A stretch of 64,000 nucleotides of DNA, from NCBI RefSeq assembly GCF_000014565.1, contig NC_008268.1, positions 4,278,001 through 4,342,000 of the forward strand, written 5' to 3'. Of this stretch, positions 1 through 64,000 are shown piece by piece. Position 1 is the stretch's first letter; each line of letters begins with the position of its first letter. The position numbers and the translations under genes were made by a program. Under the pieces are notes generated by a model. That model was not told where the DNA came from, searched no databases, and saw only the letters and a program-made list of their open reading frames with translations. The DNA comes from Rhodococcus jostii RHA1. Lineage in GTDB: Bacteria > Actinomycetota > Actinomycetes > Mycobacteriales > Mycobacteriaceae.

Positions 1-3000
1 TCGTCCCGCATGTAGGTGGGGATGGCCGTGGCGCTGGCGAGCAGTTCGGTGAAGCCGAGGGGGCCACCGTTTTCCGGGGATTGCCAGGTGTCGGTGGAGC
101 TGACGGCCAGCGGGCGGTCGGGGAGGATGCGGTAGTTCGGCATCTCCGCGACACCGTACTGGTGGTCGAACGGACGCTGGCACGGGAACTGCAGTCCGAC
201 GGCCCAGTCCAGCAGAACCGGCTGTGAGCTGCCGATCGTCGAGTTGAGGGTCTCGAGCTTGGGAACCCGCGGCGGGGTGAAGGCCAGCCACTGGTCGCCG
301 GTGAGGTTGGGATCGTTCGCGACGATCCGCACGGAGTCGGCGTCGGGGGACAGTTCGCTGATCGGGACGCGCAGGTTGCGCCACGACGGTGCGGGTCCGA
401 TGTCCTTGGGCAGGTAGGTGCCCTGGGCCTGCACGGTGCCGTCGGGCTGACGCTTGCCGTATTCGAGGAGCAGTGACTGACCATAGGTGAGGGCGCCGGT
501 CGAGTCGACCGACCAGATGCGTCCTGCGGCGGACATGACGATCAGCGGGGCGTCGTCGCTGCGCTCGGGGAGTGCGTACCAGCTGGACGACAGCGTCGCC
601 GGTTCCTGCACGCCTTCCTGGTAGCTGCCCATGACGGGTGTGGTGCCGGGGTCGAGTCCGAACGGCAGCTTGGCGGTGCTGCCGTTGACGCCGACGTTGC
701 CGGTGCCGCCGCTGGTTCCGGCGCTCGATCCGGTCTCGAAGCTGGGCCCGACGCTCTGGTTGTCGGTGTTGCCCATGCCCTGCTTGACCTCGACGTAGTC
801 GGCGGTCAGGTCGGACGGCACCCCGTTGGGGGAGAAGCCGACGGGATCGGCTCCGCCGAGCGGGTCGGCGGGGTTCGCCAGCGGCTGCGCGGGATCGTTG
901 ATGGGCGTGAGGTTTCCGCCGTTGGTGTCGCCTTCGACGAGCACGTCCTCGGCGAGTCCGCACGTCTGCCCGGTGAGGGAGTCGAAGTTCGACCGTGCCA
1001 GCGAGTACGCCGGGTACTGGGAGACGGCGCCCTTGAGGAGTGAGAGGACTTCGAACAGCACCATGATGCCGGCGATGACGGTGAGCGGGGCGGCCGCAAA
1101 TTTCCTGATCCGCCTGCCCTTCTCGGTGTTGGCGCGGGCAGGTGGCGCGGCGAATCCCTCACGCAGGTACTGCCAGGCGGCCAGTGCCACGGCCAGCCCG
1201 AACAGGACGAGGAAGAACGTGTTGGACTGGCGGCCGCCGATGGAGACCGTCTTGTCGAACCACGGCACGCCGTAGCTCGAGACGTACCAGTAGCCGTTGA
1301 TTCCCGCGAACGTCAGGGCCAGCATGAGGAGCAAGCCGGCGAGGAAGATCGTGCGGTTGCGGCGCGACCGCAGCGCGGACGCCGACACGGCGACGGCGGT
1401 GAGTGCGGCCAGGGAGCCGGCGATGCCCGCGTACGCCCCGAAGTGGTGGGTCCACTTGGTGGGGTTGAACATCATGAAGAAGATCGTGCCGAACACGACA
1501 CCGAGCAGACGCCACGACGGTCCGGTGGCGGCGCCGGGGATCCGCTTGCGGCGCAGCAGGATGAACAGCGTCGTCAGCAGGCACAGGATCATCGTCAGGA
1601 ACGCGAAGCGGCGAGCCACGGAACCGTCGACGGTCGGGACGAAGAGGTAGTAGTAGCGCAGGAAGTCCTTGTACCACTCGAGGTTCGGGCCGATCAGGGT
1701 GCGGACCCGGGTGGCCTCCATCACCGCGGCGACGGTCTGGTCGGCGAACACCACCACCAGGACGATCGTGCCCGCGGCTGCGATCGGAGCCAGCAGCGGC
1801 AGCGTCCCCACCTGGCGGTGGCGCTTGACGACGATCCGGACGAGCGGACGGGCGCCGGCGAGCAGGGCGGCCACACACATCAGTCCCGTCGGGGCGGCCG
1901 CGAGCGTGAACGCGCCGATCAGGACGGCGACAGCCGCGGGGAGGAGGCGTCCGGTCGCGATGGAACGCTCGATGGAGCACCACGTGAGCAGGGCGCCGAG
2001 CGCCACGATGGGCTCGGGCCGCAGGCCGTTGTTGTAGGGCAGCCAGAACGCGAGGAAGACGAGTCCGCCGGTCCACAGCGCGACCTTGTTGCGCCGGACG
2101 GACCGGCCGAGGCGCGGAGCGACCTCCCGGCTGATCACCATCCAGCACAGGATGCCGGCGACGAGGGCGGGCAGTCGCATGAACGGGCTGGCCGTCGAGA
2201 TCTTCGCCATCGCGGCCAGGACGTCGTAGTACCAGCCGAACGGCGCCTCGGGGACACCGAACCAGCGGAAGTAGTTGGCCATGTAACCGGCGTGGTCGGA
2301 GACTCGGGCCATGGTGAGGAGGTAGCCGTCGTCGGACGTGTTGGCGCCGATGAAGTGCCACAGCACCAGCGTGCCCACGACGATCGTGTCGAGTCCGGTG
2401 AACTTCCACCAGTGCGACGGAAGGAAGTTGCGGTGCCCGCGCCCGTCCGTGCCGTCGAGGCGGCCGAGAGCGACCAGGGCGACGGCCGTGGCGAGGAGGG
2501 CCACGATCATGGCGACGAGCTTGATCAGCGTGGGGCTCGACGAGAACCGGGAGTCGACGTTCATCGTGAACGACAGGCCTGCCGGCGCCGCCCCGTCGCG
2601 GAGGTCGCTGAACACGCCCACCACCTGCGGGCGGAGGTCACCGGTGAGGGAACCGGCAATCGGGTCACCGGTCGGAGTGGTCAGACCCACGAACTCGGCG
2701 GACGTCGCGTCGATGTTCGACGTGATACGGATCTCGGTGCAGGCGCCCGACTGCACCTGTTCGCGCGGCGCCGTCGCGATGGTGACGTTGCGGTCGAGCA
2801 CGTCGACGGACTTGTCCGATACCCGCACGAACATCGCATTCAATGCCGCACCCTCGCCCTGTGCGGGGGCGGTGGCCAGCAGGATTCCGCCCTGCGGGGG
2901 GAGCCCGGCCACGGCGGAACACGGGATCGCGGCCGACAGATCGACCGGGACCTGCGACATCAGCGGTGCCTCGAGGTCGCCGACGACGCCGTTCTCCGGC

Positions 3001-3221
3001 CAGTTCACCGCTGCGGTGGTCTGCTGCACCGGCATGAACGGAGTGGCCACTGCCAGCACGAACCCGATGAGTCCGGTGACGATGGCGATCAGACGAGCGG
3101 TCCGGTACTCACTCCGCCGGTCCTGGCGAGCAGGCGGCGAAGTGGGTTCGGCGTCGGAGACGGAAGTTGTCAGAGCGTCGGGCACGGTTGTCGATGGTAT
3201 GTCAGGAACCTGAGTAGGCAT
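1..3221 (-). CDS. Arabinosyltransferase, EmbC-like paralogue at the embA position (3' end cut by window edge)
   Basis: GT-C (GT53) membrane arabinosyltransferase that uses decaprenyl-phospho-arabinose to extend cell-wall arabinan outside the membrane. Translation from the ATG at 3221 stays open to the window edge (about 1,073 residues), so only a few tens of C-terminal residues should be missing. It has an N-terminal membrane helix, a periplasmic domain, then the NTSDDGYLLTMARVS stretch whose Asp pair is the GT-C catalytic site, multiple helices, and a C-terminal carbohydrate-binding-like domain ending near FTELLASATAIPTYMRD. It lies 30 bp after embC on the same strand, so it is co-transcribed. 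By order it should be embA, but PEAPFGWYYD and SREVAPRLG resemble EmbC more, so I give no symbol. The Met after DDGYLLT is at the position of the ethambutol-resistance residue Met306 of M. tuberculosis EmbB. Confidence 0.9.
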   Translation of the reverse strand, partial: MPTQVPDIPSTTVPDALTTSVSDAEPTSPPARQDRRSEYRTARLIAIVTGLIGFVLAVATPFMPVQQTTAAVNWPENGVVGDLEAPLMSQVPVDLSAAIPCSAVAGLPPQGGILLATAPAQGEGAALNAMFVRVSDKSVDVLDRNVTIATAPREQVQSGACTEIRITSNIDATSAEFVGLTTPTGDPIAGSLTGDLRPQVVGVFSDLRDGAAPAGLSFTMNVDSRFSSSPTLIKLVAMIVALLATAVALVALGRLDGTDGRGHRNFLPSHWWKFTGLDTIVVGTLVLWHFIGANTSDDGYLLTMARVSDHAGYMANYFRWFGVPEAPFGWYYDVLAAMAKISTASPFMRLPALVAGILCWMVISREVAPRLGRSVRRNKVALWTGGLVFLAFWLPYNNGLRPEPIVALGALLTWCSIERSIATGRLLPAAVAVLIGAFTLAAAPTGLMCVAALLAGARPLVRIVVKRHRQVGTLPLLAPIAAAGTIVLVVVFADQTVAAVMEATRVRTLIGPNLEWYKDFLRYYYLFVPTVDGSVARRFAFLTMILCLLTTLFILLRRKRIPGAATGPSWRLLGVVFGTIFFMMFNPTKWTHHFGAYAGIAGSLAALTAVAVSASALRSRRNRTIFLAGLLLMLALTFAGINGYWYVSSYGVPWFDKTVSIGGRQSNTFFLVLFGLAVALAAWQYLREGFAAPPARANTEKGRRIRKFAAAPLTVIAGIMVLFEVLSLLKGAVSQYPAYSLARSNFDSLTGQTCGLAEDVLVEGDTNGGNLTPINDPAQPLANPADPLGGADPVGFSPNGVPSDLTADYVEVKQGMGNTDNQSVGPSFETGSSAGTSGGTGNVGVNGSTAKLPFGLDPGTTPVMGSYQEGVQEPATLSSSWYALPERSDDAPLIVMSAAGRIWSVDSTGALTYGQSLLLEYGKRQPDGTVQAQGTYLPKDIGPAPSWRNLRVPISELSPDADSVRIVANDPNLTGDQWLAFTPPRVPKLETLNSTIGSSQPVLLDWAVGLQFPCQRPFDHQYGVAEMPNYRILPDRPLAVSSTDTWQSPENGGPLGFTELLASATAIPTYMRD

Positions 3222-3251
3222 ATTGCCGCCTACCAGAGGGTAGGGACACTT

Positions 3252-6200
3252 CTAGTAGTAACGCACCGGTCCGGCCGACCAGGTGCCCGACCTGGTCACC
3301 TGTTCGGATTCGACCTGCGCGGGCGTCGCCGACTCGTCGAGCGGTGTGTACCGCTCGAGCGAGCCCCAGTCGCGGTCCCAGTCGTTCGACAGGTAGGTGG
3401 CCAGCGTGCTCGCCGACAACAGCTGGTCGGTCCAGCCCAGCGGGCCGCCGCCGAACTTGTCCTGCCAGGCATTGGTGGACTCGGCGCCGATGCGGTCGGG
3501 GAGGACACGCCACTGCGGGACCTCGGCGACGCCGTAGCGGTGGTCGAAGGGCCGCTGGCAGGGGAAAGCGAGCCCGACGGCCCAGTCGAGGAGCACGGGG
3601 TCGCTGGAGCCGACGACGGTCTGCAGGGTCTGCATCGTCGGCACCCGGGGCGGTGTGACCGCCAGCCACTGGCCGGGGTCGGTGTCCGGGTCGTCCGCGA
3701 CAAGTCGGACCGTGTTCGCCTCGGCGGGCAGCTGGTCGAGCGGCACGCGCAGGTTGCGCCACGACGGGGACGGTCCGATGTCGATCGGGTCGACGGTGCC
3801 GAGCGCGGTGACGGAACCGTCGGGGCCGGTGACCCCGTACTCGACCTTCAGACTCTGACCGGGGGTGACGACGCCGTCCGCGTCGACCGACCGGATGCGT
3901 CCGGCGGCCGAGATGGTGAGGATCGGGGCGTCGTCGCTGCGGTCGGGCAGCCCGTACCAGCCGGTGGTGAGGGAGGCGGGTTTCTGCTCCCCGCCCGGCT
4001 GGTAGCTGCCGAGGACCGGGGTCCGGGCGGGGTCGAGGCCGAACGGCAGCGTCACGGTGCTGCCGTTGACGCCGGCGGTGGCCTCGGTGCCGCCACCGGT
4101 GCCGGAGCTGGTGCCCGTCGTCGTCTCGTCGGTCTCGGTGTCGACGGTGTTGGCGCCGCCGGTGGCGATCTTCTCGGAGTCGGCGGTGAGGTCGTCGGCG
4201 ATGCCGTTGGGGGTGAAGCCCTCCGCGGACGTCGTGCCGAACGCGCCTGCGCCGTTCGGGTCGGTGACCGGGGTGAGCGGCTGGAGGAGGGCGGCGGTGG
4301 GGTCGGTCTCGACGAGGACTTCGTCGGCGAGCGCGCACGAGTTGCCGGTCACCGACTCGATGTTGGCCTTCGCGATGGAGTAACCGGGGTACTGCGCGAC
4401 AGCCCCCTTCAGCAGCGACAGCACCTCGAACAGGACGACGGCACCGGCCGCGACGGTCAGCGGCGACGGCGCCAGCATCCGGGCACGTTTACCGTTGGGC
4501 TTCTTGCCGTTCTCGTACGGTTCGCGGACGTGGTACCAGGCAGCGAGGAGCAGCGTGAGGACCGTGAGGCCCAGGAACAGCGTGGAGAAGCCCTTGCCCG
4601 CGATCATCGGCGGCTTGTCCCACCACGGAACGCCGTAGCTGGACACGTACCACCAACCGTTGGAGCTGGTGAACGCGACCGCGAGGATGAACAGGACACC
4701 TGCGGCGAACAGAGTGCGGTTCCGTTTGGAGCGAATGCTCGCGGCCCCCACCCCGACCGCGGCGAGCACCGCGACGGAGCCGGCGAGACCCGCGTACACA
4801 CCGAAGTGGTGCGTCCATTTGGTGGGCGTGAACATCATCAGCAGCAGGGACGCGAACACGATGCCGAGGATGCGGCGGGACGGTCCGATCGCGGTGCCGG
4901 GCACCTTCCCCTTGCGGAGGATCAGCATCACGCAGACCACGACGCACAGCAGCATCACGAACACGCCGAATCGGCGGGCCAGCGAGCCGTCCGGCGAGAT
5001 CCCCATGAGCGAATCCCAGCGCAGCCGCTCGTCGAACCAGGCCACGTTGGGGCCGAGGGCGGTGCGGACGCGCGTCGACTCGAGCACCGTCGCCAATGTC
5101 TGATCTGCGAAGACGGCCACCATCACGACGGTTCCCGCGGCGAGGATCGGCAGGATCTGGGACGCGAATCCCACCCGGTGGCCCCGCGCGATGACGATCT
5201 GCAGGATCGGCCGCGCGCCGGCGATCAGGGCGGCGATGCAGATCAGGCCCGACGGCCCGGCCGCGAGCGAGAACGCGGCGATGAGCACGGCGACGGCACC
5301 GGGGAGCAGTCGTCCGGTGGCGATGGCGCGCTCGATCGAACACCACGTGAGGAGGGCGCCGAGAGCGATGACCGGTTCGGGACGCAGCCCGTTGTCGTAC
5401 GGCAACCAGAAGGCCAGGAAAACCAGTCCGCCGGTCCAGAGGGCAGTTCTGTTGCGCCGCACGGCCACACCGAGGCGGGGGATGACCTCCCGGCTGATCA
5501 CCATCCAGCAGAGCAGGGCGGCGAGGAGTGTCGGCAGTCGCATCCACATGCTCGCGGTGCTCACCTTCGCCAGCGCCGCGAGGAGTTCGTACGACCATCC
5601 GAACGGCGCCTCGGGGACACCGAACCAGCGGAAGTAGTTGGCCATGTAGCCGGAATGCTCCGACACCCGCGCCATGCCGAGGAGGTAGCCGTCGTCGGAG
5701 GTGTTGGCGCCGACCACGTGCCACAGCAGCAGCGTCCCGATCACGACGGCGTCGACACCGGTGAACTTCCACCAGTGCGCGGGCAGGAAGCGGCGCGCGC
5801 GGCGACCGTCGATGCCGTCCACACGGTGCAATGCGTACAGCGACGTCAGCGTCGCGAGGACGCACACGATCATCGCCAGCAGTTTGAGCAGGGTGGGGCT
5901 GGACGAGAATCGGGAATCCGGGTGGACGTGCACGTTCAACCCTGCCGGCGCCGCACCCTGCAGGTCGGTGAACAGGCCGACCATCTGCGGGCGCTGGTCG
6001 CCCTCGACGGAACCGGCGAGCGGTTCGGCGGTGCCCGTGATCTCCGCCGACGTCCGCCGGTGGTCGGACGTGACCGACAGGGCGGTGCAGCCCTGGAGAT
6101 CCGCGGCGTCCGCCGAGATCAGGGAGATGCCGCGAATCGTGACGTCGACCGTGCCGCCGGCACCGCCCTTCACTACGAGGCCGTTCTTCTCGAAGTCGGG

Positions 6201-6488
6201 CGCGCGATTCGGGAGGGTGGAGACGACGGTGCCGCCGTCGGGTCCGAGTTGCGTGAACACCGAGCACGGCACGGTCACCTGCATGTCCAGCGGTGTGTAC
6301 GAGACCAGTGGCGCCTCGACGCTGTTCAGGGTGCCGTCCTGCGGCCAGTCGATCGACGCGGCATCCTGCTTCACCGGGAGGAACGGGGTGGCCAGCGCGA
6401 GCACGAACCCGATCAGGCCGGTGACGATCGCGATGAGCCGGGAAGTGCGGATGGTCCGAAGGTCAGGCGGCGGGGGTTGGGACGGCAC
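3252..6488 (-). CDS. embC: Arabinosyltransferase EmbC
   Basis: Complete 1,078-residue GT53 arabinosyltransferase, the usual Emb length. An N-terminal transmembrane helix (about 18-35) is followed by an extracytoplasmic domain to about 195, then many helices; the catalytic pair Asp265-Asp266 lies in NTSDDGYLLGMARVS and Met272 matches M. tuberculosis EmbB Met306. The C-terminal third is a soluble domain with GWYGLPDRSDDAPIL. The stretch PEAPFGWSYELLAALAKVSTAS matches EmbC best. Known role: elongation of arabinan in lipoarabinomannan (EmbC) or arabinogalactan (EmbA/B) and the ethambutol target. The second emb gene follows after 30 bp. An IS element begins 52 bp upstream, so native transcription may be altered. 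Confidence 0.93.
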   Translation of the reverse strand: MPSQPPPPDLRTIRTSRLIAIVTGLIGFVLALATPFLPVKQDAASIDWPQDGTLNSVEAPLVSYTPLDMQVTVPCSVFTQLGPDGGTVVSTLPNRAPDFEKNGLVVKGGAGGTVDVTIRGISLISADAADLQGCTALSVTSDHRRTSAEITGTAEPLAGSVEGDQRPQMVGLFTDLQGAAPAGLNVHVHPDSRFSSSPTLLKLLAMIVCVLATLTSLYALHRVDGIDGRRARRFLPAHWWKFTGVDAVVIGTLLLWHVVGANTSDDGYLLGMARVSEHSGYMANYFRWFGVPEAPFGWSYELLAALAKVSTASMWMRLPTLLAALLCWMVISREVIPRLGVAVRRNRTALWTGGLVFLAFWLPYDNGLRPEPVIALGALLTWCSIERAIATGRLLPGAVAVLIAAFSLAAGPSGLICIAALIAGARPILQIVIARGHRVGFASQILPILAAGTVVMVAVFADQTLATVLESTRVRTALGPNVAWFDERLRWDSLMGISPDGSLARRFGVFVMLLCVVVCVMLILRKGKVPGTAIGPSRRILGIVFASLLLMMFTPTKWTHHFGVYAGLAGSVAVLAAVGVGAASIRSKRNRTLFAAGVLFILAVAFTSSNGWWYVSSYGVPWWDKPPMIAGKGFSTLFLGLTVLTLLLAAWYHVREPYENGKKPNGKRARMLAPSPLTVAAGAVVLFEVLSLLKGAVAQYPGYSIAKANIESVTGNSCALADEVLVETDPTAALLQPLTPVTDPNGAGAFGTTSAEGFTPNGIADDLTADSEKIATGGANTVDTETDETTTGTSSGTGGGTEATAGVNGSTVTLPFGLDPARTPVLGSYQPGGEQKPASLTTGWYGLPDRSDDAPILTISAAGRIRSVDADGVVTPGQSLKVEYGVTGPDGSVTALGTVDPIDIGPSPSWRNLRVPLDQLPAEANTVRLVADDPDTDPGQWLAVTPPRVPTMQTLQTVVGSSDPVLLDWAVGLAFPCQRPFDHRYGVAEVPQWRVLPDRIGAESTNAWQDKFGGGPLGWTDQLLSASTLATYLSNDWDRDWGSLERYTPLDESATPAQVESEQVTRSGTWSAGPVRYY

Positions 6489-6519
6489 AGAACGATGTTA
6501 GGCGATTGCGGCTCCGCCA

Positions 6520-6540
6520 CCCGTGAGTACTTGTCAACGC
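6520..6540. repeat. Left arm of an IS-split palindromic repeat
   Basis: CCCGTGAGTACTTGTCAACG(C) directly abuts the left IS terminal repeat. Its partner at 8340-8360 is the reverse complement apart from a few bases near the centre, and each arm is 21 nt. A third, intact copy lies at 16655-16700. The arms are therefore halves of one palindrome interrupted by the IS. Confidence 0.85.
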
Positions 6541-6631
6541 CCGGGGGGCTGTTGCGGAATTGAGTGAGGGCGGTCCGGGTGCGGGTGTCTCGTGCCGCGG
6601 TGGGTGCCGGTGCGGGGTGGCCCCCGCCGGG

Positions 6632-8272
6632 TCAGGGGGTGGCCGGGAGCGGGGTGCCTCCGGTCAGGTGGGTGAGGATCTTGCCGAGGTTGTGCACGGT
6701 GGCGTGGAACGCCCATTCGCTGCGGGCGCGGTCGAGGCCGCGGCTGGTGAAGCGGCGGAATCCGAGGTTGTGTTTGGCGTGCCCGAACACGGTTTCGGCG
6801 ATGGGTGAGCGTTTGCGGTAGGTGGCGATACCGGCCTCGGTGCGCAGCCGGTGGGTCATGGCCTGGATCGGATCCGCTTGCGGCGGTGGCGGTCCGGTGA
6901 CCGGATCAGCGGTGGCGGCGGCCTCGAGGTGACGGGATTTGCCGGTGGCGATCAACCGGTCCGGGCCCGGCGCGGTGAGGTTCTCGCGGGAGCAGTAGCC
7001 GGCGTCGAAGAGCATCACCCCGATCAGCTCCTCCGGGCTCGTGCCGGTCGGTTCCTTCCCACGTCGGGTGGCGTCGATCAGGTGCGCGGCCGCCCCGGCC
7101 TTGTCGACCATCTCGGGGAAATAGTCGTAGTCCGCCGGGCCGGTCCCGACCCCGGTGGCCAGGATCAACCCGTCCTCGCTGGTGAAGGCCTGGCAGTTGT
7201 AGCCCTGCACCCAGCCGCCGCCGCGCAGCGGCTGCAACCGCGAGTCGGGGTCGGTGGTGTTGCGGCGCCGCTGCCCGGCGGCGGCGGCGCGCTCACCCTG
7301 TTTGCGGAGGGCGGTGTCGAGTTCGGTGCGCCGGCGCCGGACCAGGTGGTGCTCGTCGACCGGCTTCGGTGCGAACCGGGTGCCCCCGCCCCCGGCCGCG
7401 GTGCCACCCTGGAACCGCTCGATCACCGCCTGCTGGGCGGCGACCGCCTCGGCCAGACGCCGCTCGGCGGCGGCGACCTCGGCCCCGACCGGCACCCGGC
7501 CCATCACCGTCTGGCCCGCGTCGAGCCGGGCCAGATAGTCCTGTGCTTTCCCCTCCCGCTCGCACTGTTCGGCGTCCTTCTCCGCGTCGAGCTGGGCCAA
7601 TGCCTCGGCGATCCGGGCCGAGCGGGTGCTGGGATCGGCCAACTCCGCCGGCACCTGTCCCGGGCCCGAATCGTCCTCGCCGTAGAGGTCGTCCTCGGCG
7701 TCATCGGTGGCGGCGTGCGCGGCCACCGCGGCGGCGGCGATCCGCGCGGCCTCGGCCTCGGCTGCCCGGCGCAGCCCGTCCTCGGTGCGGTTGGCGTCCT
7801 TCGATGCGTTCGAGGCGATCTTCACCCCGTCCAACGCGATCGTCTCGAGTCGGCCCAGACCCAACCGTGCGGCCAGGATCAGGACCTGCGTGAACAGGGC
7901 CTCGCAGGCGGTGTGGTTGTCCTTGCGGAACCGTGAGATCGTCACGTGATCGGGGGTGTCGCCGGCGCAGATCACCCGGTAGGACACCACCTCCGAGCAG
8001 GCCCGCTCGATCTGCCGCGACGACCGCACCCCCCGCGACCACGCCCAGATCAGCAGGGTCACCAGCATGTCCGGGTCGTACCCGGCGCGCCCGGCACCCC
8101 CGGTGCGGCGAGAGCCGTGAAAGGCGCTGGTGTCGAGATGGGTGTCGACGATCTCGATCACCGTCCACACCGGATGCGTGGGCGGCACCCACTCCCGCAT
8201 GTCCGGTGGCAACAAAAACTGCTGATCACGATTCACCGGTCGATACCCCTTGGCCACCAACACATTATCCAA
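6632..8272 (-). CDS. IS1182-family-like DDE transposase
   Basis: A 546-residue transposase with an N-terminal DUF772-like region (PPDMREWVPPTHPVW, then SSRQIERAC and ISRFRKDN) and an RNase-H-fold DDE domain. Candidate catalytic residues are the Asp in ALDGVKIASNASKDANR, the Asp in MLFDAGYCSRENL and the Glu in SPIAETVFGHAKHNLGFRR. A charged Ala/Glu-rich insertion (about 165-270) separates the first Asp from the rest. Translation appears to start at a TTG (8272); no better ATG is in frame. The frame is intact, so the element may still be active. Its strand matches embC, so read-through could reach the emb genes. Confidence 0.88.
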   Translation of the reverse strand: MDNVLVAKGYRPVNRDQQFLLPPDMREWVPPTHPVWTVIEIVDTHLDTSAFHGSRRTGGAGRAGYDPDMLVTLLIWAWSRGVRSSRQIERACSEVVSYRVICAGDTPDHVTISRFRKDNHTACEALFTQVLILAARLGLGRLETIALDGVKIASNASKDANRTEDGLRRAAEAEAARIAAAAVAAHAATDDAEDDLYGEDDSGPGQVPAELADPSTRSARIAEALAQLDAEKDAEQCEREGKAQDYLARLDAGQTVMGRVPVGAEVAAAERRLAEAVAAQQAVIERFQGGTAAGGGGTRFAPKPVDEHHLVRRRRTELDTALRKQGERAAAAGQRRRNTTDPDSRLQPLRGGGWVQGYNCQAFTSEDGLILATGVGTGPADYDYFPEMVDKAGAAAHLIDATRRGKEPTGTSPEELIGVMLFDAGYCSRENLTAPGPDRLIATGKSRHLEAAATADPVTGPPPPQADPIQAMTHRLRTEAGIATYRKRSPIAETVFGHAKHNLGFRRFTSRGLDRARSEWAFHATVHNLGKILTHLTGGTPLPATP

Positions 8273-8281
8273 GAAACATCA

Positions 8282-8315
8282 GGTCGGGGCGCCGCGGCAC
8301 GCGGACACCCCGACC
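8282..8315. terminator. Hairpin inside the IS, upstream of the transposase
   Basis: GGTCGGGG (8282-8289) pairs with CCCCGACC (8308-8315) around an 18-nt GC-rich loop, just upstream of the transposase start. Subterminal hairpins of this kind often limit transposase expression from outside promoters; that role is inferred. Confidence 0.45.
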
Positions 8316-8339
8316 CGGAAATTTGAAACAGCCCCCCGG

Positions 8340-8360
8340 CGGTTAAGAAGTACTCACGGG
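8340..8360. repeat. Right arm of the IS-split palindromic repeat
   Basis: CGGTTAAGAAGTACTCACGG(G) abuts the right IS repeat and is the inverted partner of 6520-6540. The TAA stop codon of the adjacent XRE gene (8343-8345) falls inside this arm, so the last residues of that protein are encoded by the repeat. Confidence 0.85.
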
Positions 8361-8603
8361 ACCGAAGGTCACGACCGCGGCGACGTCGTCGAGGGAGAGG
8401 TCGAGAACCCGGGCGACCGCGGCGATCGTGAAGAACGCAGGTGTGGCGATGCGCCCGGTCTCGATCTTGCGCAGGGTTTCGACGGAGATGCCCGCGTCGA
8501 ATGCGACCGTGACCATGCTCATGTCTCCCCGCGCGGATCGCAGCAGCTCACCCAGCCTCTGCCCGCGTTCGAGTTCCTCTGCTGTCAACGGCACACGCAC
8601 CAT
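8343..8603 (-). CDS. Small XRE-type helix-turn-helix regulator
   Basis: An 86-residue single-domain DNA-binding protein. The Cro/C1-type helix-turn-helix spans about 12-68, with the recognition segment AGISVETLRKIETGR and the second half TIAAVARVLDLSLDDV. The frame is open much further upstream, but that part is antisense to map, so the ATG at 8603 is chosen. Only 54 bp separates it from the divergent map gene, and the gap contains the palindrome ATACCGGTAT. That suggests autoregulation and control of map. The stop codon lies in the palindromic arm that borders the IS. Confidence 0.78.
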   Translation of the reverse strand: MVRVPLTAEELERGQRLGELLRSARGDMSMVTVAFDAGISVETLRKIETGRIATPAFFTIAAVARVLDLSLDDVAAVVTFGPVSTS

Positions 8604-8616
8604 GTGCCATATAGTA

Positions 8617-8626
8617 ATACCGGTAT
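8617..8626. promoter_or_regulatory. Candidate operator between the xre gene and map
   Basis: A perfect 10-bp palindrome, ATACCGGTAT, sits in an AT-rich patch in the 54-bp divergent gap. It is 14 nt from the XRE start and 31 nt from the map start, a position suited to controlling both. Binding by the XRE protein is inferred. Confidence 0.45.
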
Positions 8627-8657
8627 AGAAATTGGATCCCGACGTGGAGGGTGAGCC

Positions 8658-9422
8658 GTGGTCGAGTTGAAGTCGGCGGCCGAGGTGCAGGCGATGCGCG
8701 CGGCGGGCCGGGTGGTGGCCGACGCCCTGGCCGCCGTGCGCGAGGCGGCCGCGATCGGGGTGACGCTTCAGGGGCTCGATGCGGTGGCCGCCGCGGTGAT
8801 CCGCGACGCGGGGGCGGAGCCCGTGTTCCTGAACTATCACCCGAACTGGGCGCCCAGCCCGTTTCCCGGGGTCATCTGCGCGAGCGTCAACGACGCGGTG
8901 GTGCACGGCATTCCCGGCGAATACCGACTCCGCGACGGTGACCTCGTCAGCATCGACTGCGGCGCCAGGCTCGCCGGCTGGTGCGGGGACGCCGCCGTGA
9001 GTTTCGTCGTGGGAACGGCCGACCCCGCCGACATCGCACTCGTCGAGGCCACCGAAGCCGCTCTCGCGCACGGCATTGCGGCCGCCCGGCCGGGAAACCG
9101 GTTGGGAGACATCGGTGCCGCCATCGGACTGTTCGCGCGCGGCGCGGGGTACGGGATGCTCGCCGACCACGGCGGGCACGGCATCGGCAGGCAGATGCAC
9201 GAAGATCCGCACGTGCCCAATGAGGGTCGCGTCGGGAAGGGAATGCTGTTGCGTCCCGGGATGGTGATCGCGATCGAACCCATGCTCATCGGCGACGGCA
9301 CCGACGACTACCGGCACGAGGCCGACGGCTGGACGCTCCGCACGGCGACGGGCGCCCGTGCCGCGCACAGCGAGCACACCGTCGCCATCGGTGAGGACGG
9401 ACCGGAAGTGTTGACGCGGTAG
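8658..9422 (+). CDS. map: Type I methionine aminopeptidase
   Basis: A 254-residue cytosolic metallopeptidase that removes the initiator methionine. The pita-bread fold is complete and all five metal ligands are present: Asp100 (VSIDCG), Asp111 (WCGDAAV), His174 (GGHGIG), Glu207 (AIEPM) and Glu239 (HSEHTV), plus catalytic His83 (VVHGIP). It starts at GTG 8658 after a GGAGGGTGA ribosome site. There is no N-terminal zinc-finger or SH3 extension, as in short bacterial forms. Actinomycetes often have more than one map gene; the dedicated divergent XRE regulator suggests a conditionally expressed copy. It ends 7 bp from the convergent membrane-protein gene. Confidence 0.92.
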   Translation: MVELKSAAEVQAMRAAGRVVADALAAVREAAAIGVTLQGLDAVAAAVIRDAGAEPVFLNYHPNWAPSPFPGVICASVNDAVVHGIPGEYRLRDGDLVSIDCGARLAGWCGDAAVSFVVGTADPADIALVEATEAALAHGIAAARPGNRLGDIGAAIGLFARGAGYGMLADHGGHGIGRQMHEDPHVPNEGRVGKGMLLRPGMVIAIEPMLIGDGTDDYRHEADGWTLRTATGARAAHSEHTVAIGEDGPEVLTR

Positions 9423-9429
9423 GACTTTC

Positions 9430-11220
9430 CTACGTCAGTGCTCGCACGTCCCACACCCACACGCCGTCGACCGGCTTCGCGGGCGCCCCGACGAGCTGCT
9501 GGACCGTCTCGCGCAGAACGCGATCGTTCTGGGTGTGCGGCAGGACCAGGACGTCGGCGTTCCAGAACTTCAGGTCCGTCAGTGCCTGGGCTTTCGCCGC
9601 CTCGCCGATGACAGGCACCTGGCCGGACGACTGTGCGGACGCGAGCAGTAGTGCGGTGGCGCGGTCGTCGGGCCCGTACTTGCCCTGGTCCTCGCTGCCG
9701 GCCGGGCCGACGAAATACCCACCGGCGATGGGAAATGCGAGATCCTGCTCGGTCTGCCAGCGCAGCATCCGCGCGTTCTCCGGGGAGGGAAGCGGGACCG
9801 TGACGACGGAGCCGTCGGTGACGTACTCCCGCCACGTGCCGTCGGCGAAGAAACTCGGTGCGGTGTCACGCTGCACGACGGCGAGCGGCGTGGGCGCCAG
9901 CGGAAGCAGCGCCACCGCGAGCCAGCCGACCCACAGCAGGGTGGTGGTCCGCTGGCCCTCGCGGGCGGACGCCAGGGCGCGGTCGGTGCCCAGCGCGAGC
10001 AGCAGGGCGGCGGCGGGCAGGCAGCCCATCGCGAAGCGCGATTCGAGGACGGATTCGAGGAGCGGCAGGTGTGAGATCAGCTTCCACGGCAGGGGAATTC
10101 CGGTGTCCCAGCCGCCGATAGTCAGCGAAGTCCCGAGCGACAGGACGCCCATCACTGCGACGGTCGCGGCCGCGGCGCGAGCCAGGGGCATGCGCCACAG
10201 CCACAGGGCCGAGAGGCCGAGGAGGATCAGCAGGGGCCAGCCGAAATACGCGTTCTCCTCGGTGGCGTTCATGCTGAACTCGGCGGACCCGGGCTCGCCT
10301 GCCAGTGAGGACGTCGGAAAGCTGGTGAACGCTTCGGTGTCGTTGCCGACGGGGCCGTGTTCGATCGCCCGGTAGCTGTCGGGCCCGAAGAACTGCCACC
10401 ACAGGGGAACGGCGGCGATGGCCAGCGCGACGCCGCCGGCAATCGCGAACCCCTTGATGCTGCGCGTGGCCGCCGCGAATGCCGCACGCGGACGTGACGC
10501 CGCGAAGGCGGCACCGAAAACCGCGAACGCCAGCGCGTAGATCAGCAGCGGTTCTTCGCCGAGGAAGATCTGATAGGCGATCAGCAAGCCGAGGACGATG
10601 CCGTCGCGCACCGGGCGCACACCGCTACCCAGCCTGATCACGGCCAGCGCGATGAAGGGCAGCAGGAACAGGGCGACGAAGTTGGGGTGCCCGTTGGTGT
10701 GCGAGATCAGGGCGGGGGCGAAACCGCACAGACCGCCGCCGACGGCGGCCGCGAGCCGCGACGACACGACATGCCGCGAAAACACCCAATACCAGGCAAT
10801 CGCCGTGCCCGACAGGCCAAGTGTGAGCGCGAGAGTGAAGGTGACATTCGGTCCGAACAACAACGTGACCGGCGCCAGCGGGATGCTGATGCCGAACATG
10901 GCCGTGTTGCCCATGAGATTGACGCCCAGCGGGTAGTTCTGCAGGTCGCTGGAGAGCGGATTGTCCAGATGGACCAGAGAGCGGGCGGCGACCGCGAAGA
11001 ACCACTCCCACATCGTCTGGTCCTGGCCGCTGCGCACCAGATAGCCGGTCCCGAGGTGTTTCCACTGGCGGGCCAACACGAATGCCGCGAGGCCGCCGTA
11101 GAAGACGACCGCCGCGACATCGGCCGGGTGCGGCCGGAGACGGGAGCGGAGAGGGCGAGCAGTGGTGCTGGTGCTCGATGCCTGGCGAGTGGTCTCGACC
11201 TGGGTGAGTATCTCAGTCAC
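9430..11220 (-). CDS. Polytopic membrane protein, probable GT-C-type glycosyltransferase
   Basis: A 596-residue protein with a short cytoplasmic N-terminus, about 10-12 hydrophobic helices (first about 35-50) and a soluble C-terminal domain (about 455-596). The first loop holds a Gln/Asp-rich segment (RSGQDQTMWEWFF, then DNPLSSDLQNYPLGVN), where GT-C enzymes keep their catalytic acid. The C-terminal part (FFADGTWREYVTDGSVVTVPLPS) is typical of the extracytoplasmic domain in polyprenyl-phosphate-sugar-dependent transferases. No named family is recognised with certainty. Its place near aftA and emb suggests wall glycan work. It is divergent from the porin gene across a 214-bp AT-richer gap and convergent with map. 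Confidence 0.65.
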   Translation of the reverse strand: MTEILTQVETTRQASSTSTTARPLRSRLRPHPADVAAVVFYGGLAAFVLARQWKHLGTGYLVRSGQDQTMWEWFFAVAARSLVHLDNPLSSDLQNYPLGVNLMGNTAMFGISIPLAPVTLLFGPNVTFTLALTLGLSGTAIAWYWVFSRHVVSSRLAAAVGGGLCGFAPALISHTNGHPNFVALFLLPFIALAVIRLGSGVRPVRDGIVLGLLIAYQIFLGEEPLLIYALAFAVFGAAFAASRPRAAFAAATRSIKGFAIAGGVALAIAAVPLWWQFFGPDSYRAIEHGPVGNDTEAFTSFPTSSLAGEPGSAEFSMNATEENAYFGWPLLILLGLSALWLWRMPLARAAAATVAVMGVLSLGTSLTIGGWDTGIPLPWKLISHLPLLESVLESRFAMGCLPAAALLLALGTDRALASAREGQRTTTLLWVGWLAVALLPLAPTPLAVVQRDTAPSFFADGTWREYVTDGSVVTVPLPSPENARMLRWQTEQDLAFPIAGGYFVGPAGSEDQGKYGPDDRATALLLASAQSSGQVPVIGEAAKAQALTDLKFWNADVLVLPHTQNDRVLRETVQQLVGAPAKPVDGVWVWDVRALT

Positions 11221-11434
11221 GCAGCTGCGCCTCCGGTTCTCGGGTCGATGTCAATCGACCGAGGGTACCGGAGGTCGCTGAGAGCTTCCTGGGTTGCGAT
11301 CGCGTGATTGTTGCGTGTATCACATCAAGTTGATTTGTGAACTTCTGATCAATACAGGGATATTCTCCTGCCCCACTGGTTACGCTCAGCATGCTTTTTC
11401 GTATCGGTTGCAGTGCACTCTGAATGGGGTCGGC
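11221..11434. promoter_or_regulatory. Divergent promoter region between the GT-C-like gene and the porin gene
   Basis: A 214-bp stretch that is AT-richer than its surroundings, especially 11300-11400, as expected for promoters on both strands. I see no confident -35/-10 pair or clean operator. A TCACA...TGTGA pair near 11320-11340 is in outward orientation and does not match a CRP site. Confidence 0.4.
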
Positions 11435-12136
11435 ATGACGGACATCAGCACATCTCGATTTGGGTACAAACGATTCACACGCTCGGTGGCAGTCGCAGGC
11501 ATCGCCGCGCTGGCCATGGTCATGGGCAATGGCACTGCGTCGGCCGGCGTGGACAATTCCAGCTCCGTGATCGACGCAAGAGGAAATCGCATCGAAGTCG
11601 TGCAGGGCGACACGGTGTATCAGGTCGTACCGCCGCTGGACGGCGTACCCACCAGCGTGGAGTTCTTCCACAACGGCTACGCCGGGGTCGCCATCACCGG
11701 GCCGAACGCGGAGGAGTTCAAGGGGACTCAGCTCACGGTCGGTTATCAGATCGGTTATCCGGTCGCACTGGCAGGCGCGACGATCGTTCTGAACACGCCC
11801 GGACTCGGGTTCGCGATCGGGTCGAGCAACGGAATCAACCTGGGACTCGTTCCGGACTTCACGCTGGACCTGAACGCGGGTACCAACGCGGAACTCGCCG
11901 GTGACATCATTCCGTCGCAGGAACTCGACATCGACCTGGAGCCCGGTGGAATCACCACCGTTCCGATCCTCGAGGGTCAGGAGTTCGACGGATCGGCCGC
12001 TGTGGTCAGGATGCAGGGAGTTCATGGCTCCATCTCCGGTGCTATCGGGCCGGTCACCATCCGTCCGTACGCGATGGCCGTGACGGAGAACGGTGACACC
12101 GTGATGACTTACGGTGTGCCGCAGAAGCTCAACTAG
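11435..12136 (+). CDS. MspA-family mycolate-membrane porin
   Basis: A 233-residue secreted outer-membrane porin that lets small hydrophilic solutes cross the mycolate layer. A Sec signal peptide (charged start, hydrophobic RSVAVAGIAALAMVMG, cleavage after TASA) precedes a beta-rich mature protein with the MspA pattern: VDNSSSVIDARGNRIEVVQGD, PTSVEFFHNGYAGVAITGP, YQIGYPV, GLGFAIGSSNGINLG and PYAMAVTENGDTVMTYGVP. The ATG at 11435 follows GGGGT and gives a normal signal peptide; upstream starts would spoil it. A strong hairpin at 12166-12191 follows the stop. The length is close to MspA. Confidence 0.9.
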   Translation: MTDISTSRFGYKRFTRSVAVAGIAALAMVMGNGTASAGVDNSSSVIDARGNRIEVVQGDTVYQVVPPLDGVPTSVEFFHNGYAGVAITGPNAEEFKGTQLTVGYQIGYPVALAGATIVLNTPGLGFAIGSSNGINLGLVPDFTLDLNAGTNAELAGDIIPSQELDIDLEPGGITTVPILEGQEFDGSAAVVRMQGVHGSISGAIGPVTIRPYAMAVTENGDTVMTYGVPQKLN

Positions 12137-12408
12137 GCAGCCCGCCCGACAGGGTGCCTGACAGGGGTCGCCGGACTGACGTCCGGCGACCTTTGTCGAC
12201 TGACATGGACGACGACGTCGCCTGTGATCCACGCGGCGGCACCGAGCAAGGCGATCACGAAAAGCATCCAGTGCCCGACGTAGGCACCGACGATCGCTCC
12301 GATCGTCACGGCGAGTCCGGCATGCACCACCACCTCACCGCCGGCGGTGCCGAGGAGGTAGTCTTCGGCACCGCTACCGGCACGTCGAGGGCCCACTGCA
12401 TCCGGCAT
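12133..12408 (-). CDS. Small two-helix membrane protein of unknown function
   Basis: A 91-residue protein with a hydrophilic start, two hydrophobic segments (about 28-45 and 48-68, GLAVTIGAIVGAYVGHWMLFVIALLGAAAWI) and a basic tail. The ATG at 12408 has a good ribosome site (GAGGAGCGGTC), which supports a real gene. It lies 112 bp after aftA on the same strand and overlaps the convergent porin stop by 4 bp. Its C-terminal codons also contain the porin terminator hairpin, so the tail may not be under coding selection. It could act as a partner of the wall enzymes; I recognise no family. Confidence 0.6.
   Translation of the reverse strand: MPDAVGPRRAGSGAEDYLLGTAGGEVVVHAGLAVTIGAIVGAYVGHWMLFVIALLGAAAWITGDVVVHVSRQRSPDVSPATPVRHPVGRAA
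12166..12191 (+). terminator. Terminator after the porin gene
   Basis: GGTCGCCGGAC and GTCCGGCGACC form a perfect 11-bp stem with a TGAC loop, followed by TTTGT. It begins 30 bp after the porin stop and overlaps the 3' end of the convergent small gene. Confidence 0.8.
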
Positions 12409-12520
12409 GACCGCTCCTCGCGACGACCCGACAATTCCCCTCGGGGCGCGGAAAATACCCGCCTCCCTGATTGGCTGCGGGGTTCCCGCGAGGTAGGCGA
12501 GATAAACGTGAACAGACCGA

Positions 12521-14413
12521 TCAGTTTCTTGTGACGACCACGAACGGCCCGGTCTCCGACACCGTGAATCGGGGGCCGTCGAACAGTTCTTTCGGGAACG
12601 TGACGGTGTAGCGGCGCACGTTGGGATCGTTGGGATACACGTCCTCGGCGAGCCGCAGGGTGTACCCGTCGGGGCCCTGCCGGAACACGAACGCGTCGGG
12701 GGCGCGCCACGGCGCCGCGTCGAGTGCGGCCACCAACTGGTCGGGCGTCTCGAGTTCGCTCCAGTCCGCGATGGTCCGGGCGCGTCCGGCGAAGTCCGCC
12801 AGGGGATTCGAGTAGTGCGACGTCAGCGCCTGGAACCCGAGGTAGGGGTAGAAGCTGAGGAAACTGGTGTCGGCGGTGAGGACCACCGTGTCGTCGCGGT
12901 CGCGGGGGACCCGCGCCTGGATCAGCTCGTCGACTGCCGCGTAGTGGGCGGCGGCGCCGGGTGGGCGCTGGTCGGCGCGTTCACCGTTGCCGTCGGTGTC
13001 GGTGTAGGCGACGGCGATGTCGGAGTCGAGGAACTTGGGGATGTTCTGGACGAACGACAGCGCGCCCAGCACACCGATCACCAGGACCGCCCCCTTGACC
13101 CGCGGGTTGTCACTGGTCGCGAGCACGAGCCAGCCTGCGAATTCGACGAATCCGAAGACACCCGCCGCGCCGAGCAGGACGATCAGCACAGGCTCGAGCC
13201 GGAACGAGAGGAGGGTGCTGCCGAGCACGGTGACCGCCATCGACAGCAGCGACCACAGGTAGATGGCCACCACCCCGACGCCGAGTGCCTGCGCGCGCCG
13301 CGACGTCGACGCGCGGGCGACGAGCCAGATGGTGCCGAGCAGGCACAGCGCCCCGGTGAGGGAGAAGTGGATCATCGGCAGCGGCAGATGCGCGCCTGCC
13401 TCGGGCAGATAGTGCAGCGCTGTTCCCGACGCCGCGGGCGAACCGCCCACGACCTTCAGCAGATACGGCAGCCAGACGGTCAGTGCGAGAAGGCCGGACA
13501 CTGCGGCGATCACGATCAGCCGGACCAGCGGATCGAACGCCGCCCGCCACGACTTCCGGGCGCGTATCCGCAGGGTCGCGGCGAGCAGTGCGAGCAGGGT
13601 GACCGCGAAGGCGGCGAGTCCGAGATACAGCGTGTAGAACGTGGCGGCGAGGCCGAGGAACAGTCCGGTGCCGATCACGGCGCCCCAGCCGCCGCGCCCG
13701 TCGACGCGGTTCAGACCGCCCCAGGCGAGGACGAGTGCGGGGCCGATCAGCAGGGTGATGACGGCGCCGTACGGTTCGGGTGATCCGTAGGCCAGGACGA
13801 GTGCCGTGGTCGCGAGGGACACGACGATGGCCAGGTCGTGGCGGATCAGGTTGCTCCACAACACCAGTGCCACGACGGCTGCGACGGCGAGCGATCCGAT
13901 GGCGTACGGCTTGAAGGCTTCCCAGCCGTCCGTACCGAGGAGGTTGGCGACGCGCCCGCCCACCCAGAACCAGCCGGCCGGGTAGTACGGCGGCAGGTCG
14001 GCGTACGTCATGTCGCGCAACGCCGCCGAGTCGGTCAGCCGCGTGAGGTACTCGGTGCGGAACTCCTGGTCGACGGAGACGCCGTGCAGGTAGAGCTTGG
14101 TGGCCGCGAGCGGCAGACCGAGGGTGACGGTCACGAACCCGGACAGGCTCGCCCACGACAGCAGCCGGGCGAAGCGCGGGGCCCGGTGCAGTCGCACGAG
14201 CAGCACCGACACCGCGATACCTGCGATGGCCACGACCTGGCCGACGGTGGTGACGGCCTGGGTCACGTTGGACGAGTTGAACGCCGGCCACTGCACCCGC
14301 GCGAACGCGAACAGTCCGACCGCCGCCACCACTGCGGCCACGACGGCCCCCAGCAGCATTTCGACAGCTGTCGACAGGGACCGTCGGGCCGGTGCTACGT
14401 CTGCTTCCGTCAC
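12521..14413 (-). CDS. aftA: Arabinofuranosyltransferase AftA
   Basis: GT-C (GT85) membrane enzyme that primes the galactan chain with its first arabinofuranose from decaprenyl-phospho-arabinose. From GTG 14413 it has 630 residues, close to M. tuberculosis AftA. There are about 11-13 helices, and the large first extracytoplasmic loop carries the expected DQEFRTEYLTRLTDSAALRDMTYADLPPYYPAGWFW, with acidic residues suited to catalysis. A soluble C-terminal domain spans about 470-630. The frame stays open to 14506, but that extension overlaps dprE2; the GTG lies 11 nt after the dprE2 stop, matching an operon dprE1-dprE2-aftA as in mycobacteria. Confidence 0.93.
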   Translation of the reverse strand: MTEADVAPARRSLSTAVEMLLGAVVAAVVAAVGLFAFARVQWPAFNSSNVTQAVTTVGQVVAIAGIAVSVLLVRLHRAPRFARLLSWASLSGFVTVTLGLPLAATKLYLHGVSVDQEFRTEYLTRLTDSAALRDMTYADLPPYYPAGWFWVGGRVANLLGTDGWEAFKPYAIGSLAVAAVVALVLWSNLIRHDLAIVVSLATTALVLAYGSPEPYGAVITLLIGPALVLAWGGLNRVDGRGGWGAVIGTGLFLGLAATFYTLYLGLAAFAVTLLALLAATLRIRARKSWRAAFDPLVRLIVIAAVSGLLALTVWLPYLLKVVGGSPAASGTALHYLPEAGAHLPLPMIHFSLTGALCLLGTIWLVARASTSRRAQALGVGVVAIYLWSLLSMAVTVLGSTLLSFRLEPVLIVLLGAAGVFGFVEFAGWLVLATSDNPRVKGAVLVIGVLGALSFVQNIPKFLDSDIAVAYTDTDGNGERADQRPPGAAAHYAAVDELIQARVPRDRDDTVVLTADTSFLSFYPYLGFQALTSHYSNPLADFAGRARTIADWSELETPDQLVAALDAAPWRAPDAFVFRQGPDGYTLRLAEDVYPNDPNVRRYTVTFPKELFDGPRFTVSETGPFVVVTRN

Positions 14414-14424
14414 GAGGGCGAAGC

Positions 14425-15186
14425 TTAGATGGGCAGCTTCTTGAAGATCGGTCGCGGGATGTGCCGCAGGATCATCATCACGTAGCGGAAGGCGCCCGGC
14501 GCCCACACGAGATCCTTGCCCTTCTCCGCCGACGTGACGGCGAGCTTGGCCACGTCTTCCTTGTTCACGGTGAGCGGGGCTTCCTTCACGTCCGCGGACA
14601 TGCGGGTGCGGACCTGGCCGGGACGGATGACGAGGACGCGCGGACCGAACTCGCGCAGTGCCTCACCGAGTCCGAGGTAGAAGCCGTCGAGTCCGGCCTT
14701 GGTGGATCCGTATACGAAGTTGGAGCGGCGCACGCGCTCACCGGCAGCGGACGACATGGCGATGATCTGCCCGAAGCCCTGCGCCTTCATCTTCTCGCCC
14801 ACGAGCACGCCCACCGACACCGCGGCCGTGTAGTTGACCTCGGCGATCTGGACGGCCTTGCGCTGGTTCTGCCACAGTTCCTCGGCGTCGCCGAGCAGGC
14901 CGAACGCGACGATGGCGACGTCGACGTCGCTTTTGGCCCACGCCTCGTCGATGACCTTCGGGTGGCTCTCGGTGTCGACGGCGTCGAAGTCGATGACGTC
15001 GACGGCGTTGGCGCCGGCCGCCTTCAGCTGGGCGACGGCGGCATCGCGACCGGGATCGCCCGGCAGTGCGGCGAGGATCACCCGCATCGGCGCCTTCTTC
15101 AGGTACTCCTCGCAGATCGCGAGACCGATCTCGGAGGTGCCACCGAGCAGCAGCAGAGTCTGGGGGTTCCCGACAGCGTTGATCAC
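14425..15186 (-). CDS. dprE2: Decaprenylphospho-2-keto-ribose reductase DprE2
   Basis: A 253-residue short-chain dehydrogenase that, with DprE1, epimerises decaprenyl-phospho-ribose to decaprenyl-phospho-arabinose, the arabinose donor for AftA and Emb. The N-terminal nucleotide-binding motif is LLGGTSEIG (about 14-22), the NYTAA segment is about 113-117, and the catalytic Ser (MSSAAGER) and YGSTKAG are in place. The start is GTG 15186, whose G is the last base of the dprE1 stop codon (TAGTG), so translation is coupled. The C-terminal [11 protein letters not shown] is typical of the family. Confidence 0.95.
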
Positions 15187-16619
15187 TAGAGTTCCAACCT
15201 TCTGGACATATCGGAGGCGAAGACATTGGTGGGGTCGTACTTGCGGCGGGTGGCGATCCACTCGTCGATCCGCGGGTACATGGCGTGGAAGGTCTCGGCG
15301 GTGGTCCGCGAGTCCTTGGCCGTGTAGAGGCGGCCGCCGAACTTCAGGACCCGCTTGTCGAGTTCGGTGACGAACTCGTTCAGGCCGGGCTTGATGCGGA
15401 AGTCGACGCAGATGTTCCAGCCCGGGATCGGGAAGCTCAGCGGGGCCTGGTTGCCCTCGCCGAACAGCTTGAACACGTTGAGGAACGAGTAGTGCCCCGA
15501 CTTCTGGATGTCGCGGATGATGGCCTTGAACTCCTCGACCGCGGTGGTCGGCACCACGAACTGGTACTGCAGGAACCCGTTGGATCCGTAGGCGCGGTTC
15601 CACTCACCGAACATGTCGAGCGGGTGGTAGAACTGCGTCAAGTTTTGAACCTTGTCGCGGTAGGTGCCGGACTTCCGGAACCACAGCTCGCCGATCATCG
15701 AGAAGTTGAACTTGTTGGCCAGGCCGTTCGGGAAGACGTCCGGGAATGTCAGCAGCTGCGGAGCGTCGAACGCAAGAGGGTTCTTCTGCAGCTTGGCCGG
15801 CAACTGGTCGAGCTTCGCGAGCGAACCGCGGGAGATCGCCGCGCGACCCAGCTTCGGCGGCGCCGCGATGGCGTCGAACCAGGCGCTCGAGTACTCGTAG
15901 TTGGATTCGCTGCCGTCGCTGTGCAGCGCGATGGTCTCGTCGAGCGTCTGGGTCACGTCACCGTCGGCGATGAAGTACGCCGTCTCGGTGGGCGTCATCT
16001 TGATGGTCGCCTTGAGGATGATGCCCGTCAGGCCCATGCCGCCGATCGTCGCCCAGAACAGTGCGCCCTTGGGGTCGTTGCGGCCGCCCTTCGGCGTCAG
16101 CGTGCGTACCTTGCCGTCGGCGGTGAGCAGGTCCAACGACACCACGTGGTTACCGAAGCTGCCGGCGCTGTGATGGTTCTTGCCGTGGATGTCGGAGCCG
16201 ATGGCGCCGCCGATGGTGACCTGCCGGGTGCCCGGCAGCACCGGAACCCACAGCCCGAACGGCAGGGCCGCCTTCATCAGCTGGTCCAGGTTGACGCCGG
16301 CGTCGACCTCCACCAGGTGGGTGTCGCGGTCGATGCGGTGGATCCGGTTCAGCGCATTCATGTCGATGACCAGGCCACCGGCATTCTGCGCCGGGTCGCC
16401 GTAGGAGCGGCCGAGGCCACGGGCGATCACCCCACGCTGCAGGTGAGCGGGCTTCGACTCGTTCTGCTCCGCGACCTGGGCGACCGCTCGCGCGATCACT
16501 TCCACGTCGGGAGTGGACAGCACCTGCGCGGTAGTGGGCGCGGTGCGTCCCCAGCCGGTGAGGGTGCGGGTCTGTGTGGGGAGCGCCTGGGTGGGCGTCT
16601 CTTCTGCTGTCGTGGACAT
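15186..16619 (-). CDS. dprE1: Decaprenylphosphoryl-beta-D-ribose oxidase DprE1
   Basis: A 477-residue FAD-dependent oxidase of the VAO/PCMH fold that makes decaprenyl-phospho-2-keto-ribose. The FAD domain includes [16 protein letters not shown] (67-82) and [14 protein letters not shown] (137-150). The substrate domain has [18 protein letters not shown] residues, with Cys404 in GWNICVDF and Lys435 in YTAKDSR, corresponding to M. tuberculosis Cys387 and Lys418. Cys387 is the residue trapped by benzothiazinones, so susceptibility is expected. The ATG at 16619 is chosen; the longer open frame runs into the palindrome at 16655-16700. It is the first gene of dprE1-dprE2-aftA and is divergent from gtrA. 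Confidence 0.96.
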
Positions 16620-16654
16620 CGAGGTAGAGGGTACCCGGAGGCCGGCCCCGCGGG

Positions 16655-16700
16655 CCCGTGCGTACTTATCCACCGCACGCGGTCGACAAGTACTCACGGG
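16655..16700. repeat. Intact palindromic repeat in the dprE1/gtrA divergent region
   Basis: Two 22-nt arms (16655-16676 and 16679-16700) pair at 19 of 22 positions around a 2-nt centre. The outer part, CCCGTG(C/A)GTACTT, matches the repeat split by the IS at 6520 and 8360. It lies between two divergent starts, so it cannot be a simple terminator of either gene; a dispersed genomic repeat or a regulatory structure is more likely. Confidence 0.8.
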
Positions 16701-16717
16701 GCGCTAGCCTCGTCGTC

Positions 16718-17194
16718 GTGTCAGAAACCCAGCCGAGTCACGAGCACGAACCGCACGTTCCGCTCCCCGTCGAGATCCCCGTCACCGAGAACATCGCGGA
16801 CGACGCACTGGACCTGAAGACGCAGATCATCCGTTTCGTCCTGACCGGCGGATTGTCGGCGATCGTCGACTTCGGCCTGTACGTCCTGCTGTTCGAAGTT
16901 GTCGGGCTCCCCGTGAACGTGGCGAAGTCGATCAGCTTCATCGCGGGCACCACCACCGCGTACCTGATCAACCGCCGGTGGACGTTCAAGGCCGAACCGA
17001 GCCGTGCCCGCTTCGTGGCCGTCGTCATCCTCTACGCGGTCACGTTCGCCGTGCAGGTGGGCCTCAACTGGGTGATGTATCACGCTTTCCCCGACGAATG
17101 GTGGCGTCTGCCGCTCGCGTTCGTCATCGCCCAGGGCACGGCGACGGTCATCAATTTCGTCGTGCAGCGCGCGGTGATCTTCAAGATCCACTAG
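16718..17194 (+). CDS. GtrA-family membrane protein (Rv3789-like)
   Basis: A 158-residue protein with a soluble N-terminus (about 1-30) and four transmembrane helices (IIRFVLTGGLSAIVDFGLYVLLF; VAKSISFIAGTTTAYLINRRWTF; FVAVVILYAVTFAVQVGLNWVM; PLAFVIAQGTATVINFVVQR), the GtrA/DPMS pattern with the NRRWTF motif. In M. tuberculosis the gene beside dprE1 (Rv3789) belongs to this family and has been proposed to move or handle decaprenyl-phospho-arabinose. The start is GTG 16718. The gene is divergent from dprE1. Confidence 0.85.
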   Translation: MSETQPSHEHEPHVPLPVEIPVTENIADDALDLKTQIIRFVLTGGLSAIVDFGLYVLLFEVVGLPVNVAKSISFIAGTTTAYLINRRWTFKAEPSRARFVAVVILYAVTFAVQVGLNWVMYHAFPDEWWRLPLAFVIAQGTATVINFVVQRAVIFKIH

Positions 17195-17225
17195 GGCCTG
17201 CCGGGCAACCGCACGGCAATGCCCT
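17193..17225 (+). terminator. Possible terminator after gtrA
   Basis: AGGGC-CT-GCCG pairs with CGGC-AAT-GCCCT to form an interrupted hairpin starting at the gtrA stop codon. There is no T-tract, so this is moderate evidence only. Confidence 0.4.
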
Positions 17226-17316
17226 GGCGGGTGCTGCGATGACCCCGATCCGGGGGTTTCGGTAACGACTCAGCAACTTCTCTGGCGCGGCAGGCGTGTT
17301 CGGTGAGAATCGATCA

Positions 17317-18225
17317 ATGCTGATTGTTCTCGACACCTCGGCCGTCACACGAGACGCGCGCTTCGAGACGTTCGTCCGGGACGCCCTCGACCAGGGCAGC
17401 CGGGTACTCGTTCCCCGCCTCGTCCTCGTCGAGGTCGCGCACCGGTACCAGCGGGAGTCCGTCGCGATGATCGACGCCCTGACCGTCCAGGCGCGGATGT
17501 ACGACCGGCTCGGGCTCCGGGAGGACCTGTCCGTCTTCGTCGACGCCGCCCGGGCCAAGGCCGACGGGTACGTCGACTCGCTCGCCAGGCAGTTGGAGGC
17601 GATGGGCTGCGACGTGATCGAGCCGGCACACGCCTCACACCTCGAGATCGCCCGTCGCGAGTTGCAGCGTCGTCGGCCCTATGTGGACAAGAAACGGCAC
17701 GGCTACACCGCCACCGTGAACTGGCTGACGGTCCTGGACATCGCCGATCGCCGCCCGTCCGAGGACGTGGTGTGGATCACTGCGAACTCCCGGGCGTTCG
17801 GCAGCGGCGAACCCTCGACGTGGCACGACGAGATCTGGGCCGAGCTGCAGGACCGTGGCCTCGAGAACCGGGTGCGGTGGGTGGTCGATCTCGACGACCT
17901 CGATCTGGGGGACACGGGCGTGCCTCGCCGCGAGCGGGTCTTCGAACCGGTCCTGCCGCCGCCGCCCGTGGCCGCGGTGCCGGCGCCACTCCCGCCCCGG
18001 CCTCCCCTCCCGCCCCGGGCACCCGTAGCGACTCCCGACACCGTGGAACCCCCGGCCGCGACGCTTCCTCCCGTGCACGTGGCACGACCCCGGGTGGCGC
18101 CGCAGCGGATCCTGCCCTCGGCCAACGCGGACACCGGCGGGCGCCGCGGCATCGGCAGGATGATGGGCGGACGAAAGCGCAAGGTCACCGTGGTGGACGA
18201 GCTCGACGAGCTCGATTTCGGCTGA
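17317..18225 (+). CDS. PIN-domain protein with proline-rich tail
   Basis: About 302 residues. The N-terminal half (1-200) is a PIN-like nuclease fold, starting MLIVLDTSAVTRD with the first acidic residue of the site, then VPRLVLVEVAHRY, a basic region RRRPYVDKKRHGYTATVNWLTVLDIA and DVVWITANSRAF. This looks like the DUF4935 type of PIN domain. A proline/alanine linker (about 215-260, VLPPPPVAAVPAPLPPRPP) and a basic tail ending KVTVVDELDELDFG follow. ATG 17317 is preferred; GTG 17296 is in frame. No antitoxin gene is adjacent, so a classic VapBC module is not supported; an RNase of unknown target is likely. Confidence 0.65.
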   Translation: MLIVLDTSAVTRDARFETFVRDALDQGSRVLVPRLVLVEVAHRYQRESVAMIDALTVQARMYDRLGLREDLSVFVDAARAKADGYVDSLARQLEAMGCDVIEPAHASHLEIARRELQRRRPYVDKKRHGYTATVNWLTVLDIADRRPSEDVVWITANSRAFGSGEPSTWHDEIWAELQDRGLENRVRWVVDLDDLDLGDTGVPRRERVFEPVLPPPPVAAVPAPLPPRPPLPPRAPVATPDTVEPPAATLPPVHVARPRVAPQRILPSANADTGGRRGIGRMMGGRKRKVTVVDELDELDFG

Positions 18226-18258
18226 GCCGACCCCCGATGGCCCGCTTGCCGCGCCTGC

Positions 18259-18287
18259 GATAACGATTCGGGCAGAGGGGATAACGA
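18259..18287. promoter_or_regulatory. Direct repeats upstream of the esterase gene
   Basis: GATAACGA occurs at 18259-18266 and 18280-18287, 21 bp apart (two helical turns), about 110 bp before the esterase start. The spacing fits a dimeric regulator on one DNA face. The regulator is unknown. Confidence 0.3.
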
Positions 18288-18394
18288 CTTGGGGCCGAAG
18301 CCACCATGAGTGACACACGACCGCGGCGGGTACTCCAAGGTTGAAGTTACGTATCCGTCAACGGCGACGGGTACCGGCGACCAGGGGAGAAGGC

Positions 18395-19432
18395 ATGAAA
18401 TCTGTGCCGAACGACCGCAAGCCGTCCGCGCAGCAGCGGAGCGGGACACCGATCGTCCAGTACCGTTCGGGGGCGAGGCTCGCGGGGCCGAGTATCGAAT
18501 CCCAGGTTCTCTACCAGGCGTGCAGGTGGTTTCTCCGGCCTGTGGTGCGGATGGCCCCGATCAACGAATCGGCGATTCGCAGGGCCGCTTTGCTGGATCT
18601 GGCGGCGGGGATCCGTCCCGCGTCCGGTATTCGCCGCCAGAAGGTGCGACTGCCCGGATTCGACGCGGAGATCGTACGCGCGCCGGGGGTGTCTCCCGAT
18701 CTGGGCGACGGTGTGGTCCTCTACCTGCACGGCGGCGGGTTTCTGTGTTGCGGGCTGAACACGCATCGGCCGGTGGTCGCGACGATCGCGAAGCTGACCC
18801 GGCTGCCGGTGATGCACGTCGGCTACCGGCAACTGCCCGACACGAACATCAGCGGTTCGGTCGACGACTGCCTGACGGCGTACAAGTGGTTGCTGGAGAA
18901 CGGAGCCCGCGCGGGCGGGACGGTGTTCGCCGGCGACTCGGCCGGCGGGTTCCTCGTCTTCGCGACTGCGCTGAAGGCCCGCGAGGAGGGCGTCGATCTG
19001 CCCGCCGGCCTGGTCGGACTGTCGCCGCTGCTGGACCTGGACTGCGCCGACAAGCTGGTGCACGCCAATGCCGCCCGCGACGTGTTCGCGCCCGTGGAGG
19101 CGCTCGTCACCATAGGCAAGCTCGGCGGCGAGGTGGACGGCGTGCTCGACCCTGCGCTGTCGCCCGTGAACGGGACTCTCGAGGGTCTGCCGCCTGCGCT
19201 GCTGGTCGCTGCGGAAGGTGAGGTGCTGCGGTCGGATTCGGAGCTGATGGCGTCTCGGCTGAGCGCGGCGGGTGTTCCGACGACGCTGCAGATCTGGGAC
19301 GGCCAGGTGCACGCGTTCCCGGCGTTGTGGCCCGGTCTGCCGGAAAGCCGTGCGGTGCTTCAGCGTATCGCGCGTTTCGTCGCGACACGTGTGCGACCGG
19401 AGGACGGCGTCGCCCGGGACAAGACCGCCTGA
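18395..19432 (+). CDS. Alpha/beta hydrolase, HSL/BD-FAE-type esterase
   Basis: A 345-residue serine esterase of the hormone-sensitive-lipase group. It has the oxyanion motif HGGGF (112-116), the nucleophile elbow GDSAGG (Ser182) and the C-terminal His in GQVHAFP. In the acid position, usually GxxDxL, it has AAEGEVLRSD, so a Glu may replace the Asp or the neighbouring Asp may serve. The ATG at 18395 follows GGGGAGAAGGC, a strong ribosome site. The substrate is probably a short-chain ester or lipid ester. It ends one base before the convergent protease gene. Confidence 0.85.
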   Translation: MKSVPNDRKPSAQQRSGTPIVQYRSGARLAGPSIESQVLYQACRWFLRPVVRMAPINESAIRRAALLDLAAGIRPASGIRRQKVRLPGFDAEIVRAPGVSPDLGDGVVLYLHGGGFLCCGLNTHRPVVATIAKLTRLPVMHVGYRQLPDTNISGSVDDCLTAYKWLLENGARAGGTVFAGDSAGGFLVFATALKAREEGVDLPAGLVGLSPLLDLDCADKLVHANAARDVFAPVEALVTIGKLGGEVDGVLDPALSPVNGTLEGLPPALLVAAEGEVLRSDSELMASRLSAAGVPTTLQIWDGQVHAFPALWPGLPESRAVLQRIARFVATRVRPEDGVARDKTA

Positions 19433-20509
19433 CTACCGCGGCGGGCCTTTCTCGAGCACGATCGTCGTCGATCGCTGTTGTCCGGTCTCGTCGAACCAGC
19501 GCACCGCGACCTCGTCGCCGGGGTGCCGCCCGATCATGCGTTCGCTGAGATCATCCGAGGACCGGACGGGTGTTCCGTCGAAATCGGTGATGACATCTCC
19601 GATCTCGATGCCCGCTTCGTCGGCGGGGGTGCCGATGCTGACCCAGAGCACTTCGGCGCCCCGATCGTCGTCGGTGACACTGATCCCGAGGAGGGGGGTG
19701 TCGCCGATGTGCACGGTGGCGGACGTGGTTCCGGCGCGGACCTGATCGACGATCGTCATCGCGGTGTCGATGGGCACCGCATACGATCTCGGCTGAGCGG
19801 GAGCGGGTTTCGTGGGGTCGGAGTCGGCGTTGCCCGCGGTGTTGACGCCGATGACGGCGGCGGTGGCGTCGACGAGGGGGCCGCCGGAGTCGCCGGGACG
19901 TACGGCCGCGTCGATCTGGATCAGCCCGTTCAACCGGTTCCGGGAACCGTCGGTGGAACTGCGGGCGGTGATCGTCTGCTCGACGTCGGTCACGAACCCG
20001 CGGGCCGCCACCGGAACTCCGCCTCCCTCCGCGTTACCCACGGCGGTAACCGGGTCGCCGATGCCGATGGTGGTGTCCTTCGAGAGGGTCGCCACCGGGA
20101 GGTCGCCCGCGCCCCGGAGCCGGAGTACCGCGACGTCGCGCGAACTGTCGTAGCCGAGGACGTCCGCGACGTACGCCGTACCGTTGCCCAGGCTCACCGC
20201 GCTGATGTCGAGGGCGCCGTCGATTACGTGGTGGTTGGTGAGGACGACGCCGTCGGGGGTGAGCACGATCCCCGTTCCCGCGGTTTCGACGAGGCCCGAA
20301 TCCGCGACGAGGGTGACGATCGCCGGGATCACCCTGGCCTCGACCTCCTCCGGGGCCAGGGCCACGGGCGGCGGCGGAGGAGGCGCGGCGGGCTGGGCGA
20401 CCGTCGCCGCGGGCGGTCCCGGTTCGCGGACCGGTGGTGCGCTCAGCAGCAGGCTGCCGATCACCGCCGTGGCCACGGCGAGGACCGTTGCGGCGCGGGG
20501 CGTCGTCAT
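19433..20509 (-). CDS. HtrA/DegP-like serine protease with PDZ domain
   Basis: A 358-residue exported trypsin-like protease. An N-terminal hydrophobic segment (about 5-25) acts as signal or anchor, followed by a Pro-rich linker (28-50). The catalytic triad is visible: His94 in LTNHHV, Asp125 in SSRDVAVLR and Ser208 in RPGDSGGPL. A PDZ domain follows (about 262-345, GISVTDDDRGAEVLWVSIGTPADEAGIEIGDVI). The role is probably envelope protein quality control. No regulatory sensor gene is adjacent. Confidence 0.9.
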   Translation of the reverse strand: MTTPRAATVLAVATAVIGSLLLSAPPVREPGPPAATVAQPAAPPPPPPVALAPEEVEARVIPAIVTLVADSGLVETAGTGIVLTPDGVVLTNHHVIDGALDISAVSLGNGTAYVADVLGYDSSRDVAVLRLRGAGDLPVATLSKDTTIGIGDPVTAVGNAEGGGVPVAARGFVTDVEQTITARSSTDGSRNRLNGLIQIDAAVRPGDSGGPLVDATAAVIGVNTAGNADSDPTKPAPAQPRSYAVPIDTAMTIVDQVRAGTTSATVHIGDTPLLGISVTDDDRGAEVLWVSIGTPADEAGIEIGDVITDFDGTPVRSSDDLSERMIGRHPGDEVAVRWFDETGQQRSTTIVLEKGPPR

Positions 20510-20537
20510 GCCCGGTTGTCGTCGTCGCGGAGTCGGT

Positions 20538-20945
20538 TCAGGACTGTTTCAGGGATCCCCAGCCGTGCCAGGTGTCGATCTCGATCCAGGCGCTGACCCG
20601 TTTGCGGTCGCGGACGGGGTACGGCTTGCCGGTGTAATGCTTAGCGAGGCGGTCGATGTCGGCGAGTTCTTCGTCGACCACGAACTCGGCCACGCGGCCC
20701 TGGACGCTGACGTGGGTGATCCAGTCGTCGGGGTCCATCGCGGTGAGGCTGACGCGGGGGTCGCCGCGCAGGTAGTCCAGGCGTCGACGCTCGGCGTCCA
20801 TGTTGACCAGCACCCTGCCGTCCTCGAACAGGTACCAGGTGGCCACGGACACGGGCTGGCCGTCGGGTCGGACGCAGGCGATGGTGGCGTAATTGGGCCG
20901 AGCGAACATCTCGGCGGCTTTCGGTGTCAGAGGTGGCTTCGACAT
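20538..20945 (-). CDS. PPOX-class, probably F420-dependent, flavin-fold enzyme
   Basis: A 135-residue split beta-barrel protein of the pyridoxamine-oxidase-like/FDOR-B group. Motifs are ARPNYATIACVRPDGQPVSVATWYLFEDGRVLVNM (about 15-50), RRRLDYLRGDPRVSLTAMDPDDW and a final WHGWGSL. This pattern is usual for small actinobacterial F420-binding reductases (TIGR03618-like); the substrate is unknown. It lies 28 bp upstream of the protease gene on the same strand and may share its transcript. Confidence 0.8.
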   Translation of the reverse strand: MSKPPLTPKAAEMFARPNYATIACVRPDGQPVSVATWYLFEDGRVLVNMDAERRRLDYLRGDPRVSLTAMDPDDWITHVSVQGRVAEFVVDEELADIDRLAKHYTGKPYPVRDRKRVSAWIEIDTWHGWGSLKQS

Positions 20946-21005
20946 GTCCGAAAGATACTCCGAAGGCCTCCGGCCCTGTGCGTGGTTGACGAGTCTCGGC
21001 GCTCG

Positions 21006-22025
21006 TCAACCCCGCACGGGGCAGGCGGCCGTGGACTCGCGGACGACGAGCGTCGGGGTGAACGAGAGCTGCTGGTGCCGGTGGGTGTCGGGGTTGTTGA
21101 CCTGGTCGAGCAGGAGTTCGGCCGCCGCCCGTCCCAGTTCGTTCCGCGGCTGGGCGACGGAGGTCAGCGGCACGGCCGCACCGGCGGCGTAGTCGATGTC
21201 GTCGTACCCGACGATTGCGAGGTCTTCGGGCACGCGCTTGCCGTGCTGGATGAACTCCTGGAGCACTCCGAGCGCGAGCAGGTCGTTGGCGCAGAACGCC
21301 GCCGTGGGCCGCTCGTCACCCGCCATCGCGAGGATCTCGCGGGCCGCCTGGGCGCCGGCCTCGATGCTGAGGGACCGGGTGGCGACGGTGCGCATGCGGG
21401 TGCTCGCCGATTCCGCGACGGCGCTGAGCGCCCCGTCCCGGCGGTCGCGGACCTGCCTGATGGTGTCGGGCCCGCCGACGAACACGAGGTTCCGATGCCC
21501 CTGCTCCATGAGGTGGCGGGCGGCGATCCGGCCGCCGTGGACGTCGTCGACGGCGACGGAGGATCGGCCGGGTGTGCGGGACCCGCGGTCGAGCAGGACC
21601 ACCGGTGTGCCCTGACGGTCGAGGTTGGCGAGCATCGGGGTGCTCTCGCCGGTCGGGCAGAGCAGGATTCCGTGGACGCGCTGTTCCATGAGCTGGCCGA
21701 GCTGCCGGTTCTCGCGTTCTTCCGATTCACCGGTGCTGACCATGACCATCAGCAGCTCGTTCGCCTCGGCGACTTCCTCGGCGCCCGACGCGACGTCGAC
21801 GAAGAAGGGGTTGCGCGCGTCGAGGACGACGACGGCGAGCATCCGCGACTGGCCGGCGCGGAGTTGGCGGGCGGCGTCGTTGCGGACGAAGCCGAGCTGT
21901 GTGATGGCCGCATGCACACGCTGGCGGGTCGCCTCGGAGACCAGTTCGGGGTGATTGAGCACGTTGCTGATCGTTCCCATCGAGACGCCCGCGAGTGCGG
22001 CGACCTCGCGCATGGACGCTGCCAT
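21006..22025 (-). CDS. LacI-family regulator of the rhamnose locus
   Basis: A 339-residue repressor. The N-terminal helix-turn-helix is MREVAALAGVSMGTISNVLNHPELVSEATRQRV (about 5-38), with the hinge RQLRAGQSRMLAVV, followed by a periplasmic-binding-protein-like sugar domain to the C-terminus. It is divergent from the rhamnose importer operon; two copies of TGAANCGNTTCA (22104-22115, 22292-22303) lie in the shared promoter region, one before each gene. The likely inducer is L-rhamnose or an early intermediate. This matches LacI-type RhaR regulators of other actinobacteria. Confidence 0.9.
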   Translation of the reverse strand: MAASMREVAALAGVSMGTISNVLNHPELVSEATRQRVHAAITQLGFVRNDAARQLRAGQSRMLAVVVLDARNPFFVDVASGAEEVAEANELLMVMVSTGESEERENRQLGQLMEQRVHGILLCPTGESTPMLANLDRQGTPVVLLDRGSRTPGRSSVAVDDVHGGRIAARHLMEQGHRNLVFVGGPDTIRQVRDRRDGALSAVAESASTRMRTVATRSLSIEAGAQAAREILAMAGDERPTAAFCANDLLALGVLQEFIQHGKRVPEDLAIVGYDDIDYAAGAAVPLTSVAQPRNELGRAAAELLLDQVNNPDTHRHQQLSFTPTLVVRESTAACPVRG

Positions 22026-22103
22026 TCGGTTCCCCCTTCAGCCGGCTCGTTCGACTGCGCACATTGTCGCGTCGGCCGGTGCCCGAGAACAATCCGGCGC
22101 TCT

Positions 22104-22115
22104 TGAATCGCTTCA
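22104..22115. promoter_or_regulatory. Candidate LacI-type operator, regulator side
   Basis: TGAATCGCTTCA, a near-palindrome with TGAA/TTCA arms and a central CG, is typical of LacI-family sites. It lies 79 bp upstream of the regulator start and suggests autoregulation. Confidence 0.6.
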
Positions 22116-22291
22116 GTCCCAGTATCGCCGTCCGTGGTTGCGGAATCAAGGCCGGCTGCCAGGCGAGACGATGCAGGGCGGTCAGTAATGGACCTGGCGT
22201 GCTTTTATAACGATAAGATCACGGTGGTGACCGGGTTAGCCGAACCTCTTGACTTGTGGCGCCTATCACTTCTAGCTTCATGAACGAGAAA

Positions 22292-22303
22292 TGAACCGTT
22301 TCA
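22292..22303. promoter_or_regulatory. Candidate LacI-type operator, importer side
   Basis: TGAACCGTTTCA shares the form TGAANCGNTTCA with the site at 22104. It lies only 14 bp before the ATPase start, overlapping the leader and ribosome site (GGAGGTGCTGA), a good position for repression. Confidence 0.65.
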
Positions 22304-22317
22304 ATCGGAGGTGCTGA

Positions 22318-23829
22318 ATGAGCGTCCCCCCTGCGGTGCCGTTGCTGGAAGTGCGGGACGTCACCAAGTCCTTCGGCAACGTCGCTGCTGTTCAGGGTGT
22401 GTCGTTTCCGCTCTACGGCGGCGAGGCACACGCCCTCGTCGGAGAGAACGGTGCAGGCAAGTCGACCATCGTGAAGATGCTCGCCGGCGTGCACGGCCCC
22501 GACACCGGATCGCTCCTCGTCGGCGGCGAGGAAGTGTCGCTCGGGTCACCCTCGGATGCCAAGGCCCGGGGCATCGCGGTCATCTACCAGGAGCCGACGC
22601 TGTTCCCCGACCTCACCATCGCGGAGAACATCTTCATCGGCACCCAGCCGCGGGCCCGGCTCGGAATGATCGACCGCAGCGCGATGAACACCGCCGCCCG
22701 CGCGCTGTTCGACCGTCTCGGTGTCCCGATGGACCCGGACCGGCTGGCCAGCGGACTGTCGATCGCCGACCAGCAGCTCGTCGAGATCGCGAAGGCGCTC
22801 TCCACCGACGCCAACGTCATCGTCATGGACGAGCCGACCGCGGCGCTATCCGGCAACGAGGTGGAGCGGCTGTTCAAGGTCGCCCGGTCCCTCTGCGCGT
22901 CCGGCTCGGCGGTCATGTTCATCTCGCACCGCTTCGAGGAGATCTTCGCGTTGTGCCAGCGGGTCACCGTGATGCGCGACGGACGGCACATCTCGACCTC
23001 GGAGCTGGCGGGGCTGACGGTCGACGACCTCGTCCGCAGCATGGTCGGCCGCGACCTCGGCGCGCTGTTCCCGAAGATCGACGTGGAACCGGGCGCCGTC
23101 GTCCTCGAGATCGAGAACCTGTCGCGTGCAGGGGTCTTCTCCGACATCAGTTTCCAGGTCCGGGCCGGCGAGATCGTGGCGCTGTCCGGGCTGGTCGGGG
23201 CCGGCCGGTCCGAGGTCATGCAATCGGCGTTCGGTGTGGACCCCCGCGACAGCGGAGACGTCCGGGTGCGCGGCAAGAGCCTGCGCAAGGGCAGCCCGAA
23301 GGCCGCGATGCGTGCCGGGATGGCGCTCGTCCCGGAGGACCGTCGCCAGCAGGGTCTGATCCTGGACATGTCGATCGAGCGCAACGCCACATTGACGCGG
23401 TCGTCCGCTCTCGCGCGGTTCGGCTTCCTCTTCGGGGGACGGGAGCGTCGGTCGGCATACGAGTGGACGAAGAAACTGCAGACCAAGTACGCGCGCATCA
23501 CCGACCCCGTCGGGGTGCTGTCGGGTGGCAATCAGCAGAAGGTCGTGCTCGCCAAGTGGATGGCCACCGCGCCGAGCGTCCTGATCGTGGACGAACCCAC
23601 CCGCGGAATCGACGTCGGCACCAAAGCCGAAGTGCACCGGATCATCTCGACGCTCGCCAGTGAAGGCGTCGCCGTCGTGATGATCTCCTCCGAACTGCCG
23701 GAGGTGCTCGGAATGGCCGATCGCGTCCTTGTGATGAGGGAAGGACGAATCGTGTCGGAACTGAGCAGGTCCGAGGCCGACGAGGAGAAGATCATGTTCG
23801 CTGCAACGGGTTCGGAGGCTGCCGCATGA
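22318..23829 (+). CDS. Rhamnose ABC importer, double ATPase
   Basis: A 503-residue ATPase of the ribose/rhamnose class with two fused ABC domains. The first has Walker A GENGAGKST (42-50), the signature LSIADQQL and Walker B VIVMDEPTAALS. The second has a degenerate Walker A (GLVGAGRSE), signature LSGGNQQKV and Walker B LIVDEPTRGID, as usual for this class. The ATG at 22318 follows GGAGG. Its stop overlaps the next ATG by 4 bp (ATGA). It energises the two permeases that follow. The rhamnose assignment rests on the catabolic genes in the operon. Confidence 0.92.
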   Translation: MSVPPAVPLLEVRDVTKSFGNVAAVQGVSFPLYGGEAHALVGENGAGKSTIVKMLAGVHGPDTGSLLVGGEEVSLGSPSDAKARGIAVIYQEPTLFPDLTIAENIFIGTQPRARLGMIDRSAMNTAARALFDRLGVPMDPDRLASGLSIADQQLVEIAKALSTDANVIVMDEPTAALSGNEVERLFKVARSLCASGSAVMFISHRFEEIFALCQRVTVMRDGRHISTSELAGLTVDDLVRSMVGRDLGALFPKIDVEPGAVVLEIENLSRAGVFSDISFQVRAGEIVALSGLVGAGRSEVMQSAFGVDPRDSGDVRVRGKSLRKGSPKAAMRAGMALVPEDRRQQGLILDMSIERNATLTRSSALARFGFLFGGRERRSAYEWTKKLQTKYARITDPVGVLSGGNQQKVVLAKWMATAPSVLIVDEPTRGIDVGTKAEVHRIISTLASEGVAVVMISSELPEVLGMADRVLVMREGRIVSELSRSEADEEKIMFAATGSEAAA

Positions 23830-24881
23830 GCGCACCCACCCGCGTCGCACCTGCAGGTGCCGCGAAGCCCTCGGTGAAGTCGGACGAGGGGCCGTCCCCG
23901 ATCGAGAAGGTGCTGCAGGTCCGGTCGCTCGGCATCCTCGCCGCGCTGATCGTGCTGATCGTGGTCACCACGATGCAGAACAGCAATTTCCTGTCCTCCC
24001 AGAGTATTCGCGACATCCTGCTGGCGGCATCGATCGTCGGGGTTCTGGTGGTCGGGCAGACCGTCGTCATGATCACCAAGAACATCGACCTCTCGGTCGG
24101 CTCGGTTCTCGGCCTGTCGGCGTTCGCCGCGGGCAGTGTCATGAAGGGCGCCGACGGCGCACCGATCGTGGTGGGGATTCTCGCGGGCATCGCGGTCGGT
24201 GCGATCTGCGGACTCGCCAACGCGCTGCTCGTGCGGTTCGGCGGAGTTCCCGCCCTGGTCGTCACGCTCGGCACCATGTACATCTTCCGGGGCATCGCCT
24301 ACCTGTGGGCGGGCGGCGAGCAGATCACCGCCGACGAGATGCCGTCGAACTTCCTGACACTCGGTACCGCAACGCTTTTCGGTGTCCCGGTGCTCGTCGT
24401 CGTCGCGGTGGTGGCGGTGGTCCTCGCCGGGGTGTATCTCCGTCGGTACCGCAGCGGCCGCGACCTCTACGCCATCGGGTCGAACGGCCATGCCGCCGAA
24501 CTCGCGGGCATCGCCGTCGGCAAGCGCATCCTGCTCGCCTTCGTGTTCTCCGGGGCCATGGCCGGAATCGCCGGGGTCATGTTCGCGGCGCGTTTCGGCA
24601 CCGTCGACGCCGCCGCCGGATCCGGATACGAACTCAACGTGATCGCGGCCGCCGTCGTGGGCGGTGTGGCCGTGGTCGGTGGCGTCGGCACCGTCTGGGG
24701 CGCCGCGCTCGGCGCGCTGCTCCTGACCACCATCAACAGTTCGCTGCCCGTTCTCCAGATCAACCAGTTCTGGCAGCAGGCCATCGTCGGTGCGCTGATT
24801 CTCATCGCCATCGCGGCCGATCGGCTGCTCGCGGTGCGTGCCGCACAGCAACTTCGGAAGAGGAGCGCCCATGTCGACTGA
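23826..24881 (+). CDS. Rhamnose ABC importer, permease 1
   Basis: A 351-residue BPD_transp_2 permease with about 8-10 helices. Family motifs include TVVMITKNIDLSVGSVLGLSAF (about 79-100), LGTMYIFRG and the coupling-loop region YAIGSNGHAAELAGIAVGK (about 218-236). The start overlaps the ATPase stop by 4 bp, and the end overlaps the second permease by 11 bp, so the three are translationally coupled. Two different permeases imply a heterodimeric channel. Confidence 0.92.
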   Translation: MSAPTRVAPAGAAKPSVKSDEGPSPIEKVLQVRSLGILAALIVLIVVTTMQNSNFLSSQSIRDILLAASIVGVLVVGQTVVMITKNIDLSVGSVLGLSAFAAGSVMKGADGAPIVVGILAGIAVGAICGLANALLVRFGGVPALVVTLGTMYIFRGIAYLWAGGEQITADEMPSNFLTLGTATLFGVPVLVVVAVVAVVLAGVYLRRYRSGRDLYAIGSNGHAAELAGIAVGKRILLAFVFSGAMAGIAGVMFAARFGTVDAAAGSGYELNVIAAAVVGGVAVVGGVGTVWGAALGALLLTTINSSLPVLQINQFWQQAIVGALILIAIAADRLLAVRAAQQLRKRSAHVD

Positions 24882-25920
24882 CACCATCGAGCCGGCGACG
24901 ACCGCACAGCCGGACACCGCAGGTCGGACGTCGACGGTCGGCCGGGCCCGCGAGGTGCTCGCCGGCTGGGACTCGGCGACCATCGCCATCACGGTCGTCG
25001 TGCTGGTGGTCGCATCGGTCACCAACCCCGACTTCGGGAGCAGCCGCAACTTCGCGTTCCTCGTCCTCGATCTCGCGCCGATCTTCCTGATCGCACTGCC
25101 GATGACGTTCATCATCATCACCGGGGAAATCGACCTGTCGGTGGCGAGCGTCCTGGGGCTGAGCGGCGCCGCGATGGGCTGGATGTGGAACAACGGCTTC
25201 GCCATCGAGATGATCATCCCGATGTGCATCCTGCTCGGCTGCGTCCTCGGTGCCCTCAACGGGTTCCTGGTCGCCAAGCTGGGGTTGCCGTCCCTGGCCG
25301 TCACGATCGGCACCCTGGCCCTCTTCCGTGGGCTCGCGTTCGTCCTCCTCGGTGACCAGGCGGTGTCCAACTTCCCCCGCGCGTACACGTCGTGGGTGAC
25401 GGGAACTGTCGGGGGCACGTCCATCCCCAATCTCGCGATTCCGCTGGTCGTGGTGGCCTTGGTGTTCGCGGTGATCCTCCAGGCCACGCCGCTCGGCCGC
25501 GACATCTACGCGACCGGCGCCAGCGACACGGCGGCACGCTTCGCCGGTATCGACGGGGCGCGGCTGAAGTTCTGGCTCTACGTGGTGTGCGGGGCGGTCG
25601 CCGCCCTCGCCGGAGTGCTGTGGAGTCTGCGGTACTCGAGCGCCCGCGCCGACAACGGATCCGGTCTCGAACTGGCCGTGGTCGCCGCGGTGCTCCTCGG
25701 CGGTGTGTCGATCTTCGGCGGCAAGGGCCGGTTGGCCGGCGTGCTCGCCGCGGTGGTGCTGCTCGCCACGCTGCAGAATGCGCTGCGGCTCGAGGACATC
25801 TCGAACGAGGCGCTCACCATCGTCACCGGCGTTCTCCTGATCGTGGCGGTACTGCTTCCGAATCTGCTGAAGACCGTGCGGACGTCCGCGCAGCGTCGAA
25901 AGCTGCAGAACGCCTCCTGA
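24871..25920 (+). CDS. Rhamnose ABC importer, permease 2
   Basis: A 349-residue BPD_transp_2 permease. It has a longer hydrophilic N-terminus (about 1-38) than permease 1, then [39 protein letters not shown] and [23 protein letters not shown]. The ATG at 24871 follows GGAAGAGGAGCGCCC; the frame is open upstream, but that part lies inside permease 1. Confidence 0.92.
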
Positions 25921-25954
25921 ATTCTCCTGCTCCACAGCTCTTTCTCACTTCAGC

Positions 25955-25972
25955 GTTCGCAGTGACGCGAAC
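25955..25972 (+). terminator. Small hairpin before the binding-protein gene
   Basis: GTTCGC and GCGAAC pair around AGTGAC in the 70-bp gap between permease 2 and the binding protein. It may attenuate or stabilise the transcript so that the binding protein is made in excess. The stem is only 6 bp. Confidence 0.3.
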
Positions 25973-25990
25973 ACGAGGAAAGGATCCACC

Positions 25991-27067
25991 ATGACCCGAT
26001 TCCGCCGGACCTTCGTTCCCCTGGCGGGGATCGTCGCAGTCTCGATCGGGCTGACGGCCTGCGGCGGCACCACCCAGGATTCGGCGTCGAACTCGGGAGG
26101 TGGCGACCGCGCCACCGGTACCGCGAACCCCGACGCGCCGATCCAGGACGGCCTGCAGGTCGCGTTCCTCCCCAAGCAGCTCAACAACCCGTACTCCGAC
26201 ATCGAGGTCGGGGGCGGCAAGACCGCAGTGGAGGAGTTCGGCGGCGAGTACAAGCTCGTCGGCCCCAACGATGCGAGCGCGTCCTCGCAGGTGTCCTACA
26301 TCAACACGCTGATCCAGCAGGGCCAGAACGTGATCAACATCGCGGCCAACGACCCGAACGCCGTGTGCCCGTCGCTGAACCAGGCCCGCGACGCCGGCAT
26401 CAAGGTCGTGACGTTCGATTCGGACGCGGCCGAGGACTGCCGCGACCTGTTCATCAACCAGGCCACCACCCAGGGGGTCGGGGAGACGCTCGCGAAGATG
26501 ACGAGCGAGCAGATCGGCGGCACCGGCAAGATCGCGGTGCTGTCCGCCACCCCCAACGCCACCAATCAGAACGCCTGGATCGAGGTGCTGAAGGCCGAGC
26601 TCGCGAGCAAGCCCGAGTACCAGAACATCGAGCTGGTGGCCACGGTGTACGGCAACGACGACGACCAGAAGTCGTTCCAGGAAACGCAGGGCCTCCTGCA
26701 GACGTACCCCGACCTGAAGGCGATCGTGTCGCCCACGACGGTCGGCATCGCCGCGGCGGCGCGCTACATCTCGTCGTCGAGCTACAAGGGCAACATCGTG
26801 CTCACCGGCCTCGGCACCCCGAACCAGATGCGGGAGTACGTGAAGAACGGCACCGTCAAGGAATTCGCCCTCTGGGACCCGACCAACATCGGCTACCTCT
26901 CCGCCTACGCCGGTGCCGCGCTGGCATCCGGTCAGATCACCGGCGCCGAGGGGCAGAAGTTCACGGCAGGCAAGCTCGGCGAGTACACGATCGGCGCCGG
27001 CGGCGAGGTCGTCCTCGGCCCGCCCACCGTGTTCGACGCGAACAGCATCGACCAGTACAACTTCTGA
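25991..27067 (+). CDS. Rhamnose ABC importer, substrate-binding lipoprotein
   Basis: A 358-residue periplasmic-binding-protein-type lipoprotein. The signal peptide ends in the lipobox LTAC (Cys at about 24) after basic MTRFRR and a hydrophobic core, followed by a Gly/Ser-rich linker. The mature domain has the ribose-binding fold (LQVAFLPKQLNNPYSDIEVGGGKTAVEEFGGEY, IAANDPNAVCPSLNQARDAGIKVVTFDSDA, GTGKIAVLSATPNATNQNAWIE). It captures the sugar outside the membrane for the two permeases. The ribosome site GAGGAAAGGATCCACC is strong. Confidence 0.92.
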   Translation: MTRFRRTFVPLAGIVAVSIGLTACGGTTQDSASNSGGGDRATGTANPDAPIQDGLQVAFLPKQLNNPYSDIEVGGGKTAVEEFGGEYKLVGPNDASASSQVSYINTLIQQGQNVINIAANDPNAVCPSLNQARDAGIKVVTFDSDAAEDCRDLFINQATTQGVGETLAKMTSEQIGGTGKIAVLSATPNATNQNAWIEVLKAELASKPEYQNIELVATVYGNDDDQKSFQETQGLLQTYPDLKAIVSPTTVGIAAAARYISSSSYKGNIVLTGLGTPNQMREYVKNGTVKEFALWDPTNIGYLSAYAGAALASGQITGAEGQKFTAGKLGEYTIGAGGEVVLGPPTVFDANSIDQYNF

Positions 27068-27075
27068 ACCGTCCG

Positions 27076-27438
27076 ATGAACAAGTACTGCTTCACCCTGC
27101 AACTCCGGCCGGACCGGATCGACGAGTACGTTCGCCGGCACGCCCAGGTCTGGCCGGAGATGCTCGAAGCCCTGAAAGCCAGCGGGTGGCACAACTATTC
27201 GCTGCACATCCGGCCGGACGGGCTGATCGTCGGCTACGTCGAGGCGGCCGATCTCGAACAGGCACAGGCGGCCATGGCGCGCACCGACGTCAATCGGCGT
27301 TGGCAACACGACATGGCGCCGTTCTTCGAACTCGAGGGTGTGGCCCCCGACGAGGGATTCACGCTCCTCACCGAGATCTTCGACCTGGACGCCCAGCTCC
27401 ACACCCCTCTCGACCACACGATCTCCACCGAAGGATGA
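27076..27438 (+). CDS. rhaM: L-rhamnose mutarotase
   Basis: A 120-residue small ferredoxin-fold enzyme that interconverts the anomers of L-rhamnose. Family residues include the Tyr/His of IDEYVRRHAQVWPEMLEALKASGWHNYSLH, GYVEA and NRRWQHDMAPFFE. It starts 8 bp after the binding-protein stop. It is one of the clearest markers that this operon is for rhamnose and not another deoxyhexose. Confidence 0.92.
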   Translation: MNKYCFTLQLRPDRIDEYVRRHAQVWPEMLEALKASGWHNYSLHIRPDGLIVGYVEAADLEQAQAAMARTDVNRRWQHDMAPFFELEGVAPDEGFTLLTEIFDLDAQLHTPLDHTISTEG

Positions 27439-27444
27439 TTCACC

Positions 27445-28626
27445 ATGACGGCAACTGACACTCGGCGCGCGGCCGGCGACATCTCCGCCCTTGCCGACTT
27501 CGGAATCGAAGTGCCCAGTTGGGCATACGGGAATTCCGGCACCCGATTCAAGGTGTTCGCCACCGCCGGCGTCCCGCGCGATCCGTACGAGAAGATCGAG
27601 GACGCCGCACAGGTGCACCGGGTGACCGGGGCGGCGCCGCGGGTGTCGCTGCACATCCCGTGGGACCGTGTCGACGACTTCGGCAAGCTCGCCGCGTTCG
27701 CCGCCGATCAGGGGGTGTCGCTGGGGGCGATCAACTCCAACGTCTTCCAGGACGACGACTACAAGCTGGGGTCGCTGACCAACGCCGACCCGAAGATCCG
27801 CGCGAAGGCCGTCGCCCACCACGTCGAGTGCATCGACGTCATGCGGGCGACGGGCTCGAAGGATTTGAAGCTGTGGCTGCCCGACGGCACCAACTACGCC
27901 GGCCAGGATTCGATCCGCGCCCGGCAGGATCGGCTCGCCGATTCGCTGCAGAAGATCTACGCCGAACTCGACGACGATCACCGCCTGCTGATCGAGTACA
28001 AGTTCTTCGAGCCGTACTTCTACACCACCGACATTCCCGACTGGGGAACGTCGCTGCTGCACTGCCTGGCGCTGGGCGAGAAGGCGCAGGTGGTCCTGGA
28101 CACCGGTCATCACGCGCCGGGCACGAACATCGAATTCATCGTCGCCCAGCTGATCCGGCAGGGACGGCTCGGCGCCTTCGATTTCAACTCCCGCTTCTAC
28201 GCCGACGACGACCTGATCGTCGGATCCGCGGACCCGTTCCAGCTGTTCCGGATCATGCACGAGATCGTCCGGGCGGGAGCGCACCTCCCGGATTCCGGGG
28301 TGAACTTCATGCTCGACCAGTGCCACAACATCGAGCCGAAGATTCCCGGCCAGATCCGGTCGATCATGAACGTCCAGGAAGCCACGGCCAAGGCACTGCT
28401 CGTCGACGGCGACGCACTCGAGGCGGCCCAGCAGTCGGGTGACGTGCTCGGCGCCCACGCGGTATTGATGGACGGGTACAACACCGACGTCCGGCCGCTG
28501 CTGGCGGAACTGCGCGAATCGCAGGGCAGGGAAGCCGACCCGATCGGCGCATTCGCGCGCTCCGGATACCTGGAGCGGATCGAGCGCGAGCGGGTCGGCG
28601 GAAACCAGGCGAGCTGGGGCGCGTGA
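27445..28626 (+). CDS. rhaI: L-rhamnose isomerase
   Basis: A 393-residue TIM-barrel isomerase of the RhaI (Pseudomonas-type) group, converting L-rhamnose to L-rhamnulose. Metal-site residues are recognisable: Glu in LLIEYKFFEPYFY, Asp/His in VVLDTGHHAPGTNIEF and Asp in FDFNSRFYADDDLIVG; catalytic residues near VSLHIPWD are present. It follows rhaM by 6 bp and overlaps the next gene by 4 bp. Confidence 0.92.
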   Translation: MTATDTRRAAGDISALADFGIEVPSWAYGNSGTRFKVFATAGVPRDPYEKIEDAAQVHRVTGAAPRVSLHIPWDRVDDFGKLAAFAADQGVSLGAINSNVFQDDDYKLGSLTNADPKIRAKAVAHHVECIDVMRATGSKDLKLWLPDGTNYAGQDSIRARQDRLADSLQKIYAELDDDHRLLIEYKFFEPYFYTTDIPDWGTSLLHCLALGEKAQVVLDTGHHAPGTNIEFIVAQLIRQGRLGAFDFNSRFYADDDLIVGSADPFQLFRIMHEIVRAGAHLPDSGVNFMLDQCHNIEPKIPGQIRSIMNVQEATAKALLVDGDALEAAQQSGDVLGAHAVLMDGYNTDVRPLLAELRESQGREADPIGAFARSGYLERIERERVGGNQASWGA

Positions 28627-30071
28627 TGACCGCGACGACGGCGGACGCCGTGCCCGCCCGCCTCGACCGCGTGCGTCCCCGGAAGACCCGGCTGGGGCTG
28701 GTGTCAGGTGGGCTCGGCGCCTACTGGCCGCAGTTCCCCGGCCTCCTGGGGATCCTGCAGGAGTCCGCCCGTTACGTGACGGGCCGATTCGAGGAGCAGG
28801 ACTGTCAGGTCGTCGATGCCGGGTTCGTCTCGGACCCGCAGGAGGCCGCCGTCGCGGCCGAGACGCTGCGGCAGGCCGACTGCGACCTGGTGGTGATCTT
28901 CCTGACCACCTACCTGACGTCGTCGATGGTGCTGCCGATCGCGCAGCGGACCAACGTTCCGGTGCTGCTGATCGATCTGCAGCCGACCGAGGCGATGGAT
29001 CACGCGAACACCGACACGGGGACGTGGCTGGCCTACTGCGGACAGTGCCCGCTGCCGGAGGTCGCGAACGTGTTCCGGCGCAGTGGCATCGACTTCCGGT
29101 CGGTGTCGGGGTATCTGCACGACGAGAACGCCTGGCGGCGTATCGACGCCTGGGTGAGTGCCGCCTCGGCACGGGCCGCCCTGCGGCACGGCCGGCTCGG
29201 ACTCATGGGTCACCTGTACCCGGGGATGCTCGACATCTCGACCGACATGACTCTGTTGTCGTCGCAGTTCGGCGCGCATGTGGAGGTGCTCGAATTCGAC
29301 GACCTCCGGGTGCGGGTCGATGCGGTCACCGATCGTGAGACGGCAGACCGCGTCGCGCTCGCGAAAGAGATTTTCGCGCTCGACAGTTCGGTGAACGCGG
29401 ACGATCTCGCCTGGGGAGCCAGGGTCTCCGTCGGTCTCGACCGCCTCGTCGCAGACTTCGCGCTCGACGCCATGGCGTACTACCACCGCGGGCTCGGCGG
29501 TGAACTGCACGAACAGCTCGGCGCCGGAATGATTCTCGGAGCGTCCCTGCTCACCGCCCGCGGTATTCCGCTGGCCGGGGAGTACGACATTCGCACCGCG
29601 GTCGCGATGCTGGTCTCGGACCGGATGGGCGCCGGTGGATCGTTCACGGAACTGCAGGCACTGAACTTCCGCGACGGGGTCGTCGAAATGGGTCACGACG
29701 GACCTGCGCATCTGCAGATCTCGTCCGCCGAACCGCTGCTCCGCGGTCTCGGTGTCTATCACGGCAAGCGGGGGTACGGCGTCAGCGTCGAGTTCGACGT
29801 GACCCACGGGCCCGTCACGACCTTCGCGGTCGGACAGAACCGCGACGGTTCGTACACCTTCATCGCGTCCGAGGGCGAAGTGGTTCCCGGCCCGTTGCTG
29901 GCGATCGGCAACACCACGTCCCGGGTCGACTTCGGCCGGGATCCGGGGGAGTGGACGGACGAGTGGAGTGCCACCGGGACCGGTCACCACTGGGCGTTGT
30001 GCGTCGGGCACCGCGCCGGCGCGATCAAGGCCGCAGCAGAGTTGCTCGGCATCGAATTCATCCGGGTCTGA
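28623..30071 (+). CDS. L-fucose/L-arabinose-isomerase-fold protein of unclear role
   Basis: A 482-residue protein of the AraA/FucI fold: KTRLGLVSGGLGAYWPQFPGLL at the N-terminus, CDLVVIFLTTYLTSSMVLPIAQRTNVPVLLIDLQP (about 83-120), GLMGHLYPGMLDISTDMTLL, GEYDIRTAVAMLVSDRMG and a C-terminal HHWALCVGHRAGAIKAAAELLGIE. Arabinose isomerases use Glu, Glu, His, His for Mn2+; a Glu in GEYDIRT and the C-terminal His pair fit part of this. The gene is inside the rhamnose operon (ATGA overlap with rhaI), where no further isomerase is required. It may act on another sugar such as L-fucose or L-arabinose, or on an intermediate. Confidence 0.75.
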   Translation: MMTATTADAVPARLDRVRPRKTRLGLVSGGLGAYWPQFPGLLGILQESARYVTGRFEEQDCQVVDAGFVSDPQEAAVAAETLRQADCDLVVIFLTTYLTSSMVLPIAQRTNVPVLLIDLQPTEAMDHANTDTGTWLAYCGQCPLPEVANVFRRSGIDFRSVSGYLHDENAWRRIDAWVSAASARAALRHGRLGLMGHLYPGMLDISTDMTLLSSQFGAHVEVLEFDDLRVRVDAVTDRETADRVALAKEIFALDSSVNADDLAWGARVSVGLDRLVADFALDAMAYYHRGLGGELHEQLGAGMILGASLLTARGIPLAGEYDIRTAVAMLVSDRMGAGGSFTELQALNFRDGVVEMGHDGPAHLQISSAEPLLRGLGVYHGKRGYGVSVEFDVTHGPVTTFAVGQNRDGSYTFIASEGEVVPGPLLAIGNTTSRVDFGRDPGEWTDEWSATGTGHHWALCVGHRAGAIKAAAELLGIEFIRV

Positions 30072-30100
30072 AGTCAAGAATCTCGAGGGAGAAACACGAA

Positions 30101-32140
30101 GTGAACGCCACGAGCACGATCGCCGAACTGATCGCACGGTCCAACAGACTGGGCGCCGACGCTCGGAACACCAACTACGCCGGCGGCAACACCTCCGCTA
30201 AGGGAACCGACGTCGACCCCGTGACCGGCGCCGAGGTGGAACTCGTCTGGGTGAAGGGTTCCGGGGGTGACCTCGGCACGCTGAAGTCCGCCGGTCTCGC
30301 CGCGCTGCGCCTCGACCGGGTCCGCGCCCTGACCAACGTCTACCCGGGCCTCGACGCCGAGGACGACATGGTCGCCGCCTTCGACTACTGCCTGCACGGC
30401 AAGGGCGGCGCCGCGCCGTCGATCGACACCGCGATGCACGGTCTGGTGAACGCGCCGCACGTCGACCATCTGCATCCCGATTCCGGCATCGCGTTCGCGA
30501 CCGCCGCGGACGGTGAGGAGCTGACCCGCAAGTGCTTCGGCGACCGGGTGGTGTGGGTGCCGTGGCGCCGCCCCGGTTTCCAGTTGGGCCTCGACATCTC
30601 GGCCATCGCGGAGGCGAACCCGCAGGCGATCGGCTGCATCCTGGGCGGTCACGGCATCACCGCGTGGGGGTCGACGAGCGAGGAATGCGAGCAGCGTTCG
30701 CTCGAGATCATCCGCACCGCCGAGCAGTTCATCGCCGACAACGGCCGCGAGGAGCCGTTCGGTCCCGCGATCGCGGGCTACGCTGCTCTGCCCGCCGAGG
30801 AGCGCCGCCGCCGCGCCGCCGCACTGTTCCCGCTGCTGCGTGGACTGGCGTCCACCGATCGCCCGCAGGTGGGGCACTTCACCGACAGCGACGAGGTGCT
30901 GAACTTCCTGGCGGCGCAGGAGCATCCGCGTCTCGCCGCGCTGGGCACGTCGTGCCCGGATCACTTTCTCCGCACCAAGGTCCGGCCGATGGTCCTCGAC
31001 CTGCCGCCGACCGCGTCGCTCGAGGACGTCACCGCGCGACTGCGTGAGCTGCACACCGCCTACCGCGAGGACTACGCCCGGTACTACGCCGAGTACGCGG
31101 AGCCGGGCAGCCCGGCGATGCGCGGCGCCGACCCGGCCATCGTCCTGGTCCCCGGTGTCGGGATGTTCTCGTTCGGCGCGAACAAGCAGACCGCGCGGGT
31201 GGCGGGCGAGTTCTACGTCAATGCGATCAACGTGATGCGCGGTGCCGAGGCCATCTCCACGTACCAGCCGATCGACGAGCGGGAGAAGTTCCGCATCGAG
31301 TACTGGGCCCTCGAGGAGGCGAAGCTGGCGCGCATGCCGAAGCCGGCACCGCTCGCCACCCGCATCGCCCTGGTCACCGGTTCGGCGTCGGGGATCGGCA
31401 AGGCGATCGCGCAGCGCCTCGTCGCGGAGGGTGCGTGCGTCGTCATCGCCGACCTGGACCAGGCGAAGGCGGCCGAGGCCGCCGCCGAGATCGGCGGCAG
31501 CGATGTCGCCGTCGGCGTCGCAGCGGACGTGACCAGCGCCGATCAGGTCGCCGCGGCGTTCGAGGCCACGGTGCTGGCGTTCGGCGGCGTCGACCTCGTC
31601 GTCAACAATGCCGGACTGTCGATCTCCAAGCCGCTGCTCGAGACCACCGAGAAGGATTGGGACCTGCAGCACGACGTGATGGCGAAGGGCTCGTTCCTGG
31701 TGTCGCGGGAGGCGGCGCGGGTGATGACCGCCCAGGCGATGGGCGGCGACATCGTCTACATCTCGTCGAAGAACTCGGTGTTCGCCGGGCCCAACAACAT
31801 CGCGTACTCGGCGACGAAGGCCGACCAGGCCCACCAGGTGCGTCTGCTCGCGGCGGAGCTGGGCGAGTACGGCATCCGCGTCAACGGCATCAACCCGGAC
31901 GGTGTGGTGCGGGGTTCGGGCATCTTCGCCGGCGGCTGGGGCGCCGAGCGGGCCGCCGTGTACGGCGTCGAGGAGGAGAAGCTGGGCGAGTACTACGCGC
32001 AGCGCACCCTGCTCAAGCGGGAGGTGCTGCCCGAGCACGTCGCCAACGCGGTGTTCGCGCTCACCGGCGGCGACCTCACGCACACGACCGGACTCCACAT
32101 CCCCGTGGATGCCGGTGTCGCTGCGGCGTTCCTGCGCTGA
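30101..32140 (+). CDS. Rhamnulose-1-phosphate aldolase / lactaldehyde dehydrogenase fusion
   Basis: A 679-residue bifunctional protein. The N-terminal class II aldolase domain (about 1-410) has NTNYAGGNTSAK, WVKGSGGDLGT and zinc ligands in HVDHLHPD and GGHGIT; it cleaves rhamnulose-1-phosphate to DHAP and L-lactaldehyde. The C-terminal SDR domain (about 420-679) has VTGSASGIGKAIA, NNAGLS and YSATK, and probably oxidises lactaldehyde. GTG 30101 follows GAGGGAGAAACACGAA; the frame is open further upstream but overlaps the previous gene. Such RhaEW-type fusions are known in bacterial rhamnose pathways. Confidence 0.92.
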   Translation: MNATSTIAELIARSNRLGADARNTNYAGGNTSAKGTDVDPVTGAEVELVWVKGSGGDLGTLKSAGLAALRLDRVRALTNVYPGLDAEDDMVAAFDYCLHGKGGAAPSIDTAMHGLVNAPHVDHLHPDSGIAFATAADGEELTRKCFGDRVVWVPWRRPGFQLGLDISAIAEANPQAIGCILGGHGITAWGSTSEECEQRSLEIIRTAEQFIADNGREEPFGPAIAGYAALPAEERRRRAAALFPLLRGLASTDRPQVGHFTDSDEVLNFLAAQEHPRLAALGTSCPDHFLRTKVRPMVLDLPPTASLEDVTARLRELHTAYREDYARYYAEYAEPGSPAMRGADPAIVLVPGVGMFSFGANKQTARVAGEFYVNAINVMRGAEAISTYQPIDEREKFRIEYWALEEAKLARMPKPAPLATRIALVTGSASGIGKAIAQRLVAEGACVVIADLDQAKAAEAAAEIGGSDVAVGVAADVTSADQVAAAFEATVLAFGGVDLVVNNAGLSISKPLLETTEKDWDLQHDVMAKGSFLVSREAARVMTAQAMGGDIVYISSKNSVFAGPNNIAYSATKADQAHQVRLLAAELGEYGIRVNGINPDGVVRGSGIFAGGWGAERAAVYGVEEEKLGEYYAQRTLLKREVLPEHVANAVFALTGGDLTHTTGLHIPVDAGVAAAFLR

Positions 32141-33597
32141 TGGATGCGTTCGCCGCGATCGACCTGGGCGCGTCCAGCGGGCGGGTGATGCTGGGCCGCG
32201 TCGCCGACGGCGTGATCACCCTCGACGAGGTCGCGCGCTTCCCGAACCGCCCGGTGCGGCTGGACGGATCGCTGCACTGGGATCTGGCCGGCCTGTACCG
32301 GGGTGTGCTGGACGGACTGCGGGCCGCGGCGACGGAGGCCGAGGCCCGCGGTGATGTTCTCGTGTCGATCGGTATCGACACGTGGGCGGTGGATTACGGG
32401 CTCCTCGGCGGCGACGGCTCGCTCCTCGGGATGCCGTACCACTACCGCGATCAGCGGACGTGGGGCGTCGCGGCCGGGGTGCGATTGTCGATACCGGATC
32501 GGGAGTTGTTCGAGCGCAACGGTATCGCGCAACTGCCGTTCAACACGCTGTACCAGCTGCTGGCCGAGCTCGAGAGCGGCGCGCAGCGGCTCGACGTGGC
32601 GGAGCAGTTGCTGATGATCCCCGACCTTCTGGCGTACTGGCTCAGCGGGGTGCGCGTCGGCGAGGTGACCAATGCGTCCACTACCGGTCTGCTCGATCCG
32701 GTGAGCCGCGACTGGGATCGTGCGCTGGTTACCCGGCTCGGTCTCGACGACCGCGTGCTACCGCCGTTGGCGGAGCCCGGTTCGGCGATCGGACCCGTCC
32801 GGCCCGATGTCGCCGAAGACATCGGCGCGACGGACCGTCCCCCGATGGTGGTGGCGGTCGGCAGCCACGACACGGCGTCGGCCGTCGTCGCGGTACCCGC
32901 GGCGAGCACGCGGTTCGCGTACATCGCGTCGGGGACGTGGTCGCTGGTGGGAACGGAACTGCCCGGCCCGGTGCGCACCGAGGACGTGCGGGCGGCGGGG
33001 TTCACCAACGAGGCCGGCGTCGACGGCACCACCCGGTTGCTGCGGAACGTGATGGGCATGTGGCTGGTGCAGGAGTCGATGCGGCAGTGGCAGGCGGACG
33101 GGCTCGAAATGTCACTGCAGGAACTGTTGGAGGACGCCGCAGCGCTCACCGACCTCGGCTCCGTCGTCGACCCGGACCTGCCGGTGTTCCTGCCGCCGGG
33201 AGACATGCCCGCCCGCATCGCCGCCGAATGCGCGCGGACGGGTCAGCGCGTGCCGGAAAATCCGGCCGAGGTGATCCGATGTGTGCTCGACAGTCTCGCG
33301 GACGCGTACCGGCGGTCGGTGCAGTCGCTCGTCGAGCTCACCGGCACGCCGATCGACGTGGTGCACATCGTCGGCGGCGGATCCCAGAACGCCCTGCTGT
33401 GCCAGCTGACGGCGGACGCCACCGGGCTGCCCGTCGTCGCCGGACCCGTCGAGGGTTCCGCCCTCGGCAATGTCCTGGTGCAGGCTCGGGCGGCCGGTGT
33501 GCTGTCCGGGGGACTCGCCGAACTGCGTGCGGTCGTGTCGGATTCGTTCACCCTGCGCGAGTTCGCGCCGTCGGCCGCTGCGCTGTCCCGGGCCTGA
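32140..33597 (+). CDS. rhaB: Rhamnulokinase
   Basis: A 485-residue FGGY-family kinase that phosphorylates L-rhamnulose at O-1. The ATPase phosphate loops are DLGASSGRVMLGRV (6-19) and YIASGTWSLVGTEL, with the catalytic Asp in IGIDTWAVDYGLL and the adenosine motif VVHIVGGGSQNALLCQL. The ATG overlaps the aldolase stop codon (TGATG), so translation is coupled. It is the last gene of the operon; a terminator follows at 33614-33637. Confidence 0.93.
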   Translation: MDAFAAIDLGASSGRVMLGRVADGVITLDEVARFPNRPVRLDGSLHWDLAGLYRGVLDGLRAAATEAEARGDVLVSIGIDTWAVDYGLLGGDGSLLGMPYHYRDQRTWGVAAGVRLSIPDRELFERNGIAQLPFNTLYQLLAELESGAQRLDVAEQLLMIPDLLAYWLSGVRVGEVTNASTTGLLDPVSRDWDRALVTRLGLDDRVLPPLAEPGSAIGPVRPDVAEDIGATDRPPMVVAVGSHDTASAVVAVPAASTRFAYIASGTWSLVGTELPGPVRTEDVRAAGFTNEAGVDGTTRLLRNVMGMWLVQESMRQWQADGLEMSLQELLEDAAALTDLGSVVDPDLPVFLPPGDMPARIAAECARTGQRVPENPAEVIRCVLDSLADAYRRSVQSLVELTGTPIDVVHIVGGGSQNALLCQLTADATGLPVVAGPVEGSALGNVLVQARAAGVLSGGLAELRAVVSDSFTLREFAPSAAALSRA

Positions 33598-33611
33598 CGC
33601 CTGTCTCTGCC

Positions 33612-34421
33612 CTAACCCCGGTCCCGGAACCGGGGTTCGCGCTTGTCCTTCCGCGCGGCGGTGGCCTCCTCGAAGTTGTCGGTCAGCAGCCGCACCAGCA
33701 GCTGCCCGAGTCCCTCCTGGTGGATGTGGGCTTCGAGTGAGGCGGCGTCGAGCCCGGACCACAGCGTGCGCTTCGTCAGTTCCAGGCCCGGCCGGGAGAA
33801 CCGCGACATGCGCTCGGCGAGGTCGAAGCATTCGTCCAGGAGGTCCTCGCCGGGCACGCACCGCGACACGAGTCCGATCCGCTCGGCCTCGTCGGCGTGC
33901 ACGTCGCGCCCGGACAGCATGATCTCGAACGCCCGGGACGAACCGATCGCCCGCGGCAGCAGGTAGCTCAGGCCCAGCTCGCTCGCGGTCAGGCCGTTGT
34001 TGATGCCCGCCGCCCGGAAGTAGGCGTCGTCCGCCGCGATCCGGATGTCGGAGGCGAGCGCCAGGCACAGGCCGCCCCCGATGGCGGCGCCGTTGACCGC
34101 GCTGATCACCGGCTGGTGCATCCGGCGGAGCGAGAGCACCACGTTGTCGAGCATCTCCATGGCCCGCAGGGCGACGGTCGGCGGGGTGAGGCCGTCGACG
34201 TGGGGGATCGTGCCCGCCGACCTCTGGTCGGCGCCGGAGCAGAAGCCGCGGCCCGCGCCGGTGATCACCACCGCGCGCACCGCGTTGTCGTTGCTGATCT
34301 CCTCCAGCGCGTCGCGGAACGGGATCATCACGTCGAACGCCATCGCATTCATGCGTTCCGGACGGTTGAGCGTTACCAGGGCGATGCCCGGCCGGGGGTG
34401 GTCGACGACGACGAAGTTCAC
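33612..34421 (-). CDS. Enoyl-CoA hydratase/isomerase family protein
   Basis: A 269-residue crotonase-fold enzyme. The oxyanion-hole motifs are AGRGFCSGADQ (about 57-67) and NGAAIGGGLCLALASDIRIAA (about 109-129). The two catalytic Glu of classical hydratases are not clearly both present: the segment after FRAAGINNGLTASELGLSYLLPRAIG has Glu in ASELGLS. It could therefore be a hydratase, isomerase or a relative. A motif fitting TnnAACnnGTTnnA (KstR-type) lies 12 bp before its start, which suggests sterol or acyl-CoA metabolism. Confidence 0.85.
   Translation of the reverse strand: MNFVVVDHPRPGIALVTLNRPERMNAMAFDVMIPFRDALEEISNDNAVRAVVITGAGRGFCSGADQRSAGTIPHVDGLTPPTVALRAMEMLDNVVLSLRRMHQPVISAVNGAAIGGGLCLALASDIRIAADDAYFRAAGINNGLTASELGLSYLLPRAIGSSRAFEIMLSGRDVHADEAERIGLVSRCVPGEDLLDECFDLAERMSRFSRPGLELTKRTLWSGLDAASLEAHIHQEGLGQLLVRLLTDNFEEATAARKDKREPRFRDRG
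33614..33637. terminator. Bidirectional terminator between rhaB and the hydratase gene
   Basis: AACCCCGGT and ACCGGGGTT form a perfect 9-bp stem with a 6-nt loop, 17 bp after the rhaB stop and overlapping the last codons and stop of the convergent hydratase gene. Confidence 0.65.
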
Positions 34422-34432
34422 GCACTCGATAC

Positions 34433-34446
34433 TAGAACACGTTTCA
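34433..34446. promoter_or_regulatory. KstR-like operator upstream of the hydratase gene
   Basis: TAGAACACGTTTCA fits the published KstR consensus TnnAACnnGTTnnA at every fixed position. It lies 12 bp from the hydratase ATG and overlaps the stop codon of the preceding gene. Other TetR-type acyl-CoA regulators bind similar AAC/GTT palindromes, so the exact regulator is inferred. Confidence 0.55.
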
Positions 34447-34950
34447 ATTCTGTGGATCGATTTGGGGTCGCGGACGTCCGGGGGCGACCGTGCGCGCGAG
34501 GATGCCCAGCGTCGCGCGCAGGGCGTTCTCAGAAATCACCGGAAAGATCCCGGACTCGCGCCAGACCGGGTCGATGGACGACCAGTCGTAGAACGACGTC
34601 ACCATCGTTCCCTCGTCGATCGGCTCGAGCCGGTACCCGTACACGTGCCCGATCTGCGGCCGGATCTGCCCGAGAACCTTCCAGGAGATCTCCCGGTCGG
34701 GCACGAACGTCTCGATCGTCACCGTCACGTCGTAGAGACCGAGGTCGAAGTCGTTCAACGCGTCGCGGTCCATGTGCACGACGAACGTGTCGCCCGCCGC
34801 CGTGACGCGGTCCCCTTCCGCGGACATCAGCATCCCGGAACTGTCGATCGCCACGTGTCCCGCGGGATCGCAGAGAAGGCCGAAGATCGTCGCCGGGTCC
34901 GCGGCGACAGCACGCCGGACCTCCAACCGCTCGCCGGTGTCAGTTGTCAT
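34444..34950 (-). CDS. SRPBCC (START-like) protein
   Basis: A 168-residue helix-grip protein: EVRRAVAADPATIFGLLCDPAGHVAIDSSGML at the start, YDVTVTIETFVPDREISWKVLG, GHVYGYRLEPIDEGTMVTSFYDWSSID and a long C-terminal helix, as in the polyketide cyclase/START-like family. It probably binds a hydrophobic ligand; no catalytic residues can be assigned. ATG 34950 is chosen because upstream in-frame codons fall in the inverted repeat at 34966-35017. It lies 22 bp before the hydratase gene on the same strand. Confidence 0.75.
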   Translation of the reverse strand: MTTDTGERLEVRRAVAADPATIFGLLCDPAGHVAIDSSGMLMSAEGDRVTAAGDTFVVHMDRDALNDFDLGLYDVTVTIETFVPDREISWKVLGQIRPQIGHVYGYRLEPIDEGTMVTSFYDWSSIDPVWRESGIFPVISENALRATLGILARTVAPGRPRPQIDPQN

Positions 34951-34965
34951 GTCCGCATCCTGCCA

Positions 34966-35017
34966 CCCCACGTCAGTGCCATCGAGTGCTCGGGCACGCA
35001 AAAACACTCACGTGGGG
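34966..35017. repeat. Inverted repeat after rmlC
   Basis: CCCCACGTCAGTG (34966-34978) and CACTCACGTGGGG (35005-35017) pair at 12 of 13 positions, with a T-tract next to the rmlC-side arm on the minus strand. The rmlC stop codon lies in the right arm. It may terminate rmlC and also resembles the GTGAGT-type repeats elsewhere in the window. Confidence 0.6.
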
Positions 35018-35595
35018 AAGGTGGGCAGCACTCCGGCGTCCAGGGCCTGCTGCAGAGACGGTGCGGCCGAATCCTTCTCGGACAGCTGGAACGTCAGCGG
35101 GCTGCCGTCCCGGCCCACCGTCGGCCAGTCGATTCCCAGTTCGGGATCGAGTGGATGGAGGTCGTGGTCGAGGGCCGGGGTGTACTCGATCGAGCACAGG
35201 TACATCACGGTCGACGCGTCCTCGAGGGACAGGATCGCGTGGCCGACACCGGCCGGAAGGTAGACCGCGCGGCGGTCGGCGTCATCGATGAGCACCGAAT
35301 CCCACTGCCCGAACATCGGCGACCCGACCCGCAGATCGACGATGACGTCGAGGAACGCACCCTTGACGCAGGTGACGTATTTCGCCTGTCCGGGCGGGTT
35401 GTCGGTGAAATGGATGCCGCGCAGGACCCCGGCGGCGGACACCGAGCAGTTGGCCTGCGCGAGTTCGAGGCTGTGCCCGACGGCGGCCTCGAACTCCGAG
35501 CCCTTGAACCATTCGAGGAACACGCCGCGGTCGTCGCCGAACTGCCGCGGGGTGATCTCCCAGGCGCCCGGAACCTTCAGTTTCCGATACTCCAC
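35008..35595 (-). CDS. rmlC: dTDP-4-dehydrorhamnose 3,5-epimerase
   Basis: A 195-residue cupin enzyme of dTDP-L-rhamnose synthesis. Family motifs are RQFGDDRGVFLEWFK, SVSAAGVLRGIHF with the catalytic His, GQAKYVTCVKGAFLDVIVDLR and YLPAGVGHAILSLEDAS. GTG 35595 is one base after the rmlA stop; longer in-frame starts overlap rmlA. dTDP-rhamnose supplies the rhamnose of the linker that joins arabinogalactan to peptidoglycan. rmlD is not in the window. Confidence 0.93.
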   Translation of the reverse strand: MEYRKLKVPGAWEITPRQFGDDRGVFLEWFKGSEFEAAVGHSLELAQANCSVSAAGVLRGIHFTDNPPGQAKYVTCVKGAFLDVIVDLRVGSPMFGQWDSVLIDDADRRAVYLPAGVGHAILSLEDASTVMYLCSIEYTPALDHDLHPLDPELGIDWPTVGRDGSPLTFQLSEKDSAAPSLQQALDAGVLPTFPT

Positions 35596-35596
35596 G

Positions 35597-38321
<2,725 letters not shown>

Positions 38322-38331
38322 CGCGGTCTCC

Positions 38332-39315
38332 TCAGGACGGCTGCGGCACCCGGGAATCCTCGTGGACGAGGGCGTTGCGCAGCGAACGGGAACCGGCGAT
38401 CGCGGCGACGAACCCGGCGAGCACCTCGCACAGCGTGAACACCAGGCGTGACGCGAGGGCCAGCCCGAGCGCGACCCCGCTGTCCATGAACGGAGACAGC
38501 GCCGCGACGACGACGGCCTCGCGGACCCCGATGCCGGACGGCGCGACCACTACCAGCACGCCGGCGCACATGCCGAGGGCGATCGCGCCGATGCACTGTA
38601 TGAGGGTGCCCGCCGCGAATCCCACCGAACTCGACGCGAGGAACCAGAGGTGCACGCCGTAGAGGACCCAGCTGACGGCGCACCAGCCGAGGGCCCGCGC
38701 GATCTTGTGCATGGTCAGCTGCCGCTGCAGCGGGGCGCGCCGCAGGATCCGCAGGGCCAGGTTCACCAGCCGGGTGAGGACCGGAGGATAGCAGCAGATG
38801 AGGGCGATCGGGACGAGAACGATCACCGCGACCGCCGCGACGGTGCTGATGTGGAACAGGGCGGGCAGCGCCAGCAGCCCGACGACCAGCGCCGACGTGA
38901 TGCTCAGCCCGACGGTGACGAGGACGGCGACGAATCCGTTGGCCCGCGACACCCCGGCCCGGCGCACCAGCTCGGTCTGGAGGACGAACGCCCACACGCT
39001 GCCCGGCAGGTACTTACCGAGCTGACCGACCAGGTAGCAGCGGGCGGCGTCGAAGGCGGGGATCGGGTGTGCGAGGGCGCCGAGCGCGTGCTGCCACGCG
39101 CGCACCGCCGCGCCCATGCCGAGGAAGACGAACACCGCGGAAACGGCGAGCGCCCACCAGTCCAGCTGGGTGATCGTGTCCCTGACTTCGGCCCACTGCG
39201 ATTTCACGGCGAACACGACGGCGACGACGATCGCGAGGGTGACGAGGATCCGCAGCGCGGTCATCAGGACGGCGCGACCGCCGCGTTCCGGGACGATCTC
39301 GGGATCGGCGTCCAC
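38332..39315 (-). CDS. YbhN/AglD-type membrane protein, flippase-like (LPG_synthase_TM)
   Basis: About 327 residues with some eight helices of the lysylphosphatidylglycerol-synthase TM type (DUF2029-unrelated). Motifs: WWALAVSAVFVFLGMGAAVRAWQHAL, CYLVGQLGKYLPGSVWAFVLQTELVRRAG (about 85-115) and VVVAPSGIGVREAVVVAALSPFM near the C-terminus. Members beside glycan genes are suspected to help lipid-linked sugar movement. GTG 39315 is preferred because GAGGGGG precedes it; a TTG at 39378 would add 21 residues. It sits directly after the LpxA-like gene, suggesting a joint role. Confidence 0.75.
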   Translation of the reverse strand: MDADPEIVPERGGRAVLMTALRILVTLAIVVAVVFAVKSQWAEVRDTITQLDWWALAVSAVFVFLGMGAAVRAWQHALGALAHPIPAFDAARCYLVGQLGKYLPGSVWAFVLQTELVRRAGVSRANGFVAVLVTVGLSITSALVVGLLALPALFHISTVAAVAVIVLVPIALICCYPPVLTRLVNLALRILRRAPLQRQLTMHKIARALGWCAVSWVLYGVHLWFLASSSVGFAAGTLIQCIGAIALGMCAGVLVVVAPSGIGVREAVVVAALSPFMDSGVALGLALASRLVFTLCEVLAGFVAAIAGSRSLRNALVHEDSRVPQPS

Positions 39316-39393
39316 GAGAACCACCCCCTCACCGGCAGTGCGCTGCGACGGTGCAGCGTTCGTTTCCGACGATAGCAATCGGAGGGCGCCGGA

Positions 39394-40113
39394 TCAGGAA
39401 ACGAGCGGTTTCACCGCAAGCTCCCGCCACCAGGCGAAGGCGCCGGCGAGCGACTGCGGGAGTTCCGCGTCGGCGTCGAGCCGCCCCGAGGCGTACAGCG
39501 CCGCCACGGCCGCGATGTCCCGGTCGGCGATCCCGGCGCGGCTCATGCCCACCCGGTTGGTGCCGCGCAGGACCGCGGGATTGCCGAACACCGTGGCGAA
39601 CGGCGGAATGTCCTTGGCGACGACCGATCCCATTCCCACCATCGCGCGCGCACCGATCACCCGCCGCTGATGCACCACCGCGCTCATGCCGAGATTGACG
39701 CCGTCGCCGAGGGTCACGTGACCGCCGAGGGTGCTGGACGGCGAGAGGACGCAGTCTTCGCCGATTCGGACGTCGTGCTCGACGGACGTGTGGTTCATGA
39801 CGAATCCGCCGCGCCCGATGGTCGTCGGCCGCTCGGCGCCCTGCTGGACGGCGCTCATCTCCCGGATCACGGTGCCCGCGCCGATCACGACACCCTGGTG
39901 CGGGCTGACCTCCGTCCACGTGCGGGGATGCGTCTTCCCGATCCACTCCGGCGGCGCCCCGAGAGTCGCGTGGGCGCCGATCCAGCAGTCGTCGCCGATG
40001 TCGAGAGGGCCGGTGAGGACGGCATACGGTCCGATGCTCACCCGGTCCCCGACGGTGACGCCGTCGCCTATCACGACGGTCGGATGGATCTCGCAGTTTT
40101 CACCGATGGTCAT
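39394..40113 (-). CDS. LpxA-like left-handed beta-helix acyltransferase
   Basis: A 239-residue hexapeptide-repeat acyltransferase. Repeats run from IHPTVVIGDGVTVGDRVSIGPYAVLTG to GARAMVGMGSVVAKDIPPFATVFGNPAVLRG. His113 in NHTSVEHDVRIGEDC aligns with the catalytic His125 region (IAHD) of LpxA. The segment GVVIGAGTVIREMSAVQQGAERPTTIGRGG and the FGNPAVLRGTNRVGMSRAGI end also follow LpxA. A short C-terminal helical part follows. Gram-positives have no lipid A, so the substrate must differ; divergent genes at 40218 and 41318 could make a 3-amino sugar for it. An N-acetyltransferase of the WbpD kind is the alternative. ATG 40113 is chosen over upstream codons. Confidence 0.8.
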   Translation of the reverse strand: MTIGENCEIHPTVVIGDGVTVGDRVSIGPYAVLTGPLDIGDDCWIGAHATLGAPPEWIGKTHPRTWTEVSPHQGVVIGAGTVIREMSAVQQGAERPTTIGRGGFVMNHTSVEHDVRIGEDCVLSPSSTLGGHVTLGDGVNLGMSAVVHQRRVIGARAMVGMGSVVAKDIPPFATVFGNPAVLRGTNRVGMSRAGIADRDIAAVAALYASGRLDADAELPQSLAGAFAWWRELAVKPLVS

Positions 40114-40217
40114 GAAAGTTGGCGATTCCTTCCAGGAGCCGTGCAGACCGTGGGAACCTTCAAGTGGGTGCAATCTGTGAAGACGGTGTGAACGCACGTC
40201 AATCTATCGGAGGAACC

Positions 40218-41318
40218 GTGATCGCGATCTCGAGTATCTCTTTCGGAGAGGACGTCGAGCGCGAGGTTCTCGACACCCTGCGATCCGGGATGGTCGCGCA
40301 GGGACCGAAGGTCGCGAGGTTCGAGGAGGGGTTCGCCGAACTCGTCGGTACCCGGCACGCCGTGGCCGTCAACAGCGGCACCACCGCGCTGATCGCGGCG
40401 CTGCGGGTGCTGGATCTCCAACCGGGCGACGAGGTGCTCACCACCCCCTTCACGTTCGTGGCCACGCTCAACGCGATTCTCGATTCCGGCGCGACGGCCC
40501 GGTTCGCGGACATCGGAGAGGCCGATTTCGCGCTCGACCCCGACGTCGTTGCGGAGTGCGTGAACGAGCGCACCCGGGTGCTGATGCCGGTGCATCTGTA
40601 CGGGCAGACCGCGGACATGGGTGCGTTGATGCCGCTGGCCGAGACCGAGGGGCTCGCCGTCGTCGAGGACGCCGCCCAGGCGCACGGTGCCACGTTCGAC
40701 GGCAAGGGTGCGGGCAGCTTCGGGCTCGGTTGCTTCTCGTTCTACGCGACCAAGAATCTCACCACCGCCGAGGGCGGCATGGTCACGACGGACGACGACG
40801 CGGTGGCCGACCGGTTGCGGGTGCTGCGGAATCAGGGCATGCGACGGCGGTACGAATACGAGATGGCGGGCCAGAACTTCCGGATGACGGATCTGCAGGC
40901 CAGTCTCGGGTTGCCGCAGCTGGGTTCCTATCTGCAACAGGTGGAGTCGCGCCGCCGCAACGCGGAGGCGCTGCGGACCGGTCTGAAGGACGTCGAAGGT
41001 CTCGTTCTGCCTTCGGAACTCGCGGGCCGCGGGCACGTGTGGCACCAGTTCACCGTGATCCTCGCACCCGATGCGCCGATCGACCGCGACACCCTCGCGC
41101 AGCGTCTGAGCGAACGGGAGGTCGGCAGCGGCGTCTACTACCCGAGAACCGTCTACGACTACGACTGCTACCGCGAGCATCCCCGGGTGATCGCCTCACC
41201 GACGCCGGTCGCGACGTCCGTGGCCCGCCGGTGCCTCAGCATCCCCGTCCACGCCGCACTCTCCACCGACGACGTCGACCGGATCGTCGCCGCGGCGCGC
41301 GAGGCGATGGAGGCGTGA
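40218..41318 (+). CDS. DegT/DnrJ/EryC1 sugar aminotransferase (GnnB/WbpE-like)
   Basis: A 366-residue PLP-dependent nucleotide-sugar aminotransferase. The PLP Lys is Lys179 in FSFYATKNLTTAEGG; Asp151 and Gln154 in VVEDAAQAHGA and the SGTTAL loop (53-58) are in place. ISFGEDVEREVLDTLRSGMVAQGPKVARFEEGFAE is the family start. GTG 40218 follows GGAGGAACC; the in-frame extension upstream looks non-coding. It is coupled to the next gene by TGATG. Together they would oxidise and aminate position 3 of a UDP-sugar. Confidence 0.88.
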   Translation: MIAISSISFGEDVEREVLDTLRSGMVAQGPKVARFEEGFAELVGTRHAVAVNSGTTALIAALRVLDLQPGDEVLTTPFTFVATLNAILDSGATARFADIGEADFALDPDVVAECVNERTRVLMPVHLYGQTADMGALMPLAETEGLAVVEDAAQAHGATFDGKGAGSFGLGCFSFYATKNLTTAEGGMVTTDDDAVADRLRVLRNQGMRRRYEYEMAGQNFRMTDLQASLGLPQLGSYLQQVESRRRNAEALRTGLKDVEGLVLPSELAGRGHVWHQFTVILAPDAPIDRDTLAQRLSEREVGSGVYYPRTVYDYDCYREHPRVIASPTPVATSVARRCLSIPVHAALSTDDVDRIVAAAREAMEA

Positions 41319-42283
41319 TGACGTCCACGCGACCGCGGATCGCGCTCGTCGGATCAGGCAAGATGGGTTCGCTGCACGCCCGCGTTCTCGCGCAATCCCC
41401 GCTGTGCGACCTCGCCCTGCTGGTGGAACCGCGTGAGGAACACGGGCGGGACGTCGCCGCACGGTTCGACACCGCATGGGCTGCGGATTTCGACGAACTG
41501 GACGGCATCGATGCCGCCGTCGTCGCGGCGGCGACACCCGCCCACTACGAGTTGGCGGGCCGCATCCTCGACCTCGGCAAGCCGGTGCTGGTCGAAAAGC
41601 CGCTCGCCGCAACGTACGAGGAGAGCACCGATCTGGTGAAGCGTGCGGCCGCGACCGGTGTTCCGCTGATGTGCGGCCTGCTCGAGCGCTACAACCCGGC
41701 GGTCCGGACGGCCCGCGAATTCGCCGGTGACGTGTGGCAGGTCAACGGAATCCGGCACTCGCCGTTCGTCTCCCGCATCCCCACCGGCGTCGCGACCGAC
41801 CTGCTGATCCACGACGTCGACCTCGCGATCGGTTTCGTCGGATCGCCGCCCGTCGGCGTGAAGGCCGAGTTCGGGTACTTCCACGACAGTTCGCGACGCA
41901 ACGAGGCCGAGGACTGCGCGGAGGCGGTGCTGCGTTTCGAATCCGGTGCGGTGGCCACCATCTCGGCCAGCCGGGTGAGTCAGCGGAAGGTCCGGCAGTT
42001 GTCGCTGCTGGAGCCGGACCGCCTGATCGAGATCGACCTCCTGCGCCGCGACATCACCATCTACCGGCACATCGACGACGACCTGCCCGCCGACCGCGAC
42101 GGCTACAAGCAGCAGACGGTGATCGAGATCCCCACCCTCCGCTACAGCGACGAACCCCTCGCCGCCCAGCTCGCGCACTACGTCGGGCTGATCGGCGGCG
42201 AGGGGGACGCCGACGCGGAACGCGACTCGATCCTGCCCGCGCATCGCGTGGTCCACGAGGCGACGGTGTCGGCTACCGGCTGA
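41318..42283 (+). CDS. Gfo/Idh/MocA oxidoreductase (GnnA/WbpB-like)
   Basis: A 321-residue NAD(P)-dependent sugar oxidoreductase. The Rossmann motif is IALVGSGKMGSLHARVL (8-24), the EKP motif is in PVLVEKPLAA with catalytic Lys, and GVATDLLIHDVDLAIGFVG has the Asp-His pair of the family. It is coupled to the aminotransferase gene and overlaps the convergent flavoprotein gene by 11 bp. In the GnnA/GnnB and WbpB/WbpE pairs the same two families convert a C3 hydroxyl to a ketone and then an amine. Confidence 0.88.
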   Translation: MTSTRPRIALVGSGKMGSLHARVLAQSPLCDLALLVEPREEHGRDVAARFDTAWAADFDELDGIDAAVVAAATPAHYELAGRILDLGKPVLVEKPLAATYEESTDLVKRAAATGVPLMCGLLERYNPAVRTAREFAGDVWQVNGIRHSPFVSRIPTGVATDLLIHDVDLAIGFVGSPPVGVKAEFGYFHDSSRRNEAEDCAEAVLRFESGAVATISASRVSQRKVRQLSLLEPDRLIEIDLLRRDITIYRHIDDDLPADRDGYKQQTVIEIPTLRYSDEPLAAQLAHYVGLIGGEGDADAERDSILPAHRVVHEATVSATG

Positions 42284-43229
42284 GCGCTCCGGCGACTGCC
42301 AGGCGGGTGTCTTCCGCGATGAGGTCGGCGTTGAGTGCGGCCGCGGCGCTCAGGGAGGCGCCGGCGGCGACGATCACCTGCGCCTTCGGGTCTGCGACGT
42401 TGCCGGCCACCCACACGCCCGGGACCGCGGTGGCGCCGGTCGCGTCGGCGGCGACGGCGGTGCCGATCACGTGTCCGGCCATCTCCATCTCGGTGGTGTC
42501 CAGGCCCAGGCTGGTGAGGAAGTCGGCGCGGGCCCGGAACAGCGGCGGGACCACCACGGCGGTGAGGGAGAAGACCTGACCTGTGCGCAGCCGGACCCCG
42601 GTCAGCCGGTCGTCCTGCACCTCGAGTCCGGCCACACCGCCGTCGATCACGGCGATACCGCGTGCCGCGAGTTGCTCGTACTCCTCGCCGGTGGGTTCGT
42701 TCGCGTCGTTCAGGAACAACGTCACGTTGTCGGTCCACTGCCGCCACATCAGCGCCTGGTGCACCGCCGGCGGACTGCCGGCCAGGACGCCGACCGGCTG
42801 GTCCCGGACCTCCCAGCCGTGGCAGTACGGGCAGTGCAGGACGTCGCGTCCCCAGCGCTCGGCCACGCCGGGGATGTCGGGGAGCACGTCGACGAGGCCG
42901 GTGGTCACGAGCAGTCTCCGCGCACGCACGGTCGCGCCGTCGGCGAGCGTCACCCGGAACTGGCCGTCCCCCACCCTGTCGGCCGACGTGACGGTGCCGG
43001 TCACGATCTCGCCGCCGTACCCGGCAACCTCCTCGCGTCCGATGGCCAGTAGTTCGCCGGGAGGGGTGCCCTCTCGGCCGAGGTAGTTGTGAATGTGCCC
43101 GGCCGGTGCGTTGCGCGGGGCGCCGGCGTCGATCACGAGCACCGATCGCCGTGCCCGCGACAGGGCCAGTGCCCCGCCGAGTCCGGCCGCGCCCCCGCCG
43201 ACGACCACTACGTCGTAACTGTCTTCCAT
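42273..43229 (-). CDS. Thioredoxin-reductase-like flavoprotein
   Basis: A 318-residue FAD/NAD(P) oxidoreductase. FAD motif VVVVGGGAAGLGGALALSRARRSVLVID (7-34), redox-like CPYC in HCPYCHGWEVRD (about 132-143) and PGVWVAGNV (FAD) near the end. The second GxGxxA (NADP) motif is weak (VGVLAGSPPAVHQALM), so cofactor use is uncertain. It is divergent from the XRE-cupin regulator, which probably controls it. Confidence 0.85.
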   Translation of the reverse strand: MEDSYDVVVVGGGAAGLGGALALSRARRSVLVIDAGAPRNAPAGHIHNYLGREGTPPGELLAIGREEVAGYGGEIVTGTVTSADRVGDGQFRVTLADGATVRARRLLVTTGLVDVLPDIPGVAERWGRDVLHCPYCHGWEVRDQPVGVLAGSPPAVHQALMWRQWTDNVTLFLNDANEPTGEEYEQLAARGIAVIDGGVAGLEVQDDRLTGVRLRTGQVFSLTAVVVPPLFRARADFLTSLGLDTTEMEMAGHVIGTAVAADATGATAVPGVWVAGNVADPKAQVIVAAGASLSAAAALNADLIAEDTRLAVAGALSR

Positions 43230-43292
43230 CGCGTTCTCCTTCGTTCGTCGACCTCGTGACGTCCACTGTCCGGTGAGCCCGCAAAACTGGCA

Positions 43293-43304
43293 AGCAAGTT
43301 TGCT
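43293..43304. promoter_or_regulatory. Candidate operator between the flavoprotein and XRE-cupin genes
   Basis: AGCAAGTTTGCT is palindromic apart from its 2-nt centre and sits within a longer GGC-A-AGCAAGTTTGCT-GCC arrangement. It lies 12 bp from the regulator start (probably leaderless) and 64 bp from the flavoprotein start. Confidence 0.45.
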
Positions 43305-43315
43305 GCCGTGGCAAC

Positions 43316-43939
43316 ATGATGTGTGTGAACGACGACGTACCCGACCTGGACGGCGTCCTCGACGCCGTGGGACCGCGGCTCAAAGCCCTCCGCCAGCAGC
43401 GCGGCGCGACCCTCGCCCAGCTCTCCGAGTCCACCGGGATCTCGGTGAGCACCCTGTCGCGGCTCGAGTCCGGCCAGCGGAAACCCACCCTCGAGCTGAT
43501 GCTCCTGCTGGCCCGCGCCCATCAGCTGCCCCTGGACGAACTCGTCGACGCACCCGCCACCGGCGACCCCCGCGTCCATCTGCGGCCCCTCGAGCGGAAC
43601 GGCTCGACGATCATCCCGCTGACCCGCAGGCCCGGCGGGATCCAGGCGTTCAAGCACGTGATCCCGCCGGGTGACCCGAACGGCATACCGAACCTGCAGG
43701 TCCACGAGGGCTACGAATGGCTGTACGTCCTGTCCGGCCGGCTGCGACTGCTGCTCGGCGAACACGACGTGATCCTCACGCCGGGGGAGGTCGCGGAGTT
43801 CGACACCCACGTCCCGCACTGGTTCGGCAACCCCGGACCGCAACCGGCGGAGATCCTCAGCCTGTTCGGCCCCCAGGGTGAGCGGGCGCACGTCCGCACC
43901 GTCCCGCGGGGATCGGCAGCCGAGCGGGACCGTCGGTAG
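43316..43939 (+). CDS. XRE-cupin transcriptional regulator
   Basis: A 207-residue regulator with an N-terminal helix-turn-helix (about 18-72, LKALRQQRGATLAQLSESTGISVSTLSRLESGQRKPTLELMLLLARA) and a C-terminal cupin (about 115-190, VHEGYEWLYVLSGRLRLLLGEHDVILTPGEVAEFDTHVPHWFGN) that probably senses a small ligand. The divergent flavoprotein is the likely target. ATG 43316 or 43319 may serve as start. Confidence 0.87.
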   Translation: MMCVNDDVPDLDGVLDAVGPRLKALRQQRGATLAQLSESTGISVSTLSRLESGQRKPTLELMLLLARAHQLPLDELVDAPATGDPRVHLRPLERNGSTIIPLTRRPGGIQAFKHVIPPGDPNGIPNLQVHEGYEWLYVLSGRLRLLLGEHDVILTPGEVAEFDTHVPHWFGNPGPQPAEILSLFGPQGERAHVRTVPRGSAAERDRR

Positions 43940-44000
43940 AATTCGTCCGGACCGGTGACGAGCGCTCCCTCCGAGGCGCAGGACGTGATGGGGAGGCCCC

Positions 44001-44852
44001 GTGCGACGCTGGATTCTCGGTGTTCCCGTAGCGGTCGTGATTCCGCTCCTCGCAGCCTGTTCCACGACTGTGGCACCGCCCGTGGCGCAGCCGCAGACTC
44101 AATCGCCGCCGCCGACCGCGACCCTCGTGGGCCTGGGGGACTCCATCCCGGCCGGTGACGGATGCCCCGGCTGCACGCCGTTCGTGGAACTGTTCGGTGA
44201 TCAGCTGTCCGGCGACGACGCGGTGCCCGTGCAGGTGGCCGATCTGGGTGTCGGGGGCTGGACGAGCGCCGACCTGCTCGACTCGCTCGAACCCGGCGAA
44301 TACGACGCCGACGCCGTCCGCGACGCCGACCTCGTCACCGTCACGATCGGCGCCAACGACTTCTACGCCGAACTCGACGACTACCTGGACGGCGACTGCG
44401 GTGGCGACGACGGGCTCGGCTGCTTCGAACCCGTCCTGCCGCAGCTGCAGACCACGCTGACGTCCGTGCTCGACCGCATCGCCGAACTGCGGGCCGGTCA
44501 GCCGACCGCAGTGCTGGTCACCGGGTACTGGGACGTCTTCCCGGACGGTGACGTGGCCCGCGAGTTGTACGGGCCGCAGTTCCTCCGGGACAGCGCCGCG
44601 CTGACGCTGCGCGCCAACGACGTCATCTCGGAGGTCGCGGGCGCGGAGGGCGCCACGTACGTCGACCTGTTCAGCACGTTCAAGGGCACGTGGGGCGACG
44701 GCGACCCCACCGGGCTGCTGGCCGACGACGGCGACCACCCGAACCAGATCGGCCACCAGCTGATCGCCGACGCGTTGTCGTCCGCCGCGGTCGCGGGGTC
44801 CGGTTCCACCGAGGCGTCGGCGTTCACGTCGTCCGAGTGGTCGCCGCGCTGA
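44001..44852 (+). CDS. SGNH/GDSL-family lipoprotein esterase
   Basis: A 283-residue exported hydrolase. The lipobox LAAC (Cys20) follows a hydrophobic signal. The SGNH blocks are present: block I GLGDSIPAGDG (Ser nucleophile), block II Gly in DLGVGGW, block III GANDFY and block V DGDHPNQIGH (Asp and His). GTG 44001 follows GGGAGG. It probably deacylates a wall or lipid ester. It overlaps the convergent YfhO-like gene by 29 bp. Confidence 0.87.
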   Translation: MRRWILGVPVAVVIPLLAACSTTVAPPVAQPQTQSPPPTATLVGLGDSIPAGDGCPGCTPFVELFGDQLSGDDAVPVQVADLGVGGWTSADLLDSLEPGEYDADAVRDADLVTVTIGANDFYAELDDYLDGDCGGDDGLGCFEPVLPQLQTTLTSVLDRIAELRAGQPTAVLVTGYWDVFPDGDVARELYGPQFLRDSAALTLRANDVISEVAGAEGATYVDLFSTFKGTWGDGDPTGLLADDGDHPNQIGHQLIADALSSAAVAGSGSTEASAFTSSEWSPR

Positions 44853-47058
44853 GCTTCCGCCTGCGCACCACCGGATCGACGACGGACAGGATCAGCACCA
44901 CGACCGTCGCGGCGCCGAACGCCGCCACGGACAGGTTCTGCCGAGGCGGGCGGAACGTCACGACCAGTTCGTGGTCACCCGGCGGAATCGGCACCGCGAG
45001 CAGACCGTGCCACCCCGCGGTCGTCTCCACCGGCTCGCCGTCGACGGCGGCCGAGTAGCCGGGCCACGCGAGGCGCGCGAACCAGACGGTGCCGCCGCTG
45101 CCTGCCACCCGCACGGTCTCCGTCGCCGCGCTCATCTCGGACGAGAGCACCCGGACGCCGTCGGACGCGAACGACACGCGTCCGGGCAGGGGCAGCGGCC
45201 GGTCACGCTGCAACACCGTCCGGGAGTCGCTGCGCTCGGTGACGTGCCAGCCGGGTGGGGGCGGTGCCGTCGCGACCTCGGGCACGAGCCCGTGCTCCAC
45301 GACGAGCGTCGACACCCGGAGGTAGTCGATCAGCGGGATCGGGATGTCCGCGTTCACCGGCTGCCACAGCGCCCCGTACACCCCGGGGCAGACGGCGCCG
45401 CGGTAGTCCATGCACAGGGCTTCCTGGAACTCGGTGAACCCGATGCCGGTGTAGGCGTTGATGCTGCCCTCGGCGGACGACGCCATGATCTCGTTGCCGA
45501 ACAGGATCCGGCCGGCGCTGACGTCCTCGTGGGACGTGTCGTCCAGGTCGGCGAGTTGCAGCACGGTGCCCTGGTAGCGGTCCGTCTGCGCGGACAGCAC
45601 CGACGTGCTCGACGGATCGACGCGGCTGTCGCGTTCGACGTCGCGGGTGAGGGACCAGACCTGCGCTGCGGTCACCACCACGGTTCCCAGGACGAGGGCG
45701 GCGATGAGAGCATTCGGGCCCCGAGTGCGCCATGCGGTGTACGCGAGCACGCACAGCGCCGCGACGAGCAGCGCGAACAGCGTGTGCCGCAGCGTCAGGG
45801 CGGGTGAGGACGAGAACGCCAGGTAGAAGCCCAGCGCGATCAGCACCGCCGACGCCGTCGCCCGGTGACGCACCCGGTCGTGCGCGATGCCCAGCGACAA
45901 CGCGAGCGCCAGGCCGATCACCCCGCACAGGTACAGGTATTCGACGAGCCGGATCGGCCACCGGAACATTCCGACGTTCGACGGTCCGAACGTGAAGAGG
46001 AAGTAGACGACCGCGATCACGAGCAGGCTGATCAGTGGTCGCCCGTGCGCGCGACGGAACTCCGTGGACGCGAACAGCGTGCGGATCCGGCCCCACGGCA
46101 GCCACGGCAGCAGTGGCAGCACGAACCACGAGAGGTACAGCGACGGGATCACCTCGACCGGCCCGCCGAACGTCATGATGACGGGCAGATACGACGGGCT
46201 GCTCATTCCCGCGAGGCCGCCGATCTGCGGCTGCAGGAACGTGTCGTTGAAGATGCCGGTGCTGCCCGCGCGGGTGGTGACGTCGACGCTGAGGAACAGC
46301 GGCAGGTAGGTCACCAGCGCGGCGGTGCCCGCGCATGCGCCGGTGATCACCAGAACGAACAACCGGAAGAACTGCCGCTGCGCGAGCAGGCCGATCCCGA
46401 TGCCGAGGAGAACGACGACGGCGCCCAGCGCGGCGTACGGGTTGCCCATGCTCACCGTCAGTACGCCGATCACGAAGGCGACCAGCGGGTTCGTGCGACC
46501 GCGGGAGAGGCGCAGCGCCGACCACCAGAACAGCGTCACCCACGCGACGGCCATCATCCCGGACGGCCAGCCCGCCGCCTCGTAGAACAGGGTGAAACCG
46601 CTGAACGGAATGGTCAGTCCGGCGAGGATCGCCGGACCGCGGCGGGCGCCGTATTCGCGGCACAGCAGATACGCGGCGAGGGCGAACAGCGCGAGGAACT
46701 CGGCCATGATCACGAACGCCGCGACGGACAGGTTCTCGAATGTCGCGGCCAGGATGTAGTTGGCCAGGTTGACCGGGTTGTAGAGGCCGTACGCGGCCTC
46801 GCCCGCATAGTTCCCGCCGATCCAGGCGTCGGGATTGACGGTGAGCCACCGCCCGGCGAGGAGTTCGGTGCCGATCCGGTGCCAGGACGGCACGAACGAT
46901 TCCAGCATGTCGCCGCCGTAGTAGAAGCGGTCGTACACGATCCGGGGAATCGTCGCGATTGCCGCGGCAGCCACCGCGACCGCCGATGCCACCATCCACT
47001 CGGGCACGCGGTGTATCGATCGGGTGAACGTCGAGGACACGGACGCGGAGGGTGCCAC
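44824..47058 (-). CDS. YfhO-like polytopic membrane protein (GT-C superfamily)
   Basis: A 744-residue protein with about 12 helices (first about 22-40). The first large loop holds RFYYGGDMLESFVPSWHRIGTELLAGRWLTVNPDAWIGGNYAGE, with Asp residues at the expected catalytic position. The C-terminal beta-domain TVWFARLAWPGYSAAVDGEPVETTAGWHGLLAVPIPPGDHELVVTFRP followed by one last helix is typical of YfhO. In Gram-positives such proteins decorate wall or lipid-linked polymers. It is divergent from the GT2 gene across 31 bp. Substrate unknown. Confidence 0.75.
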   Translation of the reverse strand: MAPSASVSSTFTRSIHRVPEWMVASAVAVAAAAIATIPRIVYDRFYYGGDMLESFVPSWHRIGTELLAGRWLTVNPDAWIGGNYAGEAAYGLYNPVNLANYILAATFENLSVAAFVIMAEFLALFALAAYLLCREYGARRGPAILAGLTIPFSGFTLFYEAAGWPSGMMAVAWVTLFWWSALRLSRGRTNPLVAFVIGVLTVSMGNPYAALGAVVVLLGIGIGLLAQRQFFRLFVLVITGACAGTAALVTYLPLFLSVDVTTRAGSTGIFNDTFLQPQIGGLAGMSSPSYLPVIMTFGGPVEVIPSLYLSWFVLPLLPWLPWGRIRTLFASTEFRRAHGRPLISLLVIAVVYFLFTFGPSNVGMFRWPIRLVEYLYLCGVIGLALALSLGIAHDRVRHRATASAVLIALGFYLAFSSSPALTLRHTLFALLVAALCVLAYTAWRTRGPNALIAALVLGTVVVTAAQVWSLTRDVERDSRVDPSSTSVLSAQTDRYQGTVLQLADLDDTSHEDVSAGRILFGNEIMASSAEGSINAYTGIGFTEFQEALCMDYRGAVCPGVYGALWQPVNADIPIPLIDYLRVSTLVVEHGLVPEVATAPPPPGWHVTERSDSRTVLQRDRPLPLPGRVSFASDGVRVLSSEMSAATETVRVAGSGGTVWFARLAWPGYSAAVDGEPVETTAGWHGLLAVPIPPGDHELVVTFRPPRQNLSVAAFGAATVVVLILSVVDPVVRRRKLSAATTRTT

Positions 47059-47089
47059 GGACTCCGAGCCTACGAGTTAGGCTGCGCCC

Positions 47090-47890
47090 GTGCGCCTTTT
47101 CGGTTGTTCCCACGACCAGAAAGGCGCACGTGCGCCGAAGGCGCTGTCGGTCGTCGTCCCCGCCTACAATTCCGCCGCCGTCATCGAGCAGACCGTCCAC
47201 CGGCTGGCCGAACGCCTGGCCGGTCACGACGTCGAGATCATCGTGGTGGAGAACGGATCCACCGACGACACCGCGGACATCTGCGGCCGCCTTGCCGCCG
47301 AGTGGACGCCCGGACCCGTGTCGCTCACCGTGCTGCGGAGCGAGAAGGGCATGGGCAACGCGTTGCGGACGGGAGCGGAGGCGAGTCGCGGCGCGCACGT
47401 GCTGCTGACCGCCGACGACCTGCCGTTCGGGTTCGACGACCTCGACGGCGCCGAGACGCTCGCCGGCCACGACGGCCGGCTGCCCGAAGTCGTGATCGGT
47501 TCCAAGGCCCACCCCGACTCGCAGGTGCAACGCGGCGCGCTCCGGGGAACCCTGACGTGGGGTTTCGCGGCGCTGCGCCGCGTGGTTCTCGGGATGCGCA
47601 CCGGCGACCCCCAGGGCACCGTCCTGATGGACGGCGACCTGATGCGAAGACTGGTTCCCGACCTCGTCGAGCCCGGGTTCCTGTTCACCACCGAACTCGT
47701 CTACCTCGCGGAGCGGGCGGGCATCGTGCCGGTCGAGGTCCCGGTGCGTCTGAGCGCCGATCACGACAGCCACGACACCCGCATATCCAGGGGCGATGTG
47801 CTCGCGATGGGGGTGGGGCTGTTCCGGCTGCGGGCCCGTCACCGGGACGGAGGGCGCCTCGCATGGTCGGGGAGCACGTCGCGAGGTTGA
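47090..47890 (+). CDS. Family 2 glycosyltransferase
   Basis: A 266-residue soluble GT-A enzyme. LSVVVPAYNSAAVIEQTVHRL (about 19-39), IIVVENGSTDDTADI, KGMGNALRTGAEASRGAHVLLTADDLPFG with the DD metal site (about 105-115) and a C-terminal LYLAER-like helical part. It resembles polyprenyl-phosphate sugar synthases (DPM1/DolP-Glc type), though without membrane helices. It might supply a lipid-linked sugar to neighbouring GT-C enzymes. The start is GTG 47090; GlfT2 follows 81 bp later. Confidence 0.8.
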   Translation: MRLFGCSHDQKGARAPKALSVVVPAYNSAAVIEQTVHRLAERLAGHDVEIIVVENGSTDDTADICGRLAAEWTPGPVSLTVLRSEKGMGNALRTGAEASRGAHVLLTADDLPFGFDDLDGAETLAGHDGRLPEVVIGSKAHPDSQVQRGALRGTLTWGFAALRRVVLGMRTGDPQGTVLMDGDLMRRLVPDLVEPGFLFTTELVYLAERAGIVPVEVPVRLSADHDSHDTRISRGDVLAMGVGLFRLRARHRDGGRLAWSGSTSRG

Positions 47891-47971
47891 TACCCTGCGA
47901 ACCGAGAAGAGGATCGTGCCGTCGCCGTGGCGCGGTCCAGCCCACCTCTCGCGGGGAACAGTAGGAGCACT

Positions 47972-49861
47972 ATGAACGAGTCTGCGTCGGTAGCACCTGT
48001 GGACGGGAGCACGGCCGCGGTACGGAGTGCTCTCACCGAGCATCGCGCACCCGACCGCCTCGTGGTGGCGCGAGGTCTCTTCACGGGACCGACCACCCGG
48101 GTCAAGGACGACCTGTACGCCAGGATCGTCAAGGGCCGCGCCCACCGCGAGCGTTACGTCGTACACCTCGAGAAGGGTGCGACGGTCGACACCGACACGT
48201 ACTTCGGCCGGTTCGCTGCCAGCTACTACCAGCGCTGGACCACGGTCACCGACGTGACCGTCGGGTTCCACCACGAGGCCGGCGGTCGGGCCGTGGTGGC
48301 GCTGCGCGGCTCCGATTCGGGCGGCAACTCGCGCATCCTCGCGACGACGGAGATCGACGGCTCGGGCACGGCGACGCTGTCCGCGAAGCTCGACGCCTAC
48401 CTCGACGGCGGTTCCCTGTGGGTGGAGTTCACCGCCGTCGACGGCCCCCTCGCCGTGAGCGAACTGGAGTGGACCGTCGCCGCGCCGTCGGTGATCCGGC
48501 CCGCCGCGATCGCGATCTGCACGTTCAACCGCGCCGACGACTGCGCCGAGACCGTCGCCGCCATCGCGAACGACTCGACGATGGCATCCGGCATCGACGC
48601 CGTGTACGTGGTCGACCAGGGCAGCGACCACGTGTCGGACCGGGAGAAGTTCACCGAGGTCGCCGAGATCCTGGGCGACAAGCTCGTGTACCTGCGGCAG
48701 CCGAACCTCGGCGGGGCCGGCGGATTCACCCGCGGCATGTACGAGGTGTCGGGGATCAACGAGCACGCCAACCTGATCCTGATGGACGACGACATCCTGT
48801 GCGAGCCGGAGTCGATCCTGCGGATGAATGCGTTCGCCAACGTCACCACCGAGCCGACTCTCGTCGGCGCGCAGATGCTGTACCTGATGAACCCGGAGCA
48901 CCTGCACGTCAGCGCGGAGGAAGCGGACCTGTCGAAGCTGAAGGCGGGACGTTGGGCGGCCGGGTCGCGGCACGACATCAATCTGCTCAAGAAGAAGCAG
49001 CACAAGCGCGTCGACGCCGGCTACAACGCGTGGTGGTCGTGCCTGATCCCGGCCGAGGTGGTCGCGCAGATCGGGCTTCCGCTGCCGATGTTCTTCCAGT
49101 GGGACGACATCGAGTACGGCATCCGTGCCCGCGCCGCCGGATTCGTCACCGTCACCCTGCCCAATGCCGGTGTGTGGCACGCGGACTTCCACTGGAAGGA
49201 CCGCGACGACTGGGCCAAGTACTTCAGCATCCGCAACTCGCTGATCGCGGCCGCGCTGCACAGTGACTTCGACGCCAAGTCGCTGAGCAAGAGGATGACG
49301 CGGGAGATCACCCAGTACCTCGTGTCGATGCAGTACGGGTTGGCGTACACCATGATTCGCGGTATCGAGGACTTCCTCGAGGGCCCGAAGGTCCTCGAGG
49401 ACGGCGGTCAGGCCGTGCTGGCGTCGATCCGTGAGGAGCGCAAGCGGTTCCCCGAAACCGTCAAGCACCCCGCGTCGAACATTCCCGGTGTCCGCAACTC
49501 CGACCTCGTCACCCGCTACGCCGGTTTCGAGCCGGACAAGAGCAAGATCGACCTCGTCCTCGCCAAGCGGGCCGCGTACCAGTGGCTCGGCCGCACCCAG
49601 CACGGGGTCGCGAGTATTCCTGTGGCCGAGGCGCACTGGTGGCACGTGTCGCTGTTCGACACCGCCGTCATCACCGACGCCTCCCAGTCCGGGGTGCGGG
49701 TGCGCCGCCGCGACAAGGAGACGGCCCGTGAGCTCACGGCTCGGACCGCGAAGCTGATGAAGCGGTTCCGCGAGGATGCGGCGTCGACGCAGCGCCAGTA
49801 CCGGGACGCGTTGCCGCAGCTCACCAGCCGGGAGAACTGGGCTCGCCTCTACGGTAAGTGA
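47972..49861 (+). CDS. glfT2: Galactofuranosyltransferase GlfT2
   Basis: A 629-residue bifunctional polymerase that alternates beta-1,5 and beta-1,6 galactofuranose to build galactan, close to the 637 residues of M. tuberculosis GlfT2. An N-terminal beta-barrel (about 1-170) precedes the GT-A domain (AIAICTFNRADDCAE). Catalytic features: metal motif Asp272-Asp274 in LMDDDILCEP, base Asp378-Asp379 in FQWDDIEYG, and His403 and His407 in VWHADFHWKD. A helical C-terminal region follows. ATG 47972 follows GTAGGAGCACT. Its stop overlaps the next start. Confidence 0.96.
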   Translation: MNESASVAPVDGSTAAVRSALTEHRAPDRLVVARGLFTGPTTRVKDDLYARIVKGRAHRERYVVHLEKGATVDTDTYFGRFAASYYQRWTTVTDVTVGFHHEAGGRAVVALRGSDSGGNSRILATTEIDGSGTATLSAKLDAYLDGGSLWVEFTAVDGPLAVSELEWTVAAPSVIRPAAIAICTFNRADDCAETVAAIANDSTMASGIDAVYVVDQGSDHVSDREKFTEVAEILGDKLVYLRQPNLGGAGGFTRGMYEVSGINEHANLILMDDDILCEPESILRMNAFANVTTEPTLVGAQMLYLMNPEHLHVSAEEADLSKLKAGRWAAGSRHDINLLKKKQHKRVDAGYNAWWSCLIPAEVVAQIGLPLPMFFQWDDIEYGIRARAAGFVTVTLPNAGVWHADFHWKDRDDWAKYFSIRNSLIAAALHSDFDAKSLSKRMTREITQYLVSMQYGLAYTMIRGIEDFLEGPKVLEDGGQAVLASIREERKRFPETVKHPASNIPGVRNSDLVTRYAGFEPDKSKIDLVLAKRAAYQWLGRTQHGVASIPVAEAHWWHVSLFDTAVITDASQSGVRVRRRDKETARELTARTAKLMKRFREDAASTQRQYRDALPQLTSRENWARLYGK

Positions 49862-51381
49862 CGTCGGCCGCACCGTTGCAGGCCCGCGATGTGCGTGGGC
49901 TGCTCCGGGATTCGTTCCTCGTCTTCGCTGTCGGTGTGGTGCTCGGCGCGGCGTGGAGTTGGCGTCCGTCGTTCTGGTACGACGAGGTCGCGACGCTGTA
50001 CTCGAGTCAGCGGTCCCGGCCCGACCTGTCGAATCTGCTCGGCCACATCGATGCCGTGCACGGGTTGTATTACGTCGGGATGCACTACTGGTTCGCGATG
50101 TTCGGTGCCTCGGAGTTCTCGGCCCGGTTCCCGAGCGCCCTGGCCGCGGGCGCGGCGGGCGCAGGGGTGGTGGTGCTCGGTGCGCTGATCTCGACCAGGC
50201 GGGTGGCGGTGCTGTCCGGGATCCTGTTCGTGATCCTGCCCAGCGTCACGTGGGCGGCCGCGGAGGCTCGCGGCTACGCGGCCACAGCTGCCGCCGCGGT
50301 CTGGCTGACCGTGATTCTCCTTGCGGCACTGAGGCTCCGGCGGCGGTGGCTGTGGGCGCTGTACGCCGCCGGCCTGGCGGTGTCGATCGTGTTGTTCGTC
50401 TACCTGATCACCCTCGTTCCCGCGCACCTGCTGACGATCCTTCTGCTGCGCGAGGTCCGGCGGTCCTGGCTCGGATGGGCGTCCGCCACGGCGGCGGGGG
50501 CAGTGGTCGCGGCGCCGTTCGTGGCGCTGGTGCGCCGGGAATCCGTCCAGGTGGCGTGGATCCCGCCGCTCGACGGGCACCTGCCGCGGGCCGTCGCCGA
50601 GTACCAGTGGTTCGTCGGCGCACCGTGGTTCGCGATGCTGTTCGCCGTCCTGGTGGTGGCCGGGGTGGTGGCGCTGGTGCGCGGTCGCCGTGTGCCCCCG
50701 GTGCTGTACGTCGCGCTGCCGTGGATCGCCGTGCCGATGGCGGCGTTGCTCGCGTATTCGCTCCTGCGCAGCCCGGTGTATCTGCCGCGGTACTTCACGT
50801 TCACCACGCCGGCGGTGGCCCTCGTCGGCGGACTCTGCCTGGCCGCCCTGGCCCGGAAGTGGTGGGAGTCCGCCGCGGTGCTCGCGGTGTTCGTGGTGGC
50901 CGCATCGCCGAGCTACCTCGACCAGCGCGAGCAGTGGGCGAAACCCAGCGGCATGGACTTCAGCACCGTCAACAGTTTCGCCGGGGAACACCTCCGCCCC
51001 GGCGACTGCGTGCTGTTCGACAAGCCGGCCTGGAACCCCACGTCGCTGCGGCTCGTGAAGAACGTGCGGCCGGCGGCATTCGACGGCACCCGCGACATCG
51101 GGCTCGGGACCACGGCCGCGAGCCGGGGGTCGCTGTGGGACGACGAACTCGCCGTCCCGGACCTCGCGGGCCAGCTCGAGTCGTGCTCCGTGGTCTGGTT
51201 CTTCACCGACTACGAACGCGACGCCGAGCGCGTCATCCGGCACACGTCCAACGAGGTGTGGACGCTGCCGCCGTACCACTTCGAGGACACCGAGGCGTTC
51301 GCGGCGCTCGCGCGGTCCGGACTGCGGATCGACGAACGCGCGACGTTCAACGTCACGCAGGCGGTGAAGCTGGTGCGGTGA
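49858..51381 (+). CDS. GT-C membrane glycosyltransferase (GT39/ArnT-like)
   Basis: A 507-residue protein with about 10-12 helices. The first extracytoplasmic loop has SFWYDEVATLYSSQRSRPDL with the Asp-Glu pair of lipid-linked sugar transferases. The soluble end (about 365-507) holds the CVLFDKPAWNPTSLR and VVWFFTDYERD segments. GTG 49858 overlaps the GlfT2 stop (AAGTGA), so the two are coupled, which suggests action on galactan or a linked glycan. The donor is probably a polyprenyl-phosphate sugar; its identity is unknown. Confidence 0.78.
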   Translation: MTSAAPLQARDVRGLLRDSFLVFAVGVVLGAAWSWRPSFWYDEVATLYSSQRSRPDLSNLLGHIDAVHGLYYVGMHYWFAMFGASEFSARFPSALAAGAAGAGVVVLGALISTRRVAVLSGILFVILPSVTWAAAEARGYAATAAAAVWLTVILLAALRLRRRWLWALYAAGLAVSIVLFVYLITLVPAHLLTILLLREVRRSWLGWASATAAGAVVAAPFVALVRRESVQVAWIPPLDGHLPRAVAEYQWFVGAPWFAMLFAVLVVAGVVALVRGRRVPPVLYVALPWIAVPMAALLAYSLLRSPVYLPRYFTFTTPAVALVGGLCLAALARKWWESAAVLAVFVVAASPSYLDQREQWAKPSGMDFSTVNSFAGEHLRPGDCVLFDKPAWNPTSLRLVKNVRPAAFDGTRDIGLGTTAASRGSLWDDELAVPDLAGQLESCSVVWFFTDYERDAERVIRHTSNEVWTLPPYHFEDTEAFAALARSGLRIDERATFNVTQAVKLVR

Positions 51382-52228
51382 TCCGCACGACCACCTGCTC
51401 GTGGTTCGCGGTGTAGCTCAGGTACTCGAAGCCGACGCCGGTGCGGTCGACGAACTCCGCCCACGCCCGGTACTCGTGCTCCTGCCAGCCCGGGAAGTTG
51501 AAGAACTCGTCGAACACGATCACCGTGCCCGCGACCAGCCGGCGTTCGATCCGGTCGAGCACCGACTTCGTGGACGAGTACAGGTCGGCGTCGAGATGCA
51601 CGAACGACACCGGTCCCGGATGCTTCTCCAGGAACCCCGACAGGGTGTCCTCGAACAGTCCGGGCACCAACTGGGCGCCCCGCACCTGCGGCAGATTCTC
51701 CTGCGCGAACTCCCCGGCCGGGAATCCGGTGCGCCACGTCTGCGGCAGACCGGAGAACACGTCGAACCCGAATACCTCGTGCTCGGCGTCCTTCAACTGT
51801 TCGACGATGATCCGGAGCGTGGTGCCCGACGCCACCCCGAACTCGAGGGCCAGCCCCTCGACCTCCACCTGCGACAGTCCGTAGCGCAGCGTGTCCTGCG
51901 GATTCCAGAACACGGGCGCCTTCGGCATGTGTTCGAGCACGAACGCCGCCGCCTCGTTCGTGGCCCGCACGTCCAGTGCCTGCGTGATGTCGCGGCGGGC
52001 CTGCTGCTCCAGTTCGCCGAGCCGCTGCTGGACGTCGGAGATCTCCATGCGGGCATCGGACAGCTCGGACAGCACCCGGGCGAGTTCCTGATTGGTCGCG
52101 CTCAGCTCTGCCAGGGTCTGGTCGTGCTGGTTCTCGGTGAGCTCACGGGACCGTCGATCCGACTCGGCCACCACCTCGGACATGGCACGTTGAAGCTTGA
52201 GACGGGCCTTTCTCCGAAGATCGAACAT
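51353..52228 (-). CDS. TylF-like SAM methyltransferase with N-terminal coiled coil
   Basis: A 291-residue protein. Residues about 15-80 form a charged heptad-rich coiled coil (SDRRSRELTENQHDQTLAELSATNQELARVLSELSDARMEISDVQQRLGELEQQ). The C-terminal domain is a macrocin-O-methyltransferase-like fold: LALEFGVASGTTLRIIVEQL, VFGFDVFSGLPQTWR, FVHLDADLYSSTKSVLDRI and TVIVFDEFFNFPGWQEHEYRAW with metal-binding acids. It may O-methylate a wall sugar or polysaccharide, with the coiled coil setting the oligomer. ATG 52228 is chosen. It overlaps the convergent GT-C gene by 29 bp. Confidence 0.82.
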   Translation of the reverse strand: MFDLRRKARLKLQRAMSEVVAESDRRSRELTENQHDQTLAELSATNQELARVLSELSDARMEISDVQQRLGELEQQARRDITQALDVRATNEAAAFVLEHMPKAPVFWNPQDTLRYGLSQVEVEGLALEFGVASGTTLRIIVEQLKDAEHEVFGFDVFSGLPQTWRTGFPAGEFAQENLPQVRGAQLVPGLFEDTLSGFLEKHPGPVSFVHLDADLYSSTKSVLDRIERRLVAGTVIVFDEFFNFPGWQEHEYRAWAEFVDRTGVGFEYLSYTANHEQVVVRITAPASPPA

Positions 52229-52245
52229 ATACCCATGTTGCCAGT

Positions 52246-52280
52246 CCGCATCCCGGCTCACCGCTCGAACCGGGATGCGG
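52246..52280 (-). terminator. Hairpin between rsgA and the methyltransferase gene
   Basis: CCGCATCCCGG (52246-52256) and CCGGGATGCGG (52270-52280) form a perfect 11-bp stem with a 13-nt loop, 14 bp after the rsgA stop. No T-tract follows on the minus strand, so it may be an intrinsic-like terminator or an RNA-stabilising structure. Confidence 0.55.
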
Positions 52281-52293
52281 TCGGACGCCCGTG

Positions 52294-53334
52294 TCAGTGA
52301 CCGCGACTGCGGTACATCTGACGTTGCCAGCGGGCGATGCTCTTCCACTCGCGTTCGCGTTCGGCTCGGAGCCTCGCGTCGGTGCGTGACGCGATCCACC
52401 CGTTCTCGCGAATCAGCTTGCGGTAGCTGGCAAGCCTGCGTTCGGGCAGTTCGCCGTGCTCCACCGCGCCCTGCACCGCGCAACCAGGTTCGGCCGTGTG
52501 GGAGCAGTCCGCGAACCGGCACCGCGCCGCGAGCTCCTCGATCTCGGGAAACGTCTTGTCGATGCCGTCGGACGTGTCCCACATGCCGACACCCCGCAGT
52601 CCCGGCGTGTCGATCAGGGCACCCCCGGAAGGCAGCGGCAGGAGTTCACGGTGCGTCGTCGTGTGACGTCCCTTGTGGTCGCCCTCGCGGACACGACCGG
52701 TGGCGAGCACGTCCTCGCCGAGCAACGCGTTCGCGAGCGTCGACTTGCCCGTGCCGGACGGTCCGATGAGCGCGACCGTCCCGTCGATGACGGCGGTGAG
52801 GACGTCGATGCCGTCGCCGGTGTCGGCGCTCACCGCGAGGACCGTCGCACCCGGTGCCACCGCCGCCACCTCCGCGGTCGCGGGGGAAACATCCTGCACG
52901 GTATCGGATTTGGTCAGCGCGACCACCGGCTGGGCGCCGCTCTCCCACGCCAAGGCCAGCAGGCGTTCGATGCGTCCGAGATCGAGGGCGGTGTCGAGTG
53001 CGGCGGCGATCACCACCGTGTCGACGTTGGCCGCGAGGAGCTGGCCCTCCGACCGGCCGGACGAGGACGATCGGACGATCGCGCTGCGCCGGGGGAGCAG
53101 GTCGGCGACGGCGATGTCGTCGCCGTGACGGTGGAGTGTCACCCAGTCGCCGGTGCAGAGCGTGTGCTCGCCTGCGAGCGCGCGGACGATGCCCGCGGGC
53201 GTCGCGACGTCGCAGCGACCGCGGTCCACGCGGATCACCCGACCGGGCTCCCGACCGTCGGCCGGGTAGTTGTCGAAGGTGTCGGAAAGTGTGTCGTTCC
53301 AGCCGTAGGGCAGGAGTTGTCCAGGGTCGAACAT
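52294..53334 (-). CDS. rsgA: Ribosome-biogenesis GTPase RsgA
   Basis: A 346-residue circularly permuted GTPase that acts in 30S maturation. An N-terminal OB domain (about 30-100, RVDRGRCDVATPAGIVRALAGEHTLCTGDWV) precedes the permuted G motifs: G4 ALTKSD, G5 VSADTG, G1 GPSGTGKSTL and G3 DTPGLRG. A C-terminal zinc knuckle is CRFADCSHTAEPGC. ATG 53334 gives the family length; a GTG at 53376 is in frame. It has no apparent link to wall synthesis. Confidence 0.92.
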   Translation of the reverse strand: MFDPGQLLPYGWNDTLSDTFDNYPADGREPGRVIRVDRGRCDVATPAGIVRALAGEHTLCTGDWVTLHRHGDDIAVADLLPRRSAIVRSSSSGRSEGQLLAANVDTVVIAAALDTALDLGRIERLLALAWESGAQPVVALTKSDTVQDVSPATAEVAAVAPGATVLAVSADTGDGIDVLTAVIDGTVALIGPSGTGKSTLANALLGEDVLATGRVREGDHKGRHTTTHRELLPLPSGGALIDTPGLRGVGMWDTSDGIDKTFPEIEELAARCRFADCSHTAEPGCAVQGAVEHGELPERRLASYRKLIRENGWIASRTDARLRAEREREWKSIARWQRQMYRSRGH

Positions 53335-53549
53335 GGTGGGTGTGATCCTCGGGTCGATGAGCGCCGACCGGACCACTGCGCGGGTTCGGTCAGGCGAGGG
53401 GGAAGGGGGAGTAGACGCACACGACGTCGACCGACGAGACAGTCATCGGACACTCACTCCTTCGCAGCACATCGAGATCGAAACACAGCGAGATCTTTCG
53501 ACCGGAACCCCACGATGCTCCCACCCGGCGGAACCCGGGCGCAACCGAA
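53335..53549. other. 215-bp gap between glfT1 and rsgA
   Basis: This gap separates two minus-strand genes and should hold the rsgA promoter. It contains one very short minus-strand frame (53390-53446, 18 codons, start preceded by GGAG) that I do not accept as a gene, and no clear terminator or operator. Confidence 0.4.
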
Positions 53550-54461
53550 TTACGGGCGCTCGAACCGTTCCTGGCGGCCCAGCTTCCGCAGCCGCATCCA
53601 CTCCCTCAGACCCTGCGGATCACGCCGCGTGACGAGGAAGTACCACCCGAACCGCACCCATTCCTGCGGCAGCAGCTTCCGCATGCCCGGCTGGGACAGC
53701 AGATAACCGCGGTTGCGGTACGTGAAGAACCGCTTCGTCTCGTTGTCCGGGTACTGCGTGTGCATCCGGCCGCCGAGGATCGGCTTGAACTCCTCCGCGC
53801 CGTTCGGGTGCACGTACGCTGTCTGCAGGCAGGTGCCGAACGGCAGCCCCGACCGCACCAGCCGGCGATGCACCTCCACCTCGTCGCCGCGGACGAACAG
53901 ACGCAGGTCGGGAACGCCGACCGTGTCGATCGCCGACGCGCGGAACAGGGCACCGTTGAACAGCGACGCGATGCCCGGCAGCAGGTCGGCGGAGTCGTCG
54001 CCGTCGGCGAACAGTTCCGAACGGAGCCGTCGCCACTCCACCCCGCGGCGCAGGGGGAACGCGAGTCGGTCGGGGTCGTCGATGTCGCAGACCACGGGGG
54101 AGACCTCGGCCAGCCCGTGCCGCTGCGCGCAGTCGAGCAGCGTCTCCAGGACCTTCGGTCCTTCGGGCCGTCCGTCGTCGTCGGCGAGCCACACCCAGTC
54201 GGCGCCGAGCGAGAGGGCGTACAGGATGCCCAGCGCGAAGCCGCCCGCCCCGCCCAGATTGTGCTGCGACCCGAGGTAGCTGACGGGGATCCCGGACGAT
54301 TCGACGAGCTCACGCACGTCGTCCTCGGCGGCGTTGTCGACGACCACCAGATGGTCCAGCGGACGCGTCTGCGAGCCGAGGACCTTCAGCGATTCCGCCA
54401 GCAGTTCGCGGCGCTTGTGGGTGACGACGACACCGACGATCCGCTCGGCAGGAGCGCTCAC
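53550..54461 (-). CDS. glfT1: Galactofuranosyltransferase GlfT1
   Basis: A 303-residue GT2 enzyme that adds the first galactofuranose residues to the rhamnosyl linker. GVVVTHKRRELLAESLKVLGSQTRPLDHLVVVDNA (about 9-43), NLGGAGGFALGILYAL and the metal motif WLADDDGRP (about 91-99) resemble GlfT2's catalytic core. The acceptor part includes LFVRGDEVEVHRRLVRSG and AYVHPNG. It follows wzt with a 4-bp overlap; Rv3781-Rv3783 of M. tuberculosis carry the same three functions. Confidence 0.93.
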   Translation of the reverse strand: MSAPAERIVGVVVTHKRRELLAESLKVLGSQTRPLDHLVVVDNAAEDDVRELVESSGIPVSYLGSQHNLGGAGGFALGILYALSLGADWVWLADDDGRPEGPKVLETLLDCAQRHGLAEVSPVVCDIDDPDRLAFPLRRGVEWRRLRSELFADGDDSADLLPGIASLFNGALFRASAIDTVGVPDLRLFVRGDEVEVHRRLVRSGLPFGTCLQTAYVHPNGAEEFKPILGGRMHTQYPDNETKRFFTYRNRGYLLSQPGMRKLLPQEWVRFGWYFLVTRRDPQGLREWMRLRKLGRQERFERP

Positions 54462-55354
54462 GCGGACTCCGCCTCGGCTTCCGCGGCCGTACGAACGGGA
54501 CGCTCGTTCGATCTGTCGCTACGGGCGTCCCGTTCGGCCGAAGCGGTGACCCCGGACTTCTCCCGGTCCAACTCGTAGATGACGTGGCGGACGTGGTCGG
54601 CGGCGTCGTCACCCTCGTACGCGCGGACGACGTCCTCGATGCCGCCCTGCTGCCGGATCCGACCGTGGTCGATCCACATGGCCGTGTCGCAGAGCTGGGC
54701 GAGGAATTCGTTGGAATGGCTGGCGAACACCAGGATGCCGGACCGCTCCACCAGCGCCTGCAGACGCACGCGCGCCTTCTTCATGAACTCCGCGTCGACG
54801 GCGCCGATGCCCTCGTCGAGCAGCAGGATCTCCGGGTCGATGCTGGTGACCACACCCATCGCGACGCGCACACGCATACCGGTGGAGTACGTGCGCAACG
54901 GCATCGACAGGTACTCGCCCAGCTCGGTGAACTCGGCGATCTCGTCCATCTTCGCGAGCATCTGCTTGCGGGTCTGCCCGAGGAACAATCCGCGGATGAT
55001 GATGTTCTCGTAGCCGGAGATCTCGGGGTCCATGCCCACACCGAGGTCGAAGACCGGGGCCACACGGCCGCGGATGCTCGCGCTGCCGCGGGTGGGTTCG
55101 TAGATGCCGGACAGCAGCCGCAGCAGCGTCGACTTGCCGGCGCCGTTGTGGCCGACCAGGCCGATCCGGTCGCCTTCCTTCAGCGACAGATTGATGTCGC
55201 GCAGGGCCTCGACCACGACGACGTCCGAGTTGTTGCGCCCGATCGACCCGCCGGCCTTGCCGAGGAACGCCTTCTTCAGAGACCGGGACTTGGCGTCGAA
55301 GATCGGGAAGTCGACGCAGGCGTCCCGCGTCTCGATACTCACATGCTCTGTCAT
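54458..55354 (-). CDS. wzt: Galactan exporter ATPase (Wzt)
   Basis: A 298-residue ABC ATPase of the polysaccharide-export class. Walker A GHNGAGKST (68-76), the signature YSTGMRVRVAM, Walker B ILLLDEGIGAVD and switch His in FASHSNEF. There is no long C-terminal carbohydrate-binding domain, as in the mycobacterial counterpart. With the permease upstream it flips lipid-linked galactan across the membrane. It lies 12 bp after the permease gene. Confidence 0.92.
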   Translation of the reverse strand: MTEHVSIETRDACVDFPIFDAKSRSLKKAFLGKAGGSIGRNNSDVVVVEALRDINLSLKEGDRIGLVGHNGAGKSTLLRLLSGIYEPTRGSASIRGRVAPVFDLGVGMDPEISGYENIIIRGLFLGQTRKQMLAKMDEIAEFTELGEYLSMPLRTYSTGMRVRVAMGVVTSIDPEILLLDEGIGAVDAEFMKKARVRLQALVERSGILVFASHSNEFLAQLCDTAMWIDHGRIRQQGGIEDVVRAYEGDDAADHVRHVIYELDREKSGVTASAERDARSDRSNERPVRTAAEAEAESA

Positions 55355-55366
55355 TACTTCAGACCC

Positions 55367-56245
55367 CTAAACCCAGTAGGGCACACGGGCCCGGTACTTG
55401 CGAAGCGCGAGGATGGCGGCGGCCCACCCGACGACGGTGATGGCCAGCACGATGTACCAGTGGTACGCCTGCTGATCCTGACCGATCATGGGCGCGCGCA
55501 CGATGTCGAGGTAGTGGAACAGCGGGTTCAGCTCGGCGAGCTTGACGCGCTCGGCGGCCTGTCCACCCTGCGCCTCGAGGCTCTGCGTCGTCCACATGAT
55601 CGGTGTCAGCACGAACAGCAGCAGCGTCATGCTGCCGAGGATCGGCGCGATGTCCCGGTACCGGGTGGAGAAGATGCCGAACATGATCGACACCCACGCC
55701 GCGTTGACGACGATCAGCGCGATCGCCGGAATCGCGGCCAGCGACATCCAGGTCAGGTGCCGCCACACGCCGAACGCGAACAGCATGATCACGTAGATCA
55801 CCAGGTTGTGGGCGAACAGCAGCAGCTGCCGCCACACCAGCCGGTAGACGTGGACGCTCAGCGCCGACGGCAGCTGTTTGATCAGCCCCTCGTTGGCGAT
55901 GAACACCTCGGATCCCTCGAGGATGCTCGCGCTGATCAGGTTCCAGACGATCAGACCCACGGTGACGTACGGCAGGAACTCGTCCAGCGGGATGTCGAGC
56001 AGGGCGGAGTACAGGATGCCCATCGCCGCGGCCTGCACGCCGGTCGCGATCGTGATCCAGAACGGGCCGATCACCGACCGGCGGTAGCGCTGCTTGATGT
56101 CCTGCCAGCCGAGGCTCAGCCACAGCTCGCGCTGAGCGAAGCCGTCCCTGAGGTCCTTGAACGCGCGACGGAAGGTCTGCGAGTCGGACGCCGGGAGCGG
56201 GCCGCCTGCGGCCTCGGTTTCGATAGCGGATGCTGACACGGGCAC
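55367..56245 (-). CDS. wzm: Galactan exporter permease (Wzm)
   Basis: A 292-residue ABC-2-type permease with six helices after a cytoplasmic N-terminus (about 1-55, with LWLSLGWQDIKQRYRRSVIGPFW preceding the first helix). It is the first gene of wzm-wzt-glfT1. Family features include ISASILEGSEVFIANEGLIKQLP and ALTPIMW-like LTPIMWTTQSL. The start is GTG 56245. Confidence 0.92.
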   Translation of the reverse strand: MPVSASAIETEAAGGPLPASDSQTFRRAFKDLRDGFAQRELWLSLGWQDIKQRYRRSVIGPFWITIATGVQAAAMGILYSALLDIPLDEFLPYVTVGLIVWNLISASILEGSEVFIANEGLIKQLPSALSVHVYRLVWRQLLLFAHNLVIYVIMLFAFGVWRHLTWMSLAAIPAIALIVVNAAWVSIMFGIFSTRYRDIAPILGSMTLLLFVLTPIMWTTQSLEAQGGQAAERVKLAELNPLFHYLDIVRAPMIGQDQQAYHWYIVLAITVVGWAAAILALRKYRARVPYWV

Positions 56246-56287
56246 CGAGCCTACCGGGAGTCGAGTTCCATGCTGTTTCGCCCGTTG

Positions 56288-56872
56288 CTACAGGTACTGG
56301 CCGGTACCGCTCGACTGCGACCCCGGATCGGGATTGTGCGCCCCGTGCGGGTTGCCCATGCTGATGCCCGGAGGTAGTGCTCCCTGACGCATCTGTTCGA
56401 GCTGGGAGCGGGCCGCCATCTGCTGAGCGAACAGGGCCGTCTGGATGCCGTGGAACAGTCCTTCGAGCCACCCGACCAGCTGCGCCTGCGCGATGCGGAG
56501 TTCGGCGTCGGTGGGGACGGTGTCGTCGGTGAAGGGCAGGGTGAGGCGTTCGAGCTCGTCGCGCAGTTCGGGGGCGAGGCCCTGCTCGAGCTCGTGGATC
56601 GACGACTTGTGGATCTCCTTCAGCCGGTTGCGGCTGGCGTCGTCGAGCGGTGCGGCGCGCACTTCCTCGAGGAGCTGCTTGATCATCGTGCCGATGCGCA
56701 TGACCTTGGCCGGCTGCTCCACCATGTCGGCCACCGACTCCGTGCCGTTGGCGTTCGCGTCCGCGGCGGATTCGGAGCCCTCGGGCTTGGTCTCGGCCTC
56801 GGCGACGGGGATGGCCATGGGCTGACCGTCGGGGCCGATCACAACGACGTGTTCATTCTCCGAGTTCGTCAT
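56288..56872 (-). CDS. bpa: Bacterial proteasome activator Bpa
   Basis: A 194-residue ATP-independent ring activator of the 20S proteasome (Rv3780 family, DUF2587). A disordered acidic N-terminus (about 1-50) precedes the four-helix core ([58 protein letters not shown]). The Gly/Pro-rich tail ends in GQYL, the gate-opening motif that docks in proteasome pockets. ATG 56872 follows GGAGGC. In M. tuberculosis the gene also neighbours the Rv3781-Rv3783 galactan module. Confidence 0.94.
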
Positions 56873-57005
56873 GCCTCCATCTTGGCTGTTCCCGCTCGGC
56901 AGTGCGAAGGTGCGTCCGATTTGGGCCCATTCCACCTTTGTTGCACTCCACAACAATCGATGGCTGGCTTCGACCGTATTGACTTGGGGTCTTAGAGTGT
57001 CGGGC

Positions 57006-58208
57006 ATGGCTTACGACGTTGCCCGCGTTCGGGGACTCATCCCCTCACTCGGCGACGGTTGGATCCATCTCGATCCGCAGGCCGGCATGCAGATTCCCGA
57101 CGCGGTGTCGCGCACTGTCTCCACGGCCTTCCGGGCGTCTGCCTCTTCGTCGACCGGGCGACATGTGTCCAGTCGGCGCAGTGCGGCGGTACTCGATGCG
57201 GCCCGAGCAGCCGTCGCCGACCTGGTCGGAGGCGATCCCGCCGGGGTCGTGCTCGGACCCGACCGATCCGTTCTCCTCGCCTGGCTGGCGGAGTCGCTGA
57301 GCACGCGACTCGGCCTCGGTACCGGGCTGGTGCTCTCCCGCCTCGACGAGGAAGCGAACGTCGCGCCCTGGCTCAGAGTCGCCAGCCGCTACGGCGCCCA
57401 GGTGCGGTGGGCGGAGGTCGAGATCGAGACGTGCGAACTTCCCAGCTGGCAGTTCCAGGACCTCATCACCACCACGACGCGCCTCGTCGCACTCACCGCC
57501 GCATCCCCGATCGTCGGATCGGCGCCCGACGTCCGCGTCGCCTCGGACCGCGTCCACGAAGTCGGGGGACTGATGGTCGTCGACGCGATCGGCGCGGCCC
57601 CCTACGCGCACGTCGACATCAACGAACTCGGAGCGGACGTCGTCGCCGTCGGCGCCACCTCCTGGGGCGGGCCGCAGGTCGGGGCACTCGTCTTCCGCGA
57701 CCCCACCCTCCTCGACCGCATCCCCGCCGTGTCGCTCAACCCGTATGCGCGGGGTGTCGAACGTCTCGAGGTCGGGGTGCACCAGTTCGCGCTCCTCGCC
57801 GGCCTCACCACGTCGATCGACTTCCTCGCGAACCTCGACGAATCGGCCACCGGTTCCCGGCGTCAGAAACTCGAGACGTCCATCAGCTCGCTGCAGAATT
57901 ACCAGGACACCCTGTTCGACCACCTCATGTCCTCGCTGAAGCGGCTGCCGCAGGTCATGGTCATCGGGCGCTCGCCCAGCCGGGTTCCGACGCTCAGCTT
58001 CACCGTCGCCGGAGTCTCGGCCGACAAGGTCGCGTCGCACCTCGCCGACAAGCGCATCGCCACCGTCAGCGGCGTCCACGGCGGCTCCCGGCTGCTCGAC
58101 GCGCTCGGCGTCAACGACGAGGGCGGCGCCGTCACCATCGGTCTCGCGCCGTACACCACCCGTCACGAGATCGACCAGCTCGTGAACGAGCTCGCCACCC
58201 TGGGCTGA
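57006..58208 (+). CDS. Cysteine-desulfurase-fold protein lacking the PLP lysine
   Basis: A 400-residue class V aminotransferase-fold protein (TIGR01976/Rv3778c-like). It keeps the fold's landmarks: [20 protein letters not shown], the PLP-ring Asp193 in [15 protein letters not shown] and a WGGPQVGAL loop at 220-228. Where family members have HK before the GP loop, this one has GATSWGGP; no lysine occurs anywhere in the first 300 residues, so a Schiff-base lysine is absent. It may be a non-enzymatic or non-PLP relative. ATG 57006 is chosen. It is divergent from bpa. Confidence 0.82.
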
Positions 58209-58251
58209 GCCGGTCGCCGGCTTTGCCCGCTGCGCGCCCGCTGCCCCGCCG

Positions 58252-58302
58252 CGCCCAATGTGACATTCGTTCCGTTGGAGTGGACGAATGTCACATCGGG
58301 CG
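58252..58302. repeat. Large palindrome between convergent genes
   Basis: The 19-nt arms CGCCCAATGTGACATTCGT (58252-58270) and ACGAATGTCACATCGGGCG (58284-58302) pair at 18 of 19 positions around a 13-nt loop. It lies between the convergent desulfurase-fold and quinone-oxidoreductase genes, so it can terminate both. The sequence looks like a dispersed repeat and not a one-off terminator. Confidence 0.75.
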
Positions 58303-58323
58303 ACGACGGCAGCAGGCAGACCG

Positions 58324-59319
58324 TCAGTTCCGCGGGATCGTCAGGATCACCTTGCCGACGGTGTCCGCCGAGTCCAGCAGTTCGTGCCCGCGCGGAGCCT
58401 CGGTGATGGGCAGTTCCGCCGCGACGATGGGATGGACCGCGCCCTCCGCGATCAGCGGCCACAGCCGCTTGCGGACGTCGGCGACGATGTCGGCCTTGCC
58501 CTCGTGTCCCGACTCGGCCCGCCCCCGCAGTCCGGCCGCCGTCACGTGGCCGCGCTTGGACAGCAACTTGCCGAGGTCCAGTTCACCCTTGCGGCCGCCC
58601 TGCATGCCGATGACGACGAGCCGGCCGTCGGCGGCGAGCACGTCGACGTTGCGGTCGAGGTACGAGCCACCCATGTTGTCGAGGATCACATCGGCGCCGT
58701 GACCGTCGGTCGCCTTGCGGATCTCGTCGACGAAATCGGCTTCGCGGTAGTTGACGAGGATGTCGGCGCCGAGTTCGCGGCAGCGCGCCAGCTTCTCCTC
58801 GGAGCCGGCGGTGACGGCCACGCGGGCCCCCAGCGCGACGCCCACCTGGATGGCGTGGGTGCCGATGCCGCCGCCACCGCCGTGCACCAGCAGCACGTCA
58901 CCGCGGGACAGTCCGGCGCCCATCACGACGTTCGACCACACCGTGCACGCGACCTCCGGCAGTGACGCGGCGACGAGCAGGTCCACCCCTTCGGGCAGCG
59001 GGAGAAGCTGCGACGCGGGGACGGCCACCTTCTCCGCATATCCGCCGCCGGCGAGCAGCGCGCACACCTGGTCGCCGACGGACCACCCCGACACTCCCTC
59101 GCCGAGTTCGGCGATCGTGCCGGAACATTCGAGCCCGAGGACGTCGCTGGCTCCAGGTGGCGGGGGATAGAACCCCTGACGCTGCAACAGGTCGGCGCGG
59201 TTGACGGCCGTCGCGGCTACGTCGAGGAGAACGTGACCGGGTGGGAGTTCCGGGTCCGGCTGCTCCGCCCACTTCATGACTTCGGGGCCGCCCGGTTGAT
59301 CGATCGTGATCGCATACAT
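58324..59319 (-). CDS. NAD(P)H:quinone oxidoreductase (zeta-crystallin type)
   Basis: A 331-residue medium-chain dehydrogenase without zinc ligands. MYAITIDQPGGPEVMKW start, VNRADLLQRQGFYPPPPGASDVLGLECSGTI, the nucleotide motif VHGGGGGIGTHAIQVGVALGARV (about 147-169) and the ILDNMGGSYLDRN region are typical of the PIG3/QOR group. It reduces quinones or related electrophiles. ATG 59319 is chosen over longer frames. It is divergent from a marR gene, which may repress it. Confidence 0.9.
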   Translation of the reverse strand: MYAITIDQPGGPEVMKWAEQPDPELPPGHVLLDVAATAVNRADLLQRQGFYPPPPGASDVLGLECSGTIAELGEGVSGWSVGDQVCALLAGGGYAEKVAVPASQLLPLPEGVDLLVAASLPEVACTVWSNVVMGAGLSRGDVLLVHGGGGGIGTHAIQVGVALGARVAVTAGSEEKLARCRELGADILVNYREADFVDEIRKATDGHGADVILDNMGGSYLDRNVDVLAADGRLVVIGMQGGRKGELDLGKLLSKRGHVTAAGLRGRAESGHEGKADIVADVRKRLWPLIAEGAVHPIVAAELPITEAPRGHELLDSADTVGKVILTIPRN

Positions 59320-59402
59320 GGGGACGACGCTAGCGAAATGCGTCGGCGCCCGGTGGATGTGAGCGATTACAGCGGTCCCTCGGCATTCCCGGGACCGCAC
59401 GC

Positions 59403-59414
59403 TACTGGAAAGTA
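59403..59414. promoter_or_regulatory. Candidate MarR operator
   Basis: TACTGGAAAGTA has perfect TACT/AGTA arms around a 4-nt centre in the divergent gap between the quinone oxidoreductase and marR genes, 26 bp before marR. Short arms make this tentative. Confidence 0.35.
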
Positions 59415-59440
59415 ATGTCGCACTACTAGACTGTGAACCT

Positions 59441-59923
59441 GTGACAGCAGAAACCTCCGACGCCGAAGCCGCGACCAACTGGTTGACCCCGGCCGAGATG
59501 CGCGCCTGGCGCGGGTACATGGACGGCAACCAGCGGCTGATGGACGTCCTCAACCGGGATCTGCAGGAGAAACACGATCTGTCCCTCGCGGATTACCGCA
59601 TTCTGGTGATGCTGTCCGAGTCGCCGGACGGTTCGCTGCGCATGAGCGACCTCGCGGACGGCGTCCTGTCCTCCCGCAGCCGCCTCACCCACCAGATCCG
59701 GCGGATGGAAGCGCAGGGCATGGTCACCCGCGACACGTGCCTCGAAGATGGCCGCGGGGTGCTCGCCGTCATCACCGACGAAGGTCGCGCCCGGCTGGCC
59801 GAAGCGGCCCCCACCCATGTGGCCGGGGTGCGGAGCAACCTCGTCGATCTGCTCACCAAGTCTCAGTTGAAGGTTCTCGCCGAGGTGTTCGAACGCGTCG
59901 ACAAGGCCATCGGCGACCGCTGA
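59441..59923 (+). CDS. MarR-family regulator
   Basis: A 160-residue winged-helix regulator. LADYRILVMLSESPDGSLRMSDLADGVLSSRSRLTHQIRRMEAQGMVTRDTCLEDGRGVLAVITDEGRARL (about 46-120) covers the wing and recognition helix; flanking helices form the dimer interface. The start is GTG 59441. The divergent quinone oxidoreductase is a likely target, as MarR proteins often respond to phenolics and quinones. Confidence 0.87.
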   Translation: MTAETSDAEAATNWLTPAEMRAWRGYMDGNQRLMDVLNRDLQEKHDLSLADYRILVMLSESPDGSLRMSDLADGVLSSRSRLTHQIRRMEAQGMVTRDTCLEDGRGVLAVITDEGRARLAEAAPTHVAGVRSNLVDLLTKSQLKVLAEVFERVDKAIGDR

Positions 59924-59965
59924 CCGGTTGCCCGCCGACGCCTCTCTACCGATAAGATCGCCCAC

Positions 59966-60053
59966 GGAAGCGTGGCAGAGCGGCCGAATGCACTCGCCTT
60001 GAAAGCGAGCGTCGTGAAAGCGACCGGGGGTTCAAATCCCTCCGCTTCCGCCA
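59966..60053 (+). tRNA. tRNA-Ser (anticodon UGA)
   Basis: The acceptor arms GGAAGCG (59966-59972) and CGCTTCC (60043-60049) pair, with discriminator G and an encoded CCA (60051-60053). The anticodon stem CTCGC/GCGAG encloses CTTGAAA, giving anticodon TGA. The extra arm (GTCGTGAAAGCGAC) is long, as in class II serine tRNAs, and the T arm is GGGGGTTCAAATCCCTC. A terminator hairpin follows at 60063. Confidence 0.97.
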
Positions 60054-60062
60054 ACGACCGGC

Positions 60063-60094
60063 AGCCCTGATCTGGTTTCTTCCAGGTCAGGGCT
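60063..60094 (+). terminator. Terminator after tRNA-Ser
   Basis: AGCCCTGATCTGG and CCAGGTCAGGGCT pair over 13 positions with one mismatch around a 6-nt TTTCTT loop, beginning 10 bp after the tRNA and followed by a pyrimidine-rich tract. Confidence 0.8.
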
Positions 60095-60106
60095 GTTGTC
60101 CTCTCT

Positions 60107-60469
60107 CTACCTCGTCCGGGGTTTCGGCCGCTTCGGCGGCAGTGCGCCGATCTCGGCGATCGCGCGTTCCACCCACGGTGTGGCGCGGTCCGGGGTGTCG
60201 CGCCACCGGTCCGGCAGGGCCAGGTACTCGCGCAGCGGCTTTTCTCCCGGACCGAACGGGCCGACGCCGTCGGACGACGCCAGCTCGTCCCTCGCCTGCT
60301 CGGTCAGGAATCGCACCCCGACTTTCGGTCCGAGGAGTCCGGCGAACATGTTGCCGTTGACGAACGCGCCCAGGTTGCCGAACATCGGCTTCACCTCGAC
60401 GCCGGGGGTGTCGGGGATCAGCGACCGGAAGAACTGTTTGTCCTCCTCGGAGGGTCTGGGCATCTTCAC
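60107..60469 (-). CDS. TfoX N-terminal-domain family protein
   Basis: A 120-residue single-domain protein. The TfoX_N pattern is visible in VEVKPMFGNLGAFVNGNMFAGLLGPKVGVRFLTEQARDEL (about 24-63) and PLREYLALPDRWRD. No DNA-binding or competence role is established for such short actinobacterial members. It lies 3 bp after the VOC-protein gene on the same strand. Confidence 0.8.
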   Translation of the reverse strand: MKMPRPSEEDKQFFRSLIPDTPGVEVKPMFGNLGAFVNGNMFAGLLGPKVGVRFLTEQARDELASSDGVGPFGPGEKPLREYLALPDRWRDTPDRATPWVERAIAEIGALPPKRPKPRTR

Positions 60470-60472
60470 GGT

Positions 60473-61264
60473 CTACTGATCCTGACGTTCCTCGGGCGTC
60501 ATGATGCTGAAGATCGCGCCCTGCGGGTCGGTGACCGCGGCCATGCGACCGACGGTGGGGATGTCCATTGCTTCTTCGACGATCGTGCCGCCGAGTTCGA
60601 CGGCCTTCGCGGCGCTGGCGTCGACGTCCTCGACGGCGAAGTACACCCGCCAGTGGTTCGGGGTGCCGGGCTTCATCGGCTCACCGCATCCACCGACCTG
60701 GTCGTCGCCCACCTCCAACAGCGTGTAGGTGTACTCCGGTCCCATCGGCATCTTCGACGACGTGATCCCGAAGACGCTGTTGTAGAACGCGAGCGCCGTG
60801 TCGACGTCGTCGGTGTTCAGTTCGTTCCACAGGCAGGCGCCCGGGTCGCCGACGAGGGTGGCGCCGATGTGCTTGTTCGCCTGCCACAATCCGACGGCCG
60901 CCCCGGTGGGGTCGGTGACGAAGGACATGCGGCCCGCTTCCCCCACGTCGAACGCGGGCATCAGAACTTGGCCGCCCGCGCCGGGGACCTTCGCGACCGT
61001 CTCGTCGACGTCGTCGACGGCGATGTAGGTGTTCCAGTTCGCCGGCGCCCCGGCCGCTGCTGTATCGGGTTGTAGTGGCGCGATGGCGGCGACGTTCTCG
61101 CCGCGCACGGTGGCCATCGAGTAGACGGGGCCTTCGGGCATCGGCCGGTCGTCGTATTCCCAGCCGAGTAGTTCCGCATAGAACTTCTTGGCGGCGTCCT
61201 GATCGCTGGTTTGGAGGTCTACCCAGTCCGGTGTTCCCTGGGCGTATTCCGACTTGATGGGCAT
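60473..61264 (-). CDS. VOC-superfamily protein with two glyoxalase-like domains
   Basis: A 263-residue protein with two tandem betaalphabetabetabeta modules, about 8-120 ([32 protein letters not shown]) and about 130-255 ([32 protein letters not shown]). Metal residues cannot be assigned surely. This pattern is common in actinobacterial proteins related to a Streptomyces hydroxylase (27-kDa antigen type), but no substrate is known. Confidence 0.85.
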
Positions 61265-61289
61265 GACTGGACCTTTCCGTGTGAGGTGT

Positions 61290-62273
61290 CTAGGCCGCCG
61301 GGACGGGGCGGCGACCGGTGTAGGCGATGAGCCGGGTGACCGCGTCGCTGGTGTGCGGGGCGGGTACGGGGTCGTCGAACCCGACGACCTTCCTGCCTTC
61401 GGGCGTGATGATCTTGTGTGTCAGCGACAGCACGTATTCGGCGAGAGGCTCGGATACGGCCACCTCGCCTCCGATCGCGACTGCGAAATCCCAGGCGTGG
61501 ACCAGGAATTCGATCGAGAGGATGCCCGCGGCGACGGTGGCGGGAGGGTGGTTCGTCCCGATCGTCACCGTGCCGTCCAGGCCGCGACTGCGCCACGCCT
61601 CCAGCGCGGGTTGGGCGAGGTCGGCGATTCTGGCCTCGACGGGTTTGCCGGGGTCGTCCTCGAACGTCGCGCCCGCCGCGCCGCCGAGGGCCGTGATCGA
61701 ACCGACGAGGTGGTCGGCGAGCTGCGAGACGGTGAACTCGGCGCATGCCGTCTGCTTGGACATGTCGGCGGCCGTGACGTCGCGCAGGACACGTTGCACG
61801 ACGGCCAGTGTCGCCTCGGCACTGGACAGTTCGTCGAGTGGATCGGGCACGGCCGCCCACTCGTCGGGTCCGGCGTCGCTCTTCTGCGCGGCGGCGACGA
61901 GACGGTCGAGGTAATGGTTCCAGCCCTCCGCGTGGCGGACGGCCTGTTCGTCGGTGAGTCCGTCGTGCACGAGTCGCACCTCGGTTCCACCGGCCGTGGG
62001 GGTGAGCGTCACCGTCACGGTGGACGATCCCGGTGGGAGTTCGTCGTCACCTTCCCAGCCCCATGTGTACACCACCCGCTTGCCGGGCACGACCTCGCGG
62101 AACGTGCCCGCGGCCGAATGTCCGGGAACGACGGTCCACCGGTACTCGCCACCGGCCTGCAGGTCGACGCGGGCCGCGACGGTCTGCCAGCGCCGCAGGC
62201 GTTCCGGTCGGGTGACGAGGTCGAACGTGGCGTCCGGGTCGAGCGGGACGACGACGGTCTTGTCGAATGGCAT
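61290..62273 (-). CDS. AHSA1/SRPBCC - mycothiol-type DinB fusion protein
   Basis: A 327-residue two-domain protein. Residues about 1-140 are an AHSA1-like START domain ([42 protein letters not shown]). Residues about 165-327 are a DinB/maleylpyruvate-isomerase-like domain of the TIGR03086 type ([40 protein letters not shown]) whose His pattern suits a metal-dependent mycothiol transferase. The ATG overlaps the ArsR-type stop (TGATG), so the regulator and this protein are coupled. The fusion is unusual but seen in actinobacteria. Confidence 0.82.
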
Positions 62274-62587
62274 CAGCTGTCTCCTTTGGAAGCTGCTTCC
62301 TCGGTGGCGTCCGCGACGAGGCGGTCGAGTTCGTCGATCCAGAAGGAATCGAACAACGCGCGCAGTTGCGCGAGTCCCTGTGGGTCGAGCCGGTAGTACC
62401 TGAAGCGTCCGTCCTTGCGCGGAGTGACCAGCCCGGCCTCGGTGAGCACCCGGAGATGTTGCGATATCGCCGACCGGCTCGCGGGGAAGTGTGCGGCGAG
62501 ATTGTTGACGGTCTGTTCACCTGATGTCAGCAGTTGCACGAGGCGTCTCCGGGTGGGCTCAGCTGCGACTTCCAACTGATCGAGCAC
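62273..62587 (-). CDS. ArsR-family regulator
   Basis: A 104-residue winged-helix repressor: LEVAAEPTRRRLVQLLTSGEQTVNNLAAHFPASRSAISQHLRVLTEAGLVTPRKDGRFRYYRLDPQGLAQL. No metal-binding cysteines are present, as in SmtB-like proteins that pair with AHSA1 partners. GTG 62587 is preferred: the palindrome CGTTAGTC-GT-GACTAACG lies just upstream and would be inside the gene if an upstream ATG (62662) were used. Confidence 0.85.
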   Translation of the reverse strand: MLDQLEVAAEPTRRRLVQLLTSGEQTVNNLAAHFPASRSAISQHLRVLTEAGLVTPRKDGRFRYYRLDPQGLAQLRALFDSFWIDELDRLVADATEEAASKGDS

Positions 62588-62595
62588 GACCAATA

Positions 62596-62613
62596 CGTTA
62601 GTCGTGACTAACG
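62596..62613. promoter_or_regulatory. Candidate ArsR operator
   Basis: CGTTAGTC and GACTAACG are perfect inverted arms around GT. The site ends 9 bp upstream of the ArsR-type start codon, consistent with autorepression; the divergent gene at 62682 could share it. Confidence 0.6.
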
Positions 62614-62681
62614 CGTTGTGCAATGGATCTCGCCGCAGCGGTCGTGAGGTGGGAGAATTCATGGCGACGAGGGAGTGAGAA

Positions 62682-63314
62682 ATGACAACGTCAAGCCCCT
62701 GGCCCACGATTCACGACGAACGCCGCGCACTGGTGGACGACCTCGAACCGCTGACCGACACACAGTGGTCGACGCCCTCGCTCTGCGAGCGGTGGACCGT
62801 GCGGGACGTGTTCGCGCACATCACGGCGACGGAGAAGATGACGCCGCCGAAGTTCGTCGGAAAACTCGTCGGGTCGGGATTCCGGATCAACACCATGTTC
62901 GAGAAGGACATCGCACACGAAGAGGAAGGAACACCGGCGGAGTCACTCGACGAGTTCCGGGCGCACATGGGTGACTCCACGCATCCGCCCGGCCCGATCG
63001 ACGCCATGCTGGGCGAGATCATCGTCCACGCCGAGGACATCCGCCGACCGCTCGGCATCGCACACGAGTACCCGATGGACGCGGTCGTCCGCGTCGCCGA
63101 CTTCTACAAGGACTCGAACCTGCTGATCGGGTCGAAGTCCCGGGTCGCGGGGCTGACGCTGCGGGCGACCGACACCGACTGGTCCACCGGATCGGGGCCC
63201 GAGGTCTCCGGCCCGATGTTGGCGCTCGTGCTGGCGATGACGGGTCGCCGTGCCGCGCTCGACGAACTCAGTGGCGACGGTCTCGACCAGCTGAAGTCCG
63301 CCCTGTCCAAGTAA
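62682..63314 (+). CDS. Mycothiol-dependent maleylpyruvate-isomerase-type DinB protein
   Basis: A 210-residue four-helix DinB-like protein of the TIGR03083 group. LCERWTVRDVFAHITATEK (about 34-52) has the first His, and LGEIIVHAEDIRRPLGIAHEYP (about 109-130) has others, matching the metal triad. These proteins often act as mycothiol S-transferases. ATG 62682; it is divergent from the ArsR pair by 94 bp and may share its operator. Confidence 0.85.
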   Translation: MTTSSPWPTIHDERRALVDDLEPLTDTQWSTPSLCERWTVRDVFAHITATEKMTPPKFVGKLVGSGFRINTMFEKDIAHEEEGTPAESLDEFRAHMGDSTHPPGPIDAMLGEIIVHAEDIRRPLGIAHEYPMDAVVRVADFYKDSNLLIGSKSRVAGLTLRATDTDWSTGSGPEVSGPMLALVLAMTGRRAALDELSGDGLDQLKSALSK

Positions 63315-63343
63315 CGGCAAGGCATCCACACACACCCCTTCTG

Positions 63344-63385
63344 CGTAGCCGCACTCGTATCAGGCCCGGAAGGGGTGCGGCTGCG
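63344..63385 (+). terminator. Possible terminator after the DinB-like gene
   Basis: CGTAGCCGCAC (63344-63354) and GTGCGGCTGCG (63375-63385) form an 11-bp stem with one G-T pair and a 20-nt loop, 29 bp after the stop. An overlapping alternative stem, ACCCCTT with AAGGGGT, also exists, so switching is possible. Confidence 0.5.
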
Positions 63386-63499
63386 TGAAACGGGTGCGTC
63401 TGCCGAGGCGGATGAGCCGGGACGACCGGCGGCGGACCGTGATGACTACAACCCGATCACGCCGGAGCACACAGCTGTCACAAAACCTCTAAGCTCTTG

Positions 63500-63528
63500 T
63501 TGACCGGACGCATTTTGTACTGTGCAAT
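63500..63528 (+). promoter_or_regulatory. Possible promoter of the mycolyltransferase gene
   Basis: TTGACC (63500-63505) and TGCAAT (63523-63528) are separated by 17 bp and lie 36 bp before the start codon. The -35 is good and the -10 is moderate. No experimental start is known. Confidence 0.35.
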
Positions 63529-63564
63529 CGGGGTCCACACAGTCCGGGGAAGAGGGATTTCTTT

Positions 63565-64000
63565 ATGCGTCGCGAAGCATTGGCTGCCGTCGGTCTGGCA
63601 GTGTCACTGACCCTCATGGGGCCGGCGTTCACTGCTGTGGCCGATCCGGCGCCTGCTCCGGTCGCGCCTCCGGGAAGCGGCGTCGCGAGCGTCGACAAGA
63701 TCGTGCCGCTCACCGACACCCGTAGTGCCGTCTTCATCAATTCCCCCGCCATGGGCCGCGTCGTGCAGGTGCAGGTGCTGCACCCCGCCGGTGGCGGGTC
63801 GAGGCCGTCGCTGTACCTGCTCGACGGGGTCAGCGCGGGCGCCGAGTCGGACTTCCGGGAAAGCACCTGGACGCAGAAGACGGATGTGGTCCAGTTCTTC
63901 GCCGACAAGAAGGTCAACGTGGTGCTCCCGGTCGGTGGCACCGCCAGCTACTACACCGACTGGCAGCAGCCAGACCCCACGCTCGGTGTCAACAAGTGGG
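63565..64000 (+). CDS. Antigen-85-like mycolyltransferase (3' end beyond window)
   Basis: The first 145 residues of an exported alpha/beta-hydrolase that transfers mycolic acids to trehalose or arabinan. A Sec signal (MRREALAAVGLAVSLTLMGPAFTAVA) is followed by a Pro/Ala linker. The Ag85 N-terminal pattern follows: VQVQVLHPAGGGSRPSLYLLDGVSAGAESDFRESTWTQKTDVVQFFADKKVNVVLPVGGTASYYTDW. The catalytic Ser, Glu and His lie beyond the window edge. ATG 63565 follows AGAGGGA. Confidence 0.88.
   Translation, partial: MRREALAAVGLAVSLTLMGPAFTAVADPAPAPVAPPGSGVASVDKIVPLTDTRSAVFINSPAMGRVVQVQVLHPAGGGSRPSLYLLDGVSAGAESDFRESTWTQKTDVVQFFADKKVNVVLPVGGTASYYTDWQQPDPTLGVNKW

What the first reader, a model, noticed from the sequence alone, without database searches (positions are those of the whole stretch)
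39394..42283. GnnA/GnnB/LpxA-like trio in a Gram-positive: possible new acylated 3-amino sugar pathway
A Gfo/Idh oxidoreductase and a DegT aminotransferase are coupled by TGATG, and divergent from them is a beta-helix acyltransferase whose catalytic-His region and C-terminal part follow LpxA. In some Gram-negatives GnnA and GnnB make UDP-GlcNAc3N and LpxA acylates its 3-amine for lipid A. Here there is no lipid A; a flippase-like protein and methyltransferase follow. The set could build a previously undescribed N-acylated or N-acetylated diamino sugar for the envelope.
Basis: partly seen in the sequence, partly recalled or inferred. Interest (0 to 1): 0.75.

Follow-up and report, generated by a model that had tools for sequence, protein, structure and literature searches.

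The report
Diamino-sugar gene trio in Rhodococcus
Three neighbouring genes in a soil actinobacterium look like a pathway that turns an ordinary cell-wall sugar into one with two nitrogen groups and caps the new amine with an acetyl or other acyl group; the chemistry is known from Gram-negative bacteria, but here it sits with Gram-positive export genes and, in some relatives, with its own acyl-carrier genes.

Summary
39394-40113(-) encodes an LpxA-like acyltransferase (ACT), 40218-41318(+) a DegT aminotransferase (AT), 41318-42283(+) a Gfo/Idh dehydrogenase (OXR). OXR's best solved relative by sequence is GnnA (UDP-GlcNAc 3-dehydrogenase), also first, but tied, by model. ACT keeps LpxA's catalytic and nucleotide-binding residues, yet misses the LpxA cut-offs and falls outside the LpxA rows of a tree. 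Its own residue pattern matches Pcryo_0615, a Psychrobacter N-acetyltransferase for a 2,3-diacetamido sugar. Most likely product here: UDP-GlcNAc3NAc or a short-acyl analogue, not a lipid-A-type product. The trio lies together in 42 of 46 actinobacterial loci; ACT is in 20 of 28 genomes of the genus. In 15 of 15 related Rhodococcus-type loci it comes with GT2, YfhO-like and flippase-like genes, suggesting lipid-linked export into an envelope glycan. The new part: in 10 relatives ACT heads the run ACT-ACP-FabG-ligase-LuxE-LuxC, so some members probably use a dedicated acyl-ACP. That cassette is not beside the window's trio; LuxE and LuxC were not found in its genome. No step is shown biochemically. 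A new variant of a known kind; moderately interesting.

The parts
39394..40113 (-). ACT: LpxA-like left-handed beta-helix N-acyltransferase, predicted to act on the 3-amine of UDP-GlcNAc3N
40218..41318 (+). AT: DegT/DnrJ/EryC1/StrS aminotransferase; GnnB-like role inferred
   Evidence: PF01041 388 bits; GTG start conserved; position of amination not decided by sequence
41318..42283 (+). OXR: Gfo/Idh/MocA dehydrogenase, GnnA-like (UDP-GlcNAc 3-dehydrogenase role inferred)
40114..40217 (.). 104-base stretch between the divergent ACT and AT genes
   Evidence: divergent arrangement in 36 of 46 actinobacterial loci
38332..39378 (-). PF03706 LPG_synthase_TM membrane protein, flippase-like; behind ACT on the same strand
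   Evidence: 6 hydrophobic segments; in 29 of 51 stretches clustered, the window included
44824..47058 (-). YfhO/GT-C-like membrane protein, candidate extracytoplasmic glycosyltransferase
   Evidence: PF09586 over a short C-terminal stretch only; 9 hydrophobic segments; in 15 of 15 related Rhodococcus-type loci
47090..47890 (+). GT2: soluble family-2 glycosyltransferase, candidate polyprenyl-phosphate sugar transferase
   Evidence: PF00535; no hydrophobic segment; in 15 of 15 Rhodococcus-type loci, beside OXR in L082 and near AT-OXR in L144
47927..49861 (+). GlfT2-like paralogue in the same gene block, a possible partner in the same glycan
   Evidence: PF19320 and PF17994; 35% to a second copy beside GLF and UbiA genes
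35008..37540 (.). RmlC (-), RmlA (-) and an RmlB-type dehydratase (+) that flank the trio in most Rhodococcus-type loci
   Evidence: RmlA over its cut-off, RmlC 145.7 bits just under 155.75; RmlB-type by PF16363/PF01370 only

Best explanation
A nucleotide-sugar pathway feeding an envelope glycan. OXR oxidises UDP-GlcNAc at C3, AT puts an amine there (UDP-GlcNAc3N), and ACT acylates that amine with a small acyl group, most likely acetyl from acetyl-CoA in this Rhodococcus, giving UDP-2,3-diacetamido-2,3-dideoxyglucose or a short-acyl analogue. GT2 would load the sugar onto a polyprenyl phosphate, the LPG-TM protein would flip it, and the YfhO-like GT-C protein would add it to a rhamnose/Galf-type surface glycan. 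Shown here: gene order, families, conserved linkage, retained catalytic residues, closeness to GnnA and to Pcryo_0615. Inferred: substrates, the acyl group, and every step after the nucleotide sugar.
Against: No biochemistry. AT's best NCBIfam model is PseC, a 4-aminotransferase, below cut-off (269.5 of 423.5), and its PDB list has perosamine and ArnB-type enzymes above WbpE and QdtB, so amination at C3 rests on OXR. OXR's structural lead is a tie. NF040723 is far below its cut-off (120.5 of 450). Pcryo_0615 is matched only from ACT residue 24 on, LpxA over the whole length, and with a profile the best LpxA scores slightly higher (183.5 against 174.3 bits); where Pcryo_0615 joins the tree is not resolved. 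The PPE/R162 pattern is not invariant in ACTs (R in 39 of 51 rows). Seven of 26 order genomes with OXR have no ACT even at E 1e-10. No glycosyltransferase is shown to take this sugar; GT2's solved relatives are weak.
Confidence: 0.6

Rival explanations
1. ACT is a true acyl-ACP (or acyl-CoA) N-acyltransferase that puts a 3-hydroxyacyl or other chain of at most about ten carbons on the 3-amine, LpxA-fashion, in Rhodococcus too.
For: LpxA catalytic set retained; Met at the ruler position (47 of 51 rows), which in P. aeruginosa LpxA and the E. coli G173M mutant selects 10-carbon chains (PMC6408518 and PMC7072397 passages); in 10 of 11 cassette loci ACT is followed directly by ACP, FabG-like, AMP-ligase, LuxE, LuxC, the set listed for Aeromonas flagellin glycosylation islands with an unidentified 102 Da moiety (PMC7874193 passages).
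Against: The window genome has no LuxE match (its control was weak) and no LuxC match (no positive control). LpxA H122 is Ser or Gly in 16 of 16 Rhodococcus rows while 10 of 11 cassette rows keep His; but 6 of 20 other cassette-free actinobacterial rows keep His as well. The same Met is in Pcryo_0615, an acetyltransferase. Two loci (L140, L145) have the cassette with AT-OXR but no ACT nearby.
Confidence: 0.25
2. The substrate is another 3-keto sugar (UDP-GlcNAcA as in the Wbp/Wlb route, or a sugar phosphate as in kanosamine formation), so the product is not UDP-GlcNAc3N.
For: The Psychrobacter paper that presumably describes Pcryo_0615 is, by its title in a reference list, on a glucuronic-acid pathway (PMC10622841); the genome has UDP-sugar 6-dehydrogenase genes elsewhere (two strong PF03721 matches).
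Against: None of the four PF03721 matches of the genome lies in the window; OXR is nearer GnnA than WlbA; ACT keeps the LpxA nucleotide-binding residues.
Confidence: 0.12
3. ACT and AT-OXR are neighbours by accident and belong to different pathways.
For: OXR occurs without ACT in 7 of 26 order genomes; 3 of 22 genomes with ACT lack a close OXR (two of them have a distant one, 34-36%, beside ACT).
Against: 42 of 46 loci hold all three; 19 shared genomes of 249, Fisher p 7e-20, inflated by related genomes.
Confidence: 0.03

Closest known systems
GnnA-GnnB-LpxA route to GlcN3N lipid A (Acidithiobacillus, Leptospira; the pathway itself is recalled)
   Same: GnnA-like dehydrogenase, DegT aminotransferase, LpxA-like acyltransferase with the same catalytic residues
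   Different: No LpxC found in the genome; ACT is outside the LpxA rows of the tree and under the LpxA cut-offs; the D74-K76 loop is not conserved; neighbours are Gram-positive export genes
Pcryo_0615 N-acetyltransferase (PDB 8e62) of a Psychrobacter 2,3-diacetamido-sugar pathway
   Same: PPE loop and N152, R162, M173, P191 pattern; 39% identity over 181 positions to ACT; acts in a diacetamido-2,3-dideoxy-sugar pathway by its PDB title
   Different: Shorter chain, matched from ACT residue 24 on; Gram-negative; pathway probably to a uronic acid (paper not held)
WbpB-WbpE-WbpD / WlbA-WlbB
   Same: Same logic: 3-dehydrogenase, 3-aminotransferase, N-acetyltransferase (PMC10622841 passage)
Aeromonas group II flagellin glycosylation islands (ACP, 3-oxoacyl-ACP reductase, AMP ligase, luxE, luxC)
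   Same: The same five acyl genes, found here behind ACT in 10 actinobacterial loci
   Different: Not beside the window's trio; a link to GnnA- or LpxA-like genes is not described in the passages read

Membership tests
LpxA (TIGR01852 / NF003657) | Score above the curated cut-off | tested here: not met
   150.8 of 231.05 bits and 162.8 of 226 bits
LpxA (TIGR01852 / NF003657) | Catalytic and nucleotide-binding residues H125, G143, H144, H160, Q161, N198, R204 | tested here: met
   all present in the window protein; 25 of 25 relatives, R204 24 of 25; a few exceptions among 51 rows
LpxA (TIGR01852 / NF003657) | Falls inside the LpxA clade | tested here: not met
   ACT and LpxA rows split by a branch with 96/87 support (six LpxA rows, three of them partial chains; 11 rows left out)
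LpxA (TIGR01852 / NF003657) | First step of a lipid A pathway (LpxC follows) | tested here: not met
   0 matches for PF03331 in the genome; the control rings in E. coli and three others
Pcryo_0615-type LpxA-like N-acetyltransferase | Shared residue pattern N152, R162, M173, P191 and PPE loop | tested here: met
   (one known member compared, partial chain; that these residues define the type is my inference)
Pcryo_0615-type LpxA-like N-acetyltransferase | Groups with Pcryo_0615 in a tree | tested here: inconclusive
   both lie outside the LpxA rows, but the fork is open and the Pcryo_0615 branch long
Pcryo_0615-type LpxA-like N-acetyltransferase | Acetyl-CoA dependent transfer to a 3-amino UDP-sugar | not testable with these tools
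   needs an enzyme assay
GnnA (UDP-GlcNAc 3-dehydrogenase) | Closest solved relative by sequence | tested here: met
   7bvj 190.6 bits, next 125.8; title GnnA
GnnA (UDP-GlcNAc 3-dehydrogenase) | Structure nearer GnnA than other Gfo/Idh enzymes | tested here: inconclusive
GnnA (UDP-GlcNAc 3-dehydrogenase) | NF040723 cut-off (archaeal UDP-GlcNAc 3-dehydrogenase) | tested here: not met
   best NCBIfam hit, 120.5 of 450 bits
GnnB (3-aminotransferase) | DegT family with amination at C3 | tested here: inconclusive
   PF01041 388 bits; C3 against C4 not resolved; best NCBIfam model is the 4-aminotransferase PseC, below cut-off
Aeromonas-type ACP/FabG/ligase/LuxE/LuxC acyl cassette | LuxE and LuxC present in the window's genome | tested here: not met
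   LuxE PF04443 0 matches (its control rings only weakly in one genome, but the same family hits L082 at 158.5 bits); LuxC 0 matches (no positive control)

The most novel reading that the evidence does not exclude
Actinobacteria without lipid A run a lipid-A-like first step: a GnnA/GnnB/LpxA-like set whose acyltransferase takes a (3-hydroxy)acyl chain from a dedicated ACP served by a FabG-ligase-LuxE-LuxC cassette, and exports the N-acylated 2,3-diaminoglucose on a polyprenyl carrier into an envelope glycan. Rhodococcus, in which the cassette was not found, would be an acetyl- or house-acyl-using branch of the same system.
Probability: 0.35. Interest if true: 0.75.

Novelty: new variant of a known kind. 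Interest (0 to 1): 0.5.

Why it matters
It predicts a 2,3-diamino sugar in the envelopes of many actinobacteria, for which my searches of the held papers listed no report (most subscription papers are not held), and gives a testable route to it. The cassette-bearing relatives would show LpxA-type acyl-ACP chemistry at work outside lipid A, and comparing them with Rhodococcus and Pcryo_0615 would show how this fold switches between acetyl and longer acyl donors.

Tried and rejected
Lipid A or an LPS-like pathway: rejected, no LpxC match; ACT is the only strong LpxA-model match in the genome (150 bits, the other two 26 and 24). WbpD-type or serine-acetyltransferase identity for ACT: rejected, those models and structures score far lower. 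Reading 47927-49861 as the arabinogalactan GlfT2: rejected; the copy at C1:4255359 lies beside GLF and UbiA genes and scores 289 and 223 bits on the two GlfT2 Pfam domains against 98 and 52 for the window's gene; the two are 35% identical. The methyltransferase 37530-38321 and the genes at 42273-44852 as core parts: rejected, their matches occur only in L051-L054 and L063, and TrxR also in L055 (R. marinonascens). A conserved operator between ACT and AT: one search shows little but the start regions conserved among eight sequences.

The idea that ACT always pairs with the acyl cassette: rejected by L069 (cassette nearby, different order), by L140 and L145 (cassette with AT-OXR, no ACT in the stretch), and by the tree, where the cassette needs 4 gains or losses (10.3 in shuffles).

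Papers: PMC7874193, PMC6408518, PMC7072397, PMC10622841 and PMC8040287 were seen as passages only; other papers only as search listings with abstract starts. The paper that presumably describes Pcryo_0615 (10.1002/pro.4502, PMC9794024) is not held: its title comes from a reference list, the enzyme's role from the PDB title. A query on the codes 8E62 and 7BVJ gave nothing relevant.

Limits: synteny used 32 of the 79 loci (L051-L082) and 20-kb stretches of 18 of the 22 order genomes with ACT at E <= 1e-25 (L033-L050; of the other four, one is the window's own, three were seen only as the short loci L016-L018). The weaker loci L083-L129 were not analysed. In one search L035 and L067 are the same locus. 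Cassette families were scanned in L082 only; the other loci were assigned by BLAST clusters. The second tree left out 11 rows. Treekit labels four Rhodococcus rows as Cyanobacteriota, a name clash. The alignment around LpxA D74-K76 is uncertain and differs. The Foldseek library 'pdb' was never searched, only pdb_via.
Full report
What is there. Between 39394 and 42283 lie three genes. ACT (39394-40113, minus) and AT (40218-41318, plus) diverge across 104 bases; OXR (41318-42283, plus) overlaps AT by one base in TGATG. Family searches give the hexapeptide fold with the LpxA C-terminal domain for ACT, DegT for AT and Gfo/Idh for OXR. Behind ACT on the same strand come a PF03706 LPG_synthase_TM protein and a SAM methyltransferase.

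Is it more than chance? Related loci came from an order-wide search (44 of 249 genomes at the set E <= 1e-10, 22 of them at E <= 1e-25) and a scan of genome contigs (79 loci, of which I used the 32 from L051 to L082). Among 46 actinobacterial loci (L033-L077 and L082, one counted twice), 42 hold AT at 40% or more and OXR at 30% or more, and 36 have ACT and AT divergent. The exceptions are L042, L048, L049 and L077. Of 249 order genomes ACT is in 22, OXR (E <= 1e-40) in 26, both in 19, against 2.3 expected; p is 7e-20, but many genomes are close kin. ACT is in 20 of 28 genomes of the genus but in only 5 of 396 drawn across the phylum, two of them this genome and one of its family: patchy, as for a surface-glycan locus.

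The acyl cassette. In 11 of 51 stretches compared (50 loci and the window), a FabG-like reductase, AMP-ligase, LuxE and LuxC occur together, each time with an acyl carrier protein (families scanned in L082; a twelfth carrier protein, from L145, passes the PP-binding cut-off). In 10 of the 11 the order is ACT-ACP-FabG-ligase-LuxE-LuxC on one strand; in L069 the cassette lies apart. The same five functions are listed for Aeromonas flagellin glycosylation islands, where a 102 Da moiety is unidentified. This is good evidence that some ACTs use an acyl-ACP. All ten lie outside the Rhodococcus branch of the tree (100/99) and keep His at LpxA position 122, where 16 of 16 Rhodococcus rows have Ser or Gly; but 6 of 20 other cassette-free actinobacterial rows keep His too, so the residue is a hint, not a marker. 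The window's genome shows no LuxE (weak control) and no LuxC match (no positive control). Against a strict link, L140 and L145 have the cassette with AT-OXR but without ACT.

Surroundings. In 15 of 15 Rhodococcus-type loci (L033, L051-L064) the trio comes with GT2, YfhO-like and LPG-TM genes and a GlfT2-like gene; RmlB-type matches are in 14 of the 15, RmlA and RmlC in 13, the gaps being contig ends. GT2 lies beside OXR in Kibdelosporangium L082, YfhO beside LPG-TM in L036, and both near AT-OXR in L144. By a simple hydropathy scan GT2 is soluble and LPG-TM and YfhO have 6 and 9 hydrophobic segments. A polyprenyl-phosphate sugar, a flippase and a GT-C transferase are the natural reading, by inference. 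The 47927-49861 gene is a GlfT2 paralogue; the copy beside GLF and UbiA genes lies about 21 kb before the window. Several relatives carry a second aminotransferase with a LegB-like dehydratase, often a hexapeptide acetyltransferase and a GT4, so the glycan there probably has more than one rare sugar.

Judgement. The trio most likely makes UDP-GlcNAc3N and acylates its 3-amine. For this Rhodococcus I favour acetyl or another short group (0.6 for the pathway as stated); a longer acyl group stays possible (0.25). None of it is shown biochemically. My searches of held papers listed no report of this set in actinobacteria; most subscription papers are not held.

Noticed in passing
47927-49861: A GlfT2-family paralogue, 35% to the copy flanked by GLF and UbiA genes at C1:4255359 of the same genome; probably serves a different glycan from arabinogalactan.
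   Followed up: partly
42273-44852: A pyridine-nucleotide-disulphide oxidoreductase, a helix-turn-helix/cupin protein and a GDSL hydrolase lie between OXR and YfhO in the R. opacus/jostii group; R. qingshengii-type loci lack matches to the first and the last.
   Followed up: partly
L034, L036, L038, L039, L043, L045, L050, L066, L068, L072, L074: A second DegT aminotransferase beside a LegB-like dehydratase, often with a hexapeptide acetyltransferase and a GT4, lies near the trio: a bacillosamine-type set.
   Followed up: partly
L048:9925-10692: A protein of genome G144 (same order) groups with true LpxA rows and carries Gly at the ruler position; that genome's AT-OXR pair lies on another contig beside the acyl cassette (L145).
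   Followed up: partly
L080: Planctomycete (Kuenenia) contig with two LpxA-like matches in tandem next to an OXR-like match.
   Followed up: no
28626-33597: A class II aldolase/short-chain dehydrogenase fusion (30101-32140) and an FGGY sugar kinase (32140-33597) follow a 481-aa protein without a Pfam match; by eye a rhamnose or related deoxysugar breakdown operon.
   Followed up: partly
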